This document shows positions 1 through 64,000 of a stretch of DNA of 64,000 bases, one piece after another. The notes below the pieces were generated by a model, which had not been told where the DNA came from, did not search any database, and saw only the letters and a list, made by a program, of their open reading frames with translations. Position 1 is the stretch's first letter. Each line of letters begins with the position of its first letter. The DNA is taken from NCBI RefSeq assembly GCF_003073045.1, contig NC_037595.1:17714250-17778249 (forward strand), given 5' to 3'. The DNA is from Pomacea canaliculata (Eukaryota; Mollusca; Gastropoda; Architaenioglossa; Ampullariidae). The position numbers and the translations under genes are program-made.

Positions 1-110
1 TTATTTTGTCGACGTCCACTCTGTCTTTCTTACTGTGATCTCGGTAAAATTCACCAAAAAACACGACGTATTCACGATTTCAAAAGTAACATTATTGCCA
101 CTTTCTGGTT

Positions 111-900
111 TTGCTTGATGATCAAACTGCCCACATGTGCCAAATGTTGTCTCTCACAGTACACAGAGTGTCATTTGAAGAAACCCGCCAGCTGATACAA
201 AACATTTCTTACTCGGGTGTAACAACGATCACTTGTCTCGTCGGTATCCCTGGCAACATCATCAACTGTATGTTCAATCGTCAGGGACTGAGAGACCGCT
301 TGCATTTGTGTTTGTTCTCTTTATCATTAGTCGACTGTTATCTTTTCTGTGCATTAGCAATGTATTCACTAAGTTCATTTATTCGATTTCCTAATGAACT
401 TACTGGTGAAGAATTCAATTTAAAAATTGTTACTGCATTGGTTTGTATAGCTAACGGCTTTAAGTCGACCGCCAGTTTTATTCACGTGGTAATAACAGTA
501 AATATGTGCTTTTGTATTATTTTTCCTCTCCGGGCTTCGACTCATAAAAACAAGAACTATTGCTGCCTTTATTATTACATGCTTTATATTATGTAATAGT
601 TGCTATGTTGTATACCCACTTACTAATCTCCTTACTTAAGTTCAAACAAACAATGAGCCCTAGTGGATTTTTGTGTCCACAGTTTTTACACGATACAGAG
701 CTTGTCATGGGAATCTTAGACAATTTTCTGTTGACAGCAGCATCTATAGCTAACTTAGTGATAGTAGCGACTTTAACTTTCCATACGGTTATAAAACTAC
801 AAGAAGCCATGTCATGGCGACTCAAGATCAGCTCAGCCAGTGGCCAGACTCACGACCAGCAGGTGGCGCTGTTCAAGATGCTGTTCAAGATGCTGCTATA
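111..900 (+). pseudogene. Broken class A chemosensory-type GPCR (receptor 1)
   Basis: This is a decayed relative of the intact receptor at 5725-6858. Residues matching TM1 to TM3 run in one frame (EETRQLI, CLVGIPGNIINC, RQGLRDR, CLFSLSLVDC, then PLRA after TM3). Compared with the intact paralog, one codon is lost before RQGL and one in TM2. The frame then slips at about 545-560, at the TM3-TM4 junction. A second frame (from 560) covers TM4 to the loop after TM5 (LQEAMSWRLK) and ends in a stop at 899-901. TM6 and TM7 are missing. The TM3 VDRC of the paralog reads VNMC here. It cannot make a seven-helix receptor. It lies 0.8 kb upstream of TRIM-C1q 1 on the same strand. Family assignment is firm by comparison with the neighbour; the chemosensory role is known only for gastropod relatives. 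Confidence 0.85.
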
Positions 901-1726
901 AAAAAATTATTAGCAGATGTTTGGATAAGATTTGCTCAAATAATGCCCATCAATAATAGGAAATAAAATATCGATAAAGTATAACATTACACTCTTTAAA
1001 TTAAGTTTATTTCCACTAAGTTTTTTGTACGGGTGTAAAAAGATAATGTAAACCCTTCTATCAAAAAAAAAAACAAAAAAAAAACACAGCTAAAACATTC
1101 AACAAAACTAGGCAGCCATCAAAAACTTCAATCTTGCCCAAACCCAGCTCTGCTATAAGATGGATTATAATGAAGATCTTTGTCAATTTGTGTCTGTCTC
1201 ATTCATTATATCTATTGACGAAAGTAAAATTAATTTAACTTTTACAAGAGTAGAATACATTAAGTGAATACAAAGGATTCTAAATTAATATTCTCCTGCC
1301 ACGGTAATATATGTTTGCAGAATGCAATTTTTTACATATTGTCCATAACTAATACCTCACCTGTGTATTACCATTTTCTGTAATACTTCATAAGCTTTAT
1401 GAAAGGCTATATACTTTAAAGCGTACCTTATTTAGTCGATTTATTAATTATTTACTTACTGAAGATTTTTACTGTACATTTTGATGTAGCTTTTACTTTG
1501 ACTACGTCAAAAAAATATATATACACCAAAACTCGAAAGTGTTAAACTCCGCATATCCAAAGAATACACACTTAAGACATTTTTTTAGTTTATCTATTTT
1601 GTAAATTATTATTTATCTGCCTACTTTGTACAAATGACATTTTGTGTCTTAGTGTCAAATTTTATGCCTCGAAACTTTAAAAAAGTAGCACTTTCTACGA
1701 TTGCCTTGACTTAGTTTCTTTTCCAG
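901..1726. other. AT-rich spacer or intron, no RING exons seen
   Basis: This stretch has no coding sequence I can support. I searched it for the two small RING exons that precede exon 3 in the other TRIM-C1q copies (the CSVCLEP and CPTCRA blocks) and found neither. It ends in a pyrimidine-rich tract and the AG acceptor of TRIM-C1q 1 at 1725-1726. Confidence 0.6.
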
Positions 1727-3917
1727 ACTAACTTTTACTTGAACAATGAGGCATTGACCTGCGACGTGTGCAATAGAGGGGAGGACGCCATGTTCACGTG
1801 TACTGAGTGTGGTCACAATATGTGTGACCAGTGCCAGCAGTTTCACAACAAGTTTTTCTCCAATCACCATGTGCAACCTCTAACGTGTAGTTATCAAAAA
1901 GATTATCAACTTTCCTTTGAACCTATAACCAAGGGTACAGTCACAGAACAACTCAAGGTGTTGGAGGAGGCGCTGGTGACGATGAGGGAGGAGGAGGACA
2001 CGCTGCAGGGGGAGAGGCAGGCGGTGGCTGATGTCATCAGCAGGCGGGCCGACGCCGTGAAGGCGCTAGTGACGCAGGCGGAGGAAAGGAGCCAGAGGAA
2101 GTTAGCGGAAGTAGCAGAGAGTCTGGGTAAACAGATTCAAGAAAAGATAATCACTGCACGTGACAGGCACTGTAGGATCTGGCAGCTGTCCTCACAGGGA
2201 GGAACAAAAGGTCAATCAACTTCCGTCCCGAGTCACGAGCAAACAGCTTTACTCACTGACGATGATGTTCAGATGTATAAGCAGCAGTGCAGCAGGGGCA
2301 GACAATCACAGACACTGCTGCACCAGTTTGACGACAGCGCCATCAACATGCAGGTCATAGAAGCCTACATCGGCACAGTGTCCAGTGGCAAACAATGTAC
2401 AGGGGAGGACAGCAGCAGTTTGTTATCAGCGGTTACCTGCAGTGAGACAAGTCCTCTAGAGAGGCAAGTAAGTGATACACTGCTTACGTCACTGCCGTCA
2501 GACATGACAAAACTGACACGTGACATTGCAGAGATTAAGGACAAACTGGCGGCGTTGGAAACAATTACAAGCCGCTTAGAGAAACAACAGACAACAGTTT
2601 TACAGTTGGAGGCTTTGAACGAAGAGAACTCTAATCTTCAATCACAAGTTGTGTCTTTGAGAGAAGCGGACTCCAGGATGCAGGAGAACATGGACACTTT
2701 TCAACAAAATGAGGAGAAAATAAGAGGAGACTTTTCAAATATCCAAAAGGACATAACTAATATGGAACACAAACTTCAAGGAATGAAGGCGATTAACCTT
2801 AAACTACAGACTAAGGTTGACAGTTCTCAGCAGGAGTCTTCGCACATTAAAACAGAAACTAAGAAGCTCCAAGATGCCACTGAGGATCTGAGTAGAGGTT
2901 TTCAAATCTTGAAAGGTGAGATATTAATTATCAAGCTTCGATTCTGTAGATGTTACAATAACAACACAAATCTTATGGGCTGAAACCAAGTATCTTGTGA
3001 TGAAACATACCCTTTACGAAAAAAATTATATTCTGGACTCCAGAAGCGCTTGCGCGCAAACACGTGTGTGTGTGTGTGTGTTCGTGAGGTTACTTTTATT
3101 TGGATTGAAGCTCTTAACTTTGCTATAACGGACGGTTGACAGAAAAAAACCCAACAAAATGCAGAGGTTAACGGAAAGATCATTTAACAAAAAAAATGTA
3201 TCCTGAAAATTAATCACCGCATGTAAGCCACTTACTGGATTAAACCTTACATACAGCCATGTTTAATATACTTTTTTGCAAACACACATCTTACTAAACA
3301 TAAAAGTAATAATGCAGGTACTCACGTGTTTACACAGAATGTAGAAATATTGCGTTCAACCGTTGATATGATGAAAAAATCAAGAACTTTGATGAATTTT
3401 TCACTACTGACAAATCTGATGATGATGAGGAGGAGGAGGAGGACGACGACGACGACGACGATGAAGACGACAACGATGATGATACCTTGAAGTTTCTTTT
3501 TTTTTCTTAGAAAAAGCGAGTAATTTGGTGGCTTTCAACGCCAGACTACATGAAGACAGTCCAGCAGGCTCTGTCATCTTGAGAGAAGTTGACTGCAATG
3601 TCGGGCAGGCCTACGACAACAAAACAGGCATTTTCACCGTCCCTGTCACAGGCATCTACTTCTTTATGGCCAGAGCGATGGCAGCTGAGGAACCCAAGAG
3701 GTTTTTTCTGGATATCTGGGTGGACAACGTGCGAGCTGCTGAGTCAGGATCCTCTCAGGGTAAACCTCTCCCGGGGGTGAACTGCACTGTGCACTTAATT
3801 CAGAAACTGATAAAAGGACAGAAGGTAAGGTTGTGCTCGAGGTGTGATGTTCAATTCCGATGTAAAGAAACTTCTTTTTCTGGAGCCTTAGTGCATCCAG
3901 ACTTAAATATCGTGTAG
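1727..3917 (+). CDS. TRIM-C1q 1: B-box, coiled-coil, C1q protein without visible RING exons
   Basis: Two exons are supported: 1727-2915 (AG before, GT at 2916, phase 1) and 3511-3917 (AG at 3509-3510, stop TAG 3915-3917). Together they give 531 codons in frame. The first starts TNFYLNN, as in the other copies, then a C6H2 zinc-binding B-box (CDVC, CTEC, CDQC, two His). After it come a coiled coil, a GC-rich conserved stretch and a second coiled coil. The last exon is a complete C1q head (NVGQAYDNKTGIF, PVTGIYFFMARA, ETSFSGALV). There is no ATG at the exon start and no RING exon in the 1.7 kb upstream, so the gene either begins left of the window or has lost its RING. It is the most divergent copy; past the exon 3 donor it lacks the hydrophobic tail found in copies 2, 3 and 5. 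A role in innate recognition is inference from the C1q and TRIM-like parts. Confidence 0.8.
3417..3483. repeat. (GAT/GAG/GAC)n trinucleotide repeat in intron
   Basis: A run of GAT, GAG and GAC triplets lies just before the C1q acceptor of TRIM-C1q 1. Similar GAT or ATC triplet runs sit beside the C1q exon in every other copy (before it in 4 and 6, after the stop in 1, 2, 3 and 5), so the tract was probably present in the ancestral gene. Confidence 0.85.
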
Positions 3918-4692
3918 CAAGAGCTTCTATTGCTGCTCAGTTTAAATGATGATCATCATCATCATCATCCAAGCACGATACTTTTAATTCTTTTATTTGT
4001 TTATCAAATTATCAGTGACCTCAGTCGTTAGCATTGCATAAAACAAACATGAAACAGTTGAAATATATTTTTTTTAAATTTTAATCTATTTGTCATGAAT
4101 GGTACAGATCTCAAAGCAATTTAATACATGCATGCTGTCATGACACATCCATTGTAAATATACCACCTTATCTACGTTCTATAAACAATTTTAGATGATG
4201 GCATTAATGTTTCAACGAAGCGCTACTGATACCAGAATAATATATTAGGAAGTCAAATTACTACAAACTAGGCATGATATCACAAAACATTTTTTGTCGG
4301 TGACTTCCTGTACATCTGTCAACAACTTTGAATAAATCATGACAAAAATAGACTACAAAAGTTATTTTTCTTTAAAATTCTTTCTTTGTTTGAGACAAAC
4401 GGAAAGTTTTATTATGCTTATAGAAGCGTAGATGTATGCCGGGTACCGGTTACTCAATTCAACATTGATTTGTACTCAACCCAAAACTATGAAGGAAACA
4501 GTAAGTAATATTTAAATTCTAATGTATATTCTAATAAAATATGTGTTGGTTTGATACTTTATGTTTGTTTATATGGGGTAAATATTAATTTTTTAACGTT
4601 TGACCTATCATAATCATAAAGAAAAATATATACATATAAATTATGTACAATACCTTGTAAAGGCAAGGAATCACTCTTATTCCCAGTTCCAG

Positions 4693-4723
<31 letters not shown>

Positions 4724-5724
4724 AATCTTAACCGCGTCTTTTTACATCGATGACAGGTTTTTGAGTCACAAAACTGAGTTCAAAAGAACATTTCGAGCAG
4801 TCATTGGATTTTTCATAAATGATGTTTACCACTATTCATTCCTAATAGCATGCAGCTAAGGTCGACAACCCATGCCTCTTATGGCAAACAAGGGTAATAA
4901 CCCACGTTCCTAACAATTGCTTAAATTTATATTTGTAGTTTTGTTTTTCATCTTGTCTAAACACAGCTATAGAAATATAAGTGGCACTCATTCGTGTTAA
5001 AACACAGCTGTAGAGATATGAGTGGCCCTCATCAATAGAAAACTGAAGGTGAGGTTTCTTCCTCCAGCCTGCGCTCGAGTATATTTGAATGACCGCGTGC
5101 AGGGAGACAACTGATAAGTACAAATTGACACAAACACGTGCACACGCATGAATAGATGAAAGAACAAAGCTGCTTAAATAATTTACTATCATGGACGTAC
5201 GCATAAGAACAGCTTTGTTCTTTAATAATGTTCTGTAGTTTCATGAACTGCCACCAACTGTGACATTTTCTCTGTATAGGTTAAATAGATAATTACAGGT
5301 TTTGTGCAATTTCTGTATGCTGGCTTCCACTTATTGCTCCTGCACAGTATACTTAATATCGGATTATTTTGTACATTTTTTTCTTTCGTGCCTCTTAAGA
5401 AAATTAATTTGATTGTAATATCTGAAAGATTATTTGCTTAAAACTAATATTTCTAATTGTATTACAATGAAAACTTATTACTCTCATTTTTTGTCCCCTG
5501 TGGCAACAAACAAACGGTTTTTTGGTATATAAGCCGCTATTACAGATAAATTACAGTACAAGGTAAACTGATGCTTAAAAAGAACTTATATAGCCGTATA
5601 CTTATGGACAAAGATTAAATGTGTTGTAAAGCGTTTAATCAGATGATCACGGTTCTCTTATCTGTTTTATGCACACTAAGGCTGCTGCTATTAATCATCG
5701 ACAGTTGTCGTCATCGTCCACGAT
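3918..5724. other. Spacer between TRIM-C1q 1 and receptor 2
   Basis: AT-rich sequence with an ATC-triplet run at about 3950-3970 and a CT/AC microsatellite near 4690-4725. A segment at about 4445-4550 is strongly similar to 60395-60500 and ends in a good splice donor (GTAAGT); it may be an untranslated first exon of receptor 2. A TATA-like site lies near 5525. No coding sequence is supported. Confidence 0.5.
5524..5533 (+). promoter_or_regulatory. TATA-like box upstream of receptor 2
   Basis: The sequence GGTATATAAG lies about 190 bases before the receptor ATG at 5725 and is the best TATA match in that spacer. It would fit a core promoter if the gene has a short leader, but a splice donor near 4500 argues for a further upstream exon instead. 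Position and consensus are the only evidence. Confidence 0.3.
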
Positions 5725-6858
5725 ATGAATAACTGTGTTACATTTTCAGAAATCGGCATTGTAACTGTAACATCTGTCATCCCTGTTGCCTACGATGATA
5801 TGCAGGGTGTCATTAGTGAAGAAACCCGACAGCTGATAGAAAACATTTGTTATGCGGCTGTAACAACGATCACGTGTCTTGTCGGTATCCCTGGCAACAT
5901 CATCAACTGCGTGGTGTTCCATCGTCAAGGACTGAGAGAACGCATGCATTTGTGTTTGTTCTCTTTATCATTAGTCGACTGTTGTTATTTGCTCTGTGCA
6001 TTGGCAATGTATTCAGTAGGTTCATTTGTCCGATTTTTTAATGAACTTACTGGCGACGAATACCTTTTGAAAAGTATAAATGCTCTGGTTGGTATCGCCT
6101 ACGGTCTGAGGTCGACTTCCAGTTTTATTTACGTGGTAATAACAGTAGACAGGTGCTTGTGTGTCATCTTTCCTCTGAAGACTTCTTCTCTCATAAAGAC
6201 AAGAACAGTCACTGTCTTGATTGCTGCTTGCTTTATATTATTTCAGAGTTGCTTTATTGTATTTCCGTTTACATATATCGCTACTTTAATCAAAACAGAA
6301 ACTGGACCACGTTGGATTTTTCTGCCTACACAGTTTTTTCGTGATACAGTGATTTTCTTGGATATTTTCAGCAATTTTCTTTTTTCAGCGATACCTATAA
6401 CTAACTTTGTTATAATAGTTATTGCAACAGTCCTGACGGTCATCAAACTACAAGAAGCCATGTCATGGCGGCTAAAGACCAGCTCATCTCGTGGTCAGAC
6501 TCACGGCCAGCAGATTTCTCTTACCAAGATGCTAGTGACTGTGTCAAGTGTTTATATAATCAACACCACCCCCTTAATGATAAAAGAACCAATCATTTGT
6601 TTTCTTAAAGATTGTTTGGACACTGGCCAGTGTTTTAACCTCGCCATGGTTCTCATCGCTATTTGCGAATCGTGTCTTGATGTCAACAGTTCCATTCACA
6701 TATTTATTTACTACTTCCGCTCCTCCCGATATCGAGCAGTTTTTTTAGAGATGTTTTGTGGAGTTAAAAACACAGGCAAGAAAAACAGTAAACAATGCTT
6801 TAATTCTGTGACTGCTGCCTCGTATACTGCTTCGTCATCACATCTTGTATCTGAGTGA
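5725..6858 (+). CDS. Intact class A GPCR, gastropod chemosensory-receptor type (receptor 2)
   Basis: A single uninterrupted exon of 377 residues with seven hydrophobic segments: TM1 about 42-64 (CLVGIPGNIINC), TM2 76-98 (LCLFSLSLVD), TM3 118-141 ending in VDRC where most class A receptors have DRY, TM4 160-182, TM5 206-240, TM6 266-288 and TM7 306-330 (NSSIHIFIYYF in place of NPxxY). The tail is about 45 residues and rich in Ser and Lys. The RQGLRER loop after TM1 is typical of the intronless chemosensory receptors described from Aplysia and Elysia. It should sit in the plasma membrane and couple to a G protein; the ligand is unknown. The ATG at 5725 gives a 40-residue extracellular end; a second Met at residue 26 is possible. 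Broken relatives flank it on both sides, so this is the surviving member of a local receptor cluster. Confidence 0.9.
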   Translation: MNNCVTFSEIGIVTVTSVIPVAYDDMQGVISEETRQLIENICYAAVTTITCLVGIPGNIINCVVFHRQGLRERMHLCLFSLSLVDCCYLLCALAMYSVGSFVRFFNELTGDEYLLKSINALVGIAYGLRSTSSFIYVVITVDRCLCVIFPLKTSSLIKTRTVTVLIAACFILFQSCFIVFPFTYIATLIKTETGPRWIFLPTQFFRDTVIFLDIFSNFLFSAIPITNFVIIVIATVLTVIKLQEAMSWRLKTSSSRGQTHGQQISLTKMLVTVSSVYIINTTPLMIKEPIICFLKDCLDTGQCFNLAMVLIAICESCLDVNSSIHIFIYYFRSSRYRAVFLEMFCGVKNTGKKNSKQCFNSVTAASYTASSSHLVSE

Positions 6859-7029
6859 ATTAAAATATACAAAATGACAGGTTCATTGCTATGATGAGGA
6901 GGCTGGCTAATCCATTAGCGGAAGAAAAATATATATTTCATGTGATTAATATCCTAAAGAAGGAGTTCACTAAATAGACATTGTGGTGATAGTCAACGGT
7001 TATGGGATATTCTGAGTGTTTTTCAATAA

Positions 7030-7470
7030 ATTACACGGACTACGTATCAAATGGTTAGTTCAAACAAAAAATGGCTACTGTGAGTTTGTGTGCCAACACT
7101 CTTTTTTATGATACAAAGGTTTACGAGTATGTTAGGAAATGTGTTAGCAGTGATACTCATCACTAAATCTGTGATAGCAGCTGCAACAGTTCTGACGATG
7201 ATAAAACTACAAACAGCCATGTCCAGGACCAGCTCAACAGGCAAGAGGTTGCGATGTCCAAGATGTTTGTAGTGTCGTGTGTGTCGCAATCAGGTATTTC
7301 AATTTTTAAAGAATTCTTTTTCCACTTGCTGGCATTTGAACTTGTGACTGCGACAAACGCCTTTGTGAAACCGTCTTCTCAGTGTTAACAATTTGTTCAC
7401 ATATTTATTTACTTCGTTTGTGCCTCGCGATATAGGTCAATTTTCTGGGAAATGTTTTAGTACCGAAGCT
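7030..7470 (+). pseudogene. Receptor relic (receptor 3), TM5 and TM7 pieces only
   Basis: Short pieces match the receptor at 5725-6858. ITKSVIAAATVLTMIKLQTAMS (7147-7220 region) corresponds to TM5 and the following loop, which reads ATVLTVIKLQEAMSW in the intact gene. A stretch near 7388-7460 resembles the TM7 end (HIFIYYFRSSRYRAVFLEMF) in a broken frame. TM1 to TM4 and TM6 are gone. It lies 170 bases after receptor 2 on the same strand, a decayed tandem duplicate. It cannot encode a receptor. Confidence 0.65.
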
Positions 7471-9730
7471 ATAGGAAAGACAAACAGCAAATTATCCCTT
7501 TTTGGTAGTTGCTACCTGGTCGGTTGTCGTACCTTATCTTATCTATTAGTAAATAAAAATACACAAATGAGAAAGTCTTACTGCACTGCTGATAAACAGG
7601 ATAATCAGTTGTATAGCTTTGTGTGTTATACTTGAACTGAGGAGCAGACACGCTGTGATGTAAGTAGACGATTACAGTATACTTTTTTTTTTGCTCAGTA
7701 TTTAGGTATCAAGAAATGCTGAAAGTAACTCTTTTAGCCAATTTAGAATTTTTTTAATTTGTTTTAAAATCAAAATTTTTATCGTGACTTACAAAAGAAA
7801 ACAATTAATAACCATTTAGGAATTTAAGAAACATGTATTAAAGTGACAACTTAATTCAAACATCTGTATAAATACTTCTAAAAATAAGAGCACAATAAAC
7901 ACTAAAAGAACATTATTATTATCTATGTATGCTTTTAGTTTATTTTTTCTTTGTATACTCGTTAAGCTGACCTATAATGGTGTATAAACCGCCAGGTAAA
8001 TTCGCTTTGTTTTATGATAATTATTAAATATAATATAAACATGATATAATTGTATTGCGCAATCAAGCTTTACATTTGATCTTCTATGCATGCTGCACTA
8101 GTAGCTTTGTGAATAGAAGCTAACATGAAATAAAATCACTTTGGAAAGCCCAAGTCAGAAAACTGTAAAAATTTAGTCTGTGCTTTAAATATTGTAATAA
8201 ATTCCAGAAAGATTTTTACGATATTATTTTGCAGTATGATTTCTTAGTGTATCAATAAAAGGCGTTGGCTGAATGCTGACGTATAGCAAACGATGTTTAA
8301 TGTTTTGCTGTAACATTTACAACTTTTCTTTTGAGTACCACAGTCACTAACCAGCCTGGTTCAAGGCCAAAACTAATTGGTTGACTAAAGTATGCTAATT
8401 ATAGGTTCGTAGCGTTTATTAAGCGGAAATTTTTCTGTTTTAACGACTGACAGGCCGCGGAAATGTATTCGGTTGACCGTTGTCTGGAGATGGAAAAAGA
8501 GAGAGGTGGGGTATACAGTTACCTAGGGTGTAGGTAGAGGTAGGTTACAAATTAGAGACTTAAAAGGCGCGAAGATTTGTGTTCTTTTTCATGGCTGACA
8601 TGCTACAGTAGTTTATGTTTGTTTTGGTGTAGAAGAGGGGTTATTCGGTCAACTCGCCAGCTAACTATATAATCTAGAACTATTAAAGTCTGTTGAGTCT
8701 TGTACTGTCAGACACAGCAAATGTCTCAAGTGATATTAAACTAGAGCAGTGACAACTTATTTATCCAAAGCTGACAAAAACCACTACTACAATAGCTATC
8801 GACAGAAAGCTAATTCATCCTTGCCTTTGAGTGAGACTCAAATGTATGCACAATACTTTTGATAGAAATGGCACGAGAGGACAAGAAAGCTAGGTCACTG
8901 TGTCACCTAGTGCTGGTAACCTACATCTCCCAGCAAAGACGGTCTTGAGTATTTTCATAAATGTCACCAGCTTTCTGTGAAGGACTGGGTGTGTTCAGAT
9001 GCCGGCTAAGAGGTTTTCTCGTATTTCCCTGAACATACTGTCAAGTTCACGGCAAAAACTTATACAGTAGTGTTCTTGGTTTTAAGAACCACAATATTTA
9101 TCAGTACTTAAAGTTCGATTTCTCTGAGTTTTAAACAGTGAGTGTTGTGTTTTAGTATTTAACACAAAATCTTCTTCATGAGTCTCACTGAACCTCGAAT
9201 TTCATTAAATTGCTATATAACAACCAAGTATGTGAACAACAAATGTGAGCGACTCACTGCTATAACCATTAAGTTGCATTGTCCTCTTTGAATAGCCCAT
9301 AAGTTCGAGCCCTATATGAAACTCAACCAAAATCACTATGTCATCCTCAAAATACAGCGAGAAAATTTGTCTAGTCGACGATACCTTTGCACTCGAGCAG
9401 ATCGTGACATAACTAACTTCACAGCTAACCCCATGACATACCTAGCTCATGTTTGACCCGCACAAAGATGACTAAGAGGCAATGTCTGCAGCATAGAAAG
9501 ATGAGTTTTCAATGTGTACCTAGAGATAAAAGTCTCAATCTGTTACGAGAAGCCGCTAAGTTACAGATAGCGGGATACGACCCTAGAAGCGCAGGGGAAA
9601 CAAGCAGGTGTGTGAGGTGACGAGGGTGGACCAGGTGAACGACGGAGCAAAAGCGGTCCAACTCAAGTTTGAAAATACTGTTGTGTTTAATTTTTACTAA
9701 CTTAGCCCCATCAACGACGATACGAAGTAA
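7471..9730. other. Spacer, nothing recognised
   Basis: No coding sequence, RNA gene or clear mobile element could be supported. Composition becomes less AT-rich after about 9300, leading into the decayed RING exon. Confidence 0.5.
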
Positions 9731-9875
9731 AATGCGAGGGCGACGTGCAGTGTACTTGATGATGCCACGGTTGTTTACAGCGTGTATCTGTAGCTGTGCA
9801 AGGGGAGCAATCTAAAATCATTACAATGTTCTCAGACTTTTTACCTCCCCTCGTTGCCTACCTGGCACATCACTG
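9731..9875 (+). pseudogene. Decayed TRIM-C1q exon 1 (RING first half) relic
   Basis: Base-by-base similarity to exon 1 of TRIM-C1q 2 (11141-11284) is visible despite many changes. Shared stretches include GTGCAGTGTAC, the GCGTGTATCTG block matching the second RING cysteine, and CCTCCCCT near the CLPCL codons; the end (CATCACTG then GTG) matches the exon donor. There is no open frame. The preceding 100 bases also resemble the leader of copy 2. No matching exons 2 to 4 follow before the next gene, so this is an isolated remnant of a seventh copy, probably left by a partial tandem duplication. Confidence 0.6.
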
Positions 9876-10167
9876 TGGTGCGGAGTTGTTCTCAACTAGG
9901 GTAGTGTCGTAAATGAATGATTACACACTTTCGCTAAAGGGTTGTGAATGCGGTCGTATCACGAACATATATTACACATTTATGATCACATCGTTATCTT
10001 CCGCACACGTCTATCCACATCACCATGTGTTGCTATCTTTGAAACAGGGATGTGGGACAGAGTGGGTGTAAACATAGTAGACCAAATAGGTGGCACTTTG
10101 AAGTATGTGACTTGCTTGTCAGCGGACCATAACACCTACACGGTAGAGTGGTGCTTTTTCCACTCTC

Positions 10168-10518
10168 AAAATAGGGAGCTAACGGGAAAGAGCATTTCGA
10201 GATAAGACTGCGGATCAACACTTTACCGATACTCGAAATTTACAAAGGAAAGGAGTGACCCCTCGTGATGCGGTGAACAGGATGCAGGCACTGTCGTTGC
10301 CCGTTATTTATACATAAACACTTGTGTACTACGTCATCCTTTCCGTGGTCGCTCCTCTCCCTTTCGCGGGGACCGCGCAGCTTGTGTCTAGGGAAGAGGA
10401 TGCAGGGCGGAAGAAAATAAACAATGTTAGCAGTACACACTGCACCCGACAAGCGACCGCTACACTTTGCTTAAAATGGAGAGGGAGGCTATTCCTCAGC
10501 ACGCTCACACCCTATTTT
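10168..10518. mobile_element. Possible non-autonomous DNA element with short inverted ends
   Basis: The segment begins AAAATAGGG and ends CCCTATTTT, an exact 9-bp inverted pair with a weaker match beyond it. It is GC-rich against an AT-rich background and about 350 bp long. No clear target duplication flanks it and no coding capacity is seen, so the call is tentative. Confidence 0.25.
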
Positions 10519-10929
10519 AGACAATTTTAAAAAAAGGTTTTTTTTTCTAGAAATGATAATAAATTTTAGCAAAGTTATGGTGTAATTTGAGGAAAATAAA
10601 ACAGAGAGCCTGGGAGACCCTTTTTCCGTTGGTATTTTTTTTTTAAAGATGCATTTATTTTAGTTTAGTTTGTGTAAGAGAAAGAGAGCAACTATACACG
10701 CAGACTTCTCCACATACACATCGATAAAAGAATCAATTCACTCGACACTACAGCGTCAACATGTACAACGGGCTGTCGCCTGCGCACGGAAAACGATTTT
10801 TATAAACTTATGCTACTTTCGTTTTCCAGGTATTTGGGTGAAAAAGAAAGTAGCCTTCCTGGTAACATGACAAAGCACATATTGTATTATGTCTCTCATA
10901 CAACGTCACGGAACTAAATACCTTACAAG

Positions 10930-11140
10930 TGTTTTTCTTCTGAAACAGGCTCAATCGGTTACTAGTGACTAGGTTACAGACGGCCAGTTGCGACCCTCAC
11001 ATGTGCAGGAGAAGAAAACAGATTGTTGTGGTGACGTGGTTGGACTAGGAACACGACGGAGTAGCAGCCGTTGACTGACATTTTGAAAGGATTGTTTTCG
11101 TAATTTTCTGACACCTCTACCGACGTCGAGGAGAAGGGCG
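10930..11140 (+). promoter_or_regulatory. Conserved 5' flank and leader of TRIM-C1q 2
   Basis: This stretch is closely matched by 40230-40445 just before exon 1 of TRIM-C1q 5, including the TCAATCGGTTACTAG block and the leader before the ATG. Retention next to exon 1 in both subfamily members fits a shared promoter and 5' UTR, though recent duplication alone could explain it. Confidence 0.4.
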
Positions 11141-14100
11141 ATGGCAACATGCAGTGTACCTGATGACCCTGCGTCTGTGTGCAGCGTGTGTCTGGAGCCA
11201 TACATGGAACGGAATCCCAAAATATTGCCATGTTTTCACACATTTTGCCTCCCCTGCTTAAAAGATTTAGAGACCCATCACTTGGTGAGTATAATTTAAT
11301 CCTGTCAAACAACTTATTTCACACACAAATAAACCAACTCGCTATGTATACATTTATGAAGATTTTCGTTTGTGTCTTCTTTCTCTTCATTTAATTCTCT
11401 TCGTCTGTAAATTTGTATTTTATTTTTCGGATATGTGTATTTTAAGAAATAACTGCCACATTTTTAGCCCCTACAATTAACACAGCATCAATCACTCGAT
11501 TTTTACTCTAGAACATACCTTGTGCGAATCGGCTATAAAAGCCCTCATTACACATTCTGTTGTTCAGGGAGGTTTCTTAAGGCTAAAACATGATGCGCCA
11601 TGTAAGGTCGACACACTTTATCGAAAACTTTCTCAGCTACACTGACTTTCTTTTGCTTGTTGTCTGAAGCTTATGAGTAGATTTTAATCCGTGGTTAGTT
11701 GAGTACAAACATATGACAAAGTGTTAAGTAAATGTTGCACAATGTTTATGGTGTTTTGCTTATTGTCTTTCGATCAATTTACTTATTTACAAAGAAATGT
11801 TCCTATTTCTGCTTTGTATTTAGCTATAATATAGTCGTATATCAGCAGGCTTTAGAAGACAGAAAAGTGTGTGATGATGACGAGGGGCAAACGAGATCAT
11901 TGACCTTTCCCTGTCCAACATGCAGAGCAGAGATCACCGTGCCACCTGGTGGAGTCACTCAGTTTCAGGTCAGAAATAACCCCGTAACTATAATTGCATG
12001 CGAAAACCACTTTATAGATCTATCTATGTGCTTACAAAGATTATTTACCACAAAGTTTACTAATTACATGCAAATTTATATCTATATATATTTCTATACT
12101 TGAGTTGTAAGTTCAAAATTTTACGTCATCCAGTCTCTCATTTTTGCAGATGGTAAAACCATCACCAATATTTTTTGTGACAGCAAGAACAATTTACCTT
12201 TTATTCCGGTATATTGTGCACTAAGGTATGAGTTAGTTTGTAAACCATCTGCGTGATCGTTGCCTGGAGCTTTTAGCCCTTCTTGGTAAAAGTCAGTTAT
12301 AACCATATTAATACTCAGTGACGTGGAAATAAGATTTGTTAAATCTCCATGCTATATTGAGATAGGCTTAACCTGTGGAATGAACGGCCTACCACGTGTC
12401 TTTTAACCTACCAAACCCTATGTCATTGAGAAGCAGCTTTGAAAGATTCCAGACCAAACGTGTAGAAAAAGGATGTGTAGTAGCCATGGCATACAACTTA
12501 AGGAGAACAAAAAATATTAAGCTTCTGTAACTACTATAAAGGAGGATTTTTGCAGAGAGAGATTGATTTCAAACATTTAGATTGAAGGCAAGACTAATGG
12601 CATGATAGACACGCGAGTTTCAAGTAACTGAGTATTGTAATGTGATAATGCAACAACAGATGTCCGATGCGATAATGAAAATCGTTTAGAAATCGGACAT
12701 TAAATGGTATGGAATCTAGAGCATTACAATCAGGATAATTGAGTGTCATCCACAGTTCTGTCCTTGCAGGTAATAGTGTATCAAACACACTTTTTAAATA
12801 TTTTGATTTTGGCTATTTCGAAATACAAAGCAAATACAATTTGTTGATATTGAGGACAGCTTTGAAATAAATGTAAAATTCGTTTAGCTATTTATTAAGT
12901 CGAGTTGCCTTGTTATCGTGCCTGAAAATTTGTTTTCAGTCCAATTTCTACTTGACGTAGAAAACACTCAAATGTGAGGTATGCAAACGAGATGAAGAAG
13001 CTACGTACAGCTGTACTGACTGTGGTCACAACATGTGCACCCAGTGCCAGACGTGCCATGACATATTTACCTCCAGTCATCATGTACAGCAGTTAGTCGG
13101 TAGTAACAAGCGGCATTCTCAAAATAGTTACAATACAGACTTTGAGCAGAAACGTGCCAACCAACTCAAGGTACTGGAGGTGGCGCTAGTGACGATGATG
13201 GAGGAGGAAGATATGTTGCAACGGCAGAGGCAGGCGGTGACTGACGTCATCACCAGGCGGGCCGACGCCATGAGGGCGCTAGTGACGCAGACGGAGGAGA
13301 AGAGTCAAAGGGCGGTCAATGAAAAAGCCGATAATTTGGGTAAACAGATACAAAATAAGATGACCACTGCTCGCCAGAAGCACGCCATGATTGTAACACC
13401 ACAAGTCTTTACTCATGGACAGCCCACGTTACTTAGTAATGATGATTTTGAATATTATCAACAGCAGAGCCGAAGAGGACGACAAGTGAAGACTCTACTG
13501 CACCAGTTCAACGACTTTGCCATTGACCTGCAGGCCGTAGAAGCCTACATAGGTAAGGTGTGTGATGACCAACTGACTGCATTGGAGACTAGCTTACCTG
13601 TGGCAAGTGACGTCAGCAGTGGAACCATGACAGAAATGTCAGACGATAAACCTGCTACGTCACAAACGTCAGACATAACAAAACTAACACGTGACATTTC
13701 AGACATTGAGGACACGCTGGCAGCACTAGATGCATGCACACAAAACTTGGAGAGTCAGAATCAAACCAATGTTTCCTTTTTGAAAGATGAAGACTTAAAG
13801 ATACAACAAAATGTTGCAGCTTGTCAGAAAAATATGGATGATTGTACAAGAAACATTTCAAATATTCAAAAAGACATAGCCAGCATGCGCCAGGAGTTTG
13901 AAACAATGAAAGCTTCTAACTCTACTTTACAGAATGATGTTGAAATCATTAAGAAAGAATCATCGAGCAATAAAATGGAAACCCAAAAAGTGAAAGATGT
14001 GGCTAACGACTTGAGAACAGAACTGAAGACTTTTAAAGGTGAGATAGTGATTATCTCGTTCACATTTGTTACAGCGATTTTGTCTAGCTTAGTATTTCTA

Positions 14101-14761
14101 TTTCTTTTACTGTACTTATGTATGATAAAAGATAAAGTTACAACTGTTCACTTTCTAATAATAAAACATTTGAAAAATGCACTCCCATTGGTTTTAAAGA
14201 TGGATATGTAAGATTAAATAAACAAGTTCAAGTCTTGAAATTTTCTATAATTAAAACGTCTAAATATTTCAAGCATTTATGGCCAGTGTAATGATAGTGT
14301 GAAAACTGTTGCTGCTAGTCACGAAGATTAAAACGAAAAAACCTGAGATGATGATAACAATAAAAAGTATAAATAATTTTGCTTTGTCTTTTTCATCTTT
14401 TTTGTCAATACTGCAATATCATATAAATTCTGTTCAGGCCTACAACAATGCGACCGGCATTCTCGTCGCTCCTGTCACAGGAATCTACTTCTTTATGGCC
14501 AGCGCGATGAACACAAAGGAGTCAGGGAATCTTTATCTTGATATTTTAGTAAATAAAACTCACGTTGCTGAGTCGTTGACCACAGACAGCAAGGTGGAGT
14601 GTGGGATGAGCTGTACTGTGCACGTAGTTCAGAGACTAATTCAAGGACAGGAGGTATCATTGTCAGCAGGAACACATTTGCCTTCCTCCTCTGTTTCGAT
14701 GCGATATCTTGAAACGTCCTTTGCTGGCGTTTTAGTGCAACAAGAGTTTGGCGTGGTATAG
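11141..14761 (+). pseudogene. TRIM-C1q 2: broken RING, B-box, coiled-coil, C1q gene
   Basis: Four exons can be placed: 11141-11284 (RING first half, MATCSV start, CSVC, CFHTFC, CLPC), 11846-11968 (RING second half, CPTC), 12940-14040 (B-box and coiled coils) and the C1q remnant about 14438-14761. Splice sites are normal for exons 1 to 3. Exon 3 carries an in-frame TAG at 12958-12960, where TRIM-C1q 5 has GAG, so translation would stop six codons into the exon. The C1q exon has lost about its first 40 codons: the acceptor region is joined directly to GCCTAC, which also puts the join in the wrong phase. The rest of both exons is still open, so decay is recent. Transcripts could at most give a RING-only peptide of about 95 residues. 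Closest paralog is TRIM-C1q 5. Confidence 0.85.
14038..14211 (+). other. Read-through of the exon 3 donor coding a hydrophobic tail (copy 2)
   Basis: Past the donor the frame of exon 3 stays open for about 57 codons and codes a strongly hydrophobic segment (ISFTFVTAILSS then VFLFLLLYLC) followed by IKDK. An AATAAA lies among the last codons of this frame, and a second just after the stop. Because copy 2 has an upstream stop, this tail is relevant only by comparison with copies 3 and 5. Confidence 0.5.
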
Positions 14762-17700
14762 TGGTAGCACTGGCATCATCATCATCATCATCGTCATCAT
14801 CGTCGTCGTCGTCGTTAATCCACAAAATAACGAACACAGCCACTTACCTTGGAAAAAATTGTCAATAGTATTTTTAGGAAACCGGTGATCTACGTCTTTT
14901 AAAGCTTTGTTTTTAGATGAGATAGTTTTAATAATTAATTTGTTTTATCACCGTTTTTGGATGTTTTGTACACACAAAAGCTAAAATATATTATACTATT
15001 GCTAGTCACATGGTTAGTAAAATTATAGGTATCTTGTTAAAACATAATCATGAAAATGTAGTAGGTGGCAAGCGTGTTTATGATGGGGAATGGTGTCTTT
15101 TCGCCAAGTAGGCTTGAAGGGACTGCATTCTTCTTTTTTTTTTTTTTTTTTTTTCGAATTTGCTGTGCTTGTTGTACATATGTTTCCAACTTACACTTTC
15201 CTTACATAGACCTCTCTAGCTAACGCGATCACAGTTTCTTAATTTGTACAGGTCGACCATGGGATAATGCTGGTATCAGTGCTAAACAGCCATCCCCTTC
15301 AACATTGTATTGCAATTTCTGCTTCTTAACCTTATGGATTTTCTCCTGTTGGTTTGATCGACGTGTTTGTTTATTGCTCTTGTCTGCTCCAGTCCTGACT
15401 GTACATCCACCAGAAGAACGACTTGGCATTCCTATTAACTCTATAGAGCCACTGTCTCGTGTATTGTGCTGCGTGGAGAGCCTGGCTTTGACTGGGAGAC
15501 TGCGCTATAAGAGCTCACACCAATATTATAAAAATCATAAATGTCTTAAGTTGTATGAAGTGATCAGTTCTTTAGGCGGTAAGGGAAGGAAGAGAAATCG
15601 AATTTAATTTAATAGACGAGACATGAAAAAAAATGTACTGACACCTACAATCGTCATACTGAATTCAGAATCACACGGAGATGCAGGTGCTGCTTACTAG
15701 TGTTGATGCCCTCTTCAGAAAAATATCTGAAAACGGACCCCGATACCCTCCACCAAAATACAAACAAACGACACGAGTGACTAATTTTAGAAGATTGATG
15801 GTAACAATAAATCAGGGGTTGCACCTAGTAATTGCAGACAAAAAATTTCGCGGTGCCCGAGGCACCTGTCGCATATTGTGATCACATTAAAACAGCAAAC
15901 AGTTACATGGCATACTGTACTAGCTTACATACTTCACTGACATGGGTTGTCTTATAAGTAACTGAGGACATTAGCAATGTATAGATAACACAGAAATGAA
16001 ACTAAGTCAGTTATTTTTATGTGTAAGAGATGGCAAAGGTCAGATCAGAGATCAAATAGTTTTTGCACATGTGTGACATGGCTAAGAATACGCTTTTTAC
16101 TCTGTTTAGATAAAAGATAAATCTGCTGTTTATATTTCACAAATCTTTATTTGGTTATAAAATTATAAAATTTATAAACAATTTGAATACTCAATACAAT
16201 AACGGGCAACAGTAATTTGTGTAGTACTCAAACAGAACTGCCTCCGTAATCTCTTCTCTCGTTCTACAAAACTGATAACCCGGCAGCATTATTAAATGAT
16301 GTTCAACAAATACTTTATACACTTAGGAAGACAATTTTTCATTTGTTGATAAGATTTGTAGGCACTATGTTAATAAGTTTCTGTGTACAACTGTATTCAC
16401 TGTACTAACGAGCCCAGCGGACGCGCACAGGCAGGATAGGTAGGTTACCCAGTGAACACTGCAATCATAACCTCGGAGTAACAAGTGTGGGAGTAGAGCA
16501 GTGGGACGGTGTCGCAGGGAAGGTCGCGACCTCATAAACACTGCCTGAACACGTCAGTATAACCCAGGCACCCGGGTAGGAACGGGGAAGGAGAGATTGA
16601 ATGACACATATTAGCACTGGGAACGATTTCGAGGGACTAGGATTTGCACACTGCGCATCTTAGCGTGTAGGTCGTTAGGCAGGTGACAACTTACTGTTTA
16701 GAAATTATAAGACATTTGTGTTGATTTTAGTGGGGAGTGTGAAAATAAACACATCACAAAAAAGAATATAAAACAAATTACACATCTGTTTTGAAAATAA
16801 CAAAGAAACAGCACACACACACACACACACACACATGCACGCACAAAATCATACTATCAGTTCGTTATGCTTATCTGCATTTGGTTGTTGAAGTTGTGTA
16901 ACGTTTGTATAAAAAGGAACAAATAAAAATTAAATTCGACGACACTATCTGCAATTTATTTTTACTTTTATAACTACGACTGTTCCCACCACGCTCCTTT
17001 GATAGTTAACGTACATGTGTGTATGCGAGTGTGTAAAATGACTCCAGCATGTCGTTGTTGTGAGAGTCTACACGTTGTTGACAAGTAGGTCACAGAGATG
17101 AGTACAGATGTCCTTGCATTCATTCGCGTGTAAGGTACAGGTAGGTGCACAGTGACAAGCTAGGCAATGCTGTGTGCGCTCGACTGTAGCGTAAATAGCA
17201 AAGTCTGTTGTTTAATTACGCCTGTTAACATTCTTACTGATGTGTGTAAAACGCAATGGTTATTGCAATAGATAATCTAACTGACGCAGAGAGTAGTCCT
17301 GACTTAGGTCCAATTACACCTTAAAATGAGTTGTAAATACTCATAAATTCGGACATCAATACTTGTTGCTTGATCCGTTTACAAAGAGATCCTTTTTATG
17401 CCTTTATATATGCTGTCGATAGAATTTTATAAAAAATCTTAATCGTAGAAACTTCGTATGTGTTATTTTTTTCCTGAATTATGTGTTATACTAAGCACAC
17501 ACATGTGGACCTTGTCAACTGTAGCTTCTATGCATAATTATGCTCCCCTAATGACAAGTACCAAACAAGGGACGAGTGACTGTATGACTGACATTCAAAC
17601 ACGATATGCTATTATTATTCAATCAATAACAATGTTAATCGAAGACATTCTAATGCAATATTCCAGTCTACAAAACACAGACAGCACTAGAAACTAAGTA

Positions 17701-17786
17701 CACCACTACAAACATGTCCACGATGTTTACAGACCAGGAAAAGTAACAAAGAACACAATGTATACTAAAACTGTCCCTTTCACATG
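14762..17786. other. Spacer duplicated after TRIM-C1q 2, 3 and 5
   Basis: Starts with an ATC/GTC triplet run right after the C1q stop. The segment about 15200-15640 matches about 25730-26140 after TRIM-C1q 3. The segment about 16730-17780 matches the 5' flanks of copies 4 and 6 (from 26960 and from 47350). A GC-rich block at about 16400-16690 has no partner there and is unexplained. An AC repeat lies at 16811-16834. No coding sequence is supported. Confidence 0.55.
16811..16834. repeat. (AC)n microsatellite
   Basis: Uninterrupted CA run in the 5' flank of TRIM-C1q 3; shorter and interrupted at the matching places before copies 4 and 6. Confidence 0.85.
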
Positions 17787-20230
17787 TGTAACCGAGTGGT
17801 AAGGGGGGTTGTATGGTGACAACAACAGTTCACACTCGAACCAAAAAGCCAGGAACAGTCAGCAGGTGTGCGACCCTTTATTCTCGTACAATGGTCACGG
17901 CTGCGTCAATCGCCCGAGGCGCTAGAGGTCGGAGCTGTCTCTTCTTCGTCGTGTCGCTGTGCGCGCTGTCTCCGCCGACTCTGATCTGATCTTTCCTTTT
18001 TGTTGTTGTTGAACTTGGAAGGGAGAGTGCTTCCACCTCAAGGCGATTTCGCACTATGGGGGAGGGGGGCCAGGGATTTTCAGGGGAGGGAAGGTCTTTG
18101 GAGAGGGTAGGTGACGGTGGTAAGGAGGGGAGGGGAGTGGGAGCAGGGTTGCCGTTGGTTGTTTCTGCCGCAGGTGTTGTTTACTGGTGTTGGTGCCCTT
18201 TTGCCATCGGAGTTGCTGTGCTCTGCCTGTCCTGGAGTCCTGGCAAGTCTGCAGTGGTGGTGTACTACCCGGGTTGCCACACCCTTTCTGTTGCCCTATA
18301 ACTATATCCTAGGATTTTTTTTTCTTTATTTTTTTTTATTTTTTATTTTTTCCTATATAGATTTTTTCCCTATGTATATGGTAACTTATGGAGGGTTAGG
18401 CTTTGGCTTTTTTTTTTTTTTATAACCTGTTCATATTAGTTTAGCTTGCGGGTGGCTTGCCACCGTTGTTAGTACTAACGTCAGAATGGAGTGCCATATG
18501 TCTTTTGGTGGGTTCAGACAGTTGTAAATGTTTATGGCCAGTCTATGTTTATTTAGGGCCTGACTTAATACCTCTCTTTCATCTTTGTTTTCATGGCACT
18601 CCAAAAGCACATGTGGGGTGCTAAGCCTATCTCCACATGTGCATTTCGGAGGCTCTTTGTATGTAGTTAGGTATTCTCCGCTAAGCCTCATTCTAGCTAT
18701 CTTGGATTGGTGGGGCCTATTTGCGCCAAAGAAAAGTAAGGTATTACTGGGTTGTTCGTCTAGCAGTCTCCTAGTTCCTTTACCTTCACTTTTGTATTTC
18801 TCTTGCCACCTTATGTTTATAGCTGGTTTTATTGCTATTCTTCTCTCTGCAGGTGAAATAGGGACGTTTAGGGTGATTGCTAGGTGATTGTTAGTTTCTT
18901 TAACTGCCAGTTTCGCTAGTCTATCGGCTTCCTCGTTTCCTTTTATCCCAATGTGGGAGGGGACCCAAAGGAACCTGACGTCTCCATTTTCTTACTAATG
19001 CTTGTCTACGAGGGACAGTATCTCATATACAATATCTATTCTGTTTGATGATTGGTTTTTTAAGAGCCTGGAGTGCTGACAGGGAGTCCGACAGTACTAG
19101 GAATTGTCGTCTTATGGTGTCCCTCAGTCGAGTTGTATAGTCTCAAGAGCTGTCTGTATAGCAGTCATCTCGGCTGTGAAAATGGAGGTGTGGGTCGGGA
19201 GTTTGATGGAAAGGTTTATGTCGTCAGGAGAGTGAACTCCCAGCCCTGTTGTTTGTGTTTCTGGGTCATGAGAGCCATCTGTGTATATCTGTGTGTAGTC
19301 TTTGTAGGTGGTGCTTAATTTGCGTTTGATCTCTGAGGTGATTAGGTGTTGGTGGCCCTCTTTGCTATATTTAGTGAGATCAGTGTCTATTTGCGGTTGT
19401 GGAAGTGTCCAAGGTGGGGTTTGCATGTTGGTGTGTGGGTAGGGTGCTGTAATGTTTGTTTCTGCTCCTTTTGTGTTTTCTAACTGTTGGATGTGTTGTT
19501 GTATAGTCGGTTGTGGGGTGGAGCGTCCTGTTCTGTGTCTGTGGGGTTGTGAGTGGATCTGTCGGACTGGGTGGTCTGGGGGGAGACACTGTGTCTTGTA
19601 GTAGAAGTTGGCTGTTCTCTCCTTGATAATCAGGTCTATTGGTTTTTGTCCCGTCTCTGCCAGTACGACAGGTTTGGTGTGTGCGAGGGTACACCCAATA
19701 CTACTTTTAGAGCCCTGGCCTGTACTGATTGGAGTTTAGCTAGTTGGTTAGCCCTCAGGTGAACTAAGAGTGGGGCTGCGTATAGCAGTTTTGTCATTAC
19801 ATGGGCTTGATATAGGTTAAGTAGAGATTTTGGGTGGGTGCCCCAGTTGTTACCGCTTACTACTCTCATTAGGTTTATTCCCTTTTTGGCAGCTTTCGTT
19901 ATTTTGTCTACGTATGGGGACCAGTTGGTTTTCTCCGAGAAAATTACTCCTAAGAATAGTACCTGGGAGCTATAGTTAATAGTTGTTTCGTTTAGTTTTA
20001 GTTTGGGATATTAGTCTGATCTTTCCGTCTCAGCTCTGCCCTTATATACCTCTGGGAAGGGGTAAACTTTGCGATGCTCTGATACGGTCGGAACAATACG
20101 CCGTTTTACCCTAGCCAATCACCGCTATTTGCCATCTCCCATAGCCAATCACCGCTATTTGCCATCTCTCACCATGCCCTAGCAGATCCCGCCAAAACTA
20201 ACAACAACACTGGACTACCGGCCCTCTACA
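17787..20230 (-). mobile_element. Fossil solo LTR (net about 0.41 kb) interrupted by a LINE
   Basis: Removing the nested LINE leaves about 414 bp that begins TGTAGAG and ends GTTACA on the - strand and is flanked by a 4-bp direct repeat CATG (17783-17786 and 20231-20234). On the - strand it holds a TATA box (GGTATATAAGG) and, further on, an AATAAA signal, the usual LTR order. A direct repeat of about 30 bp with TAGCCAATCACC lies near its 5' side. The flanking sequence continues without it in the 5' flank of TRIM-C1q 6, so the insertion came after the array duplicated. No internal region remains; family (probably Gypsy-like) is not certain. It is a broken fossil. Confidence 0.6.
17997..20014 (-). 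mobile_element. 5'-truncated LINE with RNase H domain
   Basis: A non-LTR retrotransposon of about 2.0 kb on the - strand, flanked by the 12-bp target duplication TCTGATCTTTCC (17985-17996 and 20015-20026). Reading on the - strand: the end of the reverse transcriptase (19869 to 19636, including AKLQSVQARALKVVLG), then RNase H (YTDGSHDPETQ with the first Asp, TAEMTAIQTALE with the Glu, a downstream LSDSLSALQAL, and PSHIGIKGNEEADRLAK) spread over several frames. A zinc-like end CTCGDRLSTPHVLLEC follows at 18691-18431. A 3' UTR ends in CAACAACAACAAAAA at 17997. Frames are broken in several places and most of the 5' end is absent, so it is dead. RNase H plus this Cys/His end suggests the I/Jockey group. 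Confidence 0.85.
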
Positions 20231-20499
20231 CATGTATGGCCACAGACGTATGCATGGGCGAAAACACACACACACTGTAAACTTAATTTCTCCCCCTTCC
20301 CCCACACACATATTCGCCTACAGAAACAGTCACACACTCGCAAACACGCACACATATGCACCGGTACACAAGCAGGCCATGCTTTCAGGTAACATGAACC
20401 ACAGTGTTCATGGAACTCGGTGCTGTTCGTTATGTCCTGAAGTATCCAGTGATCAGTGACAAAAAAGGTCTGAATTTCTCGGACTTATTTTCTACTTTC

Positions 20500-20777
20500 G
20501 TTTCCAAGAAGATAAGCGCTGACAACAAACCAAATCAATCCCGTCATACGCTGCGTGCTATCACAACGCCCTTGAACTAGTACATGTCAGGAGTTTCATA
20601 TAACAGTCACCTGATTTAGCAGGAACAAAAAAAGTCACACGTGGGATCAGACAAGCACTCGTGCTCCGACAAATTTGGAGAAAAGATAAGAGGTCAGGTG
20701 ACGTGGACGTGGCTGGAGAAAACAGTAACCGTCGGCAAACTTTGTGCTTCTTAACTTCACAGATACAGAGAACGACG
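20500..20777 (+). promoter_or_regulatory. Conserved 5' flank of TRIM-C1q 3
   Basis: Closely matched by 27570-27866 before copy 4 and 48670-48965 before copy 6. Shared blocks include AATCAATCCCGTCA, ACAGTCACCTGATTT and GACGTGGACGTGGCTG before the ATG. It probably contains the promoter and leader; no TATA box is obvious. Confidence 0.45.
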
Positions 20778-23700
20778 ATGGCAACGAGAAATGCTAATGA
20801 TGTTGCTACATCCATTTGCAGCGTTTGTCTGGAGCCGTACAAGGGACGTAATCCTAAGCTTTTGCCCTGTTTTCACACACTTTGCCTCCCCTGTTTGAAA
20901 GACTTGGAACAGCACAGCCTGGTGAGTACAAAATGTCTAATGATATGTACAAACACAAACGTCAGATAAATTAAGATACGACAGTATTGATTAGTCCTTA
21001 GGTGAGAGTGAGACAAGCAAAGTAACTAAAAGTGTCATTAAGGTCAAGGTGACACAAACCTCAAAACTGCAGTATGCTAAATCCATATCAGTTATTTATA
21101 TCCACATTTGACTGTAAAACGCCGGGGTGTGCATGCCTTATCTCACCTAGTCAGGTACTTACTAATGACTGCTCACACCAAATCTCATCGCAACATATGT
21201 TTGGTCTCATGATGCGCTGTAGATAACACGTAATAGGAAGAGGACAGAATGGTTGCCAACACATTTTATTTGAAGGAAAAGGAACTTTCTAAAATTATAT
21301 AATGGGTTATGTAATTCTAAGTAACCACCCCCGTTTAGACATGCACACACAGGAGACATAATAATGTTAGGAGTCACATAGATGCAAAGTACTATGGTGT
21401 GATTGATGTAGAAGCAAAACAGTAAGCTTCAAACTTAGTAAGCAAAAAGAATGCTGAAAATACCGCTAATTCATTAAACGAATTAAACGCTAGACACTGC
21501 TGATTCGAAAACAATTTCAGACAAATGCAGCAGCGTGTAAAGAATAGGATGATTAATAAATTGGGATTTCGGTGAGCGTAAAACTTAAAAAATCTCTTTC
21601 TGCATCTTCCTCCGATTGCTATACTTTTTTTTTCTTTTGCGCTCTTTCTTTTGTAGAGTGTAGAGCCACTGCCACTTATATTTGATGCAGATGTTGTGGT
21701 CTTTTTACCTGAATTTTAAATTCTCTAGTCTATGTTATTTATTTGATTTTATTTTGATAGCAAACTTTTCTGTAGGGATTCTTGAAAAGAATTTATAAAA
21801 TGCCAGTTTTTTAAAGCGTGTAAAGAATTCTTCGGTTAAAAAAGGTTATTGAAACCTTCATACTGAACTTTCACAAATACATTTCCATGGGTCGAAAGAG
21901 TGTTTAAAACAATATTACTACACTTCGCCAGACTAGTAGAATCGTTGAAGAAGTCCACGAATGACGTGTTGGCTGCACATAAACCCAATAAGTGCATCGA
22001 TGAGAGCTTGAGGACCTTTACAATTTATCTAACCCACATCGTTAAGACTCAGACACCTACAGTAGTTGCCAAGCCTCGCACATTCTGAACTCAGGACACT
22101 CACCACACAGTGAGCTGCTGGAACAAAGACAGTTTACTGTCCCCAGGTAAAATCTGAACGTAAGTCTGACCAAGAGCATGGCATGTTGTTATAGGGCTAG
22201 ACTTATTAAGGTCACGTTGATGACTATCAAAGTAGTTATGTAGACATAACAGACAGATCTTATAGTTTGTTTTAGGCTATTAACCTCATGTTCCGCTTGC
22301 AAATAAAAATTCCTAAATTTTGTTTCAGATTCACAAATTTTTTTCTTTGTTAATTTTCTAATTTTCATACTTATCTATTTTCTTGCATTTTAGCAGGCTT
22401 TATCAGACACAAAAGGAAACCAAGATGACGACAGAGACATCCACCTTTGACCTTTCCATGTCCTACGTGTAGAGCAGTTATCACGGTTCCCCCTGGTGGC
22501 GTCATCCAGTTCCAGGTAACAAAATAGTTCCCGACAACATACGACTCCCTCCTTTACTTTAAAAAAGGCCATATAAATGAAAAAAATATCATATGGAACG
22601 TTGATGTTTTCATTTTATTTTTGTACAATCAATCTACAATGGAAGCGCTTTACAAGTGGATCTCTTAACACTTTAGCTCCTTACAGCGTAAAAGTTGCTT
22701 TAAAAAAATGACTGCGCAAAAAAGTAAGCTCTCTCAGTTGAAAACAAAAGAATTAGAAACTACAAATTTTACAACAAAAGAAAAAAATTCTAATTCTTCA
22801 TCTATGATCAATTGTGTGAGGTCAAGAATATTCATGACAATAGTTGGATGTGTTTGATGAAAGGTAATATAAAAGTATATTGTTACTTTAAACAATATGA
22901 TATAAAGATAACTCGTCGTTAGCAATTGTTCACTGGTAATACTGCTTCTGTTTAGTAGATACTGCTTGCAGCTGAAATTATTTTTTTTACTTCTAGATAT
23001 ACATCATAAGAAACATAATACTAATTATTGACAAAAATGTTATAGAGACATGTAGGTCACAGTGTGTGTGCTTGCTTAAGGCATAGTGACGATCGTTGTT
23101 CACTTGCAGAATTAATATCAAAAGTGATGATAAAGATATCCACTTAAAACTACACAGTTTTTATAGATGCTTTATATTATATTTTCCTGATTAACTCTTT
23201 TTTTTCAGACTAATTTCTACTTGAATGATGACACACTCACCTGTCAGATATGCGATCTAGGTAACGAGGCCACGTACAACTGTTCTGAGTGCAGCCAACA
23301 TATGTGCGATCACTGCAAGCGGTACCACAACAAATTTCTTCCAATTCACCAGGTGCAGCCTCTGACCTTTAGTTACCAGCAAACATCTCAAATTAGCTTT
23401 GAGCCTGTAAAGGAGGGTACCATCACACAACAACTCGCGGTGTTGGAGGCGGCGCTGGTGACGATGAGGGAGGAGGAGGACACGCTGCAGAGGGAGAGGA
23501 AGGCGGTGGCTGACGTCATCAGCAGGCGGGCCGACGCCATGAGGGCGCTAGTAACGCAGGCGGAGGAGAAGAGTCAAAGGGCGGTCACTGAAAAAGCCGA
23601 TAATATGAGTAAACAGATACAAAATAAGATGACTACTGCTCGCCAGAAGTACGCCATGATTGTAACACCACAAGTCCTTATTCATGGACATCCCACGTTA

Positions 23701-25150
23701 CTTAGTGATGAGGATTTTGAATATTACCAGCAGCAGAGCCGAAGACGAGAAGTGAAGACTCTACTGCACCAGTTCAACGACTCTGCCATTGACCTACAGG
23801 CCGTAGAAGCCTACATAGGTACGGTGTGTGATGACCAACTGGCCGCAGTGGAGACTAGCTTACCTGTGGCAACTGACGTCAGCCATGGAACCATGACAGA
23901 CATGTCAGACTATAAATCTGCTACGTCACAAACGTCAGACATCACAAAACTTACACGTGACATTTCACACATTGAGGATAAGATAGCAGCACTAGATGCA
24001 CGCACACAAAACTTGGAGAGTCAGAATCAAACCAATGTTTCCTTCTTGAAAGATGAAGACTTCAAGTTACAACAAAATGTTGCAGCTTTTCAGCAAAATA
24101 TGGATGATTGTACAAGAAACATTTCAAATATTCAAAACGACATAGTCAGCATGCGTCAGGTGATTGGAACAATGAAAGTTCCTAACTCTACTTTACAGAA
24201 TGATGTTGATATCATTAAGCAGGAATCTTCGAGCAACAAAATCGAAACCCAAAAAGTGAAAGATGTCGCTAACGACTTGAGTACAGAACTCAAGACTTTT
24301 AAAGGTGAGATAGTGATTATCTCGTTCACATTTGTTACAGCGATTTTGTCTAGCTACGTATTTATATTTTTTTTACTGTACTTATGTATAATACAATACA
24401 AAGTTTCAGCTGTTTACAACCACTTCCTAATAACTAAACAGTTAAAAAAAAAACACTCCAAATGGTTTTAATGAAGGATCTGTAAGATTATTTAGACAAG
24501 TTAAAGTCTTTAGGAACTTTCTTAAATCAAAAGGTCTAGATATCTTTAGCAGTTATGGCCAGTGTAATGGTAGTGTGAAAGCTTCTGCTGCTAGTCACGA
24601 AGATGAAGACGAATAAAACTTAGATGATGCTTGCAATATAATGTCTAAATAATTCTTTTAACTTTTTGTCAATACTGCAATATCATACAAATTCTGATCT
24701 TCAGAAAAATCCAGCATCATGGTGGCAGTTAACGCCAGACTCCAAGAAGGAAAACAACTAAAGGGATTATCGCGATCAGATGTTCTGGTCTTAAGCGACG
24801 TTACCTGCAACGTGGGGCAGGCCTACAACAACAAGACAGGCATCTTCGTCGCTCCTTTCACAGGAATCTACTTCTTCATGGCCAGAGCAATGAGCACCAA
24901 GGGGTCAGAAAGGTTTTCTCTTGATATATTAGTAAATAATACTCGCGTTGCTGACTCATTGTCCACAGACGCCATTTTGAAGTCTGGGATGAGCTGTACT
25001 GTGCACCTAGTTCAGAGACTAATTCAAGGACAGGAGGTGTCAGTGACAGCAGGGACACATTTGCCTTCCTCCTCTGCTTCGTTGAGATCTGGTGAAACGT
25101 CCTTTACGGGAGTGTTAGTGCAACAAGAGTTTGGCGTCGTTTGGTCGTAG
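20778..25150 (+). pseudogene. TRIM-C1q 3: chimeric copy with frameshifted RING exon 2
   Basis: Exons are 20778-20921 (RING first half, ATG in good context), 22394-22515 (RING second half), 23209-24304 (B-box C6H2 and coiled coils) and 24705-25150 (complete C1q, NVGQAYNNKTGIF, GIYFFMARAM). Exon 2 is 122 bases, not the 123 of all other copies: one C is missing at about 22439, which brings a TGA into frame before CPTC. Exons 3 and 4 are fully open. Exon 2 is phase 0 at both ends, so skipping it would join exon 1 to exon 3 in frame, giving about 561 residues with only half a RING. Exons 1, 2 and the B-box resemble copies 4 and 6, while the coiled coil and C1q resemble copies 2 and 5; the switch falls in the GC-rich stretch near 23440-23580. 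Called a pseudogene for the full product, but a shortened protein is possible. Confidence 0.8.
24302..24471 (+). other. Read-through of the exon 3 donor coding a hydrophobic tail (copy 3)
   Basis: The exon 3 frame continues through the GT donor for about 55 codons, with the hydrophobic run ISFTFVTAILSS and VFIFFLLYLC, then a Lys-rich end and a stop at 24469-24471. Used as a terminal exon it would replace the C1q head by a membrane anchor. Confidence 0.5.
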
Positions 25151-27566
25151 CACTCCCCTCATCCTCATCCTCACCCTTATCATCATCATCATCATCATCA
25201 ATCATCATCATTATTGATCATTATTTAAATAACGTACACAGCAATTAACCTTGGCAAAAATGCTCAATAGTATTTTAACGAAACATGTGATCTACGTATT
25301 TTAGAGCTTTGTTTCTAGATGAAGTAGTTGTAACAATTAATTTGTTTTATTACTATCACACCTTTATTGGATGTTTTATACACACAAAAGCAAAAGCAGA
25401 TCATATTATTGTTAGTCATAAGTTTGGTAGAAGTAAAGGTATCTTGCTAAAACAACCATGATAAACAACTAACGATCTGCAAAACATAATCATGAAAATG
25501 TTGTGTGTGGCAAGCGTGTTTGTGATGGAGAATGGTGTATCCACGCCAAATAGGCTTCAAGGGACCGCTTTCTACATTGTTGTTTTATTCTTAATTTTTT
25601 TGCGCTTGTAATACCTATGTTTCCAATTTACACATTTTATAACATAATTGGCGTTGTGTTTGACTGGTTAGCAGCCTGTGGCTCATTATTTTTTATGGCC
25701 AATATCAACTCTGTCATCGTCATTAGACCACTCTGGCTAAGGCGATCACAGTTTCTATATTTGTATAAGTCGTCCCTTGGGTAGAGCTGGCATCTGTGCT
25801 AAACAGTCCTCCCCTTCAACATTGTACTGCAAATTCTGTTTCGTAACCATGTTGATTTTCTCCTGTTGATTTGATCGATGTGTTTGTTTATTGCTCTTTT
25901 CTGCTCCAGTAAATTGTCTCTACATCCAGCAGAAGAACGACCTTACATTCCTATTAACTCTATAGAGCCACTGGAATTTTATCTGTCTTGTGTTTTTGTG
26001 CTGCGCGGAGAGCCTGGCTTTGACTGGGAGACTGAGCTATAAGAGCTCACATCATTATTATAAAAATCATAAATGTCTTAAGTTGTATTAAATGAGCAAT
26101 TCTTTAGGCGGTAAGGGAGGGAGGGGACATCGAATTTAATTTAATAGACGAGACAGAGAAATCACTCATATACTGACACTACAACTGTCATACTGAATCC
26201 AGAATCACACGAAGACTGCTGCTGATAAAGGATGTCTGCTGTTGATAGTAGAGGAGTGTAAAGGCAGCCAGTGAATTCTAAGCTAAAATGTAATTAATGG
26301 AAAGAGTATTACAACAAAGCATAGCGTTGACTGTCCACCGATAAATATTCTTATCAACAAATAGTATTATTAAATTCAGCATACAAACATTTAAAATAAA
26401 AAGTACATAAAAATTAAAAGCCTTAGAAAAGAGTATGCTTTTCATCGCTGTTTTTTTTATTGAATCACTACACCGTTTCATTTCCTAAATTTGATTTTTA
26501 AACCATAATGCCTAATAATAAATTAAAGCCCCATATTTCCACATAACATGGCAGTGGGGTTTCGTCTAGCTTCATCTACCTTTACTTGTTATAGTAGTTA
26601 GACTTTATCTTCGACTTTTAGATAGCAACAGATTGTGTAACTCAAGACAGGTAAATAATGAAATATTGGAATTTTTGAGGGACATACAAATCTCTCTTCT
26701 GATAAAATATATCAAATTTATAAATAAAATATATCAAATATATTGTCGTTTTTCTCAAAATAGTAAGAAAAAGATACAGGTATTTATTCGATGATAAAAA
26801 TATCACATTTTTTTTAAATTTCAATTATTTTTTTTATGTAAAACAAACACTCGAAAACATTTTTGCATTTTCCTCTAAAAAATATAGCGTTTCTTAAACT
26901 TTCTTCATTTAAAATAAAATAATGACCAGATGTTTAACTTCCCAAATCAATTATTACTTAATAGAATATTGAAAATAAACACATCACAAATAAAAGGCTA
27001 TAAAACAAATCTCTTTTGAAAAAATAACAAAGAAATACACACAAACACACACATACCTACTATCAGTTGGTTTCGCTTATCTGCACGAAGCGCTATCAGC
27101 TGTTGACTAATGAGAGATGAGTGCAGACGGCTTTTGATTGTTGACAGTTGTGTGACGTTTGTATCAAAAGGAAAGATAATAATTACATTGCAATAGATCA
27201 ACTAACGGAGAGAGTAGTCCTGAGCTAAGTCCACTTACACATTGAAATGTATTGTAAATACTGATAAATTCGGACATCAATACTCGTACCTGGAATTGTT
27301 CACAAAGAGATTTTTATACATTTACATCTGCTGTAGGCAACAACGTTAATCTCAGAAACTTCGTATGTGTTGTCACTTTCTCATGACGGACACAAACATG
27401 TACGCTTGCGCGAACACTGTAAACAGAATCTCTCTTCCACACATTCGCCTACATAACTACCCACACCCTGGCAAACCCACATAGATATAGACGGGTGCAT
27501 AAACAAAGTAACTTGCAGATAACATGAGCGATAGCGCCATCGCGATATCGTGACTTATCCATTCTT
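25151..27566. other. Spacer between TRIM-C1q 3 and 4
   Basis: It opens with ATC-triplet repeats (25170-25210). About 25730-26140 matches the flank after copy 2. About 26490-27200 matches the flank after copy 5 (about 46890-47560), including an AATGCCTAATAATAA block. No gene is supported; short open frames are AT-rich and unrelated to known families. Confidence 0.55.
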
Positions 27567-27866
27567 GTTGTAAAAATAAAGCGCTGACAACAAACCAGAT
27601 CAATCCCGTCATACTCTGCGTGCTGTCAACAACGTCACTGAACTATGTACATGTCCAGAGGTTACTTTAACAGTCACCTGATTTAGTAAGAAGAAAAAGG
27701 TCACACCTGTGATCAGACAAGCACTCCTGCTACGACAAGCGTCGAGAAAAGACAAGAGTTCAAGTGGCGTGGACGTGGCTGAAGAAAACAGTAACCGTCG
27801 GTAGATATTTTGGAAGCACTGTCGTGTACTTTGTGTGTCTTACCTTCACTGATACAGAAAACAGCG
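27567..27866 (+). promoter_or_regulatory. Conserved 5' flank of TRIM-C1q 4
   Basis: Counterpart of 20500-20777 and 48670-48965, with the same AATCAATCCCGTCA and ACAGTCACCTGATTT blocks. Confidence 0.45.
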
Positions 27867-30800
27867 ATGGCAACGAGATTTCCTACTGATGATGATGCTA
27901 CATCCATTTGCAGCATTTGTCTGGAGCCGTACAAGGGACGTAATCCAAAGCTTTTGCCCTGTTTTCACACACTTTGCCTCCCCTGTTTGAAAGACTTGGA
28001 ACAGCACAGCCTGGTGAGTACAAAATGTATATTGATATGTACAAACACTCACAGCAGATAAATTAAGATACGACCGTACTTTTAACCCCTTAGGCAAGAG
28101 TGAGACAAGCAAAGTACCAAAAAGCTGTTAATAAGGTGGCACATATCTTAAAACTGCAACATGCCAGACACATATAAATTTATTATTTTTTATCCACATT
28201 TGACTGTAAAAGGCCGGGATGTGCATGCCTTATTTCACCTTGTCAGGTACTTACTAATGACAGCTCACACCAAATCTCATTGCAACATGTGTTTGGTCTC
28301 ATGACAAGCTGTAGATAACACGCAATAGGAAGAGGACAGAATGGTTGCCAACACATTTTATTTGAAGGAAGAGGAACATTCTAAAGTTATATAATGGGTT
28401 ATGTTATTCTAAGTAAACACCTCCGGGTAGACATGCATACACAGGGTACATAATAATGTTAGGAGTCACATAGATGCAAAACACTATGGTGTCATTGATG
28501 CAGAAGCAAAACAATAAACTTCAAACTTTAGTAAGCAAGTAGCATAAGAATAAGATGATTGCTAACTTGGGATTTCGGGGACCGCAGGTTTTTCTTTCTC
28601 TTTCTGTCTCTGCCTAACATTACTCTACTTTTTTTTCTTTTGGCCTCTTTCTTTTGTTGAGCGTAAGCTCGAACCAGCACCAGTTATATTTGATGGAGAT
28701 GTTGCGGTCTTTTAACCTAAATTTTAAATTCTCTATGTTATTTCTTTATTTGTTTCTTTCTGAAAGCCACGTTTTCTGTAGGAATTCTTTAAGAAATATT
28801 TTGAGAAAGCCAGTTTTTGAATGCGTACGAAGAACAACATTATCCTAATTCTTAGGTTGAAAAAGGTTATTGAAACCTTCATACTGAACTTTCACGAATG
28901 CATTCCAATGGGTTGAAAGATTGTTTAAAACAATAGTACTACACTTTGCCAGACTAGTAGTATCTATCATAAAGTCCACAAATGACTGCACGTGCGCCCT
29001 ATAAGTACATAGACGAGAGTGTGATGACCTTTACAATCTATGTAACTTACATCGTTAACACTCAGACACCTTCAGTAGTTTCCAAGCTTCTCACATTCCA
29101 ACCACATGACACTCACCACAAAGTGAGCTTCTGGGGCAAAGACAGTTTACTGTCCCCAGGTAAAATCTGACCATATGTCTGAACAAGAGCATGGCATGTT
29201 GTTATAAGGCTAGATATTTACGTCACGTTGGTGACAATCAAAGTAGTTAAGTAGACATAACAGATAGGTCTTACAGTTTGTTTCAGACCATTAATATGAT
29301 GTGATGTTTGCAAATAAAAATTCCTAAATTTTGTTTCAGGTACAGATGAAAATTATTTTTTGTTAATTTTCTAATAGGTCAGGTCAGGTCAGTCCCATGC
29401 CCGGTCCGGGCGTAGGGGGGACCGTCCGGCAGCAGCAACAGACAGAATTTTCCAAATTTTCCAAATTTTCCAGAATTTTCTAATAATCATACTCTATTTT
29501 CTGGTATATTAGCAGGCTTTGTCAGACACAAAAGGCAGTCAAGATGACGACAGAGACCATCCACCTTTGACCTTTCCATGTCCTACGTGTAGAGCAGTTA
29601 TCACTGTTCCCCCTGGTGGCGTCATCCAGTTCCAGATTACAAAATAGTTCACGAAAACATACGACTCCCTCCTTTACTTCAAAAACGTTCATATAAATGA
29701 AAAAGTATCATATGCCATCATGGAACCTTGATATTTTCGTTTATTTTGTACAATTCATGTACAAAGAAAAGGCGTTAAAAGTGGTTCTCTTAACACTTTA
29801 GCTCCTTACAGCGTTAAAAGTGCTTAAAATATAACTTTACAATAAAAGTAAACTCTATAAGTTGAAAACGAAAGAATAAGGAACTAGACCTTTAGAACAA
29901 AAGAAAAATTATAAATCTTTATCAATGATCTTGCGTGCACAGTCAAGCAGGATTCATGACAATAGGTGGATGTGTTTGACGAAAGGTAATATAAAAGGAT
30001 ATCGTTGCTGCAAACAATATGGTATAAAGATACCTCTGTCGTTAGCCAATGTTTATTGATAACATTGCTTCTGCTAGTAGATACTGCTTAAAGCTAGAAT
30101 TGTTTTTTATTCTTTTTTCAGACTAATTTCGATTTGAACGATGACACACTCACCTGTCAGATATGCCCCCAAGGTAACGAGGCCACATATAACTGTTCTG
30201 AGTGCAGCCAAAATATGTGCGACCAGTGCCAGCAATGTCATAACAAATTTCTCCCCAGCCACCAGGTGCAACCTCTGACCTATAGCCAGCAAACATCTCA
30301 AATGAACTTTCTACCAGTGAAGAAAGATACCATCACGCAACAACTCAAGGTGCTGGAGGCGGCGCTGGTGACGATGAGGGAGAAGGAGGACACGCTGGAG
30401 CGGGAGAGGCAGGCGGTGGCTTACGTCATCACCAGGCGGGCTGACGCCGCGAGGGCGCTAGTGACGCAGGCGGAGGAGAGGAGCCAGAGAGAGCTGACGG
30501 AAGTAGCTGAAAGGCTTAGAATACAGATACAAGAAGAGATGGTAGCTACTCGCAAAATCTACAGTAAAATATTTACATTGATATCACTAGAACGGGATAC
30601 TGGTCAAGCGAATCCAATCAGCAGAAAGATGCAGACGGTTCTACTCAGTGATGAAAATTTACAGTTGTATCAAGATCGATGCAACAGGGGCAGACAATCG
30701 AAGATAATTCTGCACCAGTACAACGACGACGCCATTGACCTGAAGATCGTAGGAGACTACATAGGTACGGTGTGTGATGGTAAACAACCTGCAGGGAAGA

Positions 30801-32161
30801 CCAGCAATGTGCAGGTGTCAGAGCTGTCAGACACAACAAAACTATCATGTGATATTGGAGAAAGGGAGGGGATGTTGACACATGATACACCTTCACCCTA
30901 CTTAGAGAGATACAATAGTGCGATGATGGAACTGGGTATTCTCAAGGGAGAGATCTCTAATCTTCAGAAGGATGTGACCATTTTAAAAGAAAAGGACCCC
31001 ATGGTTGAGCAAAAATTGAGAAGTTTTGAAGAAAAGTTGGAGAACGTTCAAGAAGACCTTTCAAGAACAGAAAAGGTAACGACCTCTATAACGCAAGAGA
31101 CGGAAACAGTAAAGACCGTCAACTGTAAACTGCAGAATGTCATCGACAATATGCAGAAGGAGTATTCAATTATGAAAACAGAAACAGATAAATCCAAACA
31201 AAATATTAAAGACCTGAAGAGACACCTTAAAAGTTTTGAAGGTAAACAGTACACATTTTTTCACTAAGGTGTAGCAATCTCCGTCCGCATTAAAGAAAAC
31301 ATAGTTAACATGCACGCGTAAAAATAAAGAAACGCATTTCAATTTTTCGAAGTACCTTCGTAACAAGAAAATCTAGCCTATTTGTAAAAAATAGATTTAT
31401 GTGAATGTGTTTTTTTGTGTGTGTGTGTGTGTGTGTGTGGGCATGCTTCGGGGTGTATACGTGCTCTATAACGTTACAGTTTACATACTAGGTACATAAG
31501 TTATTGATGATGATGATGATGATTGCTGGGATCGTAGTAATAATGATAATTACGACAACGATAACTAACGACAATCATGCTAATGCTGATCACAATGATA
31601 ATGATGATGAGAGTAAAAATTAGTTGTGACAATAATGACGATGATGATGATAATGTTGATGATAGCTTTTAATAGGTATGAAAAGAATATTGCATGATCA
31701 TCATATGTGTGTGTGTGTGGGGTGGGTTCTTTTTTTTTAAAGAAAAATCCAGTTTCATGGTGGCATTTGACGTCAGACTCAGTGTTGATAAAAAGGTTGA
31801 TGAGGGCTTCACCGATATCGTCATGAGGAATGTGAAGTGCAACGTGGGGGAGGCGTACGACAAGAGCACAGGTATTTTCACTGCTCCTGTAACAGGTATC
31901 TACTTCTTTATGGCGAGAACAGTGAAAGTTAAAACATCAGACCTCTCGCTTGATATACGTGTGGATTGGCATATAGTTGCGGAATCATGTGCTAGTAGTG
32001 CGCCGAAAGCCGGTGGGAGCTGTATTGTACACCTTGTAAAGAAACTGAGAAAAGGACGCAATGTGTCACTGTTATCGTTTACATTCTCACAGGCTACATT
32101 GCGAAGTAGTGAAACGTCCTTTTCTGGCGTGCTAGTGCAACCAGAGCTTGACATTGAATAG
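27867..32161 (+). CDS. TRIM-C1q 4: RING, B-box, coiled-coil, C1q with lost exon 2 donor
   Basis: Exons are 27867-28013 (49 codons, CSIC, CFHTLC, CLPC), 29513-29635 (RING second half, CPTC), 30122-31241 (B-box CQIC, CSEC, CDQC, then coiled coils; phase 1 donor GTAAAC) and 31743-32161 (complete C1q, NVGEAYDKSTGIF, GIYFFMARTV). All are open and together would give 602 residues. After exon 2, where copies 3 and 6 have CAGGTA, this copy has CAGATT, so the GT donor is gone. Reading on adds three codons and a stop (TAG 29645-29647), giving a RING-only protein; skipping exon 2 keeps frame and gives about 561 residues with half a RING. Intron 1 carries the 98-bp insertion at 29376-29473. Coiled coils and 3' flank match copy 6. 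Together with the convergent receptor at 37 kb it forms a unit duplicated as copy 6 plus the 57 kb receptor. Coding status is uncertain. Confidence 0.8.
29365..29484. mobile_element. Short GC-rich insertion with 11-bp target duplication
   Basis: About 98 bp (29376-29473) lie between two copies of AATTTTCTAAT (29365-29375 and 29474-29484). The same site in TRIM-C1q 3 and 6 has one copy and no insert. The insert starts with three GGTCA units, has a GC-rich core (CCCGGTCCGGGCGTAGG) and ends in an AATTTTCC-type repeat. Size and target duplication fit a SINE-like or truncated retroposed element; the 3' repeat resembles the target, so the exact right edge is uncertain. Confidence 0.6.
31407..31437. 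repeat. (TG)n microsatellite
   Basis: An uninterrupted GT run in intron 3 of TRIM-C1q 4, followed at 31506-31523 and 31638-31652 by GAT triplet runs. The same order (GT then GAT) occurs in intron 3 of copy 6 near 52455-52540. Confidence 0.85.
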
Positions 32162-34079
32162 TCGTTAAGGTTTTTTCAGTAAGCCTGAATATAGCTTACC
32201 CAACAAGATCGAAATGTTGCCTCCATGATTGCCTCATAGAGTAAGCTATCATTGCCTTGTATCGCCGACGGATATTGAAACTATAGTATCCGTTAAATTT
32301 CAATTCATATTTCACAAATATCGGTTGAAAGCTGGATTCATATTGAAGTCAATATTAAAAAATGTCATGTGTTGTTTCTTCTCGCCAAATTTAAACTTTA
32401 TATCTTGGTACCAGCCTTAGAAACTGCACCAACTTAATAGTAGAAGTACAAATATTTATTTTCTTGAGTTTGTTAAACAATTTTTATGTTTCCCAGACAT
32501 CACAGGAGCTAGCAGGATAAAGACTCCTGGACAGAGTACTAGGTGGTAAAATGATTACAACAGTCCTAGCTTGAGTCTATGACTAGAGGTTTTAGTTATA
32601 TTTTTGTAGGAAGCTGGGTATGAGCCCAATTACTTGACTAAATTTGTGAAAAAAAAACATGCAAGTACATTGGCACACAAAATAGCTTAACGGTGTTGAG
32701 AAATTTAGTTATGATAGTCATGGAAGATCCTTTTACCTGTTGATCCTGTTTGGTCTCATAGCATCTGCTGATAAGGAACAGTTTTGCTGCCTTTTCATAG
32801 CAACTAACATGTTTCCATTAGCATGTGTTGATAGGAAATGCCCACTATAAACAGTTTTATCTTATATAAAAAGTGTTTACATGGTATTTGTTATACACAC
32901 TGTTGTCTTGTGCTTACGCGACCATCTGAAGTGCCGAGGTGGAAGTAAATGTAGGGATGAAAGGACAAAGATTTCACAGTGCTACAAATATTATAATAGG
33001 CTACACTAGCAACCAGATCACAAGTAGTTTTTTTACATCAACAATATCATTGCTTTGAAAACAGGTAATAAAGTTAACAAGGAAACAGTATTTTTCAGTG
33101 TATCAGCCCGAAACAAATGACTAGCTGACCAGGTAAGCAGCATTCTGAAAACTGCTTTTAGGTGGATCTGATTTCAATTTCCTATTAGAGTCCAGTGGCA
33201 GAAATTTATGAAGATTTTACAATTTTACTTCATATATGAACACATCCAAAATATAAAATACAAGTAAAAAATAGTTTAAATGAAATAGCTCTAAAACTTG
33301 CAAAAAAATGTCTTCGTGCTTCTAACACGATTATTGTTAAAAAAAGGAAACATTTTATCAGTTTCTTTCCCGATTCTCTTAAATTACAGATGAAAGGTAT
33401 CTGAGTTTTCCTTTTCATGTCGCACTGTTAATGTGCCACTACACTTCTTTTCATTGCCTTTTTGTGTTTCACATCAATAAATAAGTAATGCAACTTGAAA
33501 CACAGTAAAACATTAAGAAAATCATACGATGTTTTTATTCTTGACTGTTTAATTATTTCAGTTTGTGTAATTCATTATAACTAGAGCGTTTGTTTAGTGA
33601 CAAAACTATGCTCCGTGTCTACTTTGTGTTGTCTTGTCGCAGATTAGAAAGCATTTGAGAATTTCATGACATACAATTTAATTTCTATATATTGACAACA
33701 TCAATAGCATCAGAGGCTTGACAAAGGACACAATGTATCGTTAGTCATTGTCATATAATCTTAGTTTAAGTACCATTCTTATCAGAAAAAAATTTGTCTA
33801 ATGACTGTAGAAATATTTTTTGAATATTGTATATTTTATTATAATGTCTAACAGCATGGTGAATATTGATATTTAATCATCATTTCAAAAGATATTAACA
33901 CCATTTTAACGCACCTAAATTCTCGATCAGTGGATGTATTCATTGTTCATACACCGACCTAAGAAAGGAAACGGGATGCAATGTAAGAATTTTAAAGTGT
34001 TAAACCTGATTAGTCGACCAAGGTCATGCCTAAAATGAGGACGAGCTGGTAGAAGAGGATTAAAAAAACAAATCTTCGA
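32162..34079. other. Spacer after TRIM-C1q 4
   Basis: The first 450 bases match the flank after TRIM-C1q 6 (53121-53560). From about 32620 to 34830 the flank of copy 6 has no counterpart, so roughly 2.2 kb was inserted here or lost there; it includes the decayed LINE that follows. No coding sequence is supported. Confidence 0.5.
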
Positions 34080-34600
34080 CAACCCGGTGCTTGTTGTACA
34101 GCACCTGCAACATGGAAGGATCTGTACAAAAACTTCGTTTATTTCAAGAAGGTTGTTGTACGAGGCTTTATGGAATGTCCTACGGATATTCAAACTGGTG
34201 AAAGGCATTGTACGCACAACCGATGCACTGTACGACGTTTCCAGAAGCTCAGTACAGTTCAGCATGCTAGTGGGTAAGGTCTTCTCCACGATGATGGCTG
34301 TGTATCAAAGTTGTACTCTGTCGCCAGTGCTATTTGACATCTACAAGAAAAAAGGACATACTTCAAGACCATCACACTTTTGTGTTTATCGGGTGGAGGC
34401 CGTTCAGTAGTCTCCTTAATGCTGACAACATTTAACTACTGTCAGGAAACAAAGGCGAGCTACAGACACCGATGCAAGTGATAAAGGATGAAGATGAGGG
34501 TGGATAAGAGCCAAGTTATGGTGAGCACCACGGGATGTAGCGAAGGGGAGGTTTGGACTAACAGAGTAGAGCCAGACTCAACAACATTTGGGACAGCTAA
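34080..34600 (+). mobile_element. Decayed LINE reverse transcriptase fragment
   Basis: Translated pieces in different frames follow the order of a non-LTR reverse transcriptase: YQSCTLSPVLFDIY (motif with LSP and F.IY), then HTFVFIGWRP, SLLNADNI where active elements have FADDID, LLSGNKGELQTPM, and a KS..V tail. Stops and frame changes are frequent, so the fragment is dead. Neither end is defined and no tail or target duplication was found. Clade cannot be fixed; the pattern resembles RTE/CR1-like elements common in molluscs. Confidence 0.6.
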
Positions 34601-37210
34601 AGCATCAGCTCCCGCATCAAATTTAGGCCTTTTTCTTTTTATTTCTCAATGATTGTAAAACTAACCTGACGATTTTACTACTGTCAAGCAACAGAAGCTG
34701 GTATCATTTTGACGACCTGGCACCTCAACGAAAAATTAATTGCTGAAAAAAAATTTGGTACCGAGCAAGTCAATCCTTCATTTCAAAATTGAACTGATTA
34801 CATGGAAATACAACTTAGACATGCAGTGTAAAACGCGCGATTCATGTTAATCATTTAAGTCTAGAAAAATGTCTTCACATGCTGTCTTATCAGACCTTTT
34901 TTATATCATTGACCTATTGTATTTGAAGCTTCTTCCCATGATAAATACTTCTTTTTATTATCTCTGTGTGTCATGATTATAAATTTTTTAAACCTTTCTC
35001 TGGTGTCAGCCAAAGCCTCATGTAAAAAGATGACATTTTGGTAAATTTTCTCTTTATTATGCCTTCAACTTTTTATATAACCACTCACTGCATGTTTATA
35101 TAACTTCAGATTCTTTCTTTATGAATGCAAATCCAGTCCTAAATAATAGCGATGTAGTTAAACGGTGCATTAAGTCTTTGCACTCATTCTTGTTCTAATT
35201 GGTAGTTTGTAAAAAAAAGAAAATTTAATAAAGATGAGGACTGAGAAAAAAAAAAAGATTTGTTCAAGGCACTTTGAAGAAGACTGCATAAACAAGGCAC
35301 TGATCTTATTGTTGACTCATTTATTTACTTTTTCTCTTTTCTCTACATGCTTTTAGTTCGCGACTACAAAGCTTCTACAATTTTCACATAGCAGAAGATG
35401 TACCTATAAAAAACCAATTTAGTTAATAAAAATCGCGTCGTTCATTAAATTACTTGAGAAGTTATTGATGAAATATTTTTCTTACTTTTTAAAAAGTCGT
35501 CGTATATAAATAGGCAAAGATCAACACTAGTGCTTTCAGTTCACAACCCCCCACCCCCTTCGCCGACAGAGATGATTTAAGCCGTTATCTAGGTTTTAGA
35601 TGTACACATCGACAGTGTCGACTGATTAGCTCCCTGCAACTTTTGCACAAAGAGTTGATGTCGAGCTGTCACAGCAACCTTTTCGCGCAATACAGGGAGG
35701 TCTGGGAGCCTGGGAGAGACTTTTCCCGTTATTATTTTTAAAAAGAAGATGCATTTGTTGAATGTTAGCTTGTGTGTGTGTAAGACAGAGAGTAAATGCA
35801 TTTTATTATGTGTGTTTTTGAAGTTCACTTAAAAAATAAGGGACACGTATTAACACGAATACATGGATGACATTATTTTAGACAGAAGGTTATTAGATTG
35901 TTAAGAATATTATCTTACCTGTGTGAAAGCAATAATTTTGTAAAAAAATGAGATCTTTGAAGAAAGTTAAGTAAACATGGATTCTAATTTGACAATCTTA
36001 AAGACTTGCATTTGTTTAGCTGTTACTCGCAGTAACCTCTACTAACCTTGGTAGATGCTACAGGAAAATGAAACATTACTAGACTCCCGTCAAATATGTG
36101 AGCCCCTCAAATTCAAAACAAAACAAAACAAAACAAAAGAAAAAAAACAAAACAAAAGAAAGAAATAAACAAAACAAAACAATCAAAACAAACAAACAAA
36201 CAGCGACATTTGCACTCAATCAATAGGTACTTGTTATTCGTTGAATTTAATCATCTTCACAAAAAGTCCGTGTAAAGACAATACACACAGACAGTCAGAC
36301 GTTGAAAATGTTTATCCAAGACGAAGTGAGTATTTTAAGAAGTTAATCAACCCTTTTAAAAGATACATCCGTGCTTAGAGAAGTTTGGACTTCTGTGGCT
36401 GACAATCATGATATAAACCAATCGTACCACATTCGGTCAGAAATCGTAACTCAGAGTTAAAATAAAGGACTCAAAAACAAATTTAGAACGGAAGACATTT
36501 TAGTGGGTACCAAGGCCTTCCATTAAACTAGATTTTTTTCTTTTTTCTTTTTCTGTTGCATAAAGTGCAATCCTGAACAAATTTCATGTAAATGGCATTT
36601 GTTACAACATCTGTTTATTTTTGTTTTGCTTTGATAAGATAAACATTATAATTATTTACTATAAAGTTTATTTATTTATAAAATATCAGTTTCATAAAAG
36701 ACGATGTCGAACTGTAATGACAGATTCTTTATAACAAATGATTTTACATTTTTGATGTTAGGTACATTTGCAAACTGTAAAATATATAGTGTTGTGTCCT
36801 TCACTGTAACAAAATTATTTATTAAGATAACAAATACCTTTTGAAGAAAAAAAGCGTATATCCTGTGAGTTTATCTGTCAGACTTTTATGGCTGTAATTC
36901 CTCCATAAAAGTGAAGAAAATTATCCTCATACGAAGAAGTTACTGCCTTGTTAAATGTTTATAGTCTACTGATTAGGTAGCGAAAATAAATCATAAACAG
37001 CCGTAAACATGTTATCCATGCTCAGCTTCTAATTCTTCTTTAGCTGGAATTCCCAAGCATCTTCTTGACAGACCAACGGATCTAGAACCAAACGTTTTTG
37101 GAAAGGTGCTATGTAAATCCTCATCATTATCACTGTCATACTGAACGTGTTTATAGTCCGATAATAAGGTAAACTCTTTTCCTCCGCGTTGTTTCAGTTT
37201 CTGTAAAATA
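34601..37210. other. Spacer between LINE relic and receptor 4
   Basis: About 34830-35130 matches 53610-53890 in the flank of TRIM-C1q 6, and about 35790-35920 matches 56230-56330 and 62400-62480 beyond the other two - strand receptors. An AAAAC repeat lies at 36114-36200. No gene is supported. Confidence 0.55.
36114..36200. repeat. (AAAAC)n simple repeat
   Basis: Imperfect tandem AAAAC and AAAC units over about 85 bases; low-complexity and not in the matching flanks of the other receptors. Confidence 0.85.
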
Positions 37211-38203
37211 TTACTTTAAATGTCTCACGAAGCGTTGCGACCGAAAATAATAGACAAAAATGTGAACACATCCGTTGATTTGTGGACATGAATATAACGC
37301 TGCAGACACTGTTATGTAAGTGATGTAAAACTGAGGATCAGTAAAAGGATCTGGTAGAAACAGTGCAGTGATTTGCCACGTGACGGCTGGCAATAATGTC
37401 GCGATGTAGATGATGGAGACGACGACTAACATGGAGGTGAGAGCCGCCTGTTGGCTGCTCATGTTACCGGAGGTCAAGGTCGTCTTTTCTCGCCATGACC
37501 TCGCTGCTCTCAGCTTGTGGACCGTTACCACAGTACTGACACACACTGTCACAAAGCTAGTGATGCGTAGAACTGTTTCCAGAAATATGTTAACCATTAT
37601 TCTGACTACTTCACTATGCTGTGCATAAAATGTTGTACGAGTAAATGACCATTGCATCTTTTCTAGTATTTTAGAAAACACAGGCGTAAATGAAAATGTA
37701 TATAACAGGCTAGTACTTAAGAACAGTAGAAAGCACGTGGCCAGTAAAGCTCCTAAAGTTCTCGTTCTTATACAAGTAATGGCACTGAGTGGAAAGACAA
37801 CACAAACACATCTCTCCACGGCGATCACGGCGCCAATAAAAGTAGAGGTCGCTCGAACACCAGTAGTAAAGCCAGACAAATAAGATGAGATTTTAACGAA
37901 ATATTCTTCCCCTAGAGCTGCCTCATACAAAGTTATAAAGGAGGTACCGGAGAACATTGTCAAAAAACACAAGAAGTAAAACCAATCAGTGAGCGCGAGA
38001 GAGAAGAGACACAAGTTCATTCGGTCTTGTAGTCCCTGTCGCCAGAACACCAGGCAGTTGATGACGTTTCCTGGGATTCCAATGACACACATGAGTGTTG
38101 TCAGACCACCATAGAAAACTGTTTCCACTACCTGTCGTATCTCCTGACTGGAGTCATCGTAGCTGTCCGCAAAAGATAGGTTTGTTGAGTTAAAGGTGTT
38201 CAT
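37211..38203 (-). CDS. Class A GPCR, gastropod chemosensory-receptor type (receptor 4)
   Basis: A single exon of 330 residues from the Met at 38203. That start aligns with the MN.FNST start of the receptor at 62641-63696; an upstream Met at 38236 would add 11 residues. The N-end carries NST and NLS glycosylation sites. TM1 and its loop read GIPGNVINCLVFWRQGL, TM2 CLFSLALTDW, TM3 ends AVERCVCVVFP, TM6 contains LLPAVTW, and TM7 reads CPQINGCVHIFVYYF. Compared with the other two - strand receptors one base is missing in the codons after SQRF, so the last residues become VRHLK and a stop instead of RETF.KIF; all seven helices are unaffected but the cytoplasmic tail is short. Convergent to TRIM-C1q 4. 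Confidence 0.88.
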   Translation of the reverse strand: MNTFNSTNLSFADSYDDSSQEIRQVVETVFYGGLTTLMCVIGIPGNVINCLVFWRQGLQDRMNLCLFSLALTDWFYFLCFLTMFSGTSFITLYEAALGEEYFVKISSYLSGFTTGVRATSTFIGAVIAVERCVCVVFPLSAITCIRTRTLGALLATCFLLFLSTSLLYTFSFTPVFSKILEKMQWSFTRTTFYAQHSEVVRIMVNIFLETVLRITSFVTVCVSTVVTVHKLRAARSWREKTTLTSGNMSSQQAALTSMLVVVSIIYIATLLPAVTWQITALFLPDPFTDPQFYITYITVSAALYSCPQINGCVHIFVYYFRSQRFVRHLK

Positions 38204-38236
38204 AATAAATAAAATTTGTGAACACAGAAGAAACAA

Positions 38237-40229
38237 TTGTTTGAAACTAAAACAACTTTTTGTGTTAAAATAAGCGAATCCGAAATGTTTGTAACTAACT
38301 TATGTTTGAGAATTTATATCAAAGACAAGTCGTTAAGAATATTTTCTCACTTGTATTAAATATTTGTTTTATATGCAAAAATACATCAATGTAATTATGA
38401 TCCTTTTGTAAATTGAAGACAAAATATACATTTATCTCCCCAAGAATTAAATACAATACCGTTTCAAATTGCACAAATACTTCATTATTTATTTATTTTT
38501 CTTTAAGAATTAGTGTACTGGTAGCAGGGTTTGTTCAAAGTTGTTTGTGTTTTATTTAATCAATAACGAAAACAAATTATACAAAAAATATAGGACTGCA
38601 ATCTCTAAAAATAGTTGTCGTTAAATAAATAATTTCAAATAAATAAGTCACAAATGAACTGTTGGGAATACAAAAATGGCGAAAGCCTCAGAGCAAAAAA
38701 AGCATACGTCTCTTTTTTTAAAAAAAATGAAAAAATAACACATTCGCGCGTGAACACAGACACACATGTGTATCCAGCAGGCGTAGATGCAGAAAGTAGA
38801 AAAAGAGTATGTATTTTCTAGTCTTCTTTGTTGACATTACAGATTTTGTAAAAGCGCGAAATACATTCTAATTACGCCCAGTTTATTTTAGAAAGTATGG
38901 GCTTACTTACGGGTGTATCTGACAAACACGCCTGTATGCTTTTGCAGGGCGCAGTAGCTTTTTTTGTTTTTTCTGACACATAACACGAATTAGAGCAAGT
39001 ATTTTTTTTTAAAAATAGAATGTAAGTATGTATAAGCGGAAAGTGTATAAAATGACAAAGATAAATCAAATTGTGTGTTTGTTGTCTTTAAAAAAAAATG
39101 TTGCGCAAAGTCGCAGAACAAACACCATCCTGATGCCTCGTGCCTCCCCCAGACTTCAGTGATTTGAAGTACCAGGCAATACACAGATGTTCTTCTCATC
39201 GTCTACTTACAGGAGGACCGTAAGAGTGTAAACTCACGTGCCAATACATAATAAAGAAATAGAGAGAATGCGGGATGCTTTCCTAATGATTTACTGATGA
39301 CAAAAGGTTGTCATCTCTTACTGGTTCCGGTGATTTGGAACAGATATGAACAAGGGAGACGAGACTGTTCTTGTTCCTTAGGGAGATGCTGTGAAACCAG
39401 AGAGAATACAGATGGGAAGCCCACGTGCAGATGTCGAGATGTTTGTTGAAAAAAAAAAGCGAACGGGTCAGTGACTCCGTGTTTGTCTGTGTGGTGTACC
39501 TGGCAGTGATTTTCCTCAGGGGCATGAAGATCCCCCTCTTAGCAATAATCCAATTTTAATGAGAAGTGAATTTTGGACACCGAAAATGTTGACAGGGCAG
39601 AGGATGAATGGGCAACCAGCGTATTTTTTTTAATGTTTAGGCTACAGATTTGATAATTACTATTAGTGACTAAAAGATTACTTTGAGTAAGTACTAGGGA
39701 GAGAAAAACATGAGTTGTGGTAGTATTTCTGTCTTTGCATTGGATTGCTTGGTTTTTGCATTTATTAAAAAATAAAACGATGAAAAAACATCGTACTTTA
39801 AGGAAATAAAAAGGTGAAATGTCGTGCAAATGCTTGAGTCTTCATTTAAACGCAAAAAGACGTGCACATGACATAGTATGTGTTTATGTGCTGTACGCGT
39901 CCGTAACAGTAAAATTATCTTATCCGTTGTGTACGATGTGTGCACAGGAAACTTTTGTGTTTCTGTTCATTATACACATACTGGTTTGTCCATGCAGAAG
40001 CACATCGATCCACCATTTTACACACATACATACGCAGACTTCTCCACATACACGTGAATAACAGTCTATTCGCTCGACACTGCAGCGTCAGCATGTACAA
40101 CGGGCTGTCGTCTGCTATTTTCGTTTTCCAGGTATTTGGGTCAAAATGAAAGTAGCCTTCCTGATAACATGCCAAAGCACATATTCTACGCAGTCTCTCC
40201 TACAGAGTCACTGAACTGAATACCTTACA
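38237..40229. other. Divergent spacer: 5' flanks of receptor 4 and TRIM-C1q 5
   Basis: A block at about 39120-39200 (CCCCCAGACT, then ATACACAGATGTTCT) is matched at about 58985-59045 upstream of receptor 5, about 0.9 kb before both receptor ATGs. From about 39990 the sequence matches the 5' flank of TRIM-C1q 2. No coding sequence is supported. Confidence 0.5.
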
Positions 40230-40445
40230 CTCCTTACAGGTGTTTTAATTCTGAAACCAGTCTCAATCGGTTACTAGAGTCTAGGTTACAGACGGCGAGT
40301 AGCGACCCTCACATGTGCAGGAGAAGAAAGCAGGTCTTTGTGGTGACGTGTTTGGACCGGAGTAGCAACCGTTGACCGACATTTTGAAAGGATTGTATTC
40401 CTAATTTTCTTACTGACACCTCTATCGGCGTCGAGGAAAACGGCG
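40230..40445 (+). promoter_or_regulatory. Conserved 5' flank and leader of TRIM-C1q 5
   Basis: Counterpart of 10930-11140 before TRIM-C1q 2. Similarity continues upstream to about 39990. Probably promoter plus 5' UTR. Confidence 0.4.
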
Positions 40446-43400
40446 ATGGCAACATGCAGTGTATCTGATGACTCTACGTCCGTTTGCAGCGTGTGTCTTG
40501 AGCCATACAAGGAACGGAATCCCAAAATATTGCCATGTTTTCACACATTTTGCCTTGCCTGCTTAAAAGATTTGGAGATCCATCACTTGGTGAGTAATTA
40601 TAATTCAATCCCACCAAACAACTTATTACGCAAAATTGCTATGTATAAATTTATACAGATTATAGTTTATGCCTTCTTTCTCTCCATTTAATTTTCTTCT
40701 TCTGTCAATGTTTCAAAATTTCATTGCCGGATCAAGTTATGCTGAAAAGACAATTATATGCAGACACATCGGGTTTATGAATTTCCAAAAGTAGTTGGAT
40801 TTGATTTCAGAGTCCAAATGAAAATAAAGTAAACTTATATATAAAATATTAATAACTGAATTTGTACGGCTCTTGTTCATGTATAAATGTTTGCTCAATT
40901 CACCACACACAAAGGATTGCAAAACAAAGCTACAGTCAAATACATGTATACAAGTAACATGTAGACAAAATAAAACCCTAGAAATAAAAGGCTCTACATA
41001 CTTTGTAATTTCATTATCTATTCAACTCTAAAAAATTTGCTGACCAAGGTACAAATAATTTATCACTTTAATATATAATCACAATCCTAATGCCTCAAAG
41101 TTCCATTCTTTATTGACATCAACAAATGAAAAGACCCATATTAGATGAGCTCAGTTTGTTATTACTTAGGATGGTAACCTAGAAAAATTAAGAGAATATG
41201 TATATGTGTGTGGAGGAGGGGAGGTTTACATATATTTATAAGCAAATATGAGTATATGAATGTGGGTGGGGGTAGTATATCTATAAACAAATATGTGCAT
41301 GTGGGGAGATTTACATATATAAGCGGATATGTGTGTTGGGGGTATTAAATATAAGTAGATATGAGTGTTTGGGGTATTAAATATATATATAAGTAGATAT
41401 AAGTGTGTGTGGTGGTGGTGGGGGAGTACACATGTGCATAAGGAGGGTGGATTATATATATATATGCAGATATGAGTGAGTTGGTGTGTGTGTAGAGGGA
41501 TTATATATATATGCAGATATGAGGCTGTGTGTGTGGTGGTGGTGGTGGGTACACATGTATACATAAGCAGATAAAAGTGTGCATGAGGGGGGAATTATAG
41601 ATGCAAATATGAGTGAGTTATTTTATATATATATATATGCAGATACATGTGTGTGTGTATATGGGATTATATATATAGGCAGATATGAGTATGTATGTGT
41701 GTCAGGGATATTAGATGTATATATAAGCAGGTATTTGTGTGGGGTTTACATATAATTATATATATAAGCAGATATGAGACTGTGTGTAGGGGGATTATTT
41801 ATATATACATATACACATATGAGTGAGTAGGTGTGTGTGTGTCAGGGGTATTAGATAAATATCTATGTGCAGATATGAGTATGTATGTTAGGGAGATTAT
41901 ATATATCTAAAATAAGATGATTGCATGTGCATGGGGGGTTACATATATGGATCGGGTGGTATATAAGCAGATATAAGGCAGTGTGAGTGTGTGGGTAGGG
42001 GTTAAACATGCATACATAAGCAGATGTGGGTGTGAGGGGGAGATTATATATATATATGCAGATATGAGTAAGTGTGTGTGTTGGAGGGGATGTTTATATA
42101 TATATATATGTGTGTGCATATGGCGTGTGTCTATATATAAGCATCAATGAGTATGTGTGTAAGGGGAGGATTTTATATATATAGATATAAGTAAGAATGT
42201 ACGTGTATATATCTCTGTTTAGGTAAGAATGAAAGAGAGGGGCAGAAACATCCCCTCCAAAATTTTTTGCTCGTTTACATGTGTTTATATACTTTGATTT
42301 ATTTGATTACACATGCAGTGATGTGATTTGCATTAAAGGGCTAGAAGAAGAACAATTAAGTAAGTGAGGCAAAAAAAATCAGCTTTTAATGTGTTGACTG
42401 TTACAAACTAACCAGTGAATGTGTGTGTGTGTAAGTGTGAGCAAGGGAGATTGCATATAAGATATACAGTAATGCATGTGAATATATTTATATTTTGAAT
42501 ATCTCAATACCCTTAAGGATGAAAAAATATTCATGGATCATAACCTTCAGGAACTGATGACACTCTGCAAAACATGAACTAAGTGCATGGATGAAGAAGT
42601 AAGGAATGAACCAAGCAGTGCTACGTTGCACAAAATATTTCTTCCAGAATTCTTAAAGTAAAATGTTATAAAATCAAATCCCCACAAATACAAGCACTTG
42701 TTAAAGTGCTAAATGCTCTGTTTGTCTGTCCATGATAGGAACAGTTTGAACACTATTGCCCTTGTTAGTTATAAGATGACTGGTGTCAAACAGGAATCTG
42801 GGTTTTTGTTGCAATTAGTAAATTGCCAGGAAATTGGCATTTACTCAATATATGAACATGTCACTGTAGGAGAACTTGTTTTATTAAATTCAGGCAAACC
42901 TTATGCTATTCCAAAAGTGAAGAAGAAATAAATTTATATGTATCTACACACACAAAATTATTTACTTTATCATTTCAACTTCTGAATAGTAAATGAAAGG
43001 TGTGGGTGCAAAGGGTATGGTCCTAGATGTAGGGAACTAGGACTTTTTTTTTTATCAAGCTATGCATTCTTTTACAATGTACCACTTTTTTGTAACTGAG
43101 CACTTGCTTTGTAACTTAGAAGACTCAAAATTAACCTCTGGTATTAATAATGCTTGTCATTTGTCACTGACATTATATTTTGTGTGTTTGAATCACTATA
43201 TTCAGTGAATGTATTTAGCAGTTTTCAACAAATACTACAATGTTGCCCTCTCTAAATGCCACTCTGTGTGTTTAGCATGTGTGTAGAAACTTTGTAAATG
43301 AACTCCTTGTAGGGAGGAGCTAGATGTGTGTGTATGCACTAAAATAGTCACTTGCTTTCAATCATTAAATATTGCGTCCTCTGGGTTATCAGTGTAATAA

Positions 43401-46400
43401 TGTAACAAATTTAATACAACTTTTGACTGAACATAGTCTATATTTGTAAATATTTACATTTCAAGGCTCATTATTCGTCTTTGCACTCAGGGTACTTCTA
43501 TGTGACAATTCTTTATTTCCCTATTTTCTTTGTCTCTCATGCCGCTAGTAATCACGCAAACACGTACACCAAGGTGAGAGATCGCTGCCTCACACTCTGA
43601 GTTACTTGCACCTCGACTACCATGTAGGATCAAATACCTAACACTGAGACAATGACTTGCTAATTAAATAGGTGAGACCTCGATCGGAGACGACAGTTCG
43701 ATGTAAGGAAAGAACAAGGTGACGATAGGAAGTAGTTAGCCTCCTTCACATCCACTAACACGCCAACGGGTGTCCCCGCAGCCAGTCCCGGAGAGCTAGT
43801 TGAGGGCGACTAGCGCTTCGTGCATGCGGAATCCGGATACACCATAAGCGGGTGTAGGACTCGACTAGCACTCCGGGAGTAGCAGGTAAACGGAGTTGTC
43901 CTCATTCGATTTACATGCATACGGGGACAGGTAGGTGTCTTAAGGCTAAAACATTATGAGCCATGTAAAGTCGACACACTTTATATATAAAAGTTTTCTC
44001 AGCTACACTGACTTTCTTTTGCTTGTTGTCTGAAGTTTAGGAGCAGATTTGAAGTTGCTGTGATGTTGAGTACAAACATATGACAAAGTGTAAAGTAAAT
44101 GGTTAACAATATTTATGGTGCTTTGTTTGTCTTTCGATCAACTTACTTATTTACAAAGAAATGTTCCTTTTTCTGCTTTTTATTAGCTATAATAAAGTCG
44201 TTTATCAGCAGGCTTTAGAAGACAGAAATGTCTGTGGGGATGACGAGGTGCAAATGAGATCATTGACCTTTCCCTGTCCAACGTGCAGAGCAGAGATCAC
44301 AGTGCCACCTGGTGGAGTCACTCAGTTTCAGGTCAGAAATAACCGCCGATTTATCACTGCGGGCAAAAACCACCATACAGATCTACCTATGTGCTTACAA
44401 AGATTATTTACTAACAAGTTTACTAATTACATTCTAATTTATATATATATACACTTCTACTTGCTTTATAAGTTCAAAATTTTACGCCTTCCAGTCTCTC
44501 ATTTTTGCATTGAAGGGCGTTGAAGAGTATGGAATCTACAACATTATAACAAGAAAAAAAATGAGTCTCATCCACCATTTTGTAAATCGAAGGTAGCAGT
44601 GTATCAAACACACTTTTTAAATATTTTGATTTTGACTATTTCGAAATACAAAACAAGTATATTAGTTGGTATTGAGAACAGCTTTGAAATATATGTAAAA
44701 TTCATTTAGATGTTTATTAGGACGAGTTGCTCTGTTATCGTGCGTAAAAATTTGTTTTCAGTCCAATTTCTACTTGACGGAGAAAACACTCAAATGTGAG
44801 GTATGCAAGCGAGACGAAGAAGCTACGCACAGCTGTACTGACTGTGGTCACAACATGTGCACCCAGTGCCAAAAGTACCATGATGTATTTACCTCAAATC
44901 ATCATTTACAGCAGTTAGTCAGTAGTAACAAGCAACATTCTCAAAATATTCACAATACAGACTTTGAGGAGAAACGTGCTGACCAGCTCAAGGTGCTGGA
45001 GGCGGCGCTGGTGACGATGAGCGAGGAGGAAGATATGTTGCAGCGGGAGAAGCAGGCGGTGGCTGACGTCATCACCAGGCGGGCCGACGCCATGAGGGCG
45101 CTAGTGACGCAGGCGGAGGAGAAAAGTCAAAGGGCAATCTCTGAAAAAGCCGATAATTTGGGTAAACAGATACAAAATAAGATGACTACTGCTCGCCAGA
45201 AGCACGCCATGATTGTAACACAAGTCCTTAGTGATGGACAGCCCACGTTACTTAGTGATGAGGATTTTGAATATTACCAGCAGCAGAGGCGAAGAGGACA
45301 ACAAGTGAAGACTCTACTGCACCAGTTCAACGACTCTGCCATTGACCTGCAGGCCGTAGAAGCCTACATAGGTACGGTGTGTGATGACCAACTGAGTGTA
45401 GTGGAGACTAGCTTACCTGTGGCAACTGACGTCAGCAGTGGAACCATGACAGACATGTCAGACTATAAACCTGCTACGTCACAGCCGTCAGACATAACAA
45501 AACTGACACGTGACATTTCAGACATTGAGGACAAGCTGGCAGCACTAGATGCCCGCACACAAATCTTGGAGAGTCAGAATCAAACCAATGTTTCCTTCTT
45601 GAAAGATGAAGACTTCAAGTTACAACAAAATGTTGCAGCTTGTCAGCAAAATATGGATGATTGTACAAGAAACATTTCAAATATTCAAAAAGACATAGCC
45701 AGCATGAGCCAGGAGTTTGAAACAATGAAAGTTTCTAACTCTACTTTACAGAATGATGTTGATATCATTAAGAAGGAATCTTCGAGAAATAAAATGAAAA
45801 CCCAAAAAGTGAAAGATGTCGCTAAAGAATTGAGTACAGAAATCGAGACTTTTAAAGGTGAGATAGTTAACGTTATTATCTCGTTCACATTTGTTACAAC
45901 GATTTTGTCTAGCTTCGTATTTCTATTTCTTTTACTGTACTTATGTATGATAAAAGACAAAATTACAGCTGTTTAAACCTACTTTCTAATAATAAAACAG
46001 TTGGGAAAAAAAACACTCCCTATGGTTTTAAAGAAGGATCTATAAGATTAGTTAGACAAGTTCAAGGATCTTTAGGAACTTTCTTAAAACAAATGTCTAG
46101 ATATTTTTAGCAGCTATGGGTAGTGTAATCAGTGTGAAGGCACTTGCTGCTAGTGACGAATATTAAGGCGAAGAAACCTTAGATGATTCTAACAATAAAA
46201 TAGTCTAAATAATTCTTTTTAACTTTTTGTCAATACTGTAATAGCATACAAATTCTCATCTTCAGAAAAATCCAGCATCATGGTGGCATTTAATGCCAGA
46301 CTCGATGAAGAAAAACATCTAAGGTATATATTGCAATCAGATATTCTGGTCTTAAGCGACGTTACCTGCAACGTGGGGCAGGCCTACAACAAGGACACTG

Positions 46401-46705
46401 GCATTTTTGTCGCTCCTGTCACAGGAATCTACTTCTTCATGGCCAGAGCGACGAACACCAAGGGGTCAGAGACGTTTTATCTTGATATTTTAGTAAATAA
46501 AACTCGCGTTGCTCGGTCGTTGTCCACAGGCGGCATGGGGGAGTCTAGGATGAGCTGTACTGCGCACGTAGTTCAGAGACTACTTCAAGGACAGGAGGTG
46601 TCAGTAAAAGCAGGGACACATTTGCCTTCCTCCTCTGCTTCGTTGCGATGTTTTGAAACGTCCTTTACTGGCATGTTAGTGCAACGAGAGTTTGGCGTCC
46701 AGTAG
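40446..46705 (+). CDS. TRIM-C1q 5: intact RING, B-box, coiled-coil, C1q protein
   Basis: Exons 40446-40589, 44209-44331, 44762-45857 and 46266-46705 join in frame to 600 residues. The RING is C3HC4: C14, C17, C31, H33, C36, C39 from exon 1 and C71, C74 from exon 2. The B-box at 101-136 has C6H2 spacing (CEVC, CTDC, CTQC, His129, His136). Coiled coils follow from about 150 to 450, and a C1q head from about 455 to 600 (NVGQAYNKDTGIF, GIYFFMARAT, ETSFTGMLV). No signal peptide precedes the RING, so the protein should be cytosolic, unlike normal C1q proteins. By family the RING would act as an E3 ubiquitin ligase, the coiled coil would dimerise, and C1q would take the ligand-binding place held by SPRY or NHL in known TRIMs; ligand unknown. 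Intron 1 is 3.6 kb against 0.56 kb in copy 2 because of the insertion with a minisatellite. The ATG has a G at +4. Alternative 3' end: see 45855-45996. Confidence 0.88.
41190..42240. repeat. AT/GT-rich minisatellite in intron 1 of TRIM-C1q 5
   Basis: About 1 kb of imperfect units of roughly 50-70 bp built from TATATATA, GCAGATATGAG, GTGTGTG and a G run. Unit ends and lengths vary. Copy 2 has no such array at the same intron position, so it arose after the two copies separated. Confidence 0.85.
42300..43940. other. Rest of the large insertion in intron 1 of TRIM-C1q 5
   Basis: Unmatched by intron 1 of copy 2. An open frame at 42713-42931 (72 codons, ending PKVKKK with AATAAA overlapping the stop) resembles the tail of a retrocopied gene, but I do not recognise it. 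From about 43540 to 43930 the sequence is GC-rich and contains an 18-bp inverted pair (43787-43804 with 43860-43877, 16 of 18 matching) that could form a hairpin. Homology with copy 2 resumes at CTTAAGGCTAAAACAT near 43939. Confidence 0.4.
45855..45996 (+). other. Alternative 3' end with membrane-spanning tail and poly(A) signal (copy 5)
   Basis: If the exon 3 donor at 45858 is not used, the frame continues 38 codons (ISFTFVTTILSS, then VFLFLLLYLC and IKDK) to a TAA at 45974-45976, with AATAAA at 45991-45996. This would make a 493-residue RING, B-box, coiled-coil protein ending in a membrane helix and lacking C1q. Relative to copies 2 and 3 there is a 6-base insertion here that keeps the frame. 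Whether transcripts end here is unknown. Confidence 0.5.
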
Positions 46706-48669
46706 TCGTAGACATTGCATCATCATCATCATCGTCGTCGTCGTCATCGTCTCTCATTATCATAATCAAAACAACAAAAACAGCTACGAACTTTACACTT
46801 TTCCTAACATAATTGGCGTTGTGTTTTTGACTGGTTACCAACATGTGGCCTTTTTATTTGTTCTTTTTTTCTAATATGAACTCTCTTTTTGATTTTTCAA
46901 CCATAATGCCTAATAATAATTTAAAGCCCCATATTTACATGTAACATGGCAGTGATGTTTCGTCTATCTTCATCTACCTTTACTTGCTATAGTAGTTAGA
47001 CGTTATCTTTGACTTTTTACACAGCAACAGATTGTGTAACTGAAGGCAAGTAAATATTGAAATATTGGAGTTTATGAGGACTTACAAATCTCCTTTCTGA
47101 TAAAATATCTCAAATTTAAATATTGTTTTTTTTCTGAAAATAGCACGAAAAAGATACAGGTATTTTCGATGATAAAAATATCATACATTTTTAATTGCAA
47201 TTATTTTTTTAAAGTAAAACAAACACTCGAAAACATTTTTGCATTTTTTCTAAAAAAATATAGCGTTTCCAAAACATTCATTATTTAAAATAAAATAATG
47301 AACAGAAAAGTAGTTTAACTTTCAAAATCAATTATTAGTTGATAAAATATTCTAAATAAATACATCACAAATAAAAGGTTATAAAACAAATTGCAGATCT
47401 CTTTTGAAAAAAAAGCAACAGCAAAGAAATAGCAAGCAGCACACACACATACACGCACAGAAACATACCATCAGTTCCTTTCGATTATTTGCACGAAGCG
47501 CTCTCAGCTGTTGCGTAATAAGGGATGAGGGCAAAGGCGGTTTCGTTGTTGACAGTTGTGTAGCTTTTGTATAAAAAGGAAAATATAAAAAAATATTACA
47601 TTCGACGACACAACCTGCAATACATTTTTGCTTTTATAAATACGATTATTTTCACCACCCTCCCTTGCTAGTCAACGTGCATGTGTGTGTGTGTGCGCAT
47701 GCGCGTGCGTGTAAGATGACCTTGTTGTTGACGTGAGAGTCTACACATTGTTGACAACTAGGTCACAGAGGTGAGTACAAATGTTCTTGAACGACATTCA
47801 CTCGCGTGTAAGATACAGGTAGGTGCACAATGACAAGCTAGGCAATGTTCGACTGAAGCGTAAATCGCAAAGAATGTTGTTTATTTACGCCTGTTAACGT
47901 ACGTACTGATGTGTGAAAAAAGCAATGGTTATTGCAATAGATAAACTAACAAATGAAGAGAAAAATCCAAAGCTAGGCCTAAAGATACATTAAAATGTGT
48001 TGTAAATACTGATGAAATTCGACGACAACAGAACCATTATTGTAGCTTGATTCTTTTACAAAGAGATCCTTTTTATGCATTTGTACAAGCTTTAGACAGA
48101 TGTTCAATAATGTTAATCGTAGAAACTTCGTATTTGTTGAATTTGTTCTGAATTATGTCATCCTAAGCGCACACAAGTGGACCGTGTCAACTGTTGCTTC
48201 TATACGTGTTCTCCCCTAACGAAAGGTACCAAACCAGGGACGAGTAACTCAATGGCTGACATTAAAATACGATATGTTATTATTATACGCATATTGTACA
48301 ATACACAGACACCATGCAACGTAGTACATCACTACATACACGTCCACAATGTTTAAAGACCATGAAAGGTAAAAATGACAATGTATATTAAAACTGTAAC
48401 TTTCACGTGTACGAACACCGACATAAACGCTTGCGCGAACACACACTGTAAACTTAATCTCTCTCCCACACATTCGCCTACATAATTACACACATTCGCA
48501 AACGCGCACACATATGCACGGGTACACAAACAAACCAACTTGCAGATAACATGAGTCACAGTGTGCATCACACTCGGCGCAGTTTGTGATGTCTTGACAG
48601 TGATTAGGGACAAGTAAGGTCTGAATTTCTGGGAATTATTTTGTACTTTCGTTTCCTAAAATTCTTGTT
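46706..48669. other. Spacer between TRIM-C1q 5 and 6
   Basis: Begins with an ATC/GTC triplet run after the C1q stop. About 46890-47560 matches 26490-27200, and about 47580-48560 matches the flank upstream of copy 3 on both sides of the solo LTR, which gives the empty-site sequence for that insertion near 48405-48425. No gene is supported. Confidence 0.55.
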
Positions 48670-48965
48670 CTAAAAATAAAGCGCTGTTACTGACAACACA
48701 CCAGATCAATCCCGTCAACCGCTGCGTGCTGTCAACAACGCCACGGAACTACGTACATGTCAGGAGCTTTATTTAACAGTCACCTGATTTGACAGGAAGA
48801 AAAAAACTCGCCTGTAATCAGACAAGCACTCTTGCTCCGACAAGTTTCGAGATAAGACAAGAGGTCAGGTGACGTGGACGTGGCTGGAGATAACCGTCGG
48901 CCGCCATTTTGGAAAGACTGTCGTGTACTTTGTGCGTCTTACCTTCACTGATACACACAACGACG
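48670..48965 (+). promoter_or_regulatory. Conserved 5' flank of TRIM-C1q 6
   Basis: Counterpart of 20500-20777 and 27567-27866, with the same AATCAATCCCGTCA and ACAGTCACCTGATTT blocks before the ATG. Confidence 0.45.
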
Positions 48966-51900
48966 ATGGCAACGAGAAGTGATGCTGATGATGCTACATC
49001 CATTTGCAGCATTTGTCTGGAGCCGTACAAGGGACGTAATCCTAAGCTTTTGCCCTGTTTTCACACACTTTGCCTCCCCTGTTTGAAAGACTTGGAACAG
49101 CACAGCCTGGTGAGTACAAAACGTCTAATGATATGTACAAACACGCGAGGAAGATAAATTAATATACGACCGTATTGATAATCCCTTAGATAAGAGTGAG
49201 ACAAGCAAAGTACCTTAAAGCTGTCTTAATAAGGTCAAGGTGCCACATAACTCCACACGGCAACAAGCTACATACATAACGATCTATTATTTATACCCAC
49301 ACTCGCCTGTAAAGGCCAGGGTGTGTTTGCTTCATCTCACCTTGTCAGGTACTTACTAATGACAGCTCACAATAAATTTCATTGCAACATGTGTTTAGTT
49401 TCATGACGCGATGTACATAATACTCAATAGGAAGAGGAAAAGAATGGCTACCAACACATCTTATTTGAAGGAAGAGGAACATTTTAAATAAAATAATGGG
49501 TTCTGCAAATTATTAGTAAACACATGTGGGTAGACATGCATACACAGGATACATAATAATGTTAGGAGTCATATAGCTTCAAAACAGCCCTTCGTGATTC
49601 ACGTAGAAGCAAAAAACTAATTTTCAAACTTAGTAAACAAATAGCATACCAAAGATACAGCTAATTTAGTAAACAAATTAAATGCTAAAACACTCCTAAT
49701 TTTGAAACAATTTCAGACTAATGCAGCAGCGTCTGAAGAATATGATGATTAATAACTTGGGATTTTAGGGATTGCAGAATTTAACAAATCTTTTCTGCCT
49801 TTTCCTCCCATTGCTATACTTTTTTTTTTCTTTTGGCCTCTTTCTTTTGTAGAGCATACCTTCGAACCACCACTAGTTATATTTGATGGAGATGTTGTGG
49901 TCTTTTTATCTGAATTTTAAATTCTCTATGTTATTTCTTTATTTATTTCTTTTTTGATAGCAAAGTTTTCTGTAGGAAGTCTTTAAAACTAAATTTTAAG
50001 AAAGCCAGTTTTTGGGAGCGTGTGAAGAACAACATTATCCTAATTCTTAGGTTAAAAAAGGTTATTTAAGCATTCATAGTGAACTTTCACGAATACATAT
50101 CATGTGTTGAAAGATTGTTTAAAGCAATATTACTAAACTTTGCCACACTAGTAGAATTGATCAAGAAGTCCACAAATGACGTGTTGGCTGCATATGCGCC
50201 TTATAAGTGCACCGATGAGAGTGTGAGGGCCTTTACAGCCTAACCTACATCCTTAACACTCAGACACCTACAATAGTACCCAAGCCTCGCACATTCTGAC
50301 CACAGGACACTCACCACACAGTGAACTGCTTAGGTAAAGACAGTTTACTGTCCCCAGGTAAACTCTGACAATGTCAGAGCAATGGCATGGCATGTTATTA
50401 TAAGGCTAGATTTATTTAGGTCGCGTTGATAACTATCAAAGTAGTTGTGTAGACATAACAGATAGAACTTCCAGTTTTTTTCAGGCCATTAACACCATGT
50501 TGTGTTTGCAAATAAAAATTCTTAAATTTTGTTCAGGTACAGAAAAATATTATTTGTTCATTTTCTAATTATCATACTTCTCTATTTTCTGGCATATTAG
50601 CAAGCTTTATCCGACAGAAAAGGAAGTCAAGATGACGACAGAGACAATCCACCTTTGACCTTTCCATGTCCTACGTGTAGAGCAGTTATCACTGTTCCCC
50701 CTGGTGGCGTCATCCAGTTCCAGGTAGCAAAATAGTTCCCCAAAGCATATAAATTCCTCCTTTATTTAAAAAAAGCCCATGTAAATTAAAAAATATCATA
50801 TGTTATCTTGGAACTTGAATATTTCTTATTATTGTCTAAAATCCATGTACAAAGGAAACGCTTTAAAGGTGGTTTTCTTAACACTTTAGCTCCTTACAGC
50901 TTTTTTAAAATTTCTACATATACCTTATAAGAAACTTAATACTAATGATTGGAAAAAGTGTTTTAGAGACATATATGTCACAGTGTGTGTGTGTTCTTGC
51001 TTAAGACATAGTGACGACCATTGTTTACATACAGAATTTACATCAAAAGTGACAGCAAACATATCCACTTAAAATTACTCATTAATTATAGATACCTTAC
51101 ATTGCATTATCCTGTTTAACTTTTTTTTCAGACTAATTTCTATTTGAACGATGACACACTCACCTGTCAGATATGCGATCTAGGTAACGAGGCCACGTAC
51201 AACTGTTCTGAGTGCAGCCAAAATATGTGCGATCACTGCAAGCGGTACCACAACAAATTTCTTCCCAGTCACAAGGTTGAACCTCTGACCTTTAGTTGCA
51301 AGGATACATCTCAAATTAGCTTTGAGCCTGAAAAGGAGGGTACAATCACACAACAACTCGCGGTGTTGGAGGCGGCGCTGGTGACGATGAGGGAGGAGGA
51401 GGGCACGCTGGAGCGGGAGAGGCAGGCGGTGGCTGACGTCATCAGCAGGCGGGCTAACGCTGCGAGGGCGCTAGTGACGCAGGCAGAGGAGAGAAGCCAG
51501 AAGGAACTGTCGGAAGTAGCTGAAAGGCTTAGAATACAGATACAAGAAGAGATGGTAGCTACTCACAATATTCACGGTAAAATATTTACATTGATGTCGC
51601 AGGAACGCGGTACGGGTCAAGCAAATCCAATCAGCAGAAAGGTGCAGACGGTTCTTCTCAGTGATGAAAATTTACGGTTGGTTCAAGAGCGATGCAGCAG
51701 TGGCCGACAATCGAAGTTAATTCAGTACCAGTACAACGACGTCGCCATTGACATGAAGATCGTAGGAGACTACATAGGTACGGTGTGTGATGGTAAACAA
51801 CCTGCAGGGGAGACCAGCAACGTGCAGGTGTCAGAGTCCGTCTGTGCAGAGTTACAGTCTTCAGAGCGGCAATGGAAGACTATGGCTGTTACACCGAAGC

Positions 51901-53120
51901 TGTCAGACACAACAAAACTATCATGTGATATTGGAGAAAGCGAGGACATGTTGACACATGATACACCTTCACACTACTTAGAGAGATACAATAGTGCGAT
52001 GACAGAATTGCGTATTCTCAAGGAAGAGATCTCTAATCTTAAGATGGATGTGAGCATTTTAAAAGAAACGGACTCCATGGCTGAAAAAAAAATGAGAAAT
52101 TTTGAAGAAAAGTTGGAGAACGTTAAAGAAGAGCTTTCAAGAACGGAAAAGGTAACGACCTCTATAAAGCAAGAGACGGAAACAGTAAAGACCGTCAACT
52201 ATAAACTGCAAAATGCCATTGACAATATGAAGCTGGAGTATTCAATTATTAAAAGAGAAACGAATAAAGCCAAAGAAAACATTAACGATCTGGAGATAGA
52301 CCTTGAAAGTTTTAAAGGTAAACAGTACACTTTTGTTTACTGAATGTGTATTTAACATGTAAGCGTAAAAAAAAATGCATTTCAATTTTTCTTAGTATCT
52401 TAGTAATAAGAAATTCTCGCCTATTTTTTGTAAAAAAAAAAAAAGCTTTATGTGAATGTGTGTGCGTGTGTGTACAATTGCTCTATAACGTGACCGTTTA
52501 CATGCTTGGTACAAAAGTTAATGATGATGATGATGATGGTTGTTGCGATCGTAGTAATAATAATAATTGTGACGACGATAATTAACGACGATCATGCTAA
52601 TGCTGATTACGATGAGAATGTTGATGATAGCTTTTAATAAATACGAAAAGAGTATTGCATGATCATATATATATATATTTGTCTGTGTATTTTTAAAGAA
52701 AAATCCAGTTCCATGGTGGCATTTGACGCCAGACTCCATGTTGATATAACAGTTGACGAAGATGAAACTGATATCTTCCTGAGAGACGTGAATTGCAACG
52801 TGGGGGAAGCGTACAACAAGAACACAGGTATTTTCATCGCTCCTGTAACAGGTATCTACTTCTTTATGGCGAGAACAGTGAAAGTTAAAACACCAGACTT
52901 CTCGCTTGATATACAAGTGGATGGAAATCGAGTTGCTGAATCATTATGGGAAAGTAGTCCGCGGAAAGCCAATGGGAGCTGTGTTGTACACCTTGTACAA
53001 AAACTGAGTCAAGGACAAGAGGTCACACTGTCAACGTATACATCGTCAGAGGCCACATTGCGAAGGAGGGAAACGTCCTTTTCTGGCATGTTAGTGCGAC
53101 CAGAGCTTGACATTGAATAG
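48966..53120 (+). CDS. TRIM-C1q 6: intact RING, B-box, coiled-coil, C1q protein
   Basis: Exons 48966-49109, 50601-50723, 51132-52317 and 52699-53120 join in frame to 624 residues with standard GT and AG at every junction. RING C3HC4 ligands are C14, C17, C31, H33, C36, C39 and, from exon 2, CPTC. The B-box at 101-136 reads CQIC, CSEC, CDHC and two His. A long coiled coil follows, about 30 residues longer than in copy 4 near the middle, and then a C1q head (NVGEAYNKNTGIF, GIYFFMARTV, ETSFSGMLV). There is no signal peptide or membrane segment; past the exon 3 donor the frame ends after seven codons (GKQYTFVY), so the membrane-tail option of copies 2, 3 and 5 is absent. It is the best complete member of its subfamily. 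Convergent to the receptor at 57 kb. Ubiquitin-ligase and ligand-sensing roles are inferred from the domains. Confidence 0.88.
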
Positions 53121-55022
53121 TCGTTAACGTTTTTTTTTCAGTAAGCCTGAATATATTTTTTCCAACAAAACCGATATGTTGCCGCCATGATTGCCTCATA
53201 GACTTAGCTGTCATGGCCCTGTATCGGTTACCGATATTGAAAATGTAATATCAGTTAAAAGTCAATTCACACTCAACCAACATCGGTTTAAAAGCTGGAT
53301 TCATATTGAAGTTAACGTTTAAAAAATGTAATGTGTTGTTTCTTTTGGCCTAATAGAAACCTTCGATCTTGGTAGCACCATTGCAAACTCGGCAGCCTGA
53401 TAGTAGAAGTACAAATATTTATTTGCTTGATTTTGTTAAACATCTTTCCTATTTCCCATCATCTCAGGAGCTGGCATGAGAAAGCCTATTAGATAGAATA
53501 CTAGCTGAGAAAATGATTTTAAGTCCTAGCTTGAGTCTATGACTAGAAGCCTTAGTTGCTATCTCTAGGCAGCAAATTAATCGAGCAGGCTGGGTGATTC
53601 GGGTTAATCATTTAAGTCTAGGAAATGTCTTCACACGCTGTCATATCATGTCTTTTTTATGGCATAGACTTATTGTATTTGAAACTTCTTCCCATGATAA
53701 ATATTTCCTTTTATGATCTCCGTGTGTCATGATTATCAGTTTTTTTTTTTTATGAAGCTTTAAAACCCTCAGCCAAATCCTCATGTAAAAAGATGACATA
53801 TTGATAATATTTCCCTTTAGTATACCTTCAACTTTTTATATAATCACTCACTGCATGTTTGTATAACTTCAGAACATAGATTCTCTGTAAATGCAAAACC
53901 ATTCTTTAATGATATCAATATATGTTTACAGTGCATTAAGTCTTTAAACTAATTCTTGTACTAATGGGTATTTTGTAAAAAAAAAATGTACTGTAGATGT
54001 GGACTGAGAAAAACGATTTTTGAATCTTTTTGTTTAACATTTTATTTTGACCTTGATTAGAGACTATTAAATTATTAGTGTAGTTAATTTATAGCTGAAC
54101 AACCTTAAGAATGATTTTTGAAGAATTGAATGTTTTGTTCAGTTTTTTTTTTGAATGTTCTTGTCATGGACTGGTGCACTGCACCAGGCTAATTTATTTT
54201 CAAGAGAGGTGGAAACTGGGGAAAAACTGTTGTGCTGGTTTCTTTCACGTTGGACCTTAAACCACACGGTAGAGATGTTAAAGAGACTAAAATGAAGTAA
54301 ATTTAACAAATTGCCTTTTTTTGCAAATAAAGGACTTGTGTTCTAATTTTAATTTATGTTGTTAATAACACTTATTATTTTAATTGACAATTTCTTTTGA
54401 ATTATTGTATTTCTTAAATGAGATTTGTGTTGGTATTTTTAATGTAGTGAAAAAGGAGCTGTAAATTTCAATCTGTGTGTGTGTGCACTTGCGCATCTTT
54501 TGTCACAACATGTATTAGTTTTAGGAACAGAATGAAAAGGATTATGAATTATGTATCTTTCTTAATTTATAGCATTTGAATTTCAAGCCTTTTCTTCCAC
54601 CATACCATATGTTTTAATAGCTTAGAAACAGAAGGAATTATACCAGTGTGTACAGGCTTTGCTAGGAGAGGGTTGTGCTTGCTGGTGTTTCCTTCAATGC
54701 TTCGAAAAGCCGTATAACTTTTTTATGTTCATCTTTATTTCACAATGATGGTTGCAGCACTGTCGACAAATGCCTTTTACAAGTCTGTAGTACAAGGATT
54801 CTTTGCTACTACTGTTCTATTACCTTCATATGGTTCCCAGCGAGATAATGTTTTCTTTTGTGGTAAGTGTAGAGCACTACTATTTTTTCCACATAATCAG
54901 TGCTTTATGTATGCTGTTTATCAATACAGTCGGATGAATAACACAACAAATTATATCTGAAGAACTAAACTTCGAAGATCTGTTCTGCTCATGCCTATTA
55001 GGTAAACATCAATCTTCGTGTG
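53121..55022. other. Spacer after TRIM-C1q 6
   Basis: About 53121-53560 and 53610-53890 match the flank of TRIM-C1q 4. An open frame at 54745-54960 (71 codons) has no recognisable family and sits in AT-rich sequence; I do not call it a gene. Confidence 0.5.
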
Positions 55023-56090
55023 TGTAACTGAGAAAGAGAAACAATGACAATTCTTTATTAACGAAGGCGATGCAGGTTTCAGGCCTATGCTCCTCGAGTA
55101 GTAACAAGGAATAAACAACAAGGTGGTACAGTAAGCAAGACACTCCTTTTTTATTTAGCCCCTGCCCATTACATGTGAAGAATAATATAAGTAGTTAACT
55201 AATTACTAAGAAAATAAATAAAAATAAACATGGAGTATGTCATCAAAAGAGTGGAAGGTAAATATGTACAAAACTATTGTTTGGAGCAGATATTTATCAC
55301 TTATCCCTAATATTCTGTTTTAGGAATGTTTGTTGGAGGAGGCCTCATTAATATATCCTACCTTGTGTTGTATGTTTTCAGCAAGTGGCGTTGAAAGCAA
55401 TTCAGGGAATTTATTTGATCGGTTTTCTTTTCCAAGCCACAAGTCCGGGTCCGGGTATCATCAATTCTTTGGGTGGACTGATCCGCTTTTCTGACTAAGA
55501 CTTACTACACACTGCGGCCCGACCATCGGTTAATAGCGGCTTTGAATAGCCTTACCGCTAATCAGTCCGTTCCTCTTTGTTGTTCTAGGGATGAGGATGG
55601 AAGTTTCCAAGGAGAATATTACACTGTAAATCTAGCTCTTACTCGTAGGGTGTGCTATGTAGTTTTTCTTTTCTTTTCATTTACTATACACCCGCATTTA
55701 GCCGACCTTGAAGTACCCAAACTATACTTTTTTTGAAATGAGTGTGTTATTAAAATGCACAAGAAGACAAAATTTTTATTTGGTAAATATTGTTATTTCT
55801 TTGGTATGACGAGGGAGGAAACGTACAAGTTCTAACTCTCTCTCTCAATCACACACACACACACAAAGTGATAAGTAAATTTAAAACTTCTTTTGTTTAC
55901 ATTATTTACGCATACAAGACATTTCCATCATACTCTACTACGTTACTCCTAAACCGCTAATACCTACCGACTCTTTATTCTAAAGCATAATTCTGCTGAC
56001 TCTCTCTCTCTAACTTACTAATAACTAAGGGGAAAAAAAAGGAATTTCAAGATACGTGAGGCATTTGGCAGAAAACCAAAACACCTACAG
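55023..56090 (-). mobile_element. Old LTR-like block, copy A (fossil)
   Basis: On the - strand the block ends CAGTTACA, about 40 bases after an AATAAA, as LTRs do. It is matched piecewise by 60919-62166. Flanks outside both blocks also match each other, so one ancestral insertion was copied with its surroundings when receptors 5 and 6 duplicated. Parts beyond the LTR-like sequence are not recognised. Diverged and broken; relatively old. Confidence 0.4.
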
Positions 56091-57074
56091 GAGGATGTTC
56101 TTTTTCCTGCACTTGATTTAAAATGGTCTATTATAGGTAAACGATACGTTTTTGACAATTTCTGGTGTTATTTAAAGAAAATAGTAAAGAAAGTTGCAGA
56201 AACAGTTTACTCTTTATTAATTTTGAGTGTATCTGTTTGTATGTGAATTTGTAAAGTTCAGTGAAAAAACATGGTACACGTATTAACACTAATACAGCGA
56301 ATAACATTGTGTTTGACACAACGCCCTTAGTCGAGTATGTTCCGAATATTGTTGGATATAAAATTGAATAAAAAATTACACAGCATAAAGTTCTGTACAC
56401 ATAGATTTTAATTTCTATCTTTAAGACATGAATTTGTTTACGCATTATTGGCAATAAACTCTACTGACCTTGGTTGATGCAGCAGGAAAATATAAAAAAA
56501 TGTACTTAACTCTCGTCTGATGTGTTAGCTGCACAGAGCGTACCATTAAGTTTGCCATCAATAGGTACTTGTATGTAGTCATCTTTTCAAAAAGGCAGGT
56601 GAATGCCATGTAAAGAGAGCAGACAAAGAGAGTAATGCAGTTTAACTACTCACGTGAGATGAAGTGAGTATTAGGAGTAAAATGTGAGTGTGTTATCCTC
56701 TTTGACCTACCATTTAGAAAAACAAAAACAAAAGCAATAAAAAAAAATCCGTGGTTATCTCAGTCTTTCAAGTTATGTCTGAAAACCTGATCAAAAATTA
56801 AAGCAATCATAAAACATTCGATCAGAAAATCGTCACTTGAAAACAGAGTTAAAGTAATTCAAACATATTAAAAAAGATCGACCTTGTCTAAAATGTTATA
56901 AAAACAAAGATTTTTGTTTTAGTGCATAGAAAACGCCTAGCTCAATGTTGTATAGCCTACTGATAAGGTAGTGAAAATATATCCTTAAGCGACTTATACA
57001 AATTATCTTAAAATGTTATTGATACTATCATGCTCATGTATAGTCCGATAATAAAGTTAATACATTCGATGCTT
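56091..57074. other. 3' flank of receptor 5
   Basis: Matches in parts the sequence before receptor 6 (about 62200-62640) and, near 56230-56330, that before receptor 4. No coding sequence is supported. Confidence 0.5.
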
Positions 57075-58108
57075 TTAATCTCTGTAAAATATCTTTGTAA
57101 AGGTCTCACGAAAGCGTTGTGATCGAAAATAATACACAAAAATGTGAACACAACTGTTAATCTGCGGACATGAATAGACCGCTGCAGACACCGTTACGTT
57201 GTACAATAAAGAAACATTAACGATGTCTGCTAAAAACAGTTCAGTGATTTGCCACGTGACGGCTGGCAATAACGTGGCGATGTAGATGACAGACACAACG
57301 ACTAACATGGAGGTGAGAGCCGCCTGCTGGCTGTTGATGTTACCGGAGGTCAAGGTCGTCTTTTGTCGCCATGACCTCGCTGCTCTCAGCCTGTGGACCG
57401 TTATAGTTGTACTGACACACACTGTCACAAAGCAAGCGATGCGTAGAACTGTTTCAAGGAAGACGTCTACCATTATTGTGACTACTGCACGATGTTGCTC
57501 AAAAAATGTTGTGGGAGCAAATGACCATTGCTCTTTTTCTAGTGTTTTAGAAAACACAGACGTGTATGAAAATGTATATAACAAACCTGTGCTAAGAAAA
57601 ATGACAAAGCAAGTTATCAGTAAAGCTTCCAAGGTTCTCGTTCGTATACAACTAACAGCACTGAGTGGAAAGACAACACAAACACATCTCTCCACTGCTA
57701 TCACGGCGCCAATAAAAGTAGAGGTCGCCCGAAAACCATTAGTAAAGCCAGACAAATAAGATGAGATTTTAACGAAATATTCCTCACCTAGAGCTGCCTC
57801 ATACAAAGTTATAAAGGACGTCCCGGAGAAAATTGTAAGGACACACAACAAGTGAACACATCCGTGAGCGCGAGAGAGAAGAGACACAAGTTCATTCGGT
57901 CTTGTAGTCCCTGTCGCCAGAACACCAGGCAGTTGATGACGTTTCCTGGGATTCCAATTACACACACGAGTGTTGTCACACCAGCGAAGAAAAATGATTT
58001 TACTATATGTCGTATCTCCTGACTTGAGTCATCATTAAAGATGTTTTCTAAAATAGATAAATTTGTTACAAAATCAGCCTTGTCAGTTGTCGAGGTAAAG
58101 TTGCTCAT
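57075..58108 (-). pseudogene. Class A GPCR with one frameshift (receptor 5)
   Basis: Two overlapping frames on the - strand together cover a complete receptor. The first, from the Met at 58108 (MSNFTST), gives the N-end, TM1 (GIPGNVINCLVFW) and TM2 up to LTDVF. The second resumes with LLCVLTIFS and runs through TM3 (AVERCVCVVFP), TM6 (LLPAVTW) and TM7 (CPQINSCVHIFVYYF) to a stop at 57075-57077. The slip is at about 57855-57862, where one base is missing compared with receptors 4 and 6. Everything else is open, so the lesion is recent, or could be a sequencing error. Closest relatives are receptors 4 and 6. Convergent with TRIM-C1q 6. Confidence 0.85.
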
Positions 58109-58144
58109 TTGAATACAAGATTTGAACACAATAGGACAAAGCAT

Positions 58145-60394
58145 TTCAAAAATAAAATTTCTGTTGCCGTAAATGTATACGAGTCGTTGTAGTTTACTCC
58201 TGCTTGGAAATTTATATTAAGAATTTATATATAGTCGTTAAGCTTTTTCTTTGATTCGCATTATTTGCAAATCATAGAAAACAATTGTGAGAGAAAATAC
58301 AAGTCGTGGCAAAATATATCAATGTGATTAGAAATATTGTAGACAGAAGATACAAGTATCTGCTCAAGTAAAAATAAAATACCGTTTTAATATTAAGAAC
58401 CTACTTTTTTTCTCAAATATATTATAAGGGTAGGAGGGTTCATTACATTTGCTCATTTTTAATTGGTCACAAAAAAGATGAGAAATATTATGCTACACTT
58501 TTTTTAAAAAACCTTATTGAATAAATACTTTTTTAAAATGTCATAAAAGAAGTGTGATGAACACAAAAATGGAGTTAGGCTGACACTTTTAGGAAAAGGT
58601 TGGGAAATAAATAACACGGACGCACGCACACACAGATGCAGAGAAAAGAAGAAAAATAGCAAGTATTATATATTCATCTTGTTTACATGCCATATTTGCT
58701 CAAACTTCAAACTGCAAACTATCTACACCTAGTATGGTTTAGAAAGTATGTGCTTATGCAGACACACATTATACAAACAAGTCTTTTGTTTGCTTTTACA
58801 GAGCGCGGAAATTGAAGGACTTTTTTATTATTTTTTCTTGCACACGAAGGGATCAGACTTAGTATCAGAACGTAAGTACGTATAAGTGGAAAGTCAATAC
58901 ACATGAGGCAATAGAAAGGGAACTGTGTGATGGTTGTCTAGAAAAGACAATGTTACGCACAGACACAGAACAAACATCATCATGGTGAATCGTGATTCCC
59001 CCAGACTGTTGTGCTTTGAAATACGAGGGAATACACAGATGTTCTCGTCTCTATTCTCGTCTCTATTCAAAAGGCATTGGCGATGACCTGCTACCTTTCA
59101 TAGACAGTCGATTTTCTGGTGGTGTAGTCATTAAAGTTTGTGCTTTACTTGCTGAAGTTTCGGTCTCAGAGAAAAGGTCTTGTTGTCGAAGAAAGCTAAA
59201 GACTAATAATAATCCCTTGCACGGTCATAGTGTGCTCTACTAAGTGACAGGGTCTTTTTAATAATGATAATGAAAACGATGCTAACAGTCTTTGTGATAA
59301 CTGTAACTGAAAGATGAAATATGAATGAGTGATCGTTGATGTTACCAAAAGGTATACTTGTCTCTAGATGAATAAATTATCATGGGGAGATGTAACGCCA
59401 AACTTCATAATAAACGAAGATTATCTTAACATACGTAAACTACAACTTAGAGCCTGCACATTTTTATAGCCCCTGGATAATGTTTTGTTTTGAGTTCAAG
59501 CTGCTGTCAGTATCAGAATAACGTTGAATTCCGATGTAAGCTGTATATAGTGCCCTAATCACAATATATAATGATTATAGTAAAAAGCTGAAACATTGAT
59601 AACAAATACTTCCAGTTTACATATAACATATAAACAAATAATAGCAGGTGTCTTGATATGATTCCCTAAATTACGTCAAACAGTAATAAGACCTATAAAA
59701 ATAAACATCAACTTTTAGACCATATTAAACTTATTAACGTAAAAGATAGCTTAAGAAATGTAAAATTATCTCGCCCAACATGGTTTCCCCTAGGACACAT
59801 TATAAATGAATGTTTGTCCATCTCATTTAGACTACTTATATCAAGTGTCAGCGAAAATAAATTAATGTTAAGAAATAAAGTACAATAAATGAATACAAAC
59901 CAGTTATATCCTCCTATTGCATTCATACAACTTTTCGTATTTTATAAATCTGAAATACTTCTACAGTAATGCAATTACCAATTTTCTAAAACTCTATGCA
60001 CTTAAAAGACTACCTTATTTCATCGAGTTTATGAATAAGTGGCCTCCGTTAATTTATTTTAAGCTGTTATTCGACTTTGACTTGGGCTACGTGAACGGTA
60101 AAATCTTTACTGACATCGAATATTCCGTGTAATGGCAGACTGAGGACCGCGCGGCCTTTCCCAGTGTTTCTATCATCAACCCGTGGTGGGTGCACCGCTG
60201 TAACCACAATAGTCTAAATTTGTAACTCTGTACTTAAATGAATGAATATTAAGGGAGGAAACACTGGAAACCTTATAATTCTTTCTCCATGGATTGCTTT
60301 TCTTTAACAGCTGAAAAAGTCAATCGATCAGGTATTTTATTGTGTTTGAAAGTAGGCGAAGTTCTGGTTGACCTAGCGCCATGATGTTCGCTGC
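58145..60394. other. 5' flank of receptor 5 and spacer
   Basis: The block at about 58985-59045 matches 39120-39200 upstream of receptor 4 and may be a promoter or untranslated exon. An open frame at 59917-60132 on the + strand (71 codons, ending NGKIFTDIEYSV) is not recognised. Nothing else is supported. Confidence 0.45.
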
Positions 60395-60500
60395 TGGCTG
60401 CTCCATTCAACGTGGATTTGTACTCAAACAACAGAAAATGAGAAGACAACAGTAAGTAATATTTAAATTTTAATGTATATTCTAATAAAATTTATCAAGA
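60395..60500 (+). repeat. Second copy of the 4445-4550 element
   Basis: Shares GATTTGTACTCAA and, after a variable stretch, ACAGTAAGTAATATTTAAATT and ATGTATATTCTAATAAAAT with 4445-4550. In both the ACAGTAAGT forms a plausible splice donor. The first copy lies 1.2 kb upstream of receptor 2; no + strand receptor follows this one within the window. Confidence 0.6.
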
Positions 60501-60918
60501 AACAAAACCTATAATTTTAAAAAATTACACCACGTAAATGTTTTTAAACCGCTTTTTAAAACGGAGCATCACGTATAGTTCTCTTTATTGTATGTTATTA
60601 GGTATCAATTTTTAAAAACATTCGAGGGCATTTCCGCTCCGCAGTTTTCGACTAGAAACCTCCCGAGGTCGATGTCGATGTCGCGCAGTCAATAGATTAA
60701 TAATAACGTGAGCTTATTTAGCTCCATATCCCGAGTCCAATACGCATACTTAAGAAAGTTAAAATCAGTGGATGAAGAAAAGCAATAGTCAAGTTAAGAA
60801 TCAAGGATACATCCAAGGATACAATTAAAAGGTTTCGGTCTATACAATGACAGTAAAACTCACAACAAATTAAACATGGTCTGCTTATGCCTGTAAGGTA
60901 CACAACTGTCCGCAAGTA

Positions 60919-62166
60919 TGTAACTGAGAAGGAGAGACAGTGACAATGACAATTCTTTATTAACTAGGGTGGAGCAGAAAACAGGGAACGCCTTATTTTA
61001 TCTATCCCTCACCCATCACAGAGGAAGAATAAGCTAAGTAGTTATCTAATTACTAAGAAAATAGCGACAATAATAATAAACTATAACATCAAAATAAAAT
61101 AGAAAAGTAAAAGTTCTAACTACGATCTATAACCCTTTTTGAAACTGATGTTTCAGTATACACAATCCTCTGATTACTAAGAGCGATCAGAACTTGATAC
61201 GCTTTACTCTTTTCCCACGATCTTCACACAGAAATATTTATCCAATTGATCCCCAAGTAGATAATCCAATGAGAAACTGGGATTTAAAATATCCTCAACC
61301 AAATTTTTATCACATTATTACAACAGTCACAGACGTAACGACCAGGCGCTGACACGTCATTCTCAAATTAACATGACTACTGACAGCAAAGAGTTCTTTA
61401 CAAATAATTACTGGCATAGTGACTCGCCATTACAGAAATATTACAAAGTAAATGTCCAAACGTTTAGCATAGAGGTTAAACTTTAGAAATTATCCTTTAC
61501 TCACAATCAAGTCCAGCTTGCAGTCCTCTCCAAGGTTACAATGAACTTTGCTATGAGACGTCGTCTTTGGGGACACACTAATCATTTCTCTCCATTTATA
61601 ATGAAACTTGTTACGAATGGTCGTCTGCCAACCAACATTCTTCTCACGACCGGCTAACCTGACGTCACACCTCTTTTTTTACATCACGCATACACGCAAT
61701 CAGACAACCTGACGTCATTCACTCTCTTTCGTCCCTGCACGTGCGATTAGGCCTGCCACTCCAGCTCCATGTGTGATAGTGTGCTAGCTAGTCTCATTGT
61801 CTAATATACTTGGCGTTGTTTCTTTTTTCCCCTTCGTCTCCTTCACTCACACACGCACTTAGCCCACCTTGGAGTCCACAAAAAAACCTGCTTTTACCGA
61901 AAAAAAGGTTGTTTCCTCTTTTCTGCGTCTTTCAGCTTCAGTGAGCTTCTTAGTCGCCACAACTGCTTACGTTCTCTACTTCTACGTGCACGAGACGACG
62001 AAAGAATAAACAACAATTTCTTTGGTATGACGAGGAGAAAATACACATCGCTTCTTTCTTCTAAAGCATACTTCTGCTTACGTTCTCTAACTTAATAAAA
62101 CTAAGAGAAAGGGGTTTTCGAGGTAGGTGAACCACTTGACCAGACCACCTACACACTGCTGTAACA
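60919..62166 (-). mobile_element. Old LTR-like block, copy B (fossil)
   Basis: On the - strand it starts TGTTACAG directly after a purine-rich stretch (GGGGGAGAAAG), contains an AATAAA near its other end and finishes CAGTTACA. That is the layout of a 3' LTR with its polypurine tract. Length is about 1.25 kb. No matching direct repeat flanks it. It corresponds piecewise to 55023-56090. Broken, without a recognisable internal region; family not assigned. Confidence 0.45.
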
Positions 62167-62640
62167 CTTTCTCCCCCAGTAAACATTTGGAAAGCTTAAA
62201 AGGTTGTTTTGAGAAGTACATGAGCCACTCGTCAGCCGACCGAAACTTTTACACGATGATGTAGTTCTTGTTCCTGCACTCTATTCAAAAAGGCACACTT
62301 TCGTAATAAGATTATTACATTTTAGAAGAGGTTCGAGTGTTATTTGAAAGAAAAAATAAAAAAAAGTCAGGGAGCTCACACATTCTTAAGTCTGTGTGTG
62401 TGTTTGTAAAGTTCAATGAGGAAAATAAAGAGTATGTATTAACACAAATGCAGCGACGAACATTATATTAGTCGATTAATTAGTCGAGAGTTTTCAGAAT
62501 ATTGCAAAATATAAAAATGAATAAAATTTACACAGTAAAAAGTTCTTTGCACCTCGATTTGATTTAGAATTTTTAAGACATGCATTTAGTTAGGTTTTTA
62601 GATGGTGATACTATCATGTCCGATAGTAATGATGGCGAAT

Positions 62641-63696
62641 TTAATGTTTGGATTCTCTACTAAATATTCTTTTAAAGGTCTCACGAAAGCGTTGGGAGTG
62701 AAAATAATAAACAAAAATGTGAACACAACTGTTAATCTGTGGACATGAGTAGACCGCTGAAGCTAGTGCCATGTAAGTGTTGTAATATTGAGAAGCATTA
62801 ACAATATCTCCTAGAAATGGTTCGATCAATTGCCACGTGACCGCTGGCAACAATGTCGCGATGTAGATAATGGAAATGACGACTAACATGGAGGTGAGAG
62901 CCGCCTGCTGGCTGCTGATGTTACCGGAGGTCAACGTCGTCTTTTGTCGCCACGTCCTCGCTACTCTCAGTTTCTGTACAGTTATAGTTGTACTCACACA
63001 CACTATCATAAAGCAAGCGATGGGTACAACAGTTTCAAGTAAAGTGTTTACCATTATTTTGACTACTTCATGATGTTGCTCAAAAAATGTTGTTTGAGCA
63101 TATGACCAATGTTTTGTTCCTAGTGTTTTAAAAAACACAGGTGTATATGAAAATGTATATAACGAGCCTGTACTAAGGAAAAGGAGAAAGCACGTACCCA
63201 GTAAAGCTCCTAAAGTTCTTGTTTGTATACAAGTAACGGCGCTGAGTGGAAAGACAACACAAACACATCTCTCCACTGCGATCACGGCGCCAAGAAAAGT
63301 AGATGTCACTCGAAAACCAGTAGTAAAACTAGAAATGTAAGACGAGGTTTTAACGGAATATTCCTCGCCTATAGCTGCCTCAAAGAAAGTTATAAAGGAC
63401 GACACCGAAAACACTGCCAAAGAGGAAAACAACTGAAAGACATCAGTGAGCGCGAGAGAGAAGAGACACAAGTTCATTCGGTCTTGTAGTCCCTGTCGCC
63501 AGAACACCAGGCAGTTGATGACGTTTCCTGGGATTCCAATGACACACACGATTGTTGTCAGACCAGCATGGAAAACTGTCTCTACTACCTGTCGTGTCGT
63601 CTGACTGGAGATGGAGACATCGTCCAAGAAGTTATCTAAAAAAGATAAATCTGTTACAATGTCTATCTTGTCCGTTGTTGAGTTAAACTCGTTCAT
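62641..63696 (-). CDS. Intact class A GPCR, gastropod chemosensory-receptor type (receptor 6)
   Basis: A single exon of 351 residues starting MNEFNST with an N-glycosylation site. Seven hydrophobic helices are present: TM1 with GIPGNVINCLVFWRQGL, TM2 with CLFSLALTDV, TM3 ending AVERCVCVVFP (ERC in place of DRY), a basic loop after TM5 (ARTWRQKTTLTSG), TM6 with LLPAVTW, and TM7 CPQINSCVHIFVYYF. The tail is RETFKRIFSRESKH. It is the complete member of the - strand group; receptor 4 has a shortened tail and receptor 5 a frameshift. No introns. By family it should be a plasma-membrane receptor for an unknown, probably chemical, ligand. Receptors 5 and 6 share both flanks, showing local duplication. 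Confidence 0.92.
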   Translation of the reverse strand: MNEFNSTTDKIDIVTDLSFLDNFLDDVSISSQTTRQVVETVFHAGLTTIVCVIGIPGNVINCLVFWRQGLQDRMNLCLFSLALTDVFQLFSSLAVFSVSSFITFFEAAIGEEYSVKTSSYISSFTTGFRVTSTFLGAVIAVERCVCVVFPLSAVTCIQTRTLGALLGTCFLLFLSTGSLYTFSYTPVFFKTLGTKHWSYAQTTFFEQHHEVVKIMVNTLLETVVPIACFMIVCVSTTITVQKLRVARTWRQKTTLTSGNISSQQAALTSMLVVISIIYIATLLPAVTWQLIEPFLGDIVNASQYYNTYMALASAVYSCPQINSCVHIFVYYFHSQRFRETFKRIFSRESKH

Positions 63697-64000
63697 TGGA
63701 ATACAATAGTTAAACTCATTTTTAGAAAGCGTTTAAAAGAAGAATGTTTCTGTTAAAGTAAAATTGTCATAGTCGTTGTAGATTACGTCTGTTTGAGACT
63801 TTATATTAAATAGAAGTCGATAAGCTTCGTCTGTAATATGCAATATTTGAACTAAAAGATAAAATACAAAATCTCACTTTCGGAAACTATATCAATGTAA
63901 TTCTGAAAGTTGTAGAGGTAAGCAACATGTAGCCTATTAAGGAAAAAAACAATGCCTTTTTGAACTGCAACAAATATTTAAAACTTTTTTTGCTTGTCCT
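63697..64000. other. 5' flank of receptor 6, runs off the window
   Basis: AT-rich, resembles the first 250 bases upstream of receptor 5 (TTTATATTAA blocks). No gene seen. Confidence 0.5.

Follow-up and report, generated by a model that had tools for sequence, protein, structure and literature searches.

The window analysed here, a stretch of 64,000 nucleotides from Pomacea canaliculata, holds six C1q exons or remnants of them, starting at positions 3511, 14426, 24705, 31743, 46266 and 52699. Each marks one copy in an array of TRIM-like genes. The gene is intact from RING to C1q in two of the six copies (5 and 6), while copies 2, 3 and 4 are damaged and, for copy 1, the window contains no RING exon. 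The exons are as follows.

1727..2915, + strand, copy 1 exon 3 (B-box, coiled coils), with no RING exon before it in the window
3511..3917, + strand, copy 1 exon 4, C1q
9737..9856, + strand, decayed relic of RING exon 1, start codon and frame lost (tblastn E 2.3e-6)
11141..11284, + strand, copy 2 exon 1, first part of the RING, open
11849..11968, + strand, copy 2 exon 2, last part of the RING, open
12940..14038, + strand, copy 2 exon 3, stop at codon 7
14426..14764, + strand, copy 2 C1q exon remnant, start lost (the NCBI model, P0002, lists no C1q)
20778..20921, + strand, copy 3 exon 1, first part of the RING
22394..22515, + strand, copy 3 exon 2, frame lost (122 nt)
23209..24304, + strand, copy 3 exon 3, recombinant, its start copy-6-like and the remainder copy-5-like
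24705..25150, + strand, copy 3 exon 4, C1q, copy-5-like
27867..28013, + strand, copy 4 exon 1, first part of the RING
29513..29635, + strand, copy 4 exon 2, splice donor AT, not GT
30122..31241, + strand, copy 4 exon 3
31743..32161, + strand, copy 4 exon 4, C1q
40446..40589, + strand, copy 5 exon 1, start codon and first six RING zinc ligands (144 nt, donor GTGAGT; matches P0001 exactly)
44212..44331, + strand, copy 5 exon 2, last RING zinc ligands (CPTCR) and linker GGVTQFQ (120 nt, acceptor AG, donor GTCAGA)
44762..45857, + strand, copy 5 exon 3, B-box (type-1 pattern), coiled coil 1, coiled coil 2
46266..46705, + strand, copy 5 exon 4, C1q domain and stop (Pfam C1q E 2.5e-12)
48966..49109, + strand, copy 6 exon 1, first part of the RING (144 nt, donor GTGAGT)
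50601..50723, + strand, copy 6 exon 2, last part of the RING and linker (123 nt, acceptor AG, donor GTAGCA)
51132..52317, + strand, copy 6 exon 3, B-box and coiled coils
52699..53120, + strand, copy 6 exon 4, C1q domain and stop (Pfam C1q E 1e-12)

A preliminary description of this DNA had copies 5 and 6 joining four exons in frame, and they do so, with phases 0, 0 and 1, to give products that are exactly database proteins. Its statement that splice sites and phases are conserved in every copy is not confirmed. The exon-1 donor is GT in all five copies with RING exons in the window. The exon-2 donor is GT in four of these five, that of copy 4 being AT, and exon 2 preserves the frame in four of the five, the exception being the 122 nt exon of copy 3. 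Exon 3 has an AG acceptor and a GT donor in all six copies; the C1q exon has an AG acceptor in five of the six, the start of the copy 2 C1q exon not being alignable. No plus-strand match to the RING exons is present in the 1.7 kb of the window before exon 3 of copy 1, and this region is occupied by a broken chemoreceptor-like frame that repeats the gene at 5695-6858. In copies 3 and 4 the lesions are small, and faults in the assembly, instead of real damage, could account for them. The array had also been called tandem and fast-changing; the lesions in several copies and the crossover in copy 3 support a tandem and changing array.

Several other elements lie in the same region. Genes resembling seven-transmembrane chemoreceptors are found among and beside the TRIM-C1q copies, at 5695-6858 (+), 37211-38299 (-) and 62641-63732 (-), and Pfam Srw and/or 7tm_1 is found in all three when scanned. 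Two more chemoreceptor-like frames, at 90-901 (a repeat of 5695-6858) and 57075-58216 (recognised by eye), look broken or split. A retroelement remnant at 18431-20010 (-), with RNase H matches below the Pfam cut-off in two of three frames, lies between copies 2 and 3 and may have aided duplication. Intron 1 of copy 5 includes a repetitive-looking stretch, 41160-42310, whose motifs recur in minus-strand frames.

Database models

When the longest coding exon of copy 5 is used as a query against 5.8 billion proteins, the top match is a 599-residue protein of P. canaliculata, and all 15 listed matches come from this species, probably from one chromosome. Joined copy 5, with 599 amino acids, is identical to P0001, named 'myosin-16-like isoform X2' by NCBI, and joined copy 6, with 624 amino acids, is identical to P0012, 'myosin-13-like isoform X1'. 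Most 12-residue words of four further models are found in the window (478 of 500 for P0008, 348 of 358 for P0002, 460 of 471 for P0003 and 459 of 470 for P0014), and by reading these are copies 1, 2, 3 and 4, respectively. All four models begin within the B-box exon and the RING is absent from them. P0010, isoform X4 of LOC112565772, a gene outside the window, likewise begins at a Met inside the B-box exon, without a RING. Since such models exist, RING-less products are possible. Two other Pomacea models, P0005 and P0006, stop short of the last C1q strand. In a further Pomacea model, P0015, which by reading lies outside the window, no RING is listed, the B-box is above the Pfam cut-off and C1q is present; it is perhaps a RING-less member or a poor model. 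Since the sequences are already public under unrelated names, the genes are known. Recognising the family would correct the names, such as 'myosin-16-like' and 'early endosome antigen 1-like', that mask it.

Domain architecture

The order of domains in copies 5 and 6 is RING, B-box, two coiled coils and C1q, and the linker after the RING is TRIM-like. That RING, B-box, coiled coil and C1q occur in one product, as had been proposed from the DNA, is supported by database models that match exactly and by gene models of three other caenogastropods with this architecture.

Both RING and C1q are above the Pfam cut-offs in the two intact copies, with RING E-values of 4.8e-7 in copy 5 and 1.3e-7 in copy 6, and Pfam zf-RING_UBOX is above its cut-off in all five scanned Pomacea proteins with RING exons. 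A loose pattern of the zinc ligands (C3HC4) matches 15 of 15 scanned proteins, including Patella TRIM2. The top RING matches by profile are the solved chains of TRIM2 and TRIM56, while the predicted structure of the RING itself is of very low confidence. The Arg that follows the last RING cysteine is invariant in the alignment, which is only consistent with E3 ligase activity.

The B-box is less readily recognised by Pfam. Among six scanned Pomacea proteins it is above the cut-off in one (P0015), below it in four, including copy 6, and unlisted in one, copy 5. The eight zinc ligands are nonetheless invariant in all seven aligned Pomacea proteins. With type-1 and type-2 ligand patterns, all eight Pomacea RING proteins match type 1, in which the second ligand is a cysteine, and type 1 only. 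In Babylonia, P0018-P0020 match both the type-1 and the type-2 pattern, and the Pomacea B-box aligns with the first of these two. Neither pattern is matched in Littorina P0016 or Batillaria P0017; Littorina has, by eye, a degenerate box, and Batillaria lacks one. According to a passage of PMC2533329, a lone TRIM B-box is always of type 2, and Pomacea, with type 1 only, therefore departs from the rule as worded there. In the abstract of PMC3503706, what defines a TRIM is a RING with one or two B-boxes after it, and there is no rule that a lone box is of type 2.

Coiled coil 1, which follows the B-box, is a predicted helix (residues 154-246) with a hydrophobic spacing of 3.6-3.67 residues. Coiled coil 2 is a second long predicted helix before C1q, with heptads and a spacing of 3.5 residues. 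Its heptad residues do not tell a trimer from a dimer.

Both profile and fold place the C-terminal domain in the C1q/TNF family, the monomer model having the predicted C1q β-sandwich. The fold of the head is closest to that of the solved Caprin-2 C1q domains, tied with the C1QL proteins, in a comparison filled by the C1q part (residues 455-597) in which the RING, the B-box and the helices are barely sampled. Profile matches of the C1q domain include C1QL3, cerebellin-1 and others, and several of the solved C1q entries are titled as trimers. The polyubiquitin rows in the same profile search are set aside as chance, resting on 32 profile positions and on repeat units.

N terminus and location

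The products had been described as having no signal peptide, and none is found in 14 of 14 relatives by hydropathy, which was used in place of a dedicated predictor; the maximum 11-residue hydropathy within the first 40 residues is 0.48-1.85 across the 14 proteins. An in-frame stop lies at most 240 nt before the start codon, with no Met between, in five of five copies, and the start Met beside the RING is kept in all eight aligned proteins, from four species. The open frame directly before the start of copy 5 is hydrophobic. This contiguous frame was rejected as a signal peptide because the stretch from the nearest in-frame stop to the start codon contains no Met and because copy 2, its closest relative, does not preserve the hydrophobic run. 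It is from the apparent lack of a signal peptide and the conserved start beside the RING that we infer an intracellular location.

If the exon-3 donor is not used in copies 2, 3 and 5 (after 14038, 24304 and 45857), the frame continues into a strongly hydrophobic stretch. A membrane-anchored isoform made in this way was considered and rejected, as the stretch has no clear coding constraint: in frame, pN/pS is 1.98 and 0.58 in two pairs, one pair has no synonymous change, and there are few changes overall. The stretch is taken to be T-rich intron.

Relatives in other gastropods

The preliminary description had proposed a domain-architecture search across molluscs, and such a search finds RING and C1q together in three more snails.

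P0016, Littorina saxatilis, RING and C1q
P0017, Batillaria attramentaria, RING and C1q
P0018, Babylonia areolata, RING and C1q

These three are the non-Pomacea proteins with both domains among the 21 matches of a profile built from seven Pomacea proteins, and the 29 matches of a broader profile add no further species that carries both. The profile searches scored the 8000 candidates that share most words with the query, the words being taken from the first 500 residues, and among these candidates RING occurs with C1q only in Pomacea and the three other caenogastropods. The four species represent Architaenioglossa, Littorinimorpha, Cerithioidea and Neogastropoda, all within Caenogastropoda.

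Other relatives carry RING and B-box with no C1q listed, namely Babylonia P0019-P0021, Nucella P0023 and Patella P0022. By eye, the ends of Babylonia P0019 and P0021 resemble the start of a C1q domain, and the missing C1q in these two is probably due to model errors. All four Babylonia areolata proteins, P0018-P0021, have long inserts between RING ligands 6 and 7, which are acidic in at least three of them.

Sequence variation and recombination

Constraint differs along the chain. Between copies 5 and 6, dN/dS is 0.13 in exon 1 (dS 1.25), 0.55 in exon 3 and 0.39 in the C1q exon. Mean column entropy, calculated from 12 Pomacea rows of which several lack the RING and with columns of fewer than five letters dropped, is 0.86 bits in the RING, 0.98 in the B-box, 0.91 in helix 1, 1.44 in helix 2 and 1.43 in C1q. 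Within C1q, the loops have 1.59 bits and the strands 1.30 bits, with the predicted strands at 470-472 and 564-571 as variable as loops. The C1q dN/dS values for copies 3 and 5 (0.96) and for copies 4 and 6 (0.82) are near 1. They come from recent pairs that include copies 3 and 4 and, because these copies have broken RING exons, no positive selection on C1q is claimed.

Copy 3 is a mosaic made by crossover, its ligase half resembling copy 6 and its reader half copy 5. Across the four 90-nt windows that open the aligned exon 3, its identity with copy 6 is 0.88-0.98, against 0.52-0.69 with copy 5; at 240 nt the two are nearly equal (0.92 to copy 6, 0.90 to copy 5), and over the 14 windows that follow, copy 5 is the closer (0.90-0.99) and copy 6 the more distant (0.34-0.77). 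The trees place the N-terminal half of copy 3 with copies 6 and 4 (support 100/98) and its C1q domain with copy 5 (95/97). The switch falls where coiled coil 1 begins, in a conserved stretch. Since the RING exon of copy 3 is broken, this mosaic may not yield a working ligase, but it is evidence that exchange of this kind takes place. In the C1q tree the Pomacea domains form a group with support of 84/75, so that an origin of the copies within the Pomacea lineage has weak support.

Proposed function and alternatives

The C-terminal readers by which TRIM ligases detect invaders are of few kinds, and C1q is a recognition domain that is usually extracellular. A TRIM with C1q is well supported as an architecture. 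We regard it as probable that these proteins are TRIM-type single-chain ubiquitin ligases whose C-terminal reader is C1q, present in caenogastropods and tandemly multiplied in Pomacea. Ligase activity, a cytosolic location and an immune role are inferred. In this reading the first helix would form the antiparallel TRIM dimer, and the second would serve as a stalk that gathers the C1q heads as trimers in place of collagen. The protein would act in the cytosol. When several C1q heads bind one repetitive ligand, the molecules would be drawn into a cluster, allowing their RINGs to pair and switching on ubiquitin transfer, either to the ligand or to the ligase itself. With coiled coil 2 and C1q changing faster than the RING, and with halves exchanged by crossover, recognition could be renewed while the output is kept.

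A more specific proposal, which we put forward tentatively, is that snails have converted C1q, the head by which complement-type proteins recognise targets outside the cell, into the sensor of a cytosolic TRIM ligase. Carried free of collagen on a coiled-coil stalk, this receptor would attach ubiquitin to microbes inside the cell or to what they produce, and crossover where the coiled coil begins, in its conserved stretch, would reshuffle the ligase and sensor halves. A C1q reader would mean that another animal lineage has reached the strategy of TRIM5 and TRIM21 with an unrelated domain, that C1q recognition has been placed inside the cell, and that there is a natural route to new pairings of sensor and ligase.

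The C1q domain might instead be an assembly module that trimerises the ligase and is not a reader, with the choice of substrate made elsewhere, for example by the coiled coils. The closest solved folds are those of Caprin-2, a cytoplasmic protein, tied with C1q-like proteins; the trimer titles of several solved C1q entries point the same way, as does a second coiled coil as variable as the C1q head (1.44 against 1.43 bits) with some strands (470-472, 564-571) varying like loops. The excess of loop over strand variation (1.59 against 1.30 bits), however, fits a changing surface, although it is no proof of ligand binding, and we consider a purely assembling C1q rather unlikely.

Somewhat less credible is a ligase with a role outside immunity, for instance in gametes, embryos or neurons, and an array shaped by the neutral birth and death of copies. 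Damage in three of the six window copies, with a fourth lacking its RING exon in the window, would be expected of such turnover, and the C1q exon dN/dS of 0.39 between the intact copies is also in its favour. Against it, loop-biased C1q variation and a tandem array look like immune gene families, a resemblance only, and the C1q tree gives weak support (84/75) to an origin of the Pomacea copies within their own lineage.

The products that matter might also be RING-less proteins with B-box, coiled coils and C1q, made from internal starts and acting as decoys or scaffolds. The NCBI models of copies 1 to 4 and isoform X4 of LOC112565772 start at a Met in the B-box exon, and the RING exons of copies 3 and 4 are damaged. 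The low dN/dS of the first RING exon between copies 5 and 6 (0.13) and the retention of the RING in four snail lineages make this improbable. The fusion by annotation of a neighbouring RING gene and C1q gene is very improbable, even though the architecture is known here from gene models and not from reads, because RING and C1q also share one model in Littorina, Batillaria and Babylonia, four species in all, with matching phases, and because a single exon covers the B-box to the coiled-coil stalk and ends at the C1q junction.

Comparison with known systems

Within the open-licence literature searched, the combination of RING, B-box and C1q appears to be undescribed, no such protein being named among the matches listed. 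An expansion of C1q in Ampullariidae, with tandem clusters, is reported in part of PMC13336756, a paper in whose text the word 'ubiquitin' does not occur, and 'C1q' is absent from the main text of the TRIM classification papers PMC2533329 and PMC3503706.

The snail proteins share with the TRIM/RBCC ligases an N-terminal RING, a B-box, a long coiled coil and a separate C-terminal domain. They differ from them in the C-terminal domain itself, C1q not being in the list for human TRIMs given in a passage of PMC2533329, and the Pomacea members differ further in having a lone type-1 B-box and a second, heptad coiled coil before C1q.

The C1q domains of Caprin-2 are the nearest in fold to the snail head, and secreted mollusc C1q-domain proteins, cerebellin and the C1QL proteins have the same C1q fold as the snail ligases. 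Secreted C1q-domain proteins carry signal peptides and some have collagen, whereas the snail products have no signal peptide, as judged from hydropathy, and have a RING at the N terminus.

TRIM5-alpha and TRIM21 act against viruses through clustering. The likeness proposed here is that multivalent engagement of the reader would cluster a TRIM ligase, and that the reader changes faster than the RING. The reader of TRIM5-alpha and TRIM21 is PRY-SPRY, while that of the snail proteins would be C1q.
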